From assembly GCA_900696515.1 (NCBI GenBank), contig CAADGK010000114.1, forward strand, positions 1 through 48,790: a stretch of 48,790 nucleotides of DNA, given 5' to 3'. The notes beneath the pieces were generated by a model. The model saw only the letters and a program-made list of their open reading frames with translations, was not told where the DNA came from and ran no database searches. The DNA is from an uncultured Nitrosospira sp. Its GTDB lineage: Bacteria; Nitrospirota; Nitrospiria; Nitrospirales; Nitrospiraceae. Made by a program: the position numbers and the translations under genes. Shown in pieces: positions 1 to 48,790 of this stretch; within the stretch, counting starts at the first letter, position 1, and each line of letters opens with the position of its first letter.

Positions 1-534
1 GTTGTCAGCATGGTGGCTGAACTGGTCCAATATCCCCGCATGATGGCTCGATGTTCGTCCTCTCCAGAGAGGAGCCGATGGCGGTGATGCGTAGAGGCAA
101 GACGATTTCATGCGGAGCGATGGTTTACCGCTCAGATCTCTCGCGGTGCCGCTGATATCCGGCAGGAGTGGGCGAGTTGACGGGATGCGGTGAGACGATC
201 GCAGTGCGGATGGGTCGAAAAATATTCAGTGGATTAGCGTCTGGGGCTGAGTCACAATCTGGCAGAATTGTGACCTGGGATGTCACGCTGCCATGGTAGC
301 CTCTTTGCAGCCAGAGAGCCTATCGGGTTAGGCCTGGTGAGTGGAGTGACAAGGAGGAGACGATCCCAATTCTGTAATGGGTTCCGATCGCACGGTTAGA
401 TGCATCAGTTTCTTCAACCTCGGCTATCTGTTTCGGCTCGAAGTGCCGAGCAATCGATAGCACTAAGAGCTTGGTGAGTGAGGGGGGGCGGTGGGCATGG
501 AGATTTGCTGGATGTGGGCGAACAGGGCTATCAG
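1..534. other. Flank without a supported gene
   Basis: No convincing gene is seen. A frame open from the first base to a stop at 85-87 could be the tail of a gene starting outside the window, but 28 codons cannot be identified. A Shine-Dalgarno-like AAGGAGGA near 350-357 has no start codon at a useful distance. The only clear structure is the GTCAC/GTGAC box cluster described separately. Confidence 0.5.
251..286. promoter_or_regulatory. GTCAC/GTGAC dyad cluster, possible operator
   Basis: An 8-bp inverted repeat (GTCACAAT at 251-258, ATTGTGAC at 267-274) is followed by another GTCAC at 282-286, so three half-sites alternate in orientation within 36 bp. The spacing suits a dimeric repressor. 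It lies about 250 bp upstream of the nuclease-helicase operon, which is the only gene set it could control inside the window. Function is inferred from symmetry alone. Confidence 0.35.
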
Positions 535-3165
535 GTGAAGATCGCGTTCGGGCTGCGGTTGGATGGCGAACACGGATGGCGACCAGCCAATAGGTTGGGA
601 ATGTCCGTGCTTGGCCCCCTCGGATTGCTGAACCTGCTGGAGACACGACTCGGTTTGCTCCGTGCGGACTGCACACAGGCGCAACGCATGACGCAGTACC
701 GTGAATGTCTCAAACGCTGCGACGCGCCGGACCGTTTCTACCATGCCTCGTTTGGAATCGATCCGATCGGAGCATCTGCGTCACTCTTGTCGTGGCGGGA
801 CACTTGGTATCTGCACGGTTGGAACGGTGAGGCGCCATCCGGGGCGGGTGTTCGGATCGCCAACATGGCGGCCGTGGAGGGGATCGCCCGGCATCTTCTG
901 TTTCCGTCGATTGGGGAACGACTGGTCCACGTGGCCGAGTCCCTCTCGCGACAGCAGTCCACGATCGAGCAGCTCGAGTTGGTCGACCCGATAGAGGCCT
1001 TTCCGAAGTGCTGGCGGGACGTGCTCGCGAAGCTGCCGGTTCAATCGGTTCGAACGTCTGGGCCTTCGGCAGGCGAGAAGACCGTACTGGGAAGACTCCA
1101 GATCGCGCTCAAGTCCGCTCATGAAGGCAAGAAGCCCCTTGGGAAGATCGCGTGGACAGACGATGGCAGTCTCCGAGTCGTACGTGCGGAGACGGGTCTG
1201 GTCGCGGCGCGCTGGGTGGCTCGGACGATTACATCGCGACAGGAAGAGGTCGCAATTGTTGCCGAGCAGGGCCGCTCGTTACTCGACGCCACGCTCGATG
1301 CAGTCGATATCGCTCGGCAGGGATTCCAGGATTCCAATCCATTGGTACCAGCCCTTCAAGTCTTGCCGCTTGCGCTCGCCACGGTGTGGGAGCCGCTCGA
1401 TGTCTATGCACTCCTTCAGTTTCTTTCTCACCCCATAGGCCCGGTTCCCAGCTATGCCCGGCGGCGACTGGCCGGGGTGATCGCGGAATGTCCCGGAATC
1501 GCTGGACCACGGTGGCGTGAAGTCATTGAGGAGATTGAACGGCTTCATCCGGAGCGGGCCGCCGATGTTCGCAAAGCCCTGGCGTTCTGGATCGAGCATC
1601 CTCGATACAGCCCGGCGCAAGGTGCTCCGCTCACGGTGCTGCTCGAACGAACGCGCGGGATACGTGACTATTTCGGCGCCAGGCTTGCGGATCAGCACCC
1701 CATTCAAAGGGCGGCCAGCGCGACGGGTTACGGACAGGCCGTCACGGTGGCCGCGGCGCTCGAGGCATTGGCCGCCCAGGGGGAATCCTCGATCACACCC
1801 ATGGAGCTTGAGGCGCTGGTTGCTCAGTGTACGGGCCGCGGTGCGCCGAACTTCGCGATGCAGGCTCAGGTGGGTTGTGTGCCGTCAGTCTCCGATCCTG
1901 GGGCATTGATAGAGCCTTTCGATCGGGTGATCTGGTGGCAGATGGGAGCCCCGTCGTTGCCCGCTCAGTATCCCTGGAGCCGAAGCGAACTTGAGACGCT
2001 CGCACGAGCAGGCGCGGAACTCCCGCACCTGGACGAGATTTTGGCACAACGAGGCCAGGATTGGCTTCGCCCCATCATGAACACGCGGAAGCAGCTCCTC
2101 CTCGTTCTTCCTCCACCAGGTGAGGAGATGCACCCGCTCTGGCAGGAAATCCAGTGGTTGGTTGAGGGCGTGCGCCCGGAACCGCTGGAAGAGCTGGTGA
2201 CGGGTCGTGGCGGCGAAGCTCTTCCGGACGTGGCACATGCGCTGCTCCCGCGACGCAGGCGGTGGTGGAAGCTGCCCCCAGACGTCAAGCTCTTGCTTCG
2301 TCCCTGCGAATCCTATTCCAGCCTCAATGCGTTTCTGAATGCGCCCTATCAGTGGGTTCTGAAGTATCCCGCGCGGCTGAACCCGTCCAACCTGCTGGCA
2401 GTCACCGATGGGAACCGGCTCTACGGTAATCTTGCCCATCGGCTGATCGATCGGTTCTTTCGTGCCGAGGGTGCGCAGGCTCTTCGCGGGGACGCATTGA
2501 AGGCCTGGTTCTCAGGGCAGTTTGCAATGGTGGTGGCGGAGGAAGGCGCCGTCCTCTTGATGCCGGGGCGGCGCGGGGATTACGAGCGCTTGCGCTCGGC
2601 GCTGGGGCGTGCGCTCGAAGAGCTCCAACGACAATTCATGGCGGCCGGCATTGATGTGGTGGAGCCGGAGCGCGAGCTTGCCGGTCAGTTCCCAGGGGGC
2701 GATCTCGAAGGGACAGCAGATCTTGTCGTACGCAACAAATCGGGCCGGCAGGCGATTGTTGACATGAAATGGGCCGGCGCCAATGTCCACCAGGACCGGC
2801 TCGCGAAAAATCGGCATCTGCAGCTGGCCCTGTATGCGGAGATGCTTCGTCAGGAAACGGGAGCGTGGCCGCAGGTGTCCTATTTCATCCTCGAGGCGTC
2901 TCGCCTCCTCGCGCCGGACTCGGGATTCTTTCCTGAGGCACTTTCGGTTCAATCCCGTACCACGGGAGCCACGCCGCAGCTGTGGGAGCAGTTCCTCACC
3001 GCGTGGAAATGGCGCCGGTCTCAAATCGATGCGGGAATGGTCGAGGTGGTCATCGAAGGCATCGAACCGACCCCGGACTCAGTGGGGCCGCCCAATGCAC
3101 TCACACCGGAAGAGTTGCCGGAGGCCTACAACGAGTACCGCTCGCTTGCCGGCTGGGAGGATTGA
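535..3165 (+). CDS. AddB-like PD-(D/E)XK nuclease subunit
   Basis: A large protein (876 residues from a GTG at 535) whose C-terminus carries a RecB/AddB-type PD-(D/E)XK nuclease: GTADLVV near residue 727, then IVDMKW near 741-746 supplying the acidic and lysine positions, and a downstream QLALYAE motif near 763 typical of RecB-family nucleases. The middle is helical, as in the inactivated helicase part of AddB, and I see no Walker A motif. The GTG is preferred because the protein then begins MKIAFGLRLDGE; an ATG at 478 would add a glycine-rich extension that looks non-coding. The stop is 2 bp before the helicase-nuclease ATG, so the two are almost certainly one operon and one complex that unwinds and degrades DNA ends. 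Whether it serves recombination repair or phage defence is not shown; the defence-rich setting favours the latter. Confidence 0.75.
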   Translation: MKIAFGLRLDGEHGWRPANRLGMSVLGPLGLLNLLETRLGLLRADCTQAQRMTQYRECLKRCDAPDRFYHASFGIDPIGASASLLSWRDTWYLHGWNGEAPSGAGVRIANMAAVEGIARHLLFPSIGERLVHVAESLSRQQSTIEQLELVDPIEAFPKCWRDVLAKLPVQSVRTSGPSAGEKTVLGRLQIALKSAHEGKKPLGKIAWTDDGSLRVVRAETGLVAARWVARTITSRQEEVAIVAEQGRSLLDATLDAVDIARQGFQDSNPLVPALQVLPLALATVWEPLDVYALLQFLSHPIGPVPSYARRRLAGVIAECPGIAGPRWREVIEEIERLHPERAADVRKALAFWIEHPRYSPAQGAPLTVLLERTRGIRDYFGARLADQHPIQRAASATGYGQAVTVAAALEALAAQGESSITPMELEALVAQCTGRGAPNFAMQAQVGCVPSVSDPGALIEPFDRVIWWQMGAPSLPAQYPWSRSELETLARAGAELPHLDEILAQRGQDWLRPIMNTRKQLLLVLPPPGEEMHPLWQEIQWLVEGVRPEPLEELVTGRGGEALPDVAHALLPRRRRWWKLPPDVKLLLRPCESYSSLNAFLNAPYQWVLKYPARLNPSNLLAVTDGNRLYGNLAHRLIDRFFRAEGAQALRGDALKAWFSGQFAMVVAEEGAVLLMPGRRGDYERLRSALGRALEELQRQFMAAGIDVVEPERELAGQFPGGDLEGTADLVVRNKSGRQAIVDMKWAGANVHQDRLAKNRHLQLALYAEMLRQETGAWPQVSYFILEASRLLAPDSGFFPEALSVQSRTTGATPQLWEQFLTAWKWRRSQIDAGMVEVVIEGIEPTPDSVGPPNALTPEELPEAYNEYRSLAGWED

Positions 3166-3167
3166 CG

Positions 3168-6100
3168 ATGGCTGGCGCGATCAGATTCGTCAGTGCGGGT
3201 GCGGGTAGCGGGAAGACCTACCGTCTGACGCACATTCTTCACGAGAAGCTCATCTCGAAGCAGGCCACGCCCGGCGGAGTGATTGCGACGACCTTCACTC
3301 GCAAGGCGGCCACGGAGCTTCGCGAGCGGGTCCGGACCGCGCTCCTGGAGAAGGGGGAGTTCACGCTTGCCACTTCGATGGGGCAGGCACGCATCGGCAC
3401 GGTCAATAGCGTGTGCGGGGGATTACTGGAGCGCTTTGCATTCGAGGCGGGACTGGCCCCGGAACAACGGGTGCTGGAGGAAGCACAAGCCGGCGCGCTG
3501 GTGCGGGAGGCGATTGATGCGGTCTCCGATCACGCCACGATACAGAAGCTTGTCGAGCTCGCGCGGAGATTGGGCATCGAGAGTTGGCAAGATGCGCTCA
3601 AGGCGCTCATCGACCAGGCCCGAGGAAACGATATCGCACCCGAGCGTTGCGCGACGTTCGGCGGGCGCAACGCCAATGACCTGCTCGCCCACTTTCCTGC
3701 GCCGTCCACCGAAGATCTTGACGGAGCGCTCCTAAGCGCGATCGAGACCATCGTTCCCGAGCTCGAAAAGCGCGCGACTGGCAAAAAGAACACGGCCGAG
3801 TACATTGCGCTCGCGCGCGAAACACAGCGCGTCGTCCGCGGTGGCAACGCGGCGTGGGCCGATTGGGTCAAGCTCTCCAAAGGCGCACCAGAGGCGGGGC
3901 TCAAGACAATCGCGCAACCTGTAACGGACATCGCGAGCCGGTTTGTCGCGCATCCTCGGCTGCGGCAAAACATTGAGCAGTATCTTGCCGCGATCTTCAC
4001 CCTCGCGGCCAAGGCGATCGATGCCTACGCCCAGAGAAAGCGCGAGCTGGGCGTTATCGACTTCGTAGACCAGGAGCATTTGTTTCTCGGCTTGTTGGAA
4101 AAACCGGCTGTCACCGAGGTGCTGTCGAAGGAATTGGATCTCCTGCTGGTGGACGAGTTCCAGGACACCAGTCCCATTCAACTCCAACTCTTTGTGCGCC
4201 TGTCTCGCATTGCCCGAGAATCAGTCTGGGTTGGGGACGTCAAGCAGGCCATCTATGGATTTCGTGGAAGCGACGCCGAATTGATGAAAGCCGTGCTCGG
4301 AAAACTTCCGAGTTTGGGCGGCTCCAAAGAGGTTCTTGATCAGTCACGTCGGTCTCGGCCACCTCTGGTGCGTCTGGTCAATAGCGCCTTCGGCGATGCA
4401 TTTTCGCCTGGGCTCTCGCGCGCGGAAGTGGAACTTGCACCCGTTCGTGGTGAGCTGGTCTCGGACCCGGCCTTTGCCAACTGGGTGCTCAACGGAAAGA
4501 ACATCCAGCAAAGGGCGGCGGCACTCGCTGAAGGCATCAAGGCGCTCATCGCATCTGGATATTGCATCGTTGATCCCGCAACGGGAAGCTCTCGGGCCGC
4601 GCACTATGGAGATATTGCGGTACTCTCCAAGACTAATGCGGGCGTGCAGGCGGTGGCCCAAGCCCTTCGCTTCGGCTCCGTGCCATGGGCCACGCAACAG
4701 TCCGGATTGTTGGCTACTCCGGAGGCGCTGCTGGCGCTCGCGTGTCTACGACGACTAAACGACCCACGGGACACACTGGCGAGTGCCGAGATCGTGTCGC
4801 TCGCGGACTGCGAGGAACCGGAGTCCTGGCTGGCCGATCGGTTGCGCTATCTCGAACGTGGTGGAGACAGTGGACTCTGGCGAGATGAGGCCAAGGACGG
4901 TCATCCCATCCTTTCGCGAATTGCGGTGTTGCGCGCCCAGGCGCCACTTCTGTCGCCGGCTGCGGCAATGGAACTGGTCATTGCGCAGTGCGATCTTGTT
5001 GGCCGGGTCCTGCGTTGGCGGCGGGACGAACTCGTCGCACGTGTGAGGCTGGCCAATCTGGAAGCCCTGTTGGCTCTTGCACGATCCTACGAGGAGGCCT
5101 GTCTCGCGCGACGCGAACCGGCGACGGTCTCCGGGCTTATCCTGTGGCTTGGGGAGCAGGCGCAAGGGGAGCTCGACATGCTCGCCGAGCCGCCGGTTGA
5201 TGCGGTCAAGGTCATGACGCATCACGCGGCGAAGGGTCTGGAATGGCCGATCGTCATTCTCCTTGATCTGGAGAAGGACATTCAGGATCGGCTCTGGTCG
5301 GTGGGTGCCCGGTCCGACACGAGCCTCGACGTCGCCGCGCCACTCAAAGACCGATGGATCCGCTATTGGCCATGGCCGTTCGGCAGCCAGCAGAAGGTCG
5401 ACATTGCCGATGTGATCGCTCAGTCGCCAGAAGGGGTTCGTGTGCGCACGGAAGCGATCGACGAGGCCAAGCGACTCCTCTATGTGAGCATGACTCGGGC
5501 ACGTGACTTTCTCGTGTTCGCGCTTCCCGCGAAGAAGGGGACGGGTGAATGGCTGGGTTCCCTGAATGCTCCCTGGCTCGTGCCGGACGTGGCAAGTGCA
5601 TCGATTGTTCTGCCGGATGGGTCGGATATTCCGTTCGCCTTCCAGAGCCTGGATCCGCCTGGGGCGCCGCTGGCTAGGGCCGAGTCGGATGTGACCCTCC
5701 GGTGGTTCCCTGTTCCTGACTCGCGCACGGAACGCTTGCCGGCAACACTAATCGCTTCGGCTTCTGTAGCCCGACCGTGCAGGGTCATAGATACTGCGTC
5801 GCTCGGAGAGCGAATCGCGCTGAAGACAGGAACCGACATGACGGCACTTGGCAATGCCATTCATGCTTGTATTGCGACGGCGTTCACCGATCCGGGCATA
5901 CCGCTGGATGAGGCTCGGATAACGCGTATTCTCGACGGTTTTGGGCTAAAGGGCGCAATTGATCCGTCCGGGCTGGTGCGACACATCGCCGCCCTCGACC
6001 AGTGGATTTCCTTGCGCTGGCCGGATTGTCGCCGCCATGCGGAGATCCCCATTGAATCGATTTTCCCTAACGGGCAGGTCATGCAGGGGCGAATCGACCT

Positions 6101-6314
6101 GTTGCTGGAAGACGACGGTGGCTGGGTGCTTCTCGACCACAAGGCGAATCCTGCTCCCAGAGACAGATGGGAACACATTGCCACCGAGCATGGTGGGCAG
6201 TTGTCTGTCTACGCTGACGCGCTGGTTCGCGCGACCGGTCGTTCGGTCATGGAGGCCTGGATCGTTCTGCCGGTCTCGGCCGGAGCGATCCAGATCACGA
6301 TGAATGCGGCATGA
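3168..6314 (+). CDS. AddA/RecB-like UvrD-family helicase-nuclease
   Basis: Superfamily 1A helicase of 1048 residues fused to a C-terminal PD-(D/E)XK nuclease. Motif I is SAGAGSGKT at residues 9-17, motif II VDEFQD near 330, motif III QAIYGFRGSD near 360, motif V HHAAKGLEW near 685 and motif VI LLYVSMTRARD near 770. The nuclease shows GRIDLLLE near 974, WVLLDHK near 985-990 and GGQLSVYADAL beyond. The frame is open upstream to 2982, but the ATG at 3168 is right because the Walker A motif sits close to the N-terminus in this family and it follows the upstream stop directly. Length and order match AddA, so with its neighbour it forms an AddAB-like pair. A stand-alone defence nuclease-helicase is the alternative to a repair enzyme. 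Confidence 0.8.
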   Translation: MAGAIRFVSAGAGSGKTYRLTHILHEKLISKQATPGGVIATTFTRKAATELRERVRTALLEKGEFTLATSMGQARIGTVNSVCGGLLERFAFEAGLAPEQRVLEEAQAGALVREAIDAVSDHATIQKLVELARRLGIESWQDALKALIDQARGNDIAPERCATFGGRNANDLLAHFPAPSTEDLDGALLSAIETIVPELEKRATGKKNTAEYIALARETQRVVRGGNAAWADWVKLSKGAPEAGLKTIAQPVTDIASRFVAHPRLRQNIEQYLAAIFTLAAKAIDAYAQRKRELGVIDFVDQEHLFLGLLEKPAVTEVLSKELDLLLVDEFQDTSPIQLQLFVRLSRIARESVWVGDVKQAIYGFRGSDAELMKAVLGKLPSLGGSKEVLDQSRRSRPPLVRLVNSAFGDAFSPGLSRAEVELAPVRGELVSDPAFANWVLNGKNIQQRAAALAEGIKALIASGYCIVDPATGSSRAAHYGDIAVLSKTNAGVQAVAQALRFGSVPWATQQSGLLATPEALLALACLRRLNDPRDTLASAEIVSLADCEEPESWLADRLRYLERGGDSGLWRDEAKDGHPILSRIAVLRAQAPLLSPAAAMELVIAQCDLVGRVLRWRRDELVARVRLANLEALLALARSYEEACLARREPATVSGLILWLGEQAQGELDMLAEPPVDAVKVMTHHAAKGLEWPIVILLDLEKDIQDRLWSVGARSDTSLDVAAPLKDRWIRYWPWPFGSQQKVDIADVIAQSPEGVRVRTEAIDEAKRLLYVSMTRARDFLVFALPAKKGTGEWLGSLNAPWLVPDVASASIVLPDGSDIPFAFQSLDPPGAPLARAESDVTLRWFPVPDSRTERLPATLIASASVARPCRVIDTASLGERIALKTGTDMTALGNAIHACIATAFTDPGIPLDEARITRILDGFGLKGAIDPSGLVRHIAALDQWISLRWPDCRRHAEIPIESIFPNGQVMQGRIDLLLEDDGGWVLLDHKANPAPRDRWEHIATEHGGQLSVYADALVRATGRSVMEAWIVLPVSAGAIQITMNAA

Positions 6315-6431
6315 CATCCACGCCAGACCATATGCAAGGTCTCCTTTGCATGAATGTGTAGACGGCACCGAGGCAAAAGGCTGCCAGCACCTGGGAGCAC
6401 TTATCCGAAAGGTTATGCAACAGACGGAGAC

Positions 6432-6640
6432 GGTGTGGGGAATCGCCTCAAATTCCAAGGCCAGGAGGTGCCGGTCTGCATTCTCTCCCTCTGTTCTAGT
6501 TCCGGCGAATACGATTCTCGTGGGGGTGGCGTTCATTTTAGATCGAAATCGAATCAACGTGGCTATTTCACGTGCCCAGTGCTTGGCGATAGTAGTTGCA
6601 GACAATCGGATTGCCCAGAGCCGTTCCAGGGTCTCTTGAC
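6432..6640 (+). pseudogene. Frameshifted C-terminal scrap of a superfamily 1 helicase
   Basis: Two adjacent frames together give a recognisable AAA_12-type helicase tail. LKFQGQEVPVCILSLC is readable from about 6447, and after a frame change near 6520 the other frame reads FILDRNRINVAISRAQ and CLAIVVADNRIAQSR. In intact proteins these run as one piece (the KFQGQE and NVAISRA motifs V and VI). No start, N-terminus or single open frame exists, so this is a decayed remnant, probably of an older defence gene. The remaining gap to zorA shows no other coding signal. Confidence 0.6.
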
Positions 6641-6834
6641 AAGATGATGCCGATAAACCTGCTTTGCAAATTAGTCGCTCACTCCAAATAACCGACTGTA
6701 TTGGGTGCTTTGGGAGACGGAAGATCTGTAGGAATAGGACTATTTAATTGCGGGCTCCTCAAATCACGAGTCCCCACCTTCGGAATAATTGCTTTCAAAA
6801 ACGGAAATAGGTAAGGATTTTCGCTAATTATCGA

Positions 6835-6870
6835 TTGCCCTCGCCGCCAGAAAATACATTATGTGGCGGC
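6835..6870 (+). promoter_or_regulatory. Possible zor promoter overlapped by an inverted repeat
   Basis: A 7-bp inverted repeat (GCCGCCA at 6843-6849, TGGCGGC at 6864-6870) encloses an AT-rich stretch. TTGCCC at 6835-6840 and CATTAT at 6857-6862, 16 bp apart, would serve as a modest -35/-10 pair with the -10 inside the dyad. It ends 38 bp before zorA, the first gene of the operon. An operator over a promoter is the simplest reading; a hairpin in the leader is the alternative. Confidence 0.3.
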
Positions 6871-6908
6871 ACCTCGTTTGGGATCAGTCTCTGTAACATA
6901 GGGGCCTA

Positions 6909-8879
6909 ATGAACCTACTGCTCGGTCACCCTACCCACGTTTACGTTGTTGCCGCTCTGCTAACGATTTCAGTGGTGATGTTCGTTGCCCTGTTCCTTTT
7001 CCCCGGTCTGCGCCAAATTGTGAGGCTACGTCGACTCATTGCAGGACTTGGGAAAGTGGAGGGGAAGCATTCCGCGGCATTAGATTCACTGTTCCAAGGC
7101 GATAAAGTTCTCAAGCACGTCTGGAATGAGTTCAAAGAGACTTTACACGGACAAAAGGAACTGAACCCGAGCTCTGGACAGTTTGAAGTCGTAGCAGAGA
7201 GATCGACGATACCTGCAGAGGCGTTCTTCAGTTCAGAAACGCTGGTAGATACCGTTCTCCGAACCGAATTCTTCAAGCATCTTCCTGGAATCCTGACGGG
7301 CCTTGGCATCATTGGAACTTTTCTTGGGTTAATTCACGGCCTGCAGGCATTCGAAGTTTCCGAAAATGCCGCTACCGCAAGGCAAAGCCTTAATGCACTG
7401 CTGCAAGGAGTACATGAGGCGTTTCTCGTGTCAGCAGCCGCCATCGGCTTGGCCATGCTGATCACATTTATCGAGAAATGGCTAATTACGGCCTTGTATC
7501 AACGTGTGGAAACCATTTGCCAGCTGTTGGATGGAATGTTTCAGGCCGGGGCTGGTGAAGAATACCTTTCTCGACTTGTACAGGCTTCTGAGGCTTCGGC
7601 AAAGGAAGCGAAGCAACTCAAGCAGTCGCTGGTGGGGGATTTGAAACAGATTCTCGAGGAATTAACCGAGAGACAAATCTCGGCCAATACCGTCAGTTCC
7701 ACCCAGATAGCTGACCGGATTGTTGCGGGCGTTAATGACAGTCTAAAAGAGCCGCTCACGAATATCGGTGAAGCAGTCAAGCATGTCTCTGGAAATCAGG
7801 GAGAGGCAGTTAACAGATTACTTACTGACACCATGTCAGCCCTCACGGCGCAGCTCCGTGATTTGTTTGGCCAGCAGATTACGGGGATCAATCAGATGCA
7901 GCAGGAAACGATAAATGCAATGTCAGCAGCAGTCGGTAAGTTGCAACAGCTGGTTTCGGACATAGGTACTACCGGGACTCAAGCAACAACATCCATGACG
8001 GATAAGCTAAATGATGCGATTGCCGCGATTGAGGGGCGTCAAGCCGCCATGGATGGTCAGGTTCAATCTTTAATTCAGCAAATGGCCGCGCAGGTTGGGC
8101 AGTCGCAGAGTGAAACAAATCAGAAGTTACAGGAAGCCCTTTCAGCGATGAGCCAGCAAGTAGCTTCGGCAGTCGGTGCGCTTAAGGACATAGTGGATAA
8201 TTCATCGCAAAAAGATGAGGAAAGACACCGGAAGCTTGAGCAGGGCACAACATCAGCCGTATCTGCCATTTCTGCTGAAGTGCGCACAATTTTGGATCAG
8301 TCCGCGGTTTCCGCGCAAACGATGCACAATGCGGTGGTCGCTATGGAACGGATATCGACAGATTCCTTGAATAAGATGAATCTTGGCGCAGATCGATTGT
8401 ATGGAGCATCTGAGAAGTTTTCACAAGCAGGTAACTCAACAAGCAATATGTTGGATCGTGCGCAAGAGCTAATCAAGCAGATGAGCGATGCCTCCGGTGC
8501 GCTTACTGGGTCAGCCGCCGTACTCAATTCAGCAATCAACGACTATAAAGCCACGCGCGATTCCTTAGCGAGCATGATCGAGGCTCTTAATGGATCAGTA
8601 GAATCCGCGAAGCGAGAAGCATCTTTGACTGCCGATATTATGTCTCGCATGGAACGTTCTGCTGTCGCTTTGAGCGAGGCAGAGGTGGAAGCGGAGAAGT
8701 ACTTGAAGGAAGTCACAAAGGTCTTAGCTGAGGCCCATGCAGCATTTGGTTCCCAGATTAATTCGACGCTGGAAAAGGTGAACGGAGAATTTTACAAACA
8801 TGTGCAACGAGCAACAGGTGCGCTAGCGGGCGCTATTGGGGACCTTGAAGGTGTATTCGATAAATTGCCTGGGAAGTAA
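6909..8879 (+). CDS. zorA: Zorya type I ZorA, MotA-like motor subunit with long tail
   Basis: An inner-membrane protein of 656 residues resembling MotA/ExbB proton-channel subunits. Hydrophobic segments lie near residues 10-32, 124-148 (with GILTGLGIIGTFLGL, the typical MotA/ExbB helix) and 170-193. After about residue 215 the protein becomes a very long Ala/Gln/Ser/Glu-rich coiled-coil tail to the C-terminus, the hallmark of ZorA, whose tail reaches into the cytoplasm. Known Zorya biology has ZorA pentamers around a ZorB dimer forming a proton-driven motor that detects phage invasion and recruits effectors. zorB starts 3 bp after the stop. Base composition is more AT-rich than the operons on either side, which suggests separate acquisition. 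Confidence 0.9.
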   Translation: MNLLLGHPTHVYVVAALLTISVVMFVALFLFPGLRQIVRLRRLIAGLGKVEGKHSAALDSLFQGDKVLKHVWNEFKETLHGQKELNPSSGQFEVVAERSTIPAEAFFSSETLVDTVLRTEFFKHLPGILTGLGIIGTFLGLIHGLQAFEVSENAATARQSLNALLQGVHEAFLVSAAAIGLAMLITFIEKWLITALYQRVETICQLLDGMFQAGAGEEYLSRLVQASEASAKEAKQLKQSLVGDLKQILEELTERQISANTVSSTQIADRIVAGVNDSLKEPLTNIGEAVKHVSGNQGEAVNRLLTDTMSALTAQLRDLFGQQITGINQMQQETINAMSAAVGKLQQLVSDIGTTGTQATTSMTDKLNDAIAAIEGRQAAMDGQVQSLIQQMAAQVGQSQSETNQKLQEALSAMSQQVASAVGALKDIVDNSSQKDEERHRKLEQGTTSAVSAISAEVRTILDQSAVSAQTMHNAVVAMERISTDSLNKMNLGADRLYGASEKFSQAGNSTSNMLDRAQELIKQMSDASGALTGSAAVLNSAINDYKATRDSLASMIEALNGSVESAKREASLTADIMSRMERSAVALSEAEVEAEKYLKEVTKVLAEAHAAFGSQINSTLEKVNGEFYKHVQRATGALAGAIGDLEGVFDKLPGK

Positions 8880-8882
8880 GGG

Positions 8883-9605
8883 ATGATTGGGACTCGCATA
8901 GTTCTCAAACGGGGTGGGAAAGATGAGCCTGAAAAGCCATTTTGGATCTCGTTTTCGGATTTGATGACTGCCCTAATGGTGCTGTTTCTTGTTGCGATGA
9001 GTGTTGCGTTGCTTGCTGTTACGAAAACGGTGACGGAAGCCGAAAGGGCTCGCGCTGAGCGTGAGAAAGAACTTGAGTGGCTCCTTGAAGAGGTTGAGAA
9101 GGCGGCACAGCAATTCCCAGGAGTATCCGTAGATCGAAATAGAAATGTGATCGATTTCGGCGAGAGAGCTTTGTTTGACACGGGAAGCCACCAGCTGAAG
9201 GCTAATCAGGCCGCTCTTCTGAGACAGTTTGTGCCAAAGGTATTGGAAATTGCCAGAAGTCAGCTTGGACAACAATGGCTGAAACGCATTGTGGTGGAAG
9301 GATTCACTGATCAACGAGGCACTTATCTTTTCAATCTTAATCTCTCATTACAGCGAAGCCAGCGAGTGTTATGCGTGCTTCTGAACTCACCCAGCTCCGG
9401 TGAAGCTGAAATGAGTCCTGAGGAACAAGAACAAATAAGAGAGCTATTCCTTGTTGGTGGATACTCCTTCAACTCGGCCAAGCCATCTCTCGAGGGAAGC
9501 CGACGGATAGAATTCCGGCTCGAATATTTTGGAATTGGAGAAAAGCCACCTGTAAAGGTGGATATTCCCCGAGGGAACTTTGGCGCTTGCTCGATGGGAG
9601 GCTAA
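8883..9605 (+). CDS. zorB: Zorya type I ZorB, MotB/OmpA-like stator subunit
   Basis: A MotB-type protein of 240 residues: one N-terminal membrane helix (about residues 22-46) that begins with FSDLMTALMVLF, where Asp26 matches the conserved proton-carrying aspartate of MotB and ZorB. A periplasmic OmpA-like peptidoglycan-binding domain follows, with FDTGSHQLKANQ near 98 and VEGFTDQRG near 138, then NLSLQRSQRV. It should anchor the ZorA motor to the cell wall. The stop codon overlaps the next start by one base (TAATG), so zorC translation is coupled to it. Confidence 0.9.
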   Translation: MIGTRIVLKRGGKDEPEKPFWISFSDLMTALMVLFLVAMSVALLAVTKTVTEAERARAEREKELEWLLEEVEKAAQQFPGVSVDRNRNVIDFGERALFDTGSHQLKANQAALLRQFVPKVLEIARSQLGQQWLKRIVVEGFTDQRGTYLFNLNLSLQRSQRVLCVLLNSPSSGEAEMSPEEQEQIRELFLVGGYSFNSAKPSLEGSRRIEFRLEYFGIGEKPPVKVDIPRGNFGACSMGG

Positions 9606-11239
9606 TGGGCTCGCTTGATCAACTGCGTGCTGAACTAGACCGTGTGAACACAAGCCTTTGGCGTGAGAGTTTCAGCTCGCCGAAGCCTATGGCGCAACTT
9701 GCCGAGGAAGTAGAGCGCCGATTCGGGAATGGTATCGCGCCTGAGAAGGACCTAATAGCGGTGGCCGTCAGGCAGTTCCATCGTTCTAGCCAGATTGAAT
9801 CATTCCGAGATGTCAAACTTGTTTGCTATGGTGTCGCGACAGAGGTGATGCCAGATCGTATCCTTCTCTTGCGCAATCCTGACCTAGTAGGGAAGTTGCT
9901 GCATATAGTGGAGGGAGTTCGTCCTCAGGCCCGAAAGTATAGGCGATGCTTCCAGGCGCTGTTGACCGCATACTTCGAATACAAACCGGAATCGTTACAA
10001 GATGGAGCACATCGTTCTTGGCTTTCAATGCGCACATTCTTGAGAGCGGGAGTCTCTTCGATTCGCCATGAACCGACGCCAGAGTGGGCTGAGAAAGTCA
10101 TTGAGCACAGAAATCTATTTGATGATGATCCGTGCGAACGATATGGGAAGCAAGTTCTTGAGGGTAACCTTTCGCAGGTACGTGACGCATTTACTACAAT
10201 AGGTATTTCCAGGAATTCCTGGGTTCAGGCAGATGTCTTCATGGCCGCCGTTCGGGCAGCCTGTAGTTCAGATGACTACCAATTCAGGCGTTATGTCGAT
10301 GCTTTGCTTGGCCTGCTAAAAGACAATCCGGCCATACAAGTCTCAGGAGTGAAATGCATTCTTGAACGCTATGCCCGGATAGACTCTCATCCAGACCATG
10401 CTGCTCTTCGTATATTTTCCATCGATTTGCTCGGGAATCCACTGCTCATATCTAACGCACCGCGTTGGGATGGAGTATCGGCGGAAGCACGAAAAATGGT
10501 TTCCGACTGGATCAAGCTCGAGCTTATTGAGCAATTCTTTGAGATGCTTTCTCATGACGCTGCTACGGATTCACGCAGACTTCAATTTTGGGCGGAATAT
10601 GTATCGCATATTGAGAACGTATGGTTTGTCTTAGGTGCAGGCGCTAGGAGCAATTGGAGTCCTGACTTTAAGAAACTGCGAACCCTAATGGGAGATCAAG
10701 CTATAAATCTTGAGGGCGCCACCAACGGGAACAATGCATTTGTAATGAAAATAGGGAGGCTACTCGTTGTTGAGTTTGGCGAGACTGGTAATGCGGCTTA
10801 CCTATTTGATGCACGGAATCCCCCATTTCAGCTAGGGGGGGCACTTCACCTTCGGGAAGACTTAAAGAATAGTCGAAATCTCGGAAGCTTAAAGCACGTC
10901 GATGGGCATGAGAAATGGGAGCAGAAATTTCGACGAGCTATTAGTAACCATATTGGAGTCACACAACCTGGATGGGAAAGTGGTGAAAAGCGTGGTCTAA
11001 ATGAGTGGGCGCAAAAAGAGGCAATCTACAGATCAGGCGGAGTCTTCGCGCCATCGGATTTTGATAAGGTATTTAGGACTTTTTGTGCTGATCGAGGCCT
11101 GAGGTTCATCGATCAGCGTGCGAAGGGTGGCAACCTCACTGTGTATGCGAATGCAGATAACCCAAAGATAAGCGGAACACTGGGTCAGTGGGGTTTTAAG
11201 TTTGAGCGTCGCAATGGGGTTTGGGTGAAAGACAGATGA
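9605..11239 (+). CDS. zorC: Zorya type I ZorC, EH-signature protein
   Basis: A 544-residue soluble protein between zorB and zorD, the position of ZorC in type I Zorya. Its predicted helical character and the C-terminal region with RGLRFIDQRAKGG and a GQWGFKFERRNGVW end fit the EH-signature family, though I recognise it mainly by context. The ATG at 9605 is preferred over an upstream in-frame TTG at 9587 because GGGAGG lies just before it and it overlaps the zorB stop. ZorC is thought to act in the cytoplasm with ZorD on invading DNA. The gene overlaps zorD by 4 bp (ATGA). Confidence 0.8.
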   Translation: MGSLDQLRAELDRVNTSLWRESFSSPKPMAQLAEEVERRFGNGIAPEKDLIAVAVRQFHRSSQIESFRDVKLVCYGVATEVMPDRILLLRNPDLVGKLLHIVEGVRPQARKYRRCFQALLTAYFEYKPESLQDGAHRSWLSMRTFLRAGVSSIRHEPTPEWAEKVIEHRNLFDDDPCERYGKQVLEGNLSQVRDAFTTIGISRNSWVQADVFMAAVRAACSSDDYQFRRYVDALLGLLKDNPAIQVSGVKCILERYARIDSHPDHAALRIFSIDLLGNPLLISNAPRWDGVSAEARKMVSDWIKLELIEQFFEMLSHDAATDSRRLQFWAEYVSHIENVWFVLGAGARSNWSPDFKKLRTLMGDQAINLEGATNGNNAFVMKIGRLLVVEFGETGNAAYLFDARNPPFQLGGALHLREDLKNSRNLGSLKHVDGHEKWEQKFRRAISNHIGVTQPGWESGEKRGLNEWAQKEAIYRSGGVFAPSDFDKVFRTFCADRGLRFIDQRAKGGNLTVYANADNPKISGTLGQWGFKFERRNGVWVKDR

Positions 11240-14200
11240 GTATGATGGAGCGATGGCGTAAGTCCTCAGGCGAAAGAGAAAGCCGGTTACGGCTATGGGT
11301 TTTGTATGGCCGGGATACGGCTCGCTACATCTTCGCCGGCTGTATACCAGATGACGAAGCCGTAGAAATACGGAGCCCGTTGGCGGTTCACTACCTAAAT
11401 GAACTAACGCTGAGGGGACAGGTAAAACAGAGCGGGGAAACCTATAGTTTGTCGTGGGATGTGACTTACCAGTTGCTGGCGGACAAGGAGCATGTCCAAG
11501 GTATCACCGTTTTGGAGTTGCCTCCCGTAGGAGATCTTAAGCCAGCGCTGCGGAGCGAAAATACTCTCGATGATGACGACTTCGCGATTGGTATTGATGG
11601 CTGGTTCGTCAATGGAGTGCTTTTGGGAGCGGTGGAGTTAACTGGTCCGGTTGCTCGAGAAGGAGCCAGCCGAACCTTGCTATCCAAGGAAGTATTTGCG
11701 GTCTTGCGGGCAGTCCAAGACTTTTATGCCGACGGCCAGCGGTCCCCTCAGTCTAACAGAAGGCATTGGGGGAAAGTCCGTCAGTTGGCAATGGTTGCAG
11801 GTGCAAGGATGGACCAGTTTCTCAACGACACCATTGTGCTGACCCCTGAAAAGTTACACGTTCAATTGAACAAAACCGATGTTGATGGTACTGGGGTCGT
11901 AGAGGTCCAGCCTTGGTTTGCCGGCGCACCAGACAACTGGCTTCGACAGTTCGACACCAGGAGTGACGTCCCTGAGACATACAGAATTCTACGTGAAGAC
12001 CAGCTAATCGAGGTGGTGCTCACACCCCCTGTTCGCTCGGTCTTACGAGCGATCAAAAAGATGCCAGGACGTAGGGTCGCTGGCGTATTTGCTGAAAGGT
12101 TTCTTAGTAATCCGTACGCCACTTTGGGCGAGGACGCAGATCTTGTTATTGATGAAGAGCAATTCGATGAAGCGCGGTGCGAGGCAGGAATTGTGTTCCA
12201 GTGGTTCACCGCGCATTGGCAGTTGTGCGATAGCGATATAGTCCAGGCAGGGGTAACCATTACCACTGCGGATTCCCATTCCCCGCACGCAGAGTTAGAG
12301 GTCTTTAAGAATCCTGAAGATTTGCGGAAGTTTGTCGTCACGGTTGAGTCAAAATTGCAGATGGGCCTGGAGTTATGCGATTGGCGTGGGCATAGCCTCC
12401 AGTTAGTCGGGGATACCCAAGAGCAGGTTGATATCCTCAAGAACATTTATGCGAGGTGGACACGACCTAAGGTTAGTATTCGTGCGGCTGAGGTGCTGGA
12501 CCTTCAACGATATTCAGAGCGTGTAACAGGTATCGGGGTGCAGCCCAACATTGTTTCGCCGTATATATCCAAGGCTGAAAAAGATCCTTGGTTTCCAGAA
12601 GGTGGGGGGGATGGTAAAGGCGATATTCAACTAGTCTCTGTCAAACTCGAAAATGGAAAATCCTTCGAGCTATGTATCGATAAAAAGGTATTTGAGACCC
12701 TAAAGAAGGCTGTTGCTGAAACGCGGTTGAAGGGAGGGACATTCGTTGCGATACCCGGCACAGCAGATTCGGTTTCCGTCGAAATGGCGGAAGGATTAGT
12801 CAATGAATTACGGTCAAGGTACGAGAAGGAAACGGGAGGAGAGTCACAATCTGACTCTACGAAGAAGATTGAACGTGAGGAACTGCTCATCCAGACAAAT
12901 ATCGGCTCCACTGGGTATTTGGAGTCACGAGCTTCTGAGCTTGAATTCGAAAACCGCACACCTGTATTGCCGAATACGTTAAAGCCTGGGATTGCGTTAA
13001 AAGACCACCAGAAGGTCGGGGTCGCTTGGCTTCAGCATTTGATATCGAAAGCACCACATTACTGCCGGGGCGCCATTCTAGCGGATGATATGGGGTTGGG
13101 TAAAACGTTGCAGCTATTAACGGTAATCGCTGCCGCCTTGGAGACGAATCCCAATCTTGATCCAATTCTTGTTGTTGCTCCGGTTTCATTGCTTGAAAAC
13201 TGGAAAGAAGAGGTGGAAAAGTTCTTTGAGCCGAAGGCGCTCTCACTTCTCACCCTGTATGGCGATTCAGTTGGTCGGTTGCGAGCAAAGAGTCATGAGA
13301 TTGAGAAAGATCTTATTGAGCGAGGGTTCAGTCGATTTCTAAGGGAGGGATGGTTAGGCGATTCAAAAATTGTTCTAACAACCTATGAAACTCTTCGCGA
13401 TCTAGAGTTCTCTTTGGCTGCTATGCGTTGGTCTCTCATGATTTGCGATGAAGCCCAGAAGATTAAGAATCCTGCTGCTATGGTGACACGTGCCGCCAAG
13501 AAGCAGAACGTTGGGTTCAAGATTGTGTGTACAGGGACCCCAGTCGAGAATTCGCTCGTCGACATATGGTGCTTGTTTGATTTCATCCAGCCCGGCCTAC
13601 TTGGAGCGTTGAATGACTTTGGAAAAACGTATCGTCGCCCTATTGAGTGTGAGACCGACGAACACGCCGAAAAGCTACAGCAACTCCGCGCAATTATTGA
13701 GCCTCAAGTATTGAGGCGGCTAAAGACTGATGTTGCAAAAGAGCTTCCGAGGAAAATCGTCGCCGAATCCGCTCGTAAATTACCTATCTCCATGTATCAA
13801 CGTGAGCTATATGGGCATGCAATAGAGCAGTACCGTTTGAGGCATGTCGATGGGTATAACGGGCCTTTTAAGAATCAGCTAGGGCTGCTGCACTTCCTGC
13901 GAAAAGTGTGTACGGATCCAAGAGAGCGAGGGAAAGCATTTGACCATGAGTCGTTGTCCGATGCTCGACAAAAAAATCCCAAGCTCGACTGGTTGATAAA
14001 TACTTTGGAGCAGATCCAACGGCAAGGCGAAAAGGTAATCATTTTCTGCGAATTTCGCGACATGCAATTGGTGTTGGCCTACTACATTGAGCAAGTATTC
14101 AAGCTCCGTCCGGATATCATCAACGGAGATACCTCTGCAGCGGAGGCTAGTGCCGAAAGCAGGCAGAAGCGGATTAAGGAATTTCAGTCAGTCCCAGGAT

Positions 14201-14973
14201 TTGGAGCCATAATTCTGTCACCGGTAGCGGTAGGGTTCGGTGTCAATATTCAAGCAGCCAATCATGTCATTCATTTCACCCGAACATGGAACCCGGCCAA
14301 GGAAGACCAGGCGACTGATCGCGCATACCGCATAGGGCAAACGAGGGATGTCTACGTCTATTACCCTGTTGTGTGTGCCGAAGAGTTTATGACGTTCGAT
14401 GTTCTATTGGATCGATTGCTCGAAAGGAAACGCGGTCTATCTGGAGACATGCTTAACGGCACAGGGAACATTCTCCCGAGTGAATTCGAGGATGTGGTGG
14501 GTGTGGGCAAGGATGTGTTTGAGCAGCAAGTCTTGATTGAAGACGCCGATACTCTTGATCCTCTCTATTTTGAAGCGATGATTGCGGCGCTTTGGAAGAA
14601 ACGGGGATTTAAGACAGTTAAATTAACGCCCGTGAGCGGAGATGGTGGGGTTGATGTGGTTGCAAAGACTATTAATGTGGGCGAGCTTATCCAGGTAAAA
14701 CACTCTTCATCTGAGGACGGTTCTTTGGGCTGGGACGCCGTCAAGGAAATTGTCGCTGGTGAAAAACTATATGCATTCCAGTATCCGGGAGTGCAATTTA
14801 AGAAAATTGCGCTGACGAACAGAGAATTTAGTTCAAACGCACGTGCCCAAGCAAACCTCCTCAGTGTTGAACTAATAGGCCGGCATCAATTGACCAGCTT
14901 GTTGCAGGACCATCGCGTAACGATGACGGAAGTCGAAAGCTTCTTATTTTCATCTGAGCATGTGGCCGTCTGA
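11236..14973 (+). CDS. zorD: Zorya type I ZorD, SNF2-like helicase with Mrr-type nuclease end
   Basis: An effector of 1245 residues. A long N-terminal region precedes a SNF2/Swi2 ATPase: ILADDMGLGKT at about 613-623, CDEAQKIKNP near 737, CTGTPVENSL near 760, and motif VI QATDRAYRIGQTRDV near 1025. The C-terminus is an Mrr-like restriction nuclease, with GDGGVDVVAKT near 1136 and LIQVKH near 1150 supplying the D...QxK catalytic pattern. The ATG at 11236 overlaps the zorC stop; an upstream TTG at 11221 is less likely. ZorD is the DNA-degrading component proposed to be released or recruited when ZorAB fires. The fused Mrr domain matches type I ZorD rather than type II systems, which carry an HNH protein instead of ZorC/ZorD. 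Confidence 0.9.
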   Translation: MSMMERWRKSSGERESRLRLWVLYGRDTARYIFAGCIPDDEAVEIRSPLAVHYLNELTLRGQVKQSGETYSLSWDVTYQLLADKEHVQGITVLELPPVGDLKPALRSENTLDDDDFAIGIDGWFVNGVLLGAVELTGPVAREGASRTLLSKEVFAVLRAVQDFYADGQRSPQSNRRHWGKVRQLAMVAGARMDQFLNDTIVLTPEKLHVQLNKTDVDGTGVVEVQPWFAGAPDNWLRQFDTRSDVPETYRILREDQLIEVVLTPPVRSVLRAIKKMPGRRVAGVFAERFLSNPYATLGEDADLVIDEEQFDEARCEAGIVFQWFTAHWQLCDSDIVQAGVTITTADSHSPHAELEVFKNPEDLRKFVVTVESKLQMGLELCDWRGHSLQLVGDTQEQVDILKNIYARWTRPKVSIRAAEVLDLQRYSERVTGIGVQPNIVSPYISKAEKDPWFPEGGGDGKGDIQLVSVKLENGKSFELCIDKKVFETLKKAVAETRLKGGTFVAIPGTADSVSVEMAEGLVNELRSRYEKETGGESQSDSTKKIEREELLIQTNIGSTGYLESRASELEFENRTPVLPNTLKPGIALKDHQKVGVAWLQHLISKAPHYCRGAILADDMGLGKTLQLLTVIAAALETNPNLDPILVVAPVSLLENWKEEVEKFFEPKALSLLTLYGDSVGRLRAKSHEIEKDLIERGFSRFLREGWLGDSKIVLTTYETLRDLEFSLAAMRWSLMICDEAQKIKNPAAMVTRAAKKQNVGFKIVCTGTPVENSLVDIWCLFDFIQPGLLGALNDFGKTYRRPIECETDEHAEKLQQLRAIIEPQVLRRLKTDVAKELPRKIVAESARKLPISMYQRELYGHAIEQYRLRHVDGYNGPFKNQLGLLHFLRKVCTDPRERGKAFDHESLSDARQKNPKLDWLINTLEQIQRQGEKVIIFCEFRDMQLVLAYYIEQVFKLRPDIINGDTSAAEASAESRQKRIKEFQSVPGFGAIILSPVAVGFGVNIQAANHVIHFTRTWNPAKEDQATDRAYRIGQTRDVYVYYPVVCAEEFMTFDVLLDRLLERKRGLSGDMLNGTGNILPSEFEDVVGVGKDVFEQQVLIEDADTLDPLYFEAMIAALWKKRGFKTVKLTPVSGDGGVDVVAKTINVGELIQVKHSSSEDGSLGWDAVKEIVAGEKLYAFQYPGVQFKKIALTNREFSSNARAQANLLSVELIGRHQLTSLLQDHRVTMTEVESFLFSSEHVAV

Positions 14974-14982
14974 GAGGCCCAT

Positions 14983-14998
14983 AAAGCAACGGTGCTTT
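14983..14998 (+). terminator. Weak hairpin after zorD
   Basis: AAAGCA and TGCTTT form a 6-bp stem around a 4-base loop 10 bp after the zorD stop, with some further pairing outside (GGC...GCC). No T-run follows, so intrinsic termination is uncertain. Its position at the end of the operon is the main argument. Confidence 0.25.
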
Positions 14999-15143
14999 GT
15001 GCCTATCCCGACGTTTGTATATCGATGAAACGTAATAAGGTAGCACTAAGCATATAGATGGCTCGGACGTCTTCAGCGTCCACAGCTTGAGCCCAACATT
15101 TATTCAGATCCTCCGGAAGTGTTACTGATGGATCAGGCTCGCG

Positions 15144-15454
15144 ATGAACCAAGCATTAAAAGAGAGGTTAGAACAACTCAAGCTTATGCCTGCCGACATG
15201 TCAGGCGCTATGCGGCTTCAACTCGAAGGTGGGATTGAGGTGCGTGCGGTCACACATCCCTTCTTCTGGCCTAGTGCTCATCAGATCACATTGTCATTAG
15301 TCCCGAAGATCTGCTTAAACACTTTCAAGAAAAGGTGACCATGGGAAAGCCTGAAGCCAACCTTGTAGAACTCGTCGGTTTGATCGAGCGCTGCCAGTTG
15401 TTTGTGGCAGATCTCCCTTTCGGCCACTCCTCCCATAAGGGGAGCCTCAGGTGA
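15144..15454 (+). pseudogene. Frameshifted small gene leading the PLD-helicase operon
   Basis: Two short frames appear to be one gene of about 100 codons broken by a single frame change near 15280. The first part starts MNQALKERLEQLKLMPAD and runs to EVRAVTHPFFWPSAHQ. The second, in the -1 frame, continues SDHIVISPEDLLKHFQEK into a segment that includes MGKPEANLVELVGLIERC, and ends at 15454. Its stop overlaps the GTG of the next gene (GTGA), as expected for a real operon member. An independent small protein could also start at the ATG at 15341 (37 residues). No family is recognised. A sequencing error, a true mutation or programmed frameshifting are all possible; I see no obvious slippery heptamer. 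Confidence 0.5.
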
Positions 15455-16758
15455 CGCTCACCGTTCCGTTCCTTACCGATCTCGATCCGCAGGCTGCAGT
15501 CAAAGGATCCCGCGATCCTCTCGGGATCCAGACCATCTGGGCGCGTCTGGGGCGGCATGTTGTTGGGAACCTGACCACGGTCAGTACATCAGTGCGTGAT
15601 TTTACGGCGTTGCTTCTTGGCTATTACTTCGCCGAGCGTGTCGCAAGCGAATTTGGCGGGGACGGGGACCTTCCGGTTTTTCTTCGATGGGAACAGCTTG
15701 CGGCCTACGCGCGGGGTGAAATAAACGGTGATTGGGCATTCCGCGGCGTCGAACGCGTGAAGAAGAACCTGCAGGGTGGCGCACCAGTCCGTCTCGGTGC
15801 GAACTCGACGGCCCAGATCCTCAGTAACCAGAAAACCTATGGCCTCTGGGGGCTCTACACGGTACCTGCCAGGTCTTCCGGACTGGTTGAAGGCAATCCG
15901 ACCAGGCTCACGACGTCCGGTCGCCATCTTGTAGAAGAATTGTACTTGCCCATCTTTACAAAATGCGGGTTTCGGAATGCGGATGTGATCACGGCCCGGC
16001 TTGCAAAACCGTGGAGTGACCTCGACCCCCGGACGCCAGACCGTCGGGTCCTTCAAGCGATTGCAAAGGTTCTCGATAAGCGTATCGCTATTGCAGAGCG
16101 AGAGATATACCGCTTCCATCTCCTGCTAGGTGGCCCCCTGGACAGGACTGAAGGAGGCCAGTCCCTCCTCGTTGCGGCAATGGACTCCACACTTGATGAT
16201 CAAGGGTGGGAGCTATCGCCTTCTCGAGTGCGACACCTAGCCAAGCAGTGTCGCGCGCAGAGTGAAGCCGGGGAGGCCGTGGCGGAACGATTGGAGTGTA
16301 TCCGCACGAGCGAACTGCTGCTGGCGCCTGCAGTGGCGCTGTTCGGCCTATTACTCTCCAGCGATGGCCAGACGATCACTGAGCTGTCGCGTGTGGTCAG
16401 AAGCCAGTGGGGAGCCTCTGTTCGAACAATTGATGTGGACGCGGTTGCTTCTCTGGAGGCAGAACTGCGGGACTCCACTGGAGAGTCAGAAACGGGGGAG
16501 CGATGGGTGCAGATTGCACACACGCTTGCTTCCGGTGATTATGAGCGAGCCATCGGTTTGCTCATGGAGCAGAACAGTTCAGTTATGAAGTGCCGGGCAG
16601 GATCGGCACCGTGGGTGGACGTGAGCAACGGACGACTTCGCGTTAAGTTCCGTGACGATGGCGCAGAGTTGCCGAAGGGGTCAGAGCTGCCAGAGTACTG
16701 GCGGCACTCCTACTTTCTCGACTCGTTACGGTCAATTGCCCTCGCGTTGAGAGTCTGA
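15451..16758 (+). CDS. Unrecognised 435-residue protein of the PLD-helicase operon
   Basis: Not firmly recognised. The protein is soluble, without signal peptide or membrane helices. An N-terminal pattern, DPLGIQTIW followed by TSVRDFTALLLGYYFAE, loosely recalls the start of DUF6361-type proteins found beside nucleases and helicases, but I would not assign it on that. The remainder is mixed, with an acidic stretch near residues 340-350 and no visible catalytic motif. It starts with GTG overlapping the preceding stop, and the next gene begins 3 bp after its own stop, so it is locked into the operon. A specificity or adaptor role for the nuclease-helicase pair is a guess from context. Confidence 0.7.
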   Translation: MTLTVPFLTDLDPQAAVKGSRDPLGIQTIWARLGRHVVGNLTTVSTSVRDFTALLLGYYFAERVASEFGGDGDLPVFLRWEQLAAYARGEINGDWAFRGVERVKKNLQGGAPVRLGANSTAQILSNQKTYGLWGLYTVPARSSGLVEGNPTRLTTSGRHLVEELYLPIFTKCGFRNADVITARLAKPWSDLDPRTPDRRVLQAIAKVLDKRIAIAEREIYRFHLLLGGPLDRTEGGQSLLVAAMDSTLDDQGWELSPSRVRHLAKQCRAQSEAGEAVAERLECIRTSELLLAPAVALFGLLLSSDGQTITELSRVVRSQWGASVRTIDVDAVASLEAELRDSTGESETGERWVQIAHTLASGDYERAIGLLMEQNSSVMKCRAGSAPWVDVSNGRLRVKFRDDGAELPKGSELPEYWRHSYFLDSLRSIALALRV

Positions 16759-16761
16759 GCC

Positions 16762-18807
16762 GTGGCTGAAATCCCTCACGCTGTCCTCTCCGAGCAACTC
16801 GAAGAAAGACTTCGCGGGCGCCGTCTGGTGGCTGCGGTATTTCTCACCTTCCGATTCGATCCCGAGTTCTTCGAGCAGGAGATCCTGCCGGTATTTCTCG
16901 ATGTGCCGTTGAGCCATGCTAGTCCGATCAAGCTGGTGCAACTCGAAGATGCGCTGCGCTCCGTTCCCGACGGGGTGGCAGTCTACTACGACCAGAACGG
17001 ACTCGTTCCAGAAGCCGGTCCCGCCCGCCTCGATGTGAAACGCATCGCGGTTCGCCATCGAACCGGCATCTTCCATCCCAAGAATGTCTTCGCGCTCGTC
17101 GAAGACCTCGAACCAGACGAGGACGGCCGTCGCCCGAGGGCGCTGGTCGTTGCCTGTTTGTCCGCGAACCTCACCCGGGCGGGTTGGTGGGAAAATGTCG
17201 AGGTGTGCCACTCTGAGGAAATCGCCAAAGGTGACTCCACGCGGCTGCGCGACGACCTCATCGGCTTCCTGGAAGGAATTGAACGACGGGTAGGAGAGAA
17301 GACATCTGATGGCCACGCCTCTCTTCGAGCCATTCGAAGCTTCCTACGGACGACGGAGCAACGTGCCAAGCGGTCGAGTGAAGGACTTCTCCACAGGCAC
17401 TTCTTCGACGGTCGAACGTCGGTTCCCGACTTTCTCCGGCAAGTTGTCGGAAGCGGTCTAGAGGGGATGAACCTGGAGATTATTTCGCCATACTTTGATG
17501 AGGGACCGACGTCTGGGCCACTCGACGACCTGATCAGTCAGTTCAAGCCTCGTGAGGTGCGGGTGTTCCTGCCCCGGGCGCATACCGGGGAGGCGCTCTG
17601 CTCGCGCCAGATCTATGAGTGGGTTCGAAGTCTGCCGGACGTGACCTGGGCCATGCTACCTCAGGACCTGCTCAGAAGAGGCAAGAGCGAAGACGCGCGC
17701 CAGCGAACGGTTCACGCGAAGGTCTATCGGTTCTTTACGGGGCAGCCTAAGCGCGAAATCCTCTTCGTCGGATCGGTCAACCTCACGAGTCCCGCTCATC
17801 GGCCGGGCGGCAACCTGGAGACAGGATTTCTCGTGGAACTGTCCCCACCGCGTCGACCAGACTGGTGGCTCATGGCTGATAGCTCGCGTCCACGGGAGTA
17901 CAAGCCGTGTCTCGAAAGCGAGGGCAACACTGCGAGCGGCGGTACCAAGTTATCCGTACGATTCTGGTGGAACACCATGGCGGCTGAGGTCTATTGGGAC
18001 GATTCGTCGTTATCGCCGAAACTTAGTGTGACGGCTCAAGGTGTGGAGGTGTTTGAGGCGGATGCGCTGCCGTCGAGAGAGTGGCGGTCCCTTTCCACAG
18101 AGGCGTGCGCTGAGCTACATCGCGTACTCCGATCGACCTCTCTCCTTACGGTTGCCGGAGAGGGACAAGAGCCGAGGTTACTCCTTGTGCAGGAAGAGGG
18201 CATGTCACATCGTCCGTCTCTGCTATTCGAGCTGTCTCCATCAGAAATACTTCGGTTCTGGTCCCTCCTCACCGTGGCACAACGGGCCGCGTTCCTCGAT
18301 GCACGGGCACCTGACGTCGCCTTGCTGGGTGAGGGCGCCACGCTCGTATCCCAAAGCGGACCTCTTGCTCAGGAATCCACGTTTTTCGATCGTTTTGCCG
18401 GGATCTTCCTGGCATTCGGAAATCTTGAGCGAAGTGTCCGGTGCGCCCTGCGCGAAGGTCGGAAGAGCGAGGCCACATATCGGCTGTTCGGGCAAAAATA
18501 CGACTCACTCGGTACTCTGCTGAACAGAGTGTTCAAAGACAGCGCCGATGGTAAAGGCGACTTCATCGATCACTACCTGGTTGCCTTGTGTGCGCGGCAA
18601 CTTGTTCAGGAACTTAGGCGAGATTACGCCGAGTTCTGGCTGGAGCATGTGTCGGACGCCGAGCACCTCCAAGAACAACTCAGGGCTGTAGCGCACATCC
18701 GCGACCGTCTCATTGGTCGCAATCCGACAGAAATGGCAGCGTTTCTGGACTGGTTTGACCGCTGGTTCCTGCATCGGGCTACGCCGGTCGTTCCGGAGGC
18801 GTCATGA
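16762..18807 (+). CDS. Phospholipase D-type (double HKD) nuclease-like protein
   Basis: A 681-residue protein with two half-sites of the phospholipase D superfamily. The first is FHPKNVFALVE near residues 103-113 with ACLSANLTRAGWW near 131-143. The second is VHAKVYRFF near 317-325 with FVGSVNLTSPAH near 335-346. Both show the H-x-K ... S/G-x-N pattern; the first is variant in spacing. PLD enzymes of this size next to helicases act as DNA nucleases in DISARM (DrmC) and other defence systems, so nuclease activity is likelier than lipid cleavage. The C-terminal third is helical and unrecognised. Starts with GTG, and its stop overlaps the helicase ATG (ATGA), implying a fixed ratio of the two products. 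Confidence 0.75.
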   Translation: MAEIPHAVLSEQLEERLRGRRLVAAVFLTFRFDPEFFEQEILPVFLDVPLSHASPIKLVQLEDALRSVPDGVAVYYDQNGLVPEAGPARLDVKRIAVRHRTGIFHPKNVFALVEDLEPDEDGRRPRALVVACLSANLTRAGWWENVEVCHSEEIAKGDSTRLRDDLIGFLEGIERRVGEKTSDGHASLRAIRSFLRTTEQRAKRSSEGLLHRHFFDGRTSVPDFLRQVVGSGLEGMNLEIISPYFDEGPTSGPLDDLISQFKPREVRVFLPRAHTGEALCSRQIYEWVRSLPDVTWAMLPQDLLRRGKSEDARQRTVHAKVYRFFTGQPKREILFVGSVNLTSPAHRPGGNLETGFLVELSPPRRPDWWLMADSSRPREYKPCLESEGNTASGGTKLSVRFWWNTMAAEVYWDDSSLSPKLSVTAQGVEVFEADALPSREWRSLSTEACAELHRVLRSTSLLTVAGEGQEPRLLLVQEEGMSHRPSLLFELSPSEILRFWSLLTVAQRAAFLDARAPDVALLGEGATLVSQSGPLAQESTFFDRFAGIFLAFGNLERSVRCALREGRKSEATYRLFGQKYDSLGTLLNRVFKDSADGKGDFIDHYLVALCARQLVQELRRDYAEFWLEHVSDAEHLQEQLRAVAHIRDRLIGRNPTEMAAFLDWFDRWFLHRATPVVPEAS

Positions 18808-21800
18808 TCGACATCGCCACCGCGAGTCAGTTGTTGAGTTTCGGCGCTCGCATAGGATCCGGCCCCCGCGCAGAGGAACAGCTCGAGGGCGCAGTTGCGA
18901 TCCACAATATCCTCGAGAAACACCGAGTCGCATACCTCGCTGACGAAGTCGGCATGGGGAAGACCTATGTGGCACTCGGGGTCTTAGCCTTGTTTCGCCA
19001 TTTCCAACCTGACTTCCGTGTGTTGATCATTGCCCCAAGGGGAAACATCCAGCGCAAATGGATGAAGGAGTTCGGGAACTTTGTCGCCTACAACGTCAAG
19101 TACCCTGACCTCCGTGTAAGGGCAATCGATGGGCAGCCCGCCCGACCATTGGTGGCTTGCGAAAACCTCATCGACTTTGTTCGCGAGGTCGTCATCGACT
19201 CAAAGCGAGACTTTTTCCTTCGGCTGAGCTCGTTCAGCTTAGCCCTTAGCGACGATGTAGAACGGCGAGGCTGGAAACGTGTCCGCGACGACCTGCGGCG
19301 GGAAGTTCCATGGCTACCAGAAACTGCGCTCGATCTGAGATGTAACAAGGACGTTTTCAAAGACAACATTGCGAGGGCTGTCTGCTGCGCGTTGCCGGTC
19401 TTCGACTTGGTTATCGTAGATGAGGGGCACAATCTTAAGCATGGTTTCAGGGCCGGTGTCGCGGCCAGAAATCGGGTCTTGGCCTTGGCGTTCGGACATC
19501 CATCCGAGACTGGGGCTGAGCGTCAGTTCGCCGGGTATGGACCACGCGTGAAGCGGGTGTTGTTTCTATCGGCCACGCCGCTTGAGGAGACCTACCAACA
19601 TGTCTGGAATCAATTGGACGTGTTCGGATTAAGCAAGGATTTTGGTGGGTTGCGCGAAGACACATTGACTGAAGACGACAAGAAGCAAGTGGCAGCCAAA
19701 TTTCTCGTTCGCCGTGTTACCACGATGCGTGTTGGTGGAGAGGACCTGACGAAGAACCAATACCGACGAGAATGGCGTCGTGGTGGTGTTCACCATCACG
19801 ACGACCCTATCCGCGTGGATGACGATCGCCAGCGGCTGATTGTGGCGCTCGTGCAAAAGAAAGTTGCGGAACTTCTTGGATCTGAAACATTCAACATGTC
19901 CTTCCAGATCGGGATGCTCGCCTCATTTGAGAGCTTCTTGGAAACGACACGCCTCAAGCGAGCTGATGAAGAAACAAATGGAAACTTTGACGACGCCGAT
20001 CAGACGGATGACGTGCGGGACGAGGCTCTACGCATGGCAACCCGTGAGGGCATCGACGTTCGGGATGTGAATCGATTGGCACGCCACTACAGAGATGCTT
20101 TTGGCAAGGAGATGCCACACCCGAAGATGGACGCCCTTGTCGACTCTCTCAAGAATACGTGGACCACTGGGAAGAAGGCGCTAGTCTTCGTTCGCCGGGT
20201 TAAGTCCGTTGACGAATTAAAGCGAAAGCTCGATGAAAAGTACGATGAATGGTTGATTCAAGTGCTGCGTGAGCGACTTCCCCCAAACGTGTTGGTGCGT
20301 TTTGACGCAGTAGTACAGAAGTATAAGCAGGAGAAGCGATTGGCCGAAACAGCACGGCAGGCAAGAGCCACGGCCGTCCAGGCAGCAGAGACTGTTGGCG
20401 TCGATCTCGATACCGATGATCGTGGTGGCACGGACACGTTCTTCGCTTGGTTCTTCCGTGGTGAGGGTCCAAAAGGGGTCGTCAGTGGCGCGAATATTCA
20501 ACGGCGCTTTATCCAGAAAGGGACTGCGTACTCGACGTTCTTTGAAGATAACTGCGTCATGGACCTCCTCGGGGCCAGGCCTGGTAGTGTAGCTGAGGCG
20601 TTGGGGAAGCGCCTGGAGATTGACGAACATTCGTTACGGCAGGAACTGAGCCGACGCGCCGCGAAGTACCTTGGTCGAGCCAAAAAGCTTCAGAGGGCTG
20701 ATCGATTCGAGGCTGCGCAGGCAGCGGCCATTGAGCTGTTGAAGGAACAGCAGGACCTTCTGGGCGATCGCGCGCGAACCATTTGGCACGAGCGGTTCGA
20801 GACATCCATTCGAAACGCCCCTGCTGGCGAAGCTCCGGACGTAACCGATGCGTTGGAGCAAGCTACATTCTATACCGAGCTCCGGCGGCCTGATCGTGCG
20901 GAGCTGCGGAAGGCTTTGTGGCCAGGCTCTCGTGCGGGCTCAGAGCGCGAACGCTTTCGCGAAGAGCAGCAACGGGCCCAAGTGCTGGCAACCGCGGCGC
21001 GCCTCGGACATGCGCTCATTGACTTATACGTTCTGACGATCCAACGCCTTGGTAGCATCGAGCAGCGAACACTCGAGGCCGAAGGAGCGGACGGCGATGC
21101 TGCGGATCGCCGACGTATTGATGAGTATCTCGACTTACTCGAGGTGCAGCGCGTGACGCCTCTTGGTAAACGGGCATGGGGCGCTTTCGATGAACTGACT
21201 CAAATTGCCAAGAACTTCGACCTCATTCTCGACGTTAATGCCTCCGAGGCTCGCTCCATGCGGCTCGCCGAAACAGCCCGCTACTTTGGGTCCATTCTGC
21301 GAGCGCAGCAGCCCATCGGTGGGATGTCTGGTCAGATAAATAGGACTCTGCTCCAGCAGTTCCGAATGCCCGGTTATCCTTTTATTTTGATCTCAACGGA
21401 TCTTCTGCAGGAAGGAGAGGATCTCCATACCTTCTGCTCGGCAGTACACCACTACGGCATCGCGTGGACGCCTTCGTCAATGGAGCAACGCGTCGGCAGG
21501 ATCGACCGTGTGCGCTCACAGACAGACCGGCGTCTCTCTGGCCTCGACACGGTTCCTGATGGCGAGGATTTCCTCCAAATCTACTATCCGCATCTGGAGG
21601 CCACTGTCGAGGTGCTTCAGGTGCAGCGCGTCCTGGAGCGTATGAACACTTTCCTGCGGCTGATGCACGAAGGATTGTCTGTGCCGAAAGGCGACCGTCG
21701 GCGCGTTGACGTCAGTCGCGACATAGTCGACAGCCGTCGCACTGTTGAGCCAATCCGAGGACGACTCCATACTGCGTTTCCGATCCCAAAGTGGGCCCTT

Positions 21801-22325
21801 GAGGGGCGGCATCAGTGTTTGGAGTGCGATGAAGCGAAGACGGCCGCGATATGCGAGCGTTTCAAGCAGTTGGCGCGGGCAGAGTATGGCGGGCTTGCGA
21901 TCGAGTGGGAACCGTCCTCCCGGAACGGGACACTGCTCGGGACGGTGAAACTTGCAACAGGGCGTATTCAGCCTATCGCATTGTTGCTCAAGTCTGATGG
22001 AGAGCGGGTCGTCGTCAGATGCGTGAGCCCAGTCGGTCTCGTGGAGCCGGAATCGACGGTGACCGCTCTGGAAGAAAGTGCACGGATGCGCCGAGCCAGA
22101 ATTGGCGCGATTATCGGCCGCGATGAATCCTCGTATGACCTGACCGTTGAGGAGGATGTTTTGCTTGGGGATCCCGAGCATGATGTGTCACGCGTCACGA
22201 TGCTGTTGCGGCGCGTGGCTGAGGAGGCGGACGCCCTCGAAAAGATTCATCTGCCCTCGCTTGATCAGACGCTAGATGTATTCGAGGGGGACCTCAAGCG
22301 TGAAGGAGGAGCAGGTCATGTCTGA
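18804..22325 (+). CDS. Large SNF2-like superfamily 2 helicase
   Basis: A superfamily 2 ATPase of 1173 residues in the SNF2/HepA style. Motif I is LADEVGMGKT near residues 43-53, motif II VDEGHNLKHG (a DEGH box) near 204, motif III FLSATPLEETY near 253, and the C-terminal lobe has LISTDLLQEGEDL near 867 and MEQRVGRIDRVRS near 892. Between the lobes is a roughly 400-residue charged helical insertion rich in Arg, Ala and Glu (about residues 430-780), longer than in standard SNF2 proteins. It probably translocates on duplex DNA to deliver the neighbouring PLD protein to its target. The end overlaps the next gene by 8 bp. Confidence 0.8.
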   Translation: MIDIATASQLLSFGARIGSGPRAEEQLEGAVAIHNILEKHRVAYLADEVGMGKTYVALGVLALFRHFQPDFRVLIIAPRGNIQRKWMKEFGNFVAYNVKYPDLRVRAIDGQPARPLVACENLIDFVREVVIDSKRDFFLRLSSFSLALSDDVERRGWKRVRDDLRREVPWLPETALDLRCNKDVFKDNIARAVCCALPVFDLVIVDEGHNLKHGFRAGVAARNRVLALAFGHPSETGAERQFAGYGPRVKRVLFLSATPLEETYQHVWNQLDVFGLSKDFGGLREDTLTEDDKKQVAAKFLVRRVTTMRVGGEDLTKNQYRREWRRGGVHHHDDPIRVDDDRQRLIVALVQKKVAELLGSETFNMSFQIGMLASFESFLETTRLKRADEETNGNFDDADQTDDVRDEALRMATREGIDVRDVNRLARHYRDAFGKEMPHPKMDALVDSLKNTWTTGKKALVFVRRVKSVDELKRKLDEKYDEWLIQVLRERLPPNVLVRFDAVVQKYKQEKRLAETARQARATAVQAAETVGVDLDTDDRGGTDTFFAWFFRGEGPKGVVSGANIQRRFIQKGTAYSTFFEDNCVMDLLGARPGSVAEALGKRLEIDEHSLRQELSRRAAKYLGRAKKLQRADRFEAAQAAAIELLKEQQDLLGDRARTIWHERFETSIRNAPAGEAPDVTDALEQATFYTELRRPDRAELRKALWPGSRAGSERERFREEQQRAQVLATAARLGHALIDLYVLTIQRLGSIEQRTLEAEGADGDAADRRRIDEYLDLLEVQRVTPLGKRAWGAFDELTQIAKNFDLILDVNASEARSMRLAETARYFGSILRAQQPIGGMSGQINRTLLQQFRMPGYPFILISTDLLQEGEDLHTFCSAVHHYGIAWTPSSMEQRVGRIDRVRSQTDRRLSGLDTVPDGEDFLQIYYPHLEATVEVLQVQRVLERMNTFLRLMHEGLSVPKGDRRRVDVSRDIVDSRRTVEPIRGRLHTAFPIPKWALEGRHQCLECDEAKTAAICERFKQLARAEYGGLAIEWEPSSRNGTLLGTVKLATGRIQPIALLLKSDGERVVVRCVSPVGLVEPESTVTALEESARMRRARIGAIIGRDESSYDLTVEEDVLLGDPEHDVSRVTMLLRRVAEEADALEKIHLPSLDQTLDVFEGDLKREGGAGHV

Positions 22326-22692
22326 TTGGAGACAATTCTGCCGAGGCGCCGAGGGAGTGGTCATCGTCGGCGACGGCGTCGACGTGTTCCCATCAGAGGG
22401 GCGGCAACACCACATTGTCATTCGTGAAACAGCAGACACGTATGAGTTAAATGGAGTTGTGGCTCGCGCATCTGTATTGAGCACTATGCCGGATGTACCT
22501 CTCAGATCATGGCGACGTAATCGGGCGATGCAGCTAGTCGGATTCAGAGTCGATCAAAAGGGCCGTCTAGTGGGCGAAGCGTGGGTGCCGAAGGCTGGTT
22601 TGCGGCGCGACGAGTTCCTGATCTACGTTAGACGGGTCGCAGCCGAGTGCGACCTATTCGAGTACTACCTGACGGGGAAGGACCGAGAGTAG
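22318..22692 (+). CDS. Small unrecognised protein closing the PLD-helicase operon
   Basis: 124 residues starting at an ATG with a strong GGAGGAG ribosome site 8 bp upstream, inside the end of the helicase gene. The protein begins MSDWRQFCRGAEGVVIVGD and ends DLFEYYLTGKDRE. It looks like a compact alpha/beta fold with no membrane segment or catalytic motif. The phrase HHIVIRE resembles DHIVISPE in the broken first gene, which may be chance. Overlap with the helicase and the strong ribosome site argue that it is an obligatory system component. The 263 bp after it, up to the IS3 element, hold no supported gene. Confidence 0.65.
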   Translation: MSDWRQFCRGAEGVVIVGDGVDVFPSEGRQHHIVIRETADTYELNGVVARASVLSTMPDVPLRSWRRNRAMQLVGFRVDQKGRLVGEAWVPKAGLRRDEFLIYVRRVAAECDLFEYYLTGKDRE

Positions 22693-22940
22693 GGGGCAAC
22701 TAGGTAAAGAACCATGGGCACGCGCTCCGTTTCCATTCTCCCTCCAGAGCCGAGATGTTTTCCTATACTGGGCACACAACATGTCTTGAGCCCTTCGATC
22801 ATTACAACGGAAAATCTGTCAGGATAAAAAGTGGCATAGAGTGCAACTTGTACCGTCCCGAGTCTTTGCGGTCGACTGGTCGGGTGATAAGTGGAACGTT
22901 CGGCGCAAGCTTCAACCTTCCGTCGTCTTCGGAAGAGACA

Positions 22941-23756
22941 TCAGGACGTCTGTAGTGCTCCCCTGAAATCAAGCCACCTGGATTGCTTGTTGCGCCCGGT
23001 ATTGGACCGGACTTCGATACCCCAACGCCTGATGCGGCGCGCGTCGGCGAACGACTGGAAGGCGTGTTGCCAGACGCACTCTTCTTTCAGACTTCGAAAG
23101 AATCGTTCGATCATCCCATTCTGCTCCGGCGTATAGGGCGTGATGAACTCTTGCTGCAGGCGATCATCCCGACAGGCTTGCCGAAACCGCCGACTCTGGA
23201 AGATCAGACCATTGTCACTCCGCAGCACAGGCGCGCCTACGGGACGCAGCGTCCCGAACCGCGCGAGACAGGCCGCTTCGACCGCTCGTTCGGCCTCCTT
23301 CGCCCGACTCCGCAACGCGAACTCGTAGCCGATCACTTCCCGATCATGACAGTCGATCACCGCCGCCAGATGCGCCCAGCCGTCTAGGCCGCAGGGAATA
23401 TGCGTCACGTCCATGGCCCACCGCTCATTGCTCCGGCTGGCCTGACTTACCCAGCCTCGAACGCGGGGGCGTGGTGTGGCGACACGGTGATGCACGAACC
23501 AGCCCTTCTGCTTCAGCACCCGATAGACCGCCTTCCGATTGACGACGAACCCATCCCGGAAGCGCAACAGCACCCACAATCGCCGATACCCAAATGTGGG
23601 GTGCTGCTGAATCCGTTCGCGCAACTGCTCTGTCCACGGCGGGTCAGCCGCCCTCCGGCGCCCCTCCGTCACGTCAGTCCGATGAAGGGCGGCGCGGCTC
23701 ACCCCACGCACCTGACAGCTCCGCCGCTCCGAGACACCCGGCAGCGTGACTCTCAC
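22941..23756 (-). pseudogene. IS3-family transposase OrfB with C-terminal deletion frameshift
   Basis: The DDE integrase domain is present: DVTHIPCGLDGW, RSDNGLIFQS and a final TPEQNGMIERFFRSLKEE give the D, D and E positions. After FQSFADARR the frame changes. The open frame reads IRRWGIEVRSNTGRNKQ and runs through the inverted repeat into flanking DNA before stopping. The correct family C-terminus, HQALGYRSPVQYRAQQAIQV followed by A and a stop at 22969-22971, is intact in another frame. About a dozen codons usually present between these parts are missing, so a small deletion near 23035 explains both losses. The gene overlaps orfA by 4 bp (ATGA). The product is probably inactive. Confidence 0.75.
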
Positions 23757-24143
23757 GCGTCGGATGTCTTCCGGTCTAAAGGGTACGGTTTCAAGGCCTC
23801 CCGCAAGAAAGCGTTGTCGAGGACGAGATCGCCGATCTTCTGTTTCAACTTCTTGATCTGTTCGTCCTTCACGGCTTCTTCATCCCGAGGACGACTCCGG
23901 AGCGCATTCTCGGCCCCCAGCAGAAACTTCTCTCGCCAGCCCTCCACCTCGGCCACGGTCAGACCATGCTGACGGGCGGCTTCAGCCACGGAGGTCTCGC
24001 CTTTCAAGATGCTGATGACGAGCGTCCCCCGTCGTTTGGCCGTCCACCGCTCAATCGGTTCAATTGCGTCTGCTCCCATCTTGCCACCTCCTCGGTCCGC
24101 TCAGGACCATGTCGTAGGGGTGGTCTCAATTTCAAGGGGAGCA
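22956..24143 (-). mobile_element. IS3-family insertion sequence, damaged copy
   Basis: A 1188-bp element bounded by related inverted ends: TGCTCCCCTGAAATC at 22956-22970 and, reading inward from 24143 on the other strand, TGCTCCCCTTGAAATT, both continuing to a CCACC motif. It carries the two overlapping transposase frames of the IS3 family on the minus strand. I cannot see a target duplication: the left flank ends CTGTAG and the right flank begins TATATG. The right end lies only 3 bp from an IS1111-type element. Confidence 0.85.
23753..24079 (-). CDS. IS3-family transposase OrfA
   Basis: 108 residues with a helix-turn-helix of the IS3 OrfA type (SVAEAARQHGLTVAEVEGW) followed by a leucine-zipper-like helix (KDEQIKKLKQKIGDLVLD) used for oligomerisation. 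It binds the element ends and, through frameshifting or coupling with OrfB, makes active transposase. The ATGA overlap with OrfB is typical. The frame itself looks intact, unlike its partner. Confidence 0.85.
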   Translation of the reverse strand: MGADAIEPIERWTAKRRGTLVISILKGETSVAEAARQHGLTVAEVEGWREKFLLGAENALRSRPRDEEAVKDEQIKKLKQKIGDLVLDNAFLREALKPYPLDRKTSDA

Positions 24144-24161
24144 TATATGGACCCATCCCTC

Positions 24162-24399
24162 CTGCCAAGGGCTTCCCACCTGATGACTATGAAGGACGGA
24201 CTGCAGGCATATATTCGGCCTTCGGGTGAACTGATCGGTCAGTTCGGGCCGTGATGGAATGTGCGCTCTTTCGCCTTATCAGGATATCGGCCTTCCATGG
24301 CCTGCTCCCCTTCCAGGGTTTGAAAGAGCTGGTCCGACCCATCTCGCCATCAACCGGTCTTACCTTGTGCAGTGACAAGTCGCATCGCACTCTGCTTCG
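24162..24399 (-). ncRNA. Candidate bridge RNA region of the IS1111-type element
   Basis: IS110-family transposases are guided by a bridge RNA encoded in the non-coding end of the element, on the 3' side in the IS1111 branch. This interval is the only one large enough. It contains a strong hairpin at 24216-24251: GAACTGA and TCAGTTC around TCGG, flanked by CGGCC and GGCCG. A further GGCC-TTCCAT-GGCC dyad lies near 24290-24303. I cannot fix the RNA ends or the target- and donor-binding loops by eye. Confidence 0.45.
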
Positions 24400-25416
24400 T
24401 TAGGCCGCTCGTCGATAGCTGGTGCCTTGAGCCAAGAGCGCCCAGATGATTCGTGCGTTCTTATTGGCCACCGCCACGCAAGCCCGGTTGGTGCCTCGCT
24501 GATGGCGTTTGTCGGTAATCCATCGACTGCGGGCGTCCGACTTTGTCGCCGCCCGTGCCACGACAGCCCGAGCCCCGTGAATGAGAAGCGTGCGCACATA
24601 GCGATCGCCTCGCTTACTAATGCCCAACAACCGGGACTTGCCGCCACTGGAGTGCTGCCGCGGCACGAGGCCGAGCCAGGCCGCGAGATGGCGCCCATTC
24701 TTAAAGACGCGGGGATCGGCCACCGCGGCGATAATCGCCGTCGCCGTGAGTGGCCCGATGCCTTCAATCGCTATCAGGCGTCGGCAGCGCTCATCGCAGA
24801 CACAGTGACGTGTGAGCTCTTGGTCGACCGCGGTGATCCGGGCATCCAGCCCCCGTAGCTCTTCGTGCAGTGACGTAAACGTCATCCGAGCAAGAGGCGT
24901 GAGGTCATTAGTCAGATCCTCGATGAGTCGGGGGAGGGCACGCCGTAAGGGACTCACCTGCTTTGGCACGACCACTCCATATTCCGCCAACAGCCCACGA
25001 ATCTGGTTGGCCAGCGCCGTGCGTGCCCCGATCAGGCGTCGTCGCACTCGATGCACATTTTGCAGGTCTTGCTGGGCGACGGTTTTCGGAGGCACGAAAC
25101 GCATGGTCGGGCGGAGGACGGCTTCACAAATGGCCTCGGCGTCATTGAAGTCATTCTTGTTACTCTTCACGTAGGGTTTGACGAACTGGGGGCTGATCAG
25201 GCGTACATCATACCCCAATGCCTGCAACGTGCGGCTCCAATGATTCGCCTCACTACAGACCTCCAGCCCGACGCGGCAGCTGGGGAGATTGGCCATGAAT
25301 GTGACCAACGCGGCCCGCGAGAACCGCTTCTGGAACATGGGTCGCCCAGCGGCATCCCGCCCATGCACGTGAAAGACGTTCTTTGCGATGTCGATCCCTA
25401 GCGTCGTCATGCTCAT
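24400..25416 (-). CDS. IS110-family (IS1111 type) DEDD transposase
   Basis: 338 residues. The N-terminal RuvC-like DEDD domain starts MSMTTLGIDIAKNVFHVHG with the catalytic Asp in GIDIAKN, and continues with VGLEVCSEANHW and SNKNDFNDAEAI. The C-terminal transposase_20 domain has IEGIGPLTATAIIA and LAAWLGLVPRQHSSGGK, which includes the conserved serine region used for strand joining. Full length and apparently intact, so the element may still be mobile. Confidence 0.92.
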   Translation of the reverse strand: MSMTTLGIDIAKNVFHVHGRDAAGRPMFQKRFSRAALVTFMANLPSCRVGLEVCSEANHWSRTLQALGYDVRLISPQFVKPYVKSNKNDFNDAEAICEAVLRPTMRFVPPKTVAQQDLQNVHRVRRRLIGARTALANQIRGLLAEYGVVVPKQVSPLRRALPRLIEDLTNDLTPLARMTFTSLHEELRGLDARITAVDQELTRHCVCDERCRRLIAIEGIGPLTATAIIAAVADPRVFKNGRHLAAWLGLVPRQHSSGGKSRLLGISKRGDRYVRTLLIHGARAVVARAATKSDARSRWITDKRHQRGTNRACVAVANKNARIIWALLAQGTSYRRAA

Positions 25417-25497
25417 GGCTCCCTCCTCAGTGAAGTGGTGGACTCATGTGACCACCACCATGCCAAAGTTAGAGGGATGGGTCCATTCCATTAGGAT

Positions 25498-25523
25498 ACT
25501 GTCTCCTTGACGGGGGAGCTTAC
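25498..25523. repeat. IS-end-like 26-mer, inverted copy of 43404-43429
   Basis: The complement of this stretch reads GTAAGCTCCCCCGTCAAGGA then GACAGT and matches 24 of 26 bases with 43404-43429, in opposite orientation. Here it precedes an IS3-type orfA start by about 120 bp, as a left end would. It may be the terminus of a decayed IS3-family element. Confidence 0.5.
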
Positions 25524-25641
25524 GCAACCCCTCCTGATGCCTACGGCTGGAGCCCGAGAGGTCGGTCTCCTCAAAAATCGATTTTGAGATAGGTTCTAGA
25601 AAAATCGGCTAGCCTGTGGCCCTCCAACCCAGGAGGGTAGT

Positions 25642-25743
25642 CATGAAGAAGAGCAAGTTCTCCGAGGCGCAGATCGCGACGGCCTTGCGCCAAATCGATG
25701 CCGGGTCACCCGTGCTCGGTCTATCGCGCCCCAGAGAACGATA
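25642..25743 (+). pseudogene. Truncated IS3-family OrfA start
   Basis: The frame reads MKKSKFSEAQIATALRQIDA then GSPVLGLSRPRER and stops. The first 25 or so residues are the standard N-terminus of IS3/IS407-type OrfA (helix 1 of its helix-turn-helix), preceded by AGGAGGGTAG as ribosome site. The match ends abruptly, so the rest of the element was deleted. No further coding is seen up to the convergent ACT-TIR gene. Confidence 0.6.
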
Positions 25744-25878
25744 AAAGACATCTTTGAGGAGGCGGGAGCAAGATACAAGGTCAAAGCCTGGGAAGTCCAA
25801 CTCTCAACAAGACATTTCAACCAATGGGATTTGTCGGTTCTGGGACACCGTTGAAGGCAAGATGGGATAGATTAAGGC

Positions 25879-27354
25879 CTATACAGTCCAATCTGCCTTT
25901 AAATCTTTTATCCAGCGAGAAATGAGATAGTTAATTGACTTCGGATTATCGGATGAAACGCTCCGATCAAATTCGCTAACACCAACGCCAGCCCAATTCG
26001 AAAATGCCTCATGCACTTTCTTGCACTCAGGTATGTTCTCTAAAAGAAGTAGGACGCTCTTTCCCTGTCCAACAAGAAAGCCTAGTTCATAAGTTAAATT
26101 GAGATTCAGTGGAGCTTTCTCGTCCGCTTCTTTCACGACTAGCACGATTCCGGCGTTGGACATCCACATCTTTGAGGACACTTCCTCGTATATGGTGACT
26201 GGCGCGCGACCACTTTTGACTACGCCTTCCAATGCAAAGCATTGGTTTTCCAAGAGTGACTTGCGAACTTCGTCGGCAATTCGTTCAGCCTCGTTATTAC
26301 TTTCGGAGAAACGTCTCGAAATGAAGATTGGGATCTGTTTCTGTTCGATTTGCGGCTTGAAGTGCTCTTTTAACTTATCTATGGCCCAGGTCAGGTTTTC
26401 TGGAAGCCTGGCGACCACCTCTTCTGGATGGCGCGAATATATCCTTTTTGCAGCGTCTACGCCCCTGTTAAATCTAGCCTGAGCACGAAATCTCGCAGGA
26501 ATCTCCCCGACATGTTTTCTTATCATCTCTTGCGTCGCTTTGATTTCACCTTCTGTTAATTCCTTAACTGGTTCACAGACTGCTACCAGCTCTGCATCTG
26601 ATCCTCGACCGCCGCTCCTGCGCAACAAGGCAGACAGAATATTCACATTGCATTCCTCGAGAGCTTTGGTCACTGCTGCCACAGCCCCAGGTTCATCGCC
26701 ATGCTTAATATGAACTGCTATTGCTCCATGACGAGGGAAGACATACCGAAGCACACGAGTCTCTGTGTCAGCTGAAACTACAACACGGGTGAGGTCGACC
26801 TTATGAATTGTTGATGCATATTTCTTTTCTATGGCTTCTTTCCATTTTACCTTTTTGAGCCATCCGTGATGTACCTGGGCCGTCCGTTGCCATGTAATCT
26901 GGGGAAGAGACAGGTCACGTGGTTCTCCTACGATGAAATCTAGACTGTTTAGCTCTTGTCGTAATCTTGAGATTTCTGCCTCAACATTTTGTTCTTTAGA
27001 AACTGGCTCGCAAATGAGGTTTACATGATGTAAGCCGTTTGTTTCGACCGTAACCGTTTCTGCGAGAGCGATATTTAGAGGCGACACTTTTTCAAAAACA
27101 GTGGCTATGAGACCTGGCCGGTCTTCTTTCTTACACTCCAGGCCAAACATGCGTTCCCATGAATTAGGGTTAAGTACAGTAACTATGAGATCTCCGACCT
27201 GCCGAGCATCTTTCTTGCTGGTGTCGATGTCGGTTAGCGCCACAAAAACTTGTGTATCATCGCTAAGTCCAAGAGGCGCTCTGTGCCACCAAGGAAGTGG
27301 CAGATCCGGATCTGTGGTCCCGGGGATACAGATCAAGTCGCCAAGAACTTGCAT
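25879..27354 (-). CDS. ACT-like regulatory domains fused to a TIR-like effector domain
   Basis: 491 residues, read on the minus strand, with GAGGTG 5 bp before the ATG. Two stretches look like ACT small-molecule-binding domains: one around residues 70-145 (KKEDRPGLIATVFEKV, then a beta strand with HHVNLICEP) and one around 205-285 (GDEPGAVAAVTKALEECNVN). After a helical linker, residues 340-491 read as a TIR-like or related nucleotide-processing fold: IPIFISRRFSE at the first strand, SNAGIVLVVKE in the middle, and LTYELGFLVGQGKSVLLLL, where Glu423 sits at the usual catalytic glutamate position. This suggests a self-contained sensor-effector that reads a metabolite, perhaps an amino acid, and then consumes NAD or a nucleotide. 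ACT assignment is moderate and TIR-like assignment fair. It stands alone and opposite to the downstream array. Confidence 0.65.
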   Translation of the reverse strand: MQVLGDLICIPGTTDPDLPLPWWHRAPLGLSDDTQVFVALTDIDTSKKDARQVGDLIVTVLNPNSWERMFGLECKKEDRPGLIATVFEKVSPLNIALAETVTVETNGLHHVNLICEPVSKEQNVEAEISRLRQELNSLDFIVGEPRDLSLPQITWQRTAQVHHGWLKKVKWKEAIEKKYASTIHKVDLTRVVVSADTETRVLRYVFPRHGAIAVHIKHGDEPGAVAAVTKALEECNVNILSALLRRSGGRGSDAELVAVCEPVKELTEGEIKATQEMIRKHVGEIPARFRAQARFNRGVDAAKRIYSRHPEEVVARLPENLTWAIDKLKEHFKPQIEQKQIPIFISRRFSESNNEAERIADEVRKSLLENQCFALEGVVKSGRAPVTIYEEVSSKMWMSNAGIVLVVKEADEKAPLNLNLTYELGFLVGQGKSVLLLLENIPECKKVHEAFSNWAGVGVSEFDRSVSSDNPKSINYLISRWIKDLKADWTV

Positions 27355-27679
27355 TTGTCACCTCGCATGTATGTGTCTTGCCAAACCTTCGCCTCGACCA
27401 ATGACTTGTGAAGCTGGAATGCGTTCCTTCTGCAATAGAACGTCATGATAAGAGAGAGCGGAGCGGCATTGCACAATCAGATCTGCACTGATATCGCAGT
27501 AGATTCATGGTGCACGTATTTTAATGGTATGGACACCACGTTGCCTGTCCTCACGACCGAAAGCATCGGTAAGATCCTGTTTTCCCCGGGATGCACCTTC
27601 CCAAACTACCAATGCGAGAAACGATCTTCTGAGGCTGTGGCAATTGCTTGAGCATCATCAACCTCATCGGTTGCGTCTA
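27355..27679. other. Intergenic stretch without a supported gene
   Basis: It should contain the promoter of the minus-strand ACT-TIR gene. I see no credible coding frame and no strong promoter pair. It ends where readable IS5-type sequence begins. Confidence 0.4.
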
Positions 27680-28113
27680 GCGCGGGTGGGGGATGCGGCG
27701 TACAGCGGGCACCGAGGTGATTCAGCAGCATGCCCCTGAGGCTAAGAGCTTCATCCAGGCCAAAGCGCATCGGCACTGGCCGCTGAGTGAGGCGGAGCGT
27801 GAGAAAGTCGAACATGTGTTCTTGGTGATGACGCAGATCTTTGGATGGGCCAAAGTGCGCTACCGGGGGCTGGCGAAGAACACGAATTGGCTCTTTGTCA
27901 CCAGCGGCTTGACGAATCTTTACCTGGCGCGACGGTCCAGCCGGTGGACGGGAAGGTAGGGGGCCGTGTCTCGGCTGGGCGGCCGTGCGCTGTCGGACGG
28001 TGGGCGAACCCCGACAAAGACGCTTGCGGCCATCTGATTCCCACCTGATTGCCCGTGTTGACCAACCCATAAATAGCTCGTTCATTGTAAACGTGAATCA
28101 ATCAGACCTTGCC
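27680..28113 (+). pseudogene. IS5-family remnant: transposase C-terminus and right end
   Basis: The frame reads GDAAYSGHR near 27690, then after a one-base slip near 27711 EVIQQHAPEAKSFIQAKAH, HRHWPLSEAEREKVEHVF and KVRYRGLAKNTNWLFVTS with LTNLYLARR. This is the YREK-type C-terminus of an IS5-family transposase. Downstream, GAATCAATCAGACCTTGCC at 28095-28113 resembles the right inverted end. The N-terminal half and left end are missing. Confidence 0.7.
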
Positions 28114-28792
28114 TATAATGCTCGGTCGTCCAAGCCCGAAAGCTGTGTTTCCACGGAGTTCCATCTGACCAAAATGCGTGATACTGCTACAACTTGTAAC
28201 ACTCGAAAGGTATGAACCATCTGCGTCCTTCACTGTCCCGTCAGATGTCTTCACTGGTTTCCGCCTAGAACAGAGTGCCCATTCGGAGTATAAAGCTCGC
28301 AGATCTGATTCGCCTGAACTCGGAGAACACATCATGCCATCGCGACATCGGATTTCTCTCTGTTCGGAGAGGGAGAGCATCTGTCGTGCCTGAGTGGGCT
28401 GGACATATTTGGTCCGAACTATCTTCACGCTCTAAGATTCTATATCTCTTTCATTCGTGAAAGATTCCGGATGGTTTGATGACAAATTACCAAGAGGAAT
28501 CCTGCCTTATCGAGGTTGGTTCAGAGGTGGCATGGGCTACGTGGAGTACCGATAAAGATACATACTGTATCTAATCCGATCCAGCTGCTTGCTCTGATAT
28601 TTCACTATTCCTAGATTCACCTTGTGGTGCATACGGTCTTTTGCCCTGGATTCTGAGGCTTCGGCTATGCACAGAGCCAGCATCCGACATTACTCCATTG
28701 AGCATCATCATTGCATGAAGGCGGCATGTGAAAGCAGTTTTTAACAATAACAATAAGATGGGCGGCAGCTGTTATTAGGCGGTGGTTTCAAC
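28114..28792. other. Non-coding stretch between two IS5 remnants
   Basis: No gene, RNA or repeat can be supported here. Short frames are present on both strands but none has a ribosome site, codon pattern or family resemblance. The stretch probably represents disrupted DNA between insertions. Confidence 0.4.
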
Positions 28793-28796
28793 CTAG

Positions 28797-29103
28797 GGAA
28801 GGTCTGATTTATTCCCCGCGCGTGCTGCGCTACCCGCGTAGCACAGCACCGATCAGGAGGCGCGCCCATGTCGCAACAGACCTTTGCAGAAGCGGGCTTT
28901 GAACCGTATCGGAAACTGACCCGCCGCGAGCGGTTTCTGGCGGAGATGGAGCAGGTGATTCCGTGGAGCGAGCTGGCGGCGGTCATCGAGCCGCACTATC
29001 CCAAGGCAGAGGGGGCCGGTTGTCCGCCGGTTGGAGTTGAGCGGATGCTCCGCATCCATTTCCTGCAACATTGGGTCACCCTGTCCGATCCGGCTGTGGA
29101 GAA
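28797..29103 (+). pseudogene. IS5-family remnant: left end and transposase N-terminus
   Basis: A left inverted end GGAAGGTCTGATTTATTCC (28797-28815) follows CTAG, which fits the YTAR target preference of the IS5 group. The transposase frame starts at 28868 (MSQQTFAEAGFEPYRKLTRR) and continues ERFLAEMEQVIPWSEL, AAVIEPHYPKAEGAG, MLRIHFLQHWVTLSDPAVE. The homology stops near 29103 and the frame runs on into unrelated codons to 29206. It could be the missing front half of the element at 27.7-28.1 kb, but the order and orientation do not allow simple rejoining. Confidence 0.75.
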
Positions 29104-29224
29104 GGTCAATGCCGCACCTAACATGGTAGGCGAACGATGCATGCTCAGATACAGATTAACCACAAAAGACGAGAACTACACTCGGTGGTACGAGAGGCAG
29201 CTATAACCATATAAGGAGGAGATC

Positions 29225-29935
29225 ATGGGTTTAGCCGAAGCGTTTAGTGACACATTACAGGACCAACTGCAAGTGTATGCGGCGTGGTTTCCAGTGGTGA
29301 ATACGATCAAGGTAGGAGATTTTGGACTTATTGAAGACGGCGTCTTCAGATCCATGGGCAATATCTCCAAGTTCGGCATCGATGTCGTGACAGCCTCCGG
29401 TAGAGAAGCTGAGATGGACTTTGTGTCGGATGGCACCACATTGACGAGATTTGTTGCCGGTGCTCAAGTCCCTAAGTACCCACCGGTGGCAAACCTCGAT
29501 GCCAAACTCGAGTTGGAATTCAAGAGGGAAAACTCTTGCATGGTTAAGGCCAAATTCTCGGTAATCGATATGCAAGACATTCATGGGGTGGCTAGACGGC
29601 TCAAAGAGCTGGAGGAGTGGGATCGAAGCTTCAAAGTTGTGAGCAGCACGTATACGGGTGAGAAATGCATTATCATCGCGTGCCGAGAAGCAGGTACAAA
29701 AGTCTCATTCTCAGGTAAAGCCAATGTGCTGCAGCAGGTGGAGTTAGGGAAAGTTGAAGTGGCCCCCGCATTTGAGTCGTCTAGCAGTGCCTGTTTCAAA
29801 AGTGTCGGAGAGACGGGAGTCGTTGGGATTCGGTTGTTCAAAATAGGTTTTTTCGGCGGCATAGATGTTCTGGGGCACGACCCCAAAAAAGTAGAGGTTG
29901 AAATGCTGAAGGGGAAATTGCAGAGCGATTTGTAA
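29225..29935 (+). CDS. Unknown 236-residue partner of the CHAT protease, possible pore-forming effector
   Basis: Preceded by a near-perfect ribosome site (AAGGAGGA) 6 bp before the ATG. The protein has no signal peptide and no classical membrane helix. It starts with an amphipathic-looking helix (MGLAEAFSDTLQDQLQVYAA), then KVGDFGLIEDGVFRSMGNI, beta-rich stretches alternating polar and hydrophobic residues, and a C-terminal VGETGVVGIRLFKIGFFGG. No confident family match. The layout recalls bacterial gasdermins, which lie beside a protease gene and form pores after cleavage, but the usual N-terminal cysteine is absent here and the resemblance is only a hypothesis. It is 40 bp upstream of the CHAT gene and starts right after a broken IS5, so its promoter may have been altered by that insertion. 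Confidence 0.6.
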   Translation: MGLAEAFSDTLQDQLQVYAAWFPVVNTIKVGDFGLIEDGVFRSMGNISKFGIDVVTASGREAEMDFVSDGTTLTRFVAGAQVPKYPPVANLDAKLELEFKRENSCMVKAKFSVIDMQDIHGVARRLKELEEWDRSFKVVSSTYTGEKCIIIACREAGTKVSFSGKANVLQQVELGKVEVAPAFESSSSACFKSVGETGVVGIRLFKIGFFGGIDVLGHDPKKVEVEMLKGKLQSDL

Positions 29936-29975
29936 AGTGTGACACGCCCTTCAGAGGTGATCAAGGGATCTCACA

Positions 29976-31829
29976 ATGCGCTCAGAAATGATGGAGTTTC
30001 TTCGATTCGGGTCGAATGCCTCAGTATTGGAACAGGGACGGGAATATCTCGCTGTTTCAGGTGCGAAGCCGGTCCGTAAGTGTTCGACGAGCTATGGTCA
30101 CGCCGACTACTTTGATGACTTCGGCAAGCTGCGATATTCGGATTCTGTCTCTGAGCAGGAACGGACTGCGGCCCTGGTAAGATTAGCAGCCGAGGCAACC
30201 CAAATGTTGGGGAGTCCACACTTCGGCGTTGAACCCACTCAGGTGGATCTTGTGATCAGTGCGGCGGAGTTATGGCTTCTACCGTTCGAAGCTGCCAACG
30301 ATGGAACGGGGGTCCCGTTGTTTACGCAGCGGGAGAAGCCGCTCGTCTTAACTCGTCGAATTCGTGGAGAATTCAAGGAGCGGGCGCCAAGTTGGTCTCC
30401 GGTTCCACGGATCGCCCTCATCTCTGCGTCGCCCAAGTGGGCCGGTCCTTCTGTGCCGCTTACTCAACACAAGGACGCGATTCGGGCCAGTCTAAAGGCG
30501 TGGGTGGAGCCTTTGGAGGGGTATGAGGGTGTGGCTGACGATCGCAAGGTCCTCCATATTCTTGAGCATGCTACGCCGGAAGATGTCCGAGATCTATTTC
30601 AAAAGGCCAAGGACAAACCATTCACGCATGTCCATATTCTTGCTCACGGTATGACTAAGGCGAACACAAGAAATCCCTTAAAATCACAAATGGGTTTTGC
30701 TCTTGCAACAAAAGAGGAGCGACCCATGGATGCTGACTTCTTGGTGGAGGCGCTGAGCGCTCAAGGTATGTTGCCGCAGGTAGTGACACTGGCCGTTTGC
30801 GATGGCGCCAGTCAGGCCAACACCGTTGTGCCATATGAGAGTCTCGCACAGAGGCTGCATTTGGCTGGCGTCCCGATAGTCGTCGGTTCCCAGCTGCCAC
30901 TCACCTTTGAGGGCTCGGTGCTGCTGGCTAAGGAGTTTTATAAGCATATGGGTGGAAAGGATGTGCGTGAGGTGCTGCATGGGACCAGGGTTGCGCTGTA
31001 CGAGGAAAGGGAACGGTTACACTCGCATGATTGGATGAGCATGGTGTCTTATGTGCAACTGCCGGAGGGGTATTCTAATCACCTTCGAAGGATGCGCCTT
31101 GAGGCTTGCCTGGGAAAGCTCAAAGTCGCTCAAGGATGGGCTGACCAGGTTGCGAAATGTGGTCCGACATCGCAGCACGTCTTCCTCCAGGTGAAAGAGA
31201 GTCTGCAGGAAAGAATCGATGAGCTGAAAGATTTCTTAGGGGCAACGTCCACTAGACAGAACTCGAACGACCCACTGTATCAAGAGAACGCCGGCCTACT
31301 TGGCAGCGCCTACAAACGCTTGGCTGAACTTCTTGAAGTACAGCGACGGCGCGATCCAAATGTTCCAGTAACCGAGATTCGTGACGCACTTCAACAGTCC
31401 CACAAGGCCTACAGGGGCGGATATGAGACAAATCTCTCCCACCATTGGACCGGAGTGCAGTGGCTCTCTCTCGAAGCTGTCCTATCAGGCGTTATAGAGA
31501 AACCCGGATGTTGGTATGCCGCGATGCAGGCGGCGCAATTAGATGCCGAACGACCAGATGAACATTGGGCGTGGGGGTCGATCGCAGAGCTGTGGCTGTT
31601 GGCCATCTGTGCCACAAAGGAGGATGGATACGAACAGGCAAAGCAAGCTCTGACAATATTCAAGCAACGAGTCGCTAAATCGAAGGATGAGGCGTTCGCT
31701 ATCGAATCCACTCGCCGACAAATGAATCGGTACGTTACCTGGTGGACCAAAGTGAACGGTTTTTTCCCACAAGCGGCGGCGGATTTATCAGCTCCGGCTC
31801 AGCAATTGATGAAAGCTCTCGATAGCTGA
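29976..31829 (+). CDS. CHAT (caspase-like) protease with C-terminal TPR-S-like domain
   Basis: 617 residues. The middle is a CHAT domain: VHILAHG with His224, and VVTLAVCDGA with Cys275 form the caspase-like catalytic pair, followed by GVPIVVGSQLPLTFEGSVLL and a FYKHMGGKDVREVLHGTR helix, as in CHAT proteins. The C-terminal third (about 430-610) resembles the TPR-S/TRAFs-binding module of bacterial conflict proteins: LLGSAYKRLAELLEVQRR, then a tetratricopeptide-like helical run. The protein probably senses a signal through the helical part and cleaves a partner; the adjacent 236-residue protein is the obvious substrate candidate. The same helical module occurs in the gene at 37.7 kb, hinting at a shared signal. 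Confidence 0.8.
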   Translation: MRSEMMEFLRFGSNASVLEQGREYLAVSGAKPVRKCSTSYGHADYFDDFGKLRYSDSVSEQERTAALVRLAAEATQMLGSPHFGVEPTQVDLVISAAELWLLPFEAANDGTGVPLFTQREKPLVLTRRIRGEFKERAPSWSPVPRIALISASPKWAGPSVPLTQHKDAIRASLKAWVEPLEGYEGVADDRKVLHILEHATPEDVRDLFQKAKDKPFTHVHILAHGMTKANTRNPLKSQMGFALATKEERPMDADFLVEALSAQGMLPQVVTLAVCDGASQANTVVPYESLAQRLHLAGVPIVVGSQLPLTFEGSVLLAKEFYKHMGGKDVREVLHGTRVALYEERERLHSHDWMSMVSYVQLPEGYSNHLRRMRLEACLGKLKVAQGWADQVAKCGPTSQHVFLQVKESLQERIDELKDFLGATSTRQNSNDPLYQENAGLLGSAYKRLAELLEVQRRRDPNVPVTEIRDALQQSHKAYRGGYETNLSHHWTGVQWLSLEAVLSGVIEKPGCWYAAMQAAQLDAERPDEHWAWGSIAELWLLAICATKEDGYEQAKQALTIFKQRVAKSKDEAFAIESTRRQMNRYVTWWTKVNGFFPQAAADLSAPAQQLMKALDS

Positions 31830-31927
31830 GCTGGCAGGTCATGGCGAGGAGCTCGAATAGAGCCTCGCATAAAGCTGATGCTTGATGGGGTAAAGACAAA
31901 TGTGCGCAATAGAGAAGCGGTGAGTTG

Positions 31928-32344
31928 GTGGCGATACGAGCGTTTCTCAGCTTTGTTGAGGAGGATTTGGCGCGGGTCAACCTCTTTCGAGGACAAGCAA
32001 GGTTGGAGAGTTCCGACCTAGATTTTCATGACTACTCCATCAAGGAACCATTCGATAGTTATAACGCCCAATATATTCAGTGTGGGATTGCAGAGCAGAT
32101 CAAGCTTGCAACTCTCACCGTGTGCCTCTACGGGCCTACCACATACACGAGCAAATGGGTGGACTGGGAATTGAAAAAAACGTTGGAGCTCGGGAAACCG
32201 CTGATGGGTGTGTCTCTCTATAGCGACGGAAGGATCAGGTACTATCCTGCGCCGTTAGAGCCTTGGCCAAGGGTTAGTTGGAATATCCATCAGATTGTAG
32301 AGGCGATGAATCAGCTGGTCGTGCAATACCGAGGGGTACGGTAG
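31928..32344 (+). CDS. ThsB-like TIR protein (MTH538 / DUF1863 type)
   Basis: A 138-residue single-domain TIR-like protein. It shows AFLSFVEEDLARVNLFRGQA, DLDFHDYSIKEPF, a QYIQCGIAEQIKLA helix, LYGPTTYTSKWVDWELKK, and a C-terminal helix. This is the pattern of ThsB of Thoeris, where TIR proteins make an NAD-derived messenger for ThsA; WVDWE holds the likely catalytic glutamate. The start is GTG at 31928 (or TTG at 31925). No ThsA-like SIR2/SLOG gene is present in the window. The gene that follows 18 bp later is a DUF4062-STAND-FGE protein, so that may be its functional partner. Confidence 0.78.
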   Translation: MAIRAFLSFVEEDLARVNLFRGQARLESSDLDFHDYSIKEPFDSYNAQYIQCGIAEQIKLATLTVCLYGPTTYTSKWVDWELKKTLELGKPLMGVSLYSDGRIRYYPAPLEPWPRVSWNIHQIVEAMNQLVVQYRGVR

Positions 32345-32362
32345 GTTGTCATCTCGTAAGGC

Positions 32363-35059
32363 ATGCCAGAGCTCAGGCATATGACCACGATCTATCTCTC
32401 CTCCACCTTTGAAGACCTCAAGGACTTCCGACTTGCGGTCGTGCAGGCCCTACGCCAGAGCGAGTATCGCGTGATCGCCATGGAAGACTATGTGGCGACA
32501 GACCAACGGCCGGTCGATAAATGCCTCAAGGATGTAGAACAAGCCGATATCTATGTCGGGATCTTTGCATTTCGATATGGGTATATTCCGCCTTCTGACC
32601 ATAACAATCCGAATGGGTTGTCGATCACCGAACTTGAACTCCGTCATGCGCAGCACCTCAACAAACCTTGCTTGACATTTCTCGCCGATCAAAAGGCGTC
32701 GGGGTTCCCACCCACCTCGATGGATGCATTTACCGGCGATGGTGAAGCTGGAAGGTACATCAAGCGGCTGCGAGACGAATTGGGCCGCGAACGGATGAAG
32801 AGCCCCTTCTCAGCGCCACACCATTTGGCCAGTTTGGTTCAGGCGGCAGTGACGAGCCATTTGGCACACAACCAACTTCCGTCGTCGGGTGGTCTACAAG
32901 AGCCTGCGTCTGCAACCATCACATGGGATATTGAGAGAAAGGGCTCACCATATCCAGGGCTCATGCACTTCACCCGCAAGTACGCGTCGGTGTTTTTCGG
33001 GCGTGACCTGGAGGTGGGCGAGATCCTCGACCGTGTCCGAGAGCCCGAAAGCCGATTCCTGCTGATTGGTGGAGCGTCGGGCAGCGGCAAGTCGTCGCTG
33101 GTGGAGGCCGGTGTCCTCCCACGAATTGAACAGGATGGGATGGGAGGAAAAACGTATACCTGCGTGCGCATGCTGCCGAGCCAGGGGAGCCATCCCTTTG
33201 ATGCGTTGCTGCGAGCCCTGCACGCGTATGCCGAACGTGCGGGAATGAAGCCGTATCAATCGGCAGAACACCTGAGCAAACAACCAGGGGATCTCTCACG
33301 ACATCTCCATGAGATTGTCACAAAGGGCTTGGACACCGATGGGTTGGTGGTGTTCGTCGACCAGATGGAAGAGCTATTTACCGTTCATGATCAAACCCAA
33401 GCCAAAGCGTTTCTTTCCGCGCTGTATCAGGTGGCCCAAGACGCTAGCCTGTATGTCCTGGCGACGATTCGGAGCGATTTTCTGCAGTATTGCTATGAAC
33501 ATCCGGATTTGCTGAAGGTGCTGAATGGACAAGGCTACTACGCGCTAGCCCCACCCGATGGAAGTAGTATCCACGACATGATCGCCAAGCCGGCGCGCTG
33601 CGCAGGGCTCAAAATTCCCGACAGGCTGGTGCGGCGGCTAGTGGATGAGGTTGGCCAGGAGCGTGGGAGTTTTCCACTGCTCGCCTTCGCCTTACAGCAA
33701 TTGTTCGACAAGCGAGTGGGAGATGAACTGACTGAGGTAGCGTTTGATCATATGGGCGGGCTCGCCGGGGCCATGCGGACTCATGTCGCCTCTGTCGAGA
33801 AAACGATCTGCGAGATCACAGGGACTGATGACGGAGAGGTCTATGCGAAGCTGTTCGCGCCGCTTGTGATGATGACGATGGATCGGATGCCTACCCGGAG
33901 GCGGGCGGCGAAGGCGAGTTTTGATACCACGATGCAAGCCGTGATCGATCTCTTGACCAAAGAGCGCTTTCTCATTGCTGAAGGAACGGAACAGCAAAGC
34001 CTGATAGCAGTTGCGCATGAAAAGCTCTTCGAGGGCTGGCCAAGATTGGCCGCGTGGATTGAAGGTAATCGTGAGCAGTTGTTTGTTCTTCGGCAGGCGG
34101 AAATCGAGGCCACCGAATGGGAACGGCACGGGTATGACCTCAGCTATCTGTGGTCCGAGGAGCGCCTCAAAAAGCTGCAAGGGATAATCGACGGTCTGAG
34201 GCATGAGCCAGTGAATCACGTAGTACGACTGTATGCCGCACCACAATCCAAACTCATCGAGCGGCTTCAGAGCAATGCGCTCTCCCACAAGGAGCGGCTG
34301 AAAATAGGCCAGCATCTGGCTGCGCTTGGAGATCCGCGCGACGGTGTCGGCCTCCGTCCAAACGGCTTGCCCGACATCATGTGGGTCGAGATCCCTGGAG
34401 GAGAGGTGAAATTGGAGCGTGTCGACCACGTGTTCATAATCAAACCGTTCCGTATAGCCAAATACCCGGTGACAAACGCCCAATTCGATGCCTTTCTCAA
34501 TGCAGGGGACGGGTATCGAAACGAGGAGTGGTGGAAGGATATCGACCAGAGCGAAGACGCGGTCACTCCATCATGGCAGGAAGTCAATGCACCGCGGGAA
34601 ACCGTATCTTGGTTTGAGGCTATCGCCTTCTGCCAGTGGCTGAGCTATCGCCTAAACTCGACGATTCGTCTTCCCACCGAGTGGGAATGGCAGCAGGCCG
34701 CGACGGATGGTGATCCACGGCGGAAGTATCCGTGGGAAGGAGGCTGGGATCCCGTCCGCTGTAATAGTGCGGAAAGCGGGTTGAGGCAGGTGACGTCTGT
34801 CGGGATGTATCCACAGGGAGCGACGCGGCAAGGCGTGCTTGATATGGCGGGCAATGTCTGGGAATGGTGCCTGAATACCCAGCAAAAACCTGGTGAGCTG
34901 GAGGCGGTGCGTGTTGACAACGAGGGCGGCAAGCGCGTGATTCGTGGCGGCACCTGGAACAACGAGCCAGAGTTCTTGCGTGTATCGTTCCGGTACGGGC
35001 TCAACGCTGACACTCGGCTCAGCAGTATCGGCTTCCGTCTTGCCCAGGACCTTTCGTGA
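32363..35059 (+). CDS. DUF4062 - nSTAND1 ATPase - FGE-sulfatase-like protein
   Basis: An 898-residue three-part protein. Residues 7-110 are DUF4062 (TIYLSSTFEDLKDFR ... VGIFAFRYGYIP), a TIR/deoxyribosyltransferase-like domain common in conflict proteins. Around 200-560 lies a STAND NTPase of the nSTAND1 type: PYPGLMHFTRK, FFGRDLEV, Walker A GGASGSGKSSLVEAG near 236, and VVFVDQMEELFT as Walker B. From about 674 to the end is a formylglycine-generating-enzyme-like domain: MWVEIPGGEVK, KYPVTNAQFDAFL, WEWQQAA, MAGNVWEWC, GGTWN. In such proteins the FGE fold is probably a recognition rather than an oxidase module. An alternative start at 32381 gives MTTIYLSST. It follows the ThsB-like gene by 18 bp, so the two are likely one operon. 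Confidence 0.82.
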   Translation: MPELRHMTTIYLSSTFEDLKDFRLAVVQALRQSEYRVIAMEDYVATDQRPVDKCLKDVEQADIYVGIFAFRYGYIPPSDHNNPNGLSITELELRHAQHLNKPCLTFLADQKASGFPPTSMDAFTGDGEAGRYIKRLRDELGRERMKSPFSAPHHLASLVQAAVTSHLAHNQLPSSGGLQEPASATITWDIERKGSPYPGLMHFTRKYASVFFGRDLEVGEILDRVREPESRFLLIGGASGSGKSSLVEAGVLPRIEQDGMGGKTYTCVRMLPSQGSHPFDALLRALHAYAERAGMKPYQSAEHLSKQPGDLSRHLHEIVTKGLDTDGLVVFVDQMEELFTVHDQTQAKAFLSALYQVAQDASLYVLATIRSDFLQYCYEHPDLLKVLNGQGYYALAPPDGSSIHDMIAKPARCAGLKIPDRLVRRLVDEVGQERGSFPLLAFALQQLFDKRVGDELTEVAFDHMGGLAGAMRTHVASVEKTICEITGTDDGEVYAKLFAPLVMMTMDRMPTRRRAAKASFDTTMQAVIDLLTKERFLIAEGTEQQSLIAVAHEKLFEGWPRLAAWIEGNREQLFVLRQAEIEATEWERHGYDLSYLWSEERLKKLQGIIDGLRHEPVNHVVRLYAAPQSKLIERLQSNALSHKERLKIGQHLAALGDPRDGVGLRPNGLPDIMWVEIPGGEVKLERVDHVFIIKPFRIAKYPVTNAQFDAFLNAGDGYRNEEWWKDIDQSEDAVTPSWQEVNAPRETVSWFEAIAFCQWLSYRLNSTIRLPTEWEWQQAATDGDPRRKYPWEGGWDPVRCNSAESGLRQVTSVGMYPQGATRQGVLDMAGNVWEWCLNTQQKPGELEAVRVDNEGGKRVIRGGTWNNEPEFLRVSFRYGLNADTRLSSIGFRLAQDLS

Positions 35060-35099
35060 TTCTAAATGTTGTGCTCTCTTAGCTATCGAGTCCTATCAC

Positions 35100-35134
35100 G
35101 AATCACTCGCATGAGGTAATCCATAAAGTGATTC
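35100..35134. promoter_or_regulatory. GAATCACT dyad upstream of the TIR-FGE gene
   Basis: GAATCACT at 35100-35107 and its exact complement AGTGATTC at 35127-35134 are separated by 19 bases, in the 151-bp gap between two genes and 77 bp before the TIR-FGE start. The wide spacing suits an operator or a leader hairpin. There is no T-run to make it a clear terminator of the previous gene. Confidence 0.25.
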
Positions 35135-35210
35135 AAAACCCCATACAAATGAGACAAGCTCCGAGGATAAATGTGTCGGTAGCTGGGATTTCCATACTGG
35201 TTGCACGAGT

Positions 35211-36458
35211 ATGAGCAGAATCTTAATTTCCTATCGACGCGAGGATAGTGCCGATGTCACGGGGCGAATTTATGATCGGCTTGTTGAAGAGTTCGGTTCA
35301 AGGACTATCTTTGAGGACGTCGATTCTATTCCACTCGGCATCGATTTTCGCACGTACCTAGATGAGCAAGTGGCCAAGTGTGAAGTGTTTCTGTCGGTAA
35401 TCGGTCGGGATTGGATCAAAACACGGAGCGGCAAAGGTAAGTACAGACTTGATGATCCAGACGATTTTGTTCGTATTGAGATCGAATTGGCGTTGAAGCG
35501 ACAGATTCTATTAATTCCGGTGCTCGTCAGCGGCGCTAACATTCCGCTAGCCGCTCGGCTCCCGATCAGTCTCCGAGAGTTGTCATACCGAAATGATATC
35601 CCAGTACGGGCAGATCCTGATTTTCATAGAGATATGGATCGGTTAATTGAGCATCTAAAGCAACAGGTCAAGGATGTGAAAGAGCATCACTTAGAACCCT
35701 ACTATGCCGTTCAGGCTAAGCAACGGCTTAAGACCGAACGAAGCACTCTCAATGTCGTACCGCAGTCACGTGAACAGCCGGTCGACATGGTTAAGGTGCC
35801 GAAGGGTCCATTCCTGTACGGAAAAACGAGAGACCGTGAAGTGATTGATCACGACTTTTGGATCGATAGGTATCCCGTGACGAATGAGAAGTTTCGCAAG
35901 TTTATCCTAGAAAATGGCTATGGGAGTAAAGCCCATTGGTCGCCTAAAGGGTGGAAATGGAGGATAGAGAACGATATTACGGTTCCAAGATATTGGGATG
36001 ATACGAAATGGAATAAGGCCGATCACCCAGTTGTGGGAGTCAGCTCTTACGAAGCAGAGGCCTATGCGAAGTGGGCAGGGAAACGCCTGCCAACCGAGCG
36101 AGAGTGGGAAAAGGCCGCACGCAGCCAGGATGGACGTATATATCTATGGGGAGATGAGTTTGACAAAACTAAATGCAACAGTCCGAAACTATATACTACT
36201 CAGATATTGACTGCTCGTACGACGCCAGTCACTCAGTATCCAGAGGGGGTGAGCCCTTATGGATGCTATGACATGGCAGGAAATGTCTGGGAGTGGTGTG
36301 CCGATAGGTATGAGGCAGAAGAGCCAGATGCGCACGGACTCCGGGGCGGTTCCTGGTTTCACGGTCCTGTGGAACTCGGTTCTTCTGACCGATGGTGGGG
36401 CGGAGCCAATCGGACCAATGACCTTGGCTTTCGTCTCGTCCAAGAAATTGTTGAGTAA
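35211..36458 (+). CDS. TIR - FGE-sulfatase-like fusion protein
   Basis: A 415-residue two-part protein. Residues 1-150 are a TIR domain (SRILISYRREDSADVTGRIY, IFEDVDSIPLGIDFRTYL, CEVFLSVIGRDW, and VRIEIELALKRQILLIPVLV, which supplies the putative catalytic Glu). Residues about 195-415 are an FGE-sulfatase-like domain: VKVPKGPFLYG, IDRYPVTNEKFRKFI, LPTEREWEKAAR, MAGNVWEWCADRY, LRGGSWFHG and GFRLVQE. This FGE part parallels the C-terminus of the preceding STAND protein, so the two genes share a recognition module joined to different signalling parts. Active FGE enzymes need specific cysteines for copper; I do not see that pair clearly, which argues for a binding role. Confidence 0.82.
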   Translation: MSRILISYRREDSADVTGRIYDRLVEEFGSRTIFEDVDSIPLGIDFRTYLDEQVAKCEVFLSVIGRDWIKTRSGKGKYRLDDPDDFVRIEIELALKRQILLIPVLVSGANIPLAARLPISLRELSYRNDIPVRADPDFHRDMDRLIEHLKQQVKDVKEHHLEPYYAVQAKQRLKTERSTLNVVPQSREQPVDMVKVPKGPFLYGKTRDREVIDHDFWIDRYPVTNEKFRKFILENGYGSKAHWSPKGWKWRIENDITVPRYWDDTKWNKADHPVVGVSSYEAEAYAKWAGKRLPTEREWEKAARSQDGRIYLWGDEFDKTKCNSPKLYTTQILTARTTPVTQYPEGVSPYGCYDMAGNVWEWCADRYEAEEPDAHGLRGGSWFHGPVELGSSDRWWGGANRTNDLGFRLVQEIVE

Positions 36459-36548
36459 GGATCCGCCTTTTCTGCTCGTGCCCCGTGCGAAAGGGTTTAC
36501 AGGCTGAGCTCCTTGCTGTTGCTGTGACCTATTGAAGGTTAACAAATC

Positions 36549-37532
36549 ATGACCGAACAATCCCTGCCAAAACATCAGGTGTTCGTAATCTACGGCAGAG
36601 ATCAACTTGCTCATGAACATCTAGCAAGGTTCATCGAAGCCCTAGGGTTGGAAGAGTTAGCGTTTGAGCGTATTTCGAATCAATTGGGCCCAGCTCCCTT
36701 CATAGCGGATATCGTTACCACCTCGATCGAACAGGCGGACGCGGTCATTGTCTTGTTTACGCCTGACGAACATGCTGCTCTCTTTGGAAAGAAGGATGAG
36801 GCAAATCAAAGCGAATCTGAGAGGTACCTCATCGATGAAGAGGGCGGTACCCGCTGGCAAGCGCGCCCGAACGTGCTTTTTGAGGCAGGCGTGGCCTATG
36901 GTACGAAGCCAGAGAAAACAGTACTTGTAACGATTGGAACAGATGTACGTCTGTTCTCGGATATGGGCGGCAAACATTTTGTGCAGCTTGCTGAAGAAGG
37001 AGGCAAGAGAAAACTTCGGAGTAGGTTAGAAGCAATCCTTGGGCCTCTTAAGCCTGAGCGTGACGACTGGGAAACGCCTGAGGTATCTGGGGACTTTGCT
37101 AGGTGCCTGAGACCGCGATGGGGGTTCTATGACGAGATCGGTAAACTTGAAAGTCATTTGCGGTTCCGATCCATTAGAGAATGCACCTTATTAGATATTG
37201 TTGCCGAGATAGCATGGCTCGATGTGAAGAAAGACTGGAGGGTCTTACGGGAAACCGATTTCATTACGGCCATAGGCCAGCGATTTGGGAAAACCGTCGC
37301 GAACGAGTCTTACTGGTGGTTGATCGTCTATGGGTTCTTCCAATTTAGTGGAGTGGATGTTTGGTTCGAGGATGGGAAGGGCGAGCCAAGATGGACGGAC
37401 TCGATCAATTATGCGCGATGGACGGAACGAGCCTTTGCATTAATTGAGAGATGCAGGGCCAGGCCTCGTCCGAGCCTGGGCCAATCGCCTACCACGGTAT
37501 TCTCTAAGTCAAGATCAAAAACGAAGCCTTAA
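36549..37532 (+). CDS. Cap12/Pycsar-type TIR protein with unrecognised C-terminal domain
   Basis: 327 residues with a GAAGG ribosome site 9 bp upstream. Residues 10-165 fit the TIR family of CBASS Cap12 and Pycsar effectors: HQVFVIYGRDQLAHEHLARF, FERISNQLGP, ADAVIVLFTPDEHAALFG, then RPNVLFEAGVAYGTKPEKTV with the conserved E near residue 112, and VRLFSDMGGKHFVQL. These cleave NAD when activated by a nucleotide second messenger. About residues 185-310 (FYDEIGKLESHLRF ... WWLIVYGFFQFSGVDVWF) form a domain I do not recognise. No cyclase or CD-NTase gene lies in the window, so the activating ligand would come from elsewhere or be of another kind. Confidence 0.78.
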   Translation: MTEQSLPKHQVFVIYGRDQLAHEHLARFIEALGLEELAFERISNQLGPAPFIADIVTTSIEQADAVIVLFTPDEHAALFGKKDEANQSESERYLIDEEGGTRWQARPNVLFEAGVAYGTKPEKTVLVTIGTDVRLFSDMGGKHFVQLAEEGGKRKLRSRLEAILGPLKPERDDWETPEVSGDFARCLRPRWGFYDEIGKLESHLRFRSIRECTLLDIVAEIAWLDVKKDWRVLRETDFITAIGQRFGKTVANESYWWLIVYGFFQFSGVDVWFEDGKGEPRWTDSINYARWTERAFALIERCRARPRPSLGQSPTTVFSKSRSKTKP

Positions 37533-37735
37533 GAGCTAAATCACTACAGTGTGGCCGAATTAGATAGAGAAGGAACGTGCATTGGTGAGGGGAGCTGTGG
37601 AAGTAACGTTCCGGTGAAGCTCAGGTTGGGTTTATGAAATCATCTGTGTACGCTGTTTAAGCGGACTTGAGAACCAATGAGTGACAAGTTACGAGTTGGG
37701 ATACAGCGAATCAAATCCAACTTATAGGAACTACC

Positions 37736-39061
37736 ATGCTGCCCTTGTGTTTTGTGCTTATGCCGTTTGGAAAGAAGCCGGCTGCTGAGGGCCGGTTGGT
37801 GGACTTCGATGCTGTCTACGACCAGCTCATCCAGCCGGCGATAGTGGCTGCCGGACTTGAGCCGTTACGGGCTGATGAGGAAATGACCGGTGGTGTCATC
37901 CACAAACCCATGTATGAGCGGTTGATCCTCTGTGAGTACGCGATCGCTGATCTCACTACGGCGAATGCCAATGTCTTTTACGAATTGGGATTACGCCATG
38001 CCATTCGACCGGCCAGCACCGTGCTGCTATTTGCCCACGGCCTAGGGCAGCTTCCATTTGATGTAGCGCCGCTCCGCGCCGTTCCTTATCAACTCGGCGC
38101 TGACGGCAAGCCATCAGCGAACCATACGGACCTGAAGTCGTTGACCACAAAGTTGCATGATGCGCGCAAGATGATGACGGACAGCCCAGTCTTCCAGTTG
38201 GTAGAAGGTTTCCCCGAAATCAAGCGGCTGAAGACCGACGTGTTTCGAGATCGGGTTCACTATTCCGACGGGCTTCGCCAGAAACTGACACAGGCCCGCA
38301 GGGAAGGAATCGATGCGGTACGGGCTGTCGAACAGGAACTCGGGGCAGTGCACGATGCGGAAGCGGGAGTGGTGATCGATCTGTTTCTCTCCTACCGGGC
38401 CGTGAAGGGATGGGAGGACATGAGCGCGCTGGTGCAGAAGATGTCCTCCCCATTGGCTGCCACCGTGCTGGTGCAAGAGCAGTTGGGATTGGCATTGAAT
38501 CGGGCTGGTCGGGGAGTAGAGGCGGAGCGAGTGTTGCTCGATCTGCTGGCCAACCGTGGGCCCAGCAGCGAAACCTATGGCATTCTCGGGCGTGTCTATA
38601 AAGACCGATGGGACGCGGCTCTCAAACTCGGTGAAAAGGTACTTGCACGCGGCCTACTGGACAAAGCCATTGAGGCCTACCTCAAGGGTTTTGAAGCAGA
38701 TTGGCGCGATGCCTATCCCGGAGTTAACGCCGTGACCTTGATGGAGATTAAAGATCCTCCGGATCCGCGACGTGCGCGACTCATTCCAATCGTCTCGTAC
38801 GCCGTGGAACGACGCATCGCTTCGGGCAAGCCAGACTATTGGGACCACGCGACGCTTCTTGAATTGGCCGTGCTTGCCAACGAACAACAGAAGGCTGAGG
38901 CAGCGCTGGCCGATGCGTTGGCCGCCGTGCGAGAAGCTTGGGAGCCGGAGACAACGGCGAGAAATCTCAGGCTGATTCGTGAAGCCCGTGAGCGGCGAAA
39001 CGAACGCATTGAATGGCCAATCGAGATCGAGAACGAACTGGGGCGTCGCTCGAAGCAGTGA
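37736..39061 (+). CDS. Deoxyribosyltransferase-like domain with TPR-S / TRAFs-binding-type module
   Basis: 441 residues preceded by TAGGAA. The N-terminal 150 residues are a nucleoside deoxyribosyltransferase/TIR-related fold: CFVLMPFGKK, FDAVYDQLIQPAIVAAGLEP, MYERLILCEYAIADLT, NANVFYELGLRHA with the catalytic-position Glu, and VLLFAHGLGQLPFDV. The C-terminal half is a helical tetratricopeptide-like unit of the TRAFs-binding type: ETYGILGRVYKDRWDAAL, KAIEAYLKGFEADWRDAY, PGVNAVTLM. It is the same kind of module as in the CHAT protein about 8 kb upstream. Likely a nucleotide-targeting effector controlled by a peptide or protein contact. The 203 bp before it hold no supported gene. Confidence 0.75.
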   Translation: MLPLCFVLMPFGKKPAAEGRLVDFDAVYDQLIQPAIVAAGLEPLRADEEMTGGVIHKPMYERLILCEYAIADLTTANANVFYELGLRHAIRPASTVLLFAHGLGQLPFDVAPLRAVPYQLGADGKPSANHTDLKSLTTKLHDARKMMTDSPVFQLVEGFPEIKRLKTDVFRDRVHYSDGLRQKLTQARREGIDAVRAVEQELGAVHDAEAGVVIDLFLSYRAVKGWEDMSALVQKMSSPLAATVLVQEQLGLALNRAGRGVEAERVLLDLLANRGPSSETYGILGRVYKDRWDAALKLGEKVLARGLLDKAIEAYLKGFEADWRDAYPGVNAVTLMEIKDPPDPRRARLIPIVSYAVERRIASGKPDYWDHATLLELAVLANEQQKAEAALADALAAVREAWEPETTARNLRLIREARERRNERIEWPIEIENELGRRSKQ

Positions 39062-39268
39062 GGCTTGGAGCGATCTCCCCATGGCTACTCTCCGGGTAGA
39101 GGTTACGAGGGTGTGGAATAGGATGTTCATCACACGATGAAAATATTCCTGGGGTTTTCATGGCCAACTCATAGCGAAGAGCTTTGTTGAAGAAACGCTT
39201 TGAGTAGTTGACGTGTAAGACGCTTTTTATCAAATGCGGAAAGAGCAGCACCTGAGCCCATCCCCACT

Positions 39269-42200
39269 ATGAAAATATTTATTTCTTATGCTCGGGCCGA
39301 TGACGAGAGGTTTGCGTGCGATCTCTATCACCTGCTTCAGGAAAATGATTTTGACGTTTGGTGGGACAAGGAAAAAATGGAGAGTCGTGGGTTGACCTTC
39401 CATCAGGAGATCCGCGATGCAATAGCCGAAACAGACCGCGTGCTTGTAGTTGTGGGTCCTGCTGCTCTCGCGTCTTTCTACGTAAGAAAAGAATGGGAGC
39501 ATGCACTATTGTATGCGAAAGCTGTCACTGCAATTTTAAGGGTCGGAGAGTATGAGCAAATACCGTTGGAACTTCGTAAGTATCACGCAGTAAATTTTAC
39601 GGAAGAATCACCTTGGGATTCCTCCGTGGAGGAGCTTCTTCGGATTCTTCGCACGCCGGTGCAGCCTTTGGGACCTATCCTCACGTCCATGCCGTCGCTA
39701 CCACCGCATTTCCTGCCTCTGTTTGAGCTATTGCAAAGATTGCGAGATAGAATTCTGACTGACGTTCGGGAGGGGAGCCTAGTCGATGGAGATAACAGAG
39801 TTACAGGAATATGCGGGATCGGTGGGGTTGGTAAGACATCATTAGCAATTGCTATTGCACGGTCCGTTGAAGTCCGACGAGCATTCAAGGATGGCATTAT
39901 TTGGCTCAATGTTGGGCCTGAGGCCAATGCTGGCACTCTTCTGCGTCGGATCGGGGTGGCGCTAGATGATTTACCGTATCACTATGCGGATGTTGAAACG
40001 GGGCATGCTCGCCTAATCCAGATTCTTCAGGAGAAAACATGCCTTATAGTTATGGATAACGTATGGGAAATGAGGAATGTTGCCCAAATTCGAAGTGCTC
40101 TCGGGACGCGCGCTAGATTGCTTCTTACGACGAGGAACGCAGGGGTGCTAACTAGCCTGGGGATCCAGCCTTCTGAAATAGACGCATTCGGAAAGTACGA
40201 TTCTTTGGCGCTGCTTTCTTTGTGGGCCGATCAGATGATTGAAGAGCTGCCGTCGGTGGCTGGAGTCATCGCTACACGTGTTGGAAACCTTCCACTGGCT
40301 CTCGCCTTGTGTGGAGCGTTATATCGAGACGGGCTCGATTGGCAGGCCATTATTGAACTACTCGACACAGCGAATATGGAGGCTGTTGCCCGTGAATTTC
40401 CTGACTACCCTCACCCAGACGTATTCCGAGCGTTTCAGGTAAGCTTCGAACAACTTACCCTCCGCGCACCGCGCAGTGCAGCGCGTTATCGCGAGTTGGT
40501 GATATTTACAAAGGGCCCTGTGCCCACCACCGAGGCTATCTCGATACTCTGGAACCAGACGGCCCAGCTATCCGCAGCCGAATGTGAGCGCATCCTAATC
40601 GATTTATCACAACGGGCAATGGTTAGAGTTCGGAAGGAAATCGGACAGGTTTCTATCGAATTGCATCCGCTGCTGCAAGACTTTATCTGTTCCCTGGTCA
40701 AGGAGGGCACTGCCAAACTGCATGCGCACCTCGTGGAAGGATGTAAGGCGAAGTATCCCGATGGCTGGTATGCATGTGGTGTGGAACCATATCTTGTGCA
40801 AAAGCTGCCGTATCACATGAAGGCGGCAGGGTGCATGGCTGACCTGCGAGCTTTGTTGAAGGACCAGCGGTGGCTCGCTTCAAAAATCCACAGAAGAGGT
40901 GTTGTTGAAACGGTTTCAGATTTTTCGCTCACCACAGGCGATCAGGAATTGGATGGTTTGAGTAGGGTACTTGAGTTGAGCGCAACGCAGCTAGAGCGTG
41001 ACAGTGGACAGCTTGTGCCGCACGTGTGGGCGCGGATGATTCGATCGGTCGAAGCAGAGATCGTCGGTTTACGGGACGAATTTGTTGAGGCGTCAGCGGG
41101 GCCATGGCTTAGGACACTTCGACCGAGCTTTGAACCGGTTGATGGTCCATTATGCTGGAGCATCACCCTTGAAGAGCATCCCTTCTCATTAGCTGTAAGC
41201 AAGGACGGAAAGACTGCTTATCTTGGCGGGAAAAATTCTATAGCCGTAGTGGATATCAGTCAGCGACGCAAGATTGAAAATTTAACTGGATCGCAAGGTT
41301 CCGTCTATGCTCTTTCGATTTCTCCTGATGGGAAATGGCTCGCCTCAGGTACAAGCGAAGGGGATATAAGAGTATGGGATTTGGAGCAAAACCGAATGTC
41401 TTTTTGGGTGACAGTCTATTCCACTGGAACAGTAAAGGACCAAGTGGGTGGAATCTCGTGGTTCCCTGATTCCAAACACATCGCTACGGGCTCTATTCTT
41501 GGAGGAGGTCTGGCTGTATGGAATGTGTCAACCCTAGGACAAGGAGCTCTCTGTCGAATGGAGCCACGAGGATCCACGCTGCATGCTCTCTCACAGCTTT
41601 TGGATGGCCCGAGTTCTAAAGAGAACCCAATATTGTGCGTAAGAAAAGCACATGAGGGCTACGTGAACGCCCTCGCTGTAGCGCATGACGGAAAGCGTAT
41701 TGTTTCTGCTGGTTCTGACGGCAAGGTAAAAATCTGGGACGCTTCTAGAGTAGGCGGGGGAGGGGTATCTGAAGCTGTTGGAGTCGAATTACCTCTGGTG
41801 GATTCAATTGCTTGTGGCTCTGGAAGCATTAGTGCTGTGGCGCTTTCAGAAGACAGCCATATGTTATTTGGGGGCTCCAGCGATGGAAAGGTCCGAGTTT
41901 GGGATTTCGATCGTGGAGTTTCTAGTGAGCTTGGTGAGGGCAAATGGAGAGTCACGGAGATTCTCCTTGCACGCAAGCAAGGCAGAGTGATCTCCGGCGG
42001 AGCTGACTCAATAATTCGTCTCTACGGACTGAAGGAAGAAGAAGCGCAAGTTGATCTTCAAGGTCATGGAGCCAGCATTACATCGATTGCTCAGTTGGGA
42101 GAAAGTAGTCAGATCTTGAGTTGTTCTGGTGATATGACCTTAAAGTTGTGGGATCTGAAAAATGCAAAACCCAATAGCTTATTCCATAGACATAAAGCGG

Positions 42201-43069
42201 AGGTCATATGTGTGACCCTTTCTGATAATGAAGGTGCGTGCCTTACCGTCTCTAGAGACGGAGAAGTGATAAGGTGGTCTCTCAGTGATATGACTGTTAT
42301 TGAAAGATATGGGGGGCATGATTTCTGGGTTTCTAAAGGAAAGGTTTTGGAGAGCGAGTGTGTAACGGTATCGGCGACATCAAACGGGAAAACGGCCTTC
42401 GCAGGCAACGATGATGGGTCAATTGTGAAGTGGAGACTGGACAAGTCTAGGCCCTCCGTATTAATCCGGCCACCTGATCCTAGGAGACAACAATTTGAGG
42501 AGAGATGCAAACACTCTCCTCAGGCGTTTAACGCGAGCTTGTTCAATGGAACATATGACAAACTAGTAACTAGGTTATCAAGTGCTGTATGTAAAATTGC
42601 GGTGTCCGGAGATGGACGGTGGCTGGCTTGGTCTGAGCGCGATGGTTCCTTTAAAGTTCTTGAATTAGGATGGATTAAGATCGGGCTTGTTGATTTGGCC
42701 TCGAGCATTGATGGAACTGTGTCAGCACTGGCATTCAGTCCTGATAGTCGTAGTCTTATAATTGCGATGGCTAGCGGTATCATTAAGGTATGGAACATGA
42801 GGGCTAGTAAGTGGATGGAGCCATGCCAAGAGGTGTTAAAGTGCCCCACTGCCGTAGCGATGTCTCCGGATTTAAGATGTGCAGTGGCGGGTGACCATGA
42901 AGGTCGTGTTGCAGTCTGGGGACTAGGGCGAGAGAATCCTGTTGCCACTCTAGTTCTAGAAAACTCTGTGAAATGTTTAGCAATCTCCCAGCTCAGCAAT
43001 TGCATAGTTGTAGGAGATGCTGCGGGGAATGTGCATTTCTTGCGTTTAGAAGGAGCCCCTGGATGGTAG
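39269..43069 (+). CDS. TIR - NB-ARC - WD40 NLR-like protein
   Basis: 1266 residues, with the architecture of eukaryotic NLR and Apaf-1 proteins. Residues 1-125 are TIR (MKIFISYARADDERFACDLY, DVWWDKEKMESRG, VLVVVGPAALASFYVRKEWE). Residues about 150-520 are an NB-ARC STAND ATPase: Walker A GIGGVGKTSLA near 183, CLIVMDNVWE near 257, ARLLLTTRN near 284, and GNLPLALALCGALYRDG. From about 640 to the end come WD40 repeats, seen as SPDGKWLASGTSEGDIRVWD, HDGKRIVSAGSDGKVKIWD, LWDLKNAKP and SPDSRSLIIAMASGIIKVWN, probably two propellers. WD40 sensing of a phage product is expected to open the ATPase and assemble TIR domains for NAD cleavage. It ends the array; the region after it is IS debris. Confidence 0.88.
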   Translation: MKIFISYARADDERFACDLYHLLQENDFDVWWDKEKMESRGLTFHQEIRDAIAETDRVLVVVGPAALASFYVRKEWEHALLYAKAVTAILRVGEYEQIPLELRKYHAVNFTEESPWDSSVEELLRILRTPVQPLGPILTSMPSLPPHFLPLFELLQRLRDRILTDVREGSLVDGDNRVTGICGIGGVGKTSLAIAIARSVEVRRAFKDGIIWLNVGPEANAGTLLRRIGVALDDLPYHYADVETGHARLIQILQEKTCLIVMDNVWEMRNVAQIRSALGTRARLLLTTRNAGVLTSLGIQPSEIDAFGKYDSLALLSLWADQMIEELPSVAGVIATRVGNLPLALALCGALYRDGLDWQAIIELLDTANMEAVAREFPDYPHPDVFRAFQVSFEQLTLRAPRSAARYRELVIFTKGPVPTTEAISILWNQTAQLSAAECERILIDLSQRAMVRVRKEIGQVSIELHPLLQDFICSLVKEGTAKLHAHLVEGCKAKYPDGWYACGVEPYLVQKLPYHMKAAGCMADLRALLKDQRWLASKIHRRGVVETVSDFSLTTGDQELDGLSRVLELSATQLERDSGQLVPHVWARMIRSVEAEIVGLRDEFVEASAGPWLRTLRPSFEPVDGPLCWSITLEEHPFSLAVSKDGKTAYLGGKNSIAVVDISQRRKIENLTGSQGSVYALSISPDGKWLASGTSEGDIRVWDLEQNRMSFWVTVYSTGTVKDQVGGISWFPDSKHIATGSILGGGLAVWNVSTLGQGALCRMEPRGSTLHALSQLLDGPSSKENPILCVRKAHEGYVNALAVAHDGKRIVSAGSDGKVKIWDASRVGGGGVSEAVGVELPLVDSIACGSGSISAVALSEDSHMLFGGSSDGKVRVWDFDRGVSSELGEGKWRVTEILLARKQGRVISGGADSIIRLYGLKEEEAQVDLQGHGASITSIAQLGESSQILSCSGDMTLKLWDLKNAKPNSLFHRHKAEVICVTLSDNEGACLTVSRDGEVIRWSLSDMTVIERYGGHDFWVSKGKVLESECVTVSATSNGKTAFAGNDDGSIVKWRLDKSRPSVLIRPPDPRRQQFEERCKHSPQAFNASLFNGTYDKLVTRLSSAVCKIAVSGDGRWLAWSERDGSFKVLELGWIKIGLVDLASSIDGTVSALAFSPDSRSLIIAMASGIIKVWNMRASKWMEPCQEVLKCPTAVAMSPDLRCAVAGDHEGRVAVWGLGRENPVATLVLENSVKCLAISQLSNCIVVGDAAGNVHFLRLEGAPGW

Positions 43070-43108
43070 CGATACCCTCAAACTTCATTGATTGATAGAA
43101 GCAGCTAA

Positions 43109-43206
43109 GGAAGGTCTGATTAATTCAGGATTTTGATCAGTCGGCGTCTAAAACACAGGGAATCTAACTCAGCGCTGCCTGGAACTTCGAATTAATCAGA
43201 CCTTCC
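43109..43206. mobile_element. 98-bp IS5-type MITE with CTAA target duplication
   Basis: GGAAGGTCTGATTAATTC at 43109-43126 is perfectly inverted at 43189-43206. Both sides are flanked by CTAA (43105-43108 and 43207-43210), a YTAR target duplication of the IS5 group. The ends share their first 12 bases with the IS5 left end at 28797, so that family could mobilise it. No coding frame is inside. Confidence 0.85.
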
Positions 43207-43270
43207 CTAAGAGATTGCGATGTGTCTTCGTTTCGACCTTCACCAGACTTGCCTAGTTGGCCCAGTGTTC

Positions 43271-43403
43271 TTAACGAGAGCAGACGACTTCTTCGGCGAT
43301 CGGTTGTTCCTGACGTTGTGCGACGAACTTGCTTGGGATTAGGTACCCAAGCGAGCTGTGAGGTCGACGCTGATTATAGTCCACGCGCCAGGCTTCAATG
43401 ATT
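43271..43403 (-). pseudogene. IS3-family OrfB C-terminal remnant
   Basis: On the minus strand the frame reads IIEAWRVDYNQRRPHSSLGY, LIPSKFVAQRQEQ and a stop at 43271-43273, the standard C-terminus of IS3-family integrases. Upstream of it the homology ends at the 26-mer IS-end-like sequence, so everything from the left end to this point was deleted. The element is dead. Confidence 0.75.
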
Positions 43404-43429
43404 GTAAGCTCCCCGGTCAAGGAGACACT
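43404..43429. repeat. IS-end-like 26-mer, inverted copy of 25498-25523
   Basis: This stretch reads GTAAGCTCCCCGGTCAAGGA then GACACT and matches the complement of 25498-25523 at 24 of 26 bases. It directly adjoins the IS3 OrfB tail, which suggests an internally deleted IS3 element whose left end is fused to its transposase tail. Confidence 0.5.
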
Positions 43430-43541
43430 GCCAAGGGGAAACTTCTCGCTTCTCGACGTTGGCCTTTTTCTGGGACGTCTACTGCCAATGTCGATGCATT
43501 TTTTCGATCTGGCGAGAGGAGTTGATGTGTTTAAGCCTGAT

Positions 43542-43687
43542 GCAAGTACTTGAAATCTCGTTGCTGGAATGGACTTCCACAGATTTTGCGAAATTCACGC
43601 AAGCTATTGAATACAAATGTAGTTTTGCAGGCAAGAACGGCCCTTTTAAGGCGAGGGTCCTGGGTTCGAATCCCAGCCGACTCACCA
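43542..43687 (+). repeat. 146-bp direct repeat, left copy, ending in a tRNA 3'-end-like sequence
   Basis: The copy at 48585-48730 has the same length and is strongly similar throughout, most of all in the last 50 bases. Its end reads like a tRNA 3' half: CTTTTAA as anticodon loop, a T-arm CTGGGTTCGAATCCCAG, acceptor strand CCGACTC and ACCA. No matching 5' acceptor GAGTCGG or D-arm lies upstream, so it is not a complete tRNA gene. This is what attachment sites look like when elements integrate into tRNA genes. Confidence 0.75.
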
Positions 43688-43970
43688 AATCAAGCACTTA
43701 CGAGTTTTGCCACTTCCACAGGACTGCCAGTGGCAGTAAAAAACGTGTTTTTGTTGGGCTAATTCGACTGTTCCGAGGCGAGGGCCCCCGGCTCAGTACA
43801 TTCACTACTGTGTAGCCTGTGACTAGGGCATGAAACGATTGTCCTGTCATTGCGCAGCGTGTCAGCTTCTTCACATCACTGATTTCAAGGCCGGCATTTT
43901 GCTGATCCCCATGACAAGGGTATCTTTAAGCGGTTCTATTCCCGCCAAGCTCGGCAGGACTTGCATAATC

Positions 43971-43988
43971 GCTACTAATATTGGTAGC
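43971..43988. promoter_or_regulatory. Palindrome before the first HigBA pair
   Basis: GCTACTAATATTGGTAGC is a near-perfect 18-bp palindrome (one mismatched pair) ending 20 bp before the toxin ATG. HigA-type antitoxins bind such sites to repress their own operon, so this is a good operator candidate. I could not define a convincing -35/-10 pair with it. Confidence 0.45.
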
Positions 43989-44008
43989 GTCTGTACTAGT
44001 GTGTCAAG

Positions 44009-44371
44009 ATGGATGCGTCCAAATCTGCTTCTGCGTACAAGGTCATCTTTTATCGGACGCCTCAGGGTGCTGAGCCGGTCAGGGAATGGCTACAGTCTTT
44101 GAATAGAAGTGAGCGGCTTCAGCTTGGGCAGGCGATTCAAGTGTTGCAAATGAATGGTCCTGCGCTGCCCATGCCGTATGCGTGCCCGCTGGGGAGGGGG
44201 CTCTTTGAGCTGCGGGAGAGAGTGGGAAAGGTTCGTTATCGGATTTTCTATGCGTTCGACGATGGCAGGGTCGTGGTACTTCTTCATGCGGCGATGAAGG
44301 ACCAGCGAGTACTGGCAGACGATCTCGCACTGGCTCGGCGAAGGTTGAAGGACTATTTGGAGCGGAGGTAG
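44009..44371 (+). CDS. higB: HigB-like toxin (phage Gp49-like, RelE superfamily)
   Basis: 120 residues of the Gp49-like/DUF891 branch of the RelE toxin fold: YKVIFYRTPQGAEPVREWL, LGRGLFELRERVGKVRYRIF and VVVLLHAAMKDQRVLADDLA, with the C-terminal ALARRRLKDYLERR helix. Toxins of this group cut mRNA on the ribosome. It is followed 5 bp later by an XRE antitoxin, the toxin-first order usual for HigBA. The pair probably stabilises the primase-helicase unit. Confidence 0.85.
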   Translation: MDASKSASAYKVIFYRTPQGAEPVREWLQSLNRSERLQLGQAIQVLQMNGPALPMPYACPLGRGLFELRERVGKVRYRIFYAFDDGRVVVLLHAAMKDQRVLADDLALARRRLKDYLERR

Positions 44372-44376
44372 GCGAT

Positions 44377-44703
44377 ATGAAGACCAGGAAAGTATCCAAA
44401 GCTGCTGGAAGTTCATTTGATGGTTGGTTGAATGAACAAGGTGACGTGTTCAAGGCCGAGGTGATTGCCGGGGCGATGAAACGTCAATTTGTGATGAAGC
44501 TTCGGGCGATGATGAAGGCCCAAGGCATCGGCGTGAACGCGCTGCAGAAGATGTTGGGCACAGGACCTTCTCAGGTGCAACGACTATTAGATCCCGAGGA
44601 TATCGGCATTTCGTTGAAGTCAATTGCCAAGCTGCTCGCCGTTCTTGGTATGGCCGGGCAGATTGCCGTTGAGCCAAAACCGTCGAAGAAACAGGTTGCT
44701 TGA
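44377..44703 (+). CDS. higA: HigA-like XRE antitoxin
   Basis: 108 residues with a helix-turn-helix of the XRE type (MKAQGIGVNALQKMLGTGPS, then QVQRLLDPEDIGISLKSIAK), following GGAGG 8 bp before its ATG. It should neutralise the toxin before it and repress the operon. Its TGA overlaps the TTG start of the primase-helicase gene (TTGA), so all three may be co-transcribed. Confidence 0.85.
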   Translation: MKTRKVSKAAGSSFDGWLNEQGDVFKAEVIAGAMKRQFVMKLRAMMKAQGIGVNALQKMLGTGPSQVQRLLDPEDIGISLKSIAKLLAVLGMAGQIAVEPKPSKKQVA

Positions 44704-47243
44704 GTGTGGTTGCTCCAGGGGCTCCACAATTCTCAGAGCCGCAGCTCTGCGCTCTCGAGCTGCGACTCAAGCAGCTGGATGTCGAAAGGGCTGAGGTCCT
44801 TCAGGCTATCAAGGAACTCAAAGGAGCGAGTGATCGGGAAACCGAGTCAACTCAGGTTACGGAGCGCTCACTATTAGGTAGGCCGCTTCGAGACTCAGCC
44901 CCCGTCACTCCAGAGGAACAGCTGGCTGTGTTTCTGCAGCTGTTCCGTTGCCGTGAAAGCGTCTATCCCAAGCGGTGGGAAAATGCCAAGTCGGGAAAGA
45001 CCGGGTATGCTCCGGCCTGCCGTAATGAATGGGTGCCGCCTCTTTGTCAGAAGCCAAGGATCAAATGCACCGATTGTGGCCATCAGGCGTTTCTTCCTCT
45101 CAATGAAGAAGCGGCCCAAGCGCATCTTCAGGGCCAGTTGACGATCGGAACGTATGCGATTGATGCGGATGATTCGTGTGCGTTTCTCGCGTGCGATTTT
45201 GACGGCTCAGGATGGAAGGAGGATGTCAGCGCGTACAGAGAGAGTGCAAAGGCGCTTGGAATCGAAGTGGCTGTGGAGCGATCCCGTTCTGGGCAAGGAG
45301 CTCATGCATGGATTTTCTTTGACGGAAAAGTTCCCGCTAGACTCGCTCGCAATTTGGGCACGCTGATTCTCTCGCGTTGTCTTGAGGCTCGGCACCAACT
45401 GAGCATGGACTCATTTGACCGCTTTTTCCCCAGTCAGGATTATGTGCCCAAAGGTGGGTTCGGGAACCTGATCGCGCTGCCTCTGCAGAAAACACCCCGA
45501 GAGTCCGGCAACAGTTGTTTCCTGAATGAACGGCTTTCCGTCATTCAAGACCAGTGGGAATATCTGGCGCACGTGAAAAGGCCCCACTATCAAGAGGTTC
45601 AACGCCTGCTCGACCGATTCCTTCCAAGCCCCCCGAAAGCTTCGACGCGAAACGAGGCCTTTGACGATGTCGCATGGGTAACGGACCGATCGCTCATGGA
45701 TGCCGAAATCGGAAGAATGGATGACGCGGAGCCCACTATCGAAGGCACTGTCGAACTCAACGTTGGTTCCATGATTCTCGTGCCCCTCACAGGATTGCCA
45801 GAAAAGATCGTTGGAAGACTCAAGAAAACGGCGAGCTTTCCCAATCCAACGTTCTACAAGTTGCAAAGAATGAGGATGCAGACCTATCCGCATGCGCGAT
45901 TTATTTTTTCCGGAGAGTTGCGCCCGGATGAGATGATTTTACCTCGCGGCCTGCTCGACCAGATTGTCCTTGTTCTCAAGAGAGCTGGTGCGCACGTCGT
46001 CAAACGCGATGAACGGCTGGCCAAGAGCCGAATCAAGGTTACATTCGCTGGAGAACTGACTCAATCTCAGAAAGAGGCGGTCAAGGCACTCAAGAAAACC
46101 GACATTGGTGTCCTCGTTGCTCCCCCAGGTTTCGGTAAAACGGTGGTGGGTTGCGCGCTTATCGCCGAACGACAAGTGTCCACCCTTGTCTTGGTGCACC
46201 GACAACCTCTTCTCGACCAGTGGAAGGAGAGCATGATCAAATTTCTTGGACTCAATCCGAAGGATATTGGGATTCTTGGGGGCACGATAAAGAAAACAAC
46301 CGGTAAGCTTGACCTGATGATGCTTCAGACATTGACTCGAAGGGGAGACCTCCGCGAGATCGCTGGATGCTACTCGCACGTCATCATTGATGAATGTCAT
46401 CATATTCCGGCCGTGTCCTTTGAGGGAGTCCTCAAACAGCTCCCCGCACGGTATGTGCTTGGGCTGACCGCCACGCCGCATCGAAAGGACGGACTTGAGG
46501 CCATTCTCTTTCAGCAGTGTGGTCCGGTGAGACATGAAATTGTGTCTGCAGATGAAGGCGAGCTCGAAAAAACCGTCACGATCTTTGAGACCGGGTATCG
46601 CTCGCCCAGCGAAGTGGGACCGAAACCGGCCTACCATGTCTTGATTCATAGTCTTGTGAACGACGCTGAAAGAAATAATCGGATCGCGACAGACGTGGTG
46701 AAGGCGCTTTCAGCAAAGCAATTTCCGCTCTTGATTTCTGACCGGAAGGAACACCTTGATACGCTGACAACGGGAGTCGAGACCCTGGCGAAATCGGAGC
46801 CATCGTTGACTCAGCTCGCGGTGGCTCGGCTCGATGGCGATGTATCTCTCAAAGAACGACGTTTGGCTCTTGAACGAATCCGTGAGATCAGAAGCCAAGG
46901 CCTGCCCCTGCTCGTGGTAGCCACGGCGCCATTGATCGGCGAAGGGGTTGACCTCCCTGAACTGGATACGCTTGTCTTGGCGACACCGCTGTCATTCGAA
47001 GGACGGATGGTCCAATATGCAGGCCGACTCCATCGCCTAGTTGAAGGTAAAACCCATGTTCGAATCGTAGATTATGTCGATTCGAGTAACGCCATGCTTC
47101 TGAACATGTATCGGAACCGAGTCAAGGCGTATCACAAGATGGGATATGAGATTCGAGAACCCCATGACATGCTGGGCGGAAGCCCATCGCGAACGCGCTG
47201 GAAGGTTGCGGCCGCAGAACAGCAAGGGCTTGATCTAAGGTAA
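44700..47243 (+). CDS. TOTE-type archaeo-eukaryotic primase fused to a superfamily 2 helicase
   Basis: 847 residues. After a short coiled coil come a four-cysteine region (PACRNEWVPPLCQKP and KCTDCGHQAF) and an archaeo-eukaryotic primase core: FLACDFDGSG with the DxD pair near 167-169, RSGQGAHAWIFF with His near 202, and SFDRFFPSQD near 239. This is the TOTE conflict-system primase pattern. The second half is a superfamily 2 helicase: APPGFGKTVVG near 475, VIIDECHH near 562, LTATPHRKDG near 589 and VQYAGRLHR near 773. Such proteins are proposed to make primers or copy nucleic acid during conflict with invaders. Starts with TTG overlapping the antitoxin stop; GTG at 44706 is possible. No separate nuclease is encoded next to it. 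Confidence 0.8.
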   Translation: MSVVAPGAPQFSEPQLCALELRLKQLDVERAEVLQAIKELKGASDRETESTQVTERSLLGRPLRDSAPVTPEEQLAVFLQLFRCRESVYPKRWENAKSGKTGYAPACRNEWVPPLCQKPRIKCTDCGHQAFLPLNEEAAQAHLQGQLTIGTYAIDADDSCAFLACDFDGSGWKEDVSAYRESAKALGIEVAVERSRSGQGAHAWIFFDGKVPARLARNLGTLILSRCLEARHQLSMDSFDRFFPSQDYVPKGGFGNLIALPLQKTPRESGNSCFLNERLSVIQDQWEYLAHVKRPHYQEVQRLLDRFLPSPPKASTRNEAFDDVAWVTDRSLMDAEIGRMDDAEPTIEGTVELNVGSMILVPLTGLPEKIVGRLKKTASFPNPTFYKLQRMRMQTYPHARFIFSGELRPDEMILPRGLLDQIVLVLKRAGAHVVKRDERLAKSRIKVTFAGELTQSQKEAVKALKKTDIGVLVAPPGFGKTVVGCALIAERQVSTLVLVHRQPLLDQWKESMIKFLGLNPKDIGILGGTIKKTTGKLDLMMLQTLTRRGDLREIAGCYSHVIIDECHHIPAVSFEGVLKQLPARYVLGLTATPHRKDGLEAILFQQCGPVRHEIVSADEGELEKTVTIFETGYRSPSEVGPKPAYHVLIHSLVNDAERNNRIATDVVKALSAKQFPLLISDRKEHLDTLTTGVETLAKSEPSLTQLAVARLDGDVSLKERRLALERIREIRSQGLPLLVVATAPLIGEGVDLPELDTLVLATPLSFEGRMVQYAGRLHRLVEGKTHVRIVDYVDSSNAMLLNMYRNRVKAYHKMGYEIREPHDMLGGSPSRTRWKVAAAEQQGLDLR

Positions 47244-47791
47244 ATGTTGGAGTTTTCTCAGAATGACTGAGGCCGAGGACAAAGTGGACGCCTCATCAAG
47301 GTGACCGTTCCAAAGGAGAGTTGGTTCGTGACGCGACCTGTCGGCACGAGGTGATTGGTCCTTCTCTACTGCATCGATCTATACGATTTCATACCTGGCC
47401 GGCATGGAGTATTCGGATATGTCGGCGGCGTAAACGTTGATCAAGGACGCTGGCCAGCACAGGGCATCTTGACCGTCAGCCTGCCAAGCGCGCCGTCTTT
47501 ATTGCCAACGTCCAGGGGGCTCGCAAGCTGAAGAAAGAGCCGTACCGGATCTCTCTCCGTCATTGTGATCGGCCACATCGCCGTATGAGAGGCGGTGTCT
47601 GCCTTGCCGGCTAATCGGATAACAGTGTTGGCACTTGTGAATATCGGCCAACGGTGTAGTTCGCCCCGGGTTATGCAGCGTGTTATTCACCTTTGAGAGC
47701 CGGTATATTTCCTCGGCAAGTATTTGTGATAGTCAAGGTTTGTTACGGATGGCGTTGATATTCGAAACGCTACGCTATACAGTTTCATGGT
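47244..47791. other. Non-coding stretch between the primase-helicase and the second HigBA
   Basis: No gene can be supported. A small CTCAG/CTGAG hairpin (47257-47271) just after the primase-helicase stop lacks a T-run and is a weak terminator at best. The last 40 bp may hold the HigBA promoter. The rest shows no recognisable mobile or coding remnant. Confidence 0.4.
47755..47781 (+). promoter_or_regulatory. Possible promoter of the second HigBA
   Basis: TTGATA at 47755-47760 and TATACA at 47776-47781 resemble -35 and -10 boxes, with a short 15-bp spacer. The toxin ATG is only 10 bp beyond, so the transcript would be nearly leaderless. Weak support. Confidence 0.25.
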
Positions 47792-48070
47792 ATGATTAAG
47801 ACGTTCCGGCACAAGGGGTTGCAAGGCTTTTTTGAAACTGGCAGCAAGGCCGGCATCCAGCCACACCATGCGGCTCGGCTCAAACGGCAACTGGCTCGGC
47901 TTGACCTGGCCAAAACGGCGGCGGATATGAACGTGCCGGGATGGGGGCTGCATGCCTTGACCGGCAATCTTGCAGGCCGGTATGCGGTGTCAGTGAGCGG
48001 GAATTGGCGGCTGACCTTTGGCTTCGATGGCGGGGATGCCGTCCTCATCGATTACCAAGATTATCACTAG
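47792..48070 (+). CDS. higB: HigB-type toxin (RelE superfamily, plasmid-killer type)
   Basis: 92 residues matching the HigB/plasmid maintenance killer family: MIKTFRHKGLQGFFETGSKA, HAARLKRQLARLDLA, MNVPGWGLHALTGNLAGRY and NWRLTFGFDGGDAVLIDYQD. The conserved basic and aromatic residues of the RelE active site are there. It belongs to a different RelE branch from the toxin at 44 kb, so the two pairs were acquired separately. The antitoxin follows 12 bp later. Confidence 0.9.
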   Translation: MIKTFRHKGLQGFFETGSKAGIQPHHAARLKRQLARLDLAKTAADMNVPGWGLHALTGNLAGRYAVSVSGNWRLTFGFDGGDAVLIDYQDYH

Positions 48071-48082
48071 GAGGAAGACAAT

Positions 48083-48388
48083 ATGAGCCGGATGCATAAT
48101 CCACCGTACCCAGGCGAAACGTTGAGAGAGGATATTCTTCCTGCCCTGGGCTTGAATGTGACGCAAGCTGCGGCGCAATTAGGGGTGACACGTGCTGCCT
48201 TATCGCGTGTCTTGAATGGCCGCGCGGCGATCTCTCCGGAAATGGCCCTGCGATTAGAAGGATGGCTTGGCGTGAAACACGGAGGCCGTGCCGATGTGTG
48301 GGTGGCGCAGCAGGCCGCGTATGACCTGTGGCAAGCCCGCAAGGCTGGCGTGCCAAGAGTACGGCGGGCCGTATTGGTCGAAGCGTGA
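48083..48388 (+). CDS. higA: HigA/VapI-type XRE antitoxin
   Basis: 101 residues of the HigA family: PPYPGETLREDILPALGLNV, then TQAAAQLGVTRAALSRVLNG (helix-turn-helix), RAAISPEMALRLEGWLG. It has an AGGAGGAAGA ribosome site 7-10 bp before its ATG. It neutralises the preceding toxin. The 196 bp between it and the right-hand direct repeat carry no supported gene. Confidence 0.92.
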   Translation: MSRMHNPPYPGETLREDILPALGLNVTQAAAQLGVTRAALSRVLNGRAAISPEMALRLEGWLGVKHGGRADVWVAQQAAYDLWQARKAGVPRVRRAVLVEA

Positions 48389-48584
48389 GACCGTTCTGCG
48401 AAAGAACCTGCACATACGGGCGAGGGCTGATGCCGCTGACGATAGCCGTTGCCAGAGGAAGGGTAGTTGATTCTCATTGGCTGGCTGGCGGGCCTTGGAC
48501 GTATCCTCATGGCCGAGAACTCGGACCACAATTCCGAGCAGACAGTTGGGCGGTGCCGGTTGAGAGCGGAGATTGAACGATCGT

Positions 48585-48730
48585 GCAAGTGATTGAAATG
48601 CCGTTGCTGGAATTGACTTCCACGGATTTTGCGAAACCTATATAAGCTGCTGAAGTATAGAGTATTTTTGAATGCAAGAAGGGCCCTTTTAAGGCGAGGG
48701 TCCTGGGTTCGAGTCCCAGCCGGCTCACCA
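48585..48730 (+). repeat. 146-bp direct repeat, right copy, ending in a tRNA 3'-end-like sequence
   Basis: Same length and order as the left copy, with CTTTTAAGGCGAGGGTCCTG followed by the T-arm and an acceptor CCGGCTC-ACCA. No matching 5' acceptor GAGCCGG is found upstream, so this too is only a tRNA 3' part. The two copies lie exactly 5043 bp apart and bound the HigBA / primase-helicase / HigBA unit. Confidence 0.75.
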
Positions 48731-48790
48731 TTTTTCAACTACTTACAATTTTCGAATTGTCCAATGAACCTCCATTGGACAGTCATTGGA

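Follow-up and report, generated by a model that had tools for sequence, protein, structure and literature searches.

A four-gene PLD and Swi2/Snf2 helicase cassette with a YbjN-like fourth gene, best described as a variant of the phage defence candidate PDC-M27

Beside a type I Zorya operon in DNA of an uncultured Nitrosospira sp., four genes on one strand, here called A, B, C and D and encoding proteins of 435, 681, 1173 and 124 amino acids, form a recurrent cassette that is best described, from its sequence relationships, as a variant of the candidate system PDC-M27 bearing an additional gene, D, and a long C-terminal tail on C. PDC-M27 is a three-gene (A, B, C) ‘phage defence candidate’ of PADLOC-DB 2.0.0, and the cassette likely has a defence function, as inferred from the company and likeness of its genes. 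An earlier sequence-only reading of this DNA held that the operon matches no named system, and that has to be revised as a remote match, to this candidate, exists. Databases list the candidate as a set of three genes only, and the cassette is a four-gene form of it with D and the C tail.

The features of the locus are given below by position in the window, which is the whole 48,790-nucleotide stretch analysed (contig CAADGK010000114.1).

15144..15454, forward strand: small broken gene in two frames, directly 5′ of A and outside the cassette
15451..16758, forward strand: gene A, 435 aa, GTG start; distant homologue of PADLOC PDC-M27A
16762..18807, forward strand: gene B, 681 aa, PLD superfamily, two HxK motifs
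17074..17082, forward strand: first active-site motif of B, HPK, residues 105-107, invariant in the clade
17713..17721, forward strand: second active-site motif of B, HAK, residues 318-320, invariant in the clade
18804..22325, forward strand: gene C, 1173 aa, predicted Swi2/Snf2 (RapA/DrmD-like) superfamily 2 helicase/translocase
18951..18965, forward strand: Walker A of C, GMGKT, residues 50-54, from the motif alignment
19419..19430, forward strand: motif II of C, DEGH, residues 206-209, from the motif alignment
21483..21509, forward strand: motif VI of C, EQRVGRIDR, residues 894-902, from the motif alignment
21690..22322, forward strand: tail at the C-terminal end of C, from about residue 963 to 1173, seen in every complete clade member and missing from the three PDC-M27C proteins compared
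22318..22692, forward strand: gene D, 124 aa, YbjN / TY-chaperone-like

The genes are as tightly clustered as had been claimed, with 3 nt between A and B, a 4-nt overlap (ATGA) of B with C and an 8-nt overlap of C with D, and the conservation of the two overlaps suggests that translation of B and C, and of C and D, is coupled. The reading had counted five genes. A, B, C and D stand, and their set recurs at nine other loci, but the small gene 5′ of A is not conserved. Its two overlapping frames, jointly of about 100 aa, look like a frameshifted gene whose stop overlaps the GTG of A, and it was rejected as a member of the cassette as no homologue is present at L004, L005, L007 or L008 (relatives are labeled L for locus and G for genome) and the matches in 59 related genomes are only marginal. 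In a scan for promoters and terminators the sites were no more numerous than in shuffles.

The Zorya operon (6909-14973), for which PADLOC gives very strong matches to ZorA, ZorB, ZorC and ZorD, adjoins the cassette on the same strand and its ZorD is also an Snf2 helicase, yet it is a separate complete operon and the cassette is found elsewhere without it. No Zorya proteins are encoded in the flanks of L004, L005, L007 or L008, and functional dependence of the cassette on Zorya was rejected on this basis. The G+C content is about 0.48-0.52 over Zorya versus about 0.54-0.60 over the cassette, a difference suggesting separate origins, and the link between the two is a local one. The window also has an AddAB-like gene pair, separated from the cassette by Zorya. 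Such neighbors were considered as cassette members and rejected, given that position and their absence beside most copies.

The same operon is present at 10 loci, the window and nine others, in four phyla, and its order is kept wherever the contig allows. Scanning the genome contigs with C yielded four relatives, and a genome of the same genus (G097, locus L008) is a fifth; protein identity to the window cassette is 46-76% in the closer relatives, and four further genomes have more remote versions. A-B-C-D are in order in the Bryobacterales locus L004 (72, 75, 76 and 68% identity, respectively) and in L008 (54, 60, 56 and 52%). In L005 A is truncated, the contig of L006 ends within B, L007 keeps A and B but only part of C, after which the sequence resembles an IS21 transposase, and in L030 A and B are separated by a gene whose domains are Schlafen AlbA_2 and HATPase_c_4. 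A profile of A found four more strong matches in 347 sampled Acidobacteriota genomes, all four with B, C and D adjoining A, and each of the Acidobacteriota genomes with a strong A match (5/5) carries B, C and D beside it; the earlier proposal of a nuclease-helicase system of several subunits, with genes that are conserved together, is borne out to that extent.

Distribution is patchy. C is present in 2 of 396 genomes of the window's phylum, and strong A matches in 5 of 347 Acidobacteriota genomes and 1 of 398 in the phylum of L007, the latter two counts including the seed genomes. Strong matches thus occur in 0.3-1.5% of sampled genomes in three phyla, with most members of the same genus lacking the cassette. 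None of 346 Actinomycetota genomes has A, a count of little weight as the seed genome's own contig is without A. Two IMG/VR contigs have a cassette 99.9% identical to that of L004, and in L004 and these near-identical viral contigs a serine integrase, a DNA methyltransferase and a phage tail match surround it; one copy at least thus seems to be carried on a provirus-like element. Distant relatives are found on plasmids, with PDC-M27 proteins on those of Vibrio nigripulchritudo (L010) and Rhodoferax antarcticus (L009) and ZacABC on one of Rhizobium sullae (L012); plasmid searches with the window's A and D gave no match at 1e-5.

A is mostly helical and without a match in Pfam, NCBIfam, PHROGs or PDB sequences. 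In the PADLOC search it has a partial match to PDC-M27A (E 2e-18), and in profile-profile alignment its residues 5-436 align to 4-459 of PDC-M27A with a probability of 98.5. The AF2 model of A is poor (pLDDT 52) and was not used, so that any role given to it is a guess. PADLOC matches of B are to ZacB (E 1.7e-19, partial) and PDC-M27B (E 1.6e-9), the latter with a profile-profile probability of 98.0 over 526 columns, while its Pfam PLDc_2 match is below cut-off and comparison with PDB sequences gave nothing significant. It has two HxK...(G/A/S)SxN motifs, H105-K107 and H318-K320, both kept in 9/9 clade members aligned and also in PDC-M27 and Zac relatives. The description of B as a ‘double-HKD’ protein is right for the layout of two HxK motifs and wrong for the D, the Asp of the textbook HxKxxxxD being missing from both. 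Many PLD proteins cut nucleic acid, and PLD proteins can also act on non-DNA substrates; B is proposed from its motifs to be a PLD-type nuclease.

For C the PADLOC match to PDC-M27C is at E 2.6e-81 (272 bits), with residues 22-962 aligning at a profile-profile probability of 100. C is above the Pfam cut-offs for Helicase_C, ResIII and SNF2-rel_dom and keeps Walker A GMGKT, DEGH, SATP and EQRxGRxDR, in agreement with its first description as an SNF2-like helicase, and RapA is its sole PDB sequence match. Snf2 proteins translocate on double-stranded DNA. In C a long stretch separates the two helicase lobes, and for its C-terminal tail PADLOC and Pfam have no match. Motif VI is followed by 265-280 residues in nine clade members (271 in the window) versus 91-96 in three PDC-M27C proteins, making C of the cassette about 180 residues longer there than the PDC-M27C examined, with the proviso that one PADLOC M27C model has 1217 positions and longer M27C proteins may exist. 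Nine clade loci have both the tail and D and three PDC-M27 loci have neither, a correlation resting on twelve loci of which several are related. D is directly 3′ of C in 9/9 loci with a complete C, the exception being L007 where C is cut short. It is from the joint presence and absence of tail and D that D is proposed to work on the tail of C, and the putative contact between them has the standing of a correlation.

The 124-residue product of D, first taken as an unknown, can be placed in the YbjN / type III secretion chaperone (TY-chaperone) superfamily by the Pfam matches of its homologues and by a fold search with a predicted structure. The window's own D has no Pfam YbjN match by sequence, no PADLOC match and nothing significant among PDB sequences; D of L006, L008 and L029, at 24.5, 28.8 and 30.1 bits, is above the gathering score of 22 for YbjN (PF10722). 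The AF2 model of D (predicted, not a solved structure; pLDDT 80, built from four sequences) has 62 PDB chains at Z ≥ 8 by VIA-align, the best at 12.1, and among the matches listed those with Z > 7 are mostly type III secretion chaperones and YbjN-like proteins, after which there is a drop to 5.6. Foldseek finds the same chaperone and YbjN-like proteins with a probability of 1.00 but E above 0.001. The YbjN homologue DR1245, of the same fold, partners the SSB-like repair protein DdrB (PMC3575483), and Iyer et al. 2022 name the TY-chaperone superfamily and predict a role for it in conflict systems centered on ADP-ribosylglycohydrolase (ARG) (PMC9503650). D is proposed to be a binding partner or gate of C.

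Full-length PADLOC matches to PDC-M27 are found for A, B and C of L010 and for B of L009, whose A is matched by profile. With PDC-M27 the cassette has gene order in common, and homology extends over nearly the whole of A and B and over C as far as the tail; homologues of PDC-M27A, B and C are all present in it, but its form is not the three-gene, D-less one with a short tail. The window proteins match the PADLOC models only partly, and the cassette has D and the long C tail whereas L009, L010 and L034 have neither. No PDC-M27D is apparent in PADLOC, PDC-M28A being the next accession after M27C. ZacABC (DUF6361 - PLD - helicase) is similar in its three-gene order with a PLD protein and a helicase, and B and ZacB have HxK motifs in common and a profile match. 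In contrast A has no PADLOC match to ZacA (DUF6361) and a profile-profile probability to it of 0.1, C is like ZacC only at the helicase motifs (partial PADLOC match, E 4e-19), and the Zac locus L012 is without an annotated D gene. Since A, B and C align by profile to M27 and A does not to ZacA, the cassette is read as a sister lineage of PDC-M27 and not of Zac. Mokosh had been named as another system that combines PLD and helicase parts; in PADLOC, which may or may not include Mokosh models, neither the matches of A, B and D nor the best 25 listed for C contain a Mokosh entry. A literature search found no paper naming ZacABC, PDC-M27 or DUF6361 (ZacA, ZacB and ZacC as words lead to unrelated papers) and no published phage test of any cassette copy or of PDC-M27.

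Helicase-nuclease pairs are common among defence systems. Our preferred reading, in which we have somewhat more confidence than doubt, is that the products of A, B, C and D form an anti-invader complex of the PDC-M27 kind with C as translocase, B as nuclease, A for recognition or as scaffold, and D as partner or gate. C, as a Swi2/Snf2-type double-strand DNA translocase, would once triggered pump along invading DNA, and the two HxK motifs of B would form one active site that cuts the DNA pumped by C. A would be the target recognition or scaffold subunit, and D would bind C, most simply at the clade-specific tail, and either stabilize it or hold it off until infection. Complex formation, DNA as the substrate, contact of D with C, gating and the defence activity itself are all predictions here. 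Pfam detects neither a methyltransferase nor DUF1998 in the four proteins, as had been noted at the outset, and in the absence of an operon-encoded methyltransferase distinction of self from non-self would rest on something other than operon-encoded methylation, for instance on DNA ends, on intermediates of replication or on a protein state that infection induces, with A or D as the sensor. In favor of the anti-invader reading are the recurrence of the operon with its gene overlaps, the joint occurrence of tail and D, the kept catalytic motifs of B and C, the patchy, mobile spread (a low percentage of genomes, provirus-like contigs, plasmids, a site beside Zorya) and the superfamily of D, with its DR1245-DdrB precedent (PMC3575483) and the conflict systems of Iyer et al. 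(PMC9503650), though such a spread and a place in a defence island are also compatible with other roles, selfish or in repair. A more specific version, which is improbable as matters stand and would make the cassette a distinct class of defence, has a PLD-SNF2 complex gated by an obligate YbjN/TY-chaperone on the helicase tail and sensing a protein-level signal, such as ADP-ribosylation by phage, instead of DNA modification. If a chaperone-fold subunit is tied one-to-one to a helicase tail, control by protein binding would be a concrete answer to the self/non-self problem without a methyltransferase. The three-gene candidate model leaves out a partner gene that some of the family have. All four genes make up a unit small enough for cloning in one piece, and one experiment could be informative for both the cassette and its sister PDC-M27.

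The cassette could instead be a divergent PDC-M27 in which the first three genes carry the whole function, D being either a passenger that can be dispensed with or a folding helper specific to the operon. Alignment of the three proteins to M27 almost end to end, up to the tail in the case of C, is as expected from this, and so is the existence of L009, L010 and L034 with no D and no tail on their C; nevertheless a passenger would be lost somewhere, and D has been retained, overlapping C, in every one of the nine loci whose C is complete, in different phyla, and goes together with the tail of C, so we rate this as unlikely. Descent from DISARM, by reduction or otherwise, is far less probable again. 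A PLD protein together with a Swi2/Snf2 helicase is found in DISARM too, and B and C have weak matches to DrmC and DrmD, but at 24.1 versus a cut-off of 133 bits and 67.1 versus 610 bits, respectively. The PADLOC score of C for PDC-M27C is 272 bits versus 60 for DrmD, the DrmA match is to helicase motifs only, and there is no match to DrmB (DUF1998) or a methyltransferase, in keeping with the original view that the operon is distinct from DISARM.

A DNA repair or recombination module, with a RapA-like helicase and a nuclease and no part in defence, is suggested by the SNF2/RapA family membership of C, the AddAB-like genes that accompany some relatives and also occur in the window, and the repair protein partner of DR1245 (PMC3575483). 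Such a module is hard to reconcile with strong matches in only about 0.3-1.5% of sampled genomes in three phyla, absence from most of the same genus, and the location of copies on plasmids, on provirus-like DNA and within a defence island, and we give it little credence. Another proposal, to which we attach a low probability, is that the cassette is the nuclease-helicase arm of an ADP-ribose conflict network, with D binding ADP-ribosylated or misfolded proteins and viral DNA being attacked when a phage uses ADP-ribosyltransferases. An ARG remnant is directly 5′ of A in L007, in G618 (L055/L029) an ARG and a DSP-type phosphatase follow D at a distance of a few kb, the PDC-M27 locus L034 has an ARG and a WYL regulator nearby, the distant cassette L042 has a phosphatase-ARG fusion ahead of it, and in L035 (G251) a D remnant abuts DarT and macrodomain genes. 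The ARG-centered systems in the sections of Iyer et al. drawn on here (PMC9503650) include TY-chaperones, the superfamily of D, together with WYL regulators, phosphatases and nuclease or helicase effectors, but the nucleases described there are of REase fold and an A-PLD-SNF2 cassette is not among them. No ARG match is present in the window or in the flanks examined of L004, L005, L008, L030, L031 and L032, and four scattered associations inside defence islands could be clustering. The association of ARG with the cassette family is a lead only.

In G251 the D remnant is also near a Zorya that is different and divergent from that of the window, which is read as island clustering.

Upstream of Zorya in the window lies an AddAB-like pair, and the cassette is followed on its 3′ side by putative transposase genes (22941-25416), then further downstream by a group of conflict-type genes:
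478-6314, AddB-like (PD-(D/E)XK) and AddA-like (UvrD and PD-(D/E)XK) gene pair
22941-24079, minus strand, putative IS3-type transposase pair, assigned by eye
24400-25416, minus strand, putative IS110-type transposase gene, assigned by eye
29976-43069, conflict-type gene cluster

The last of these holds CHAT and TPR-S, DUF4062-nSTAND1-FGE-sulfatase, TIR-FGE-sulfatase, a CAP12/Pycsar-type TIR, TPR-S/MAP3K_TRAF_bd and TIR-NB-ARC-WD40, and looks like an NLR-like defence cluster. The AddAB-like pair has a second copy on contig C121 of genome G000, with 90% DNA identity over 5.8 kb, where the AddA match is reported with two in-frame TGA codons. AddAB-like genes also lie near L007, L033, L042 and L011, and rhizobial ZacABC has such neighbors too.

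Some other copies of the cassette, and its sister PDC-M27 on a Rhodoferax plasmid (L009), have additional genes in or beside them:
L030 11491-12990, Schlafen AlbA_2 / HATPase_c_4 gene between A and B, an insertion seen in this one copy
L004 5127-6641, DUF2779 gene directly adjoining the cassette on its upstream side
L009 1049-2551, DUF2779 gene 5′ of the PDC-M27 genes
L007 5830-6551, immediately 5′ of A, a remnant ADP-ribosylglycohydrolase gene spread across two frames

The DUF2779 gene, for which the Rhodoferax representative has weak Cas4 likeness in PADLOC, is a candidate recurrent accessory nuclease.

A remnant of D, 45 residues long, is present in G251, a genome of the same family as the window, at a locus with this order:
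L035 7589-18001, divergent Zorya-like genes, DarT and macrodomain genes, D remnant, small gene
The small gene reads like a nucleotidyltransferase.
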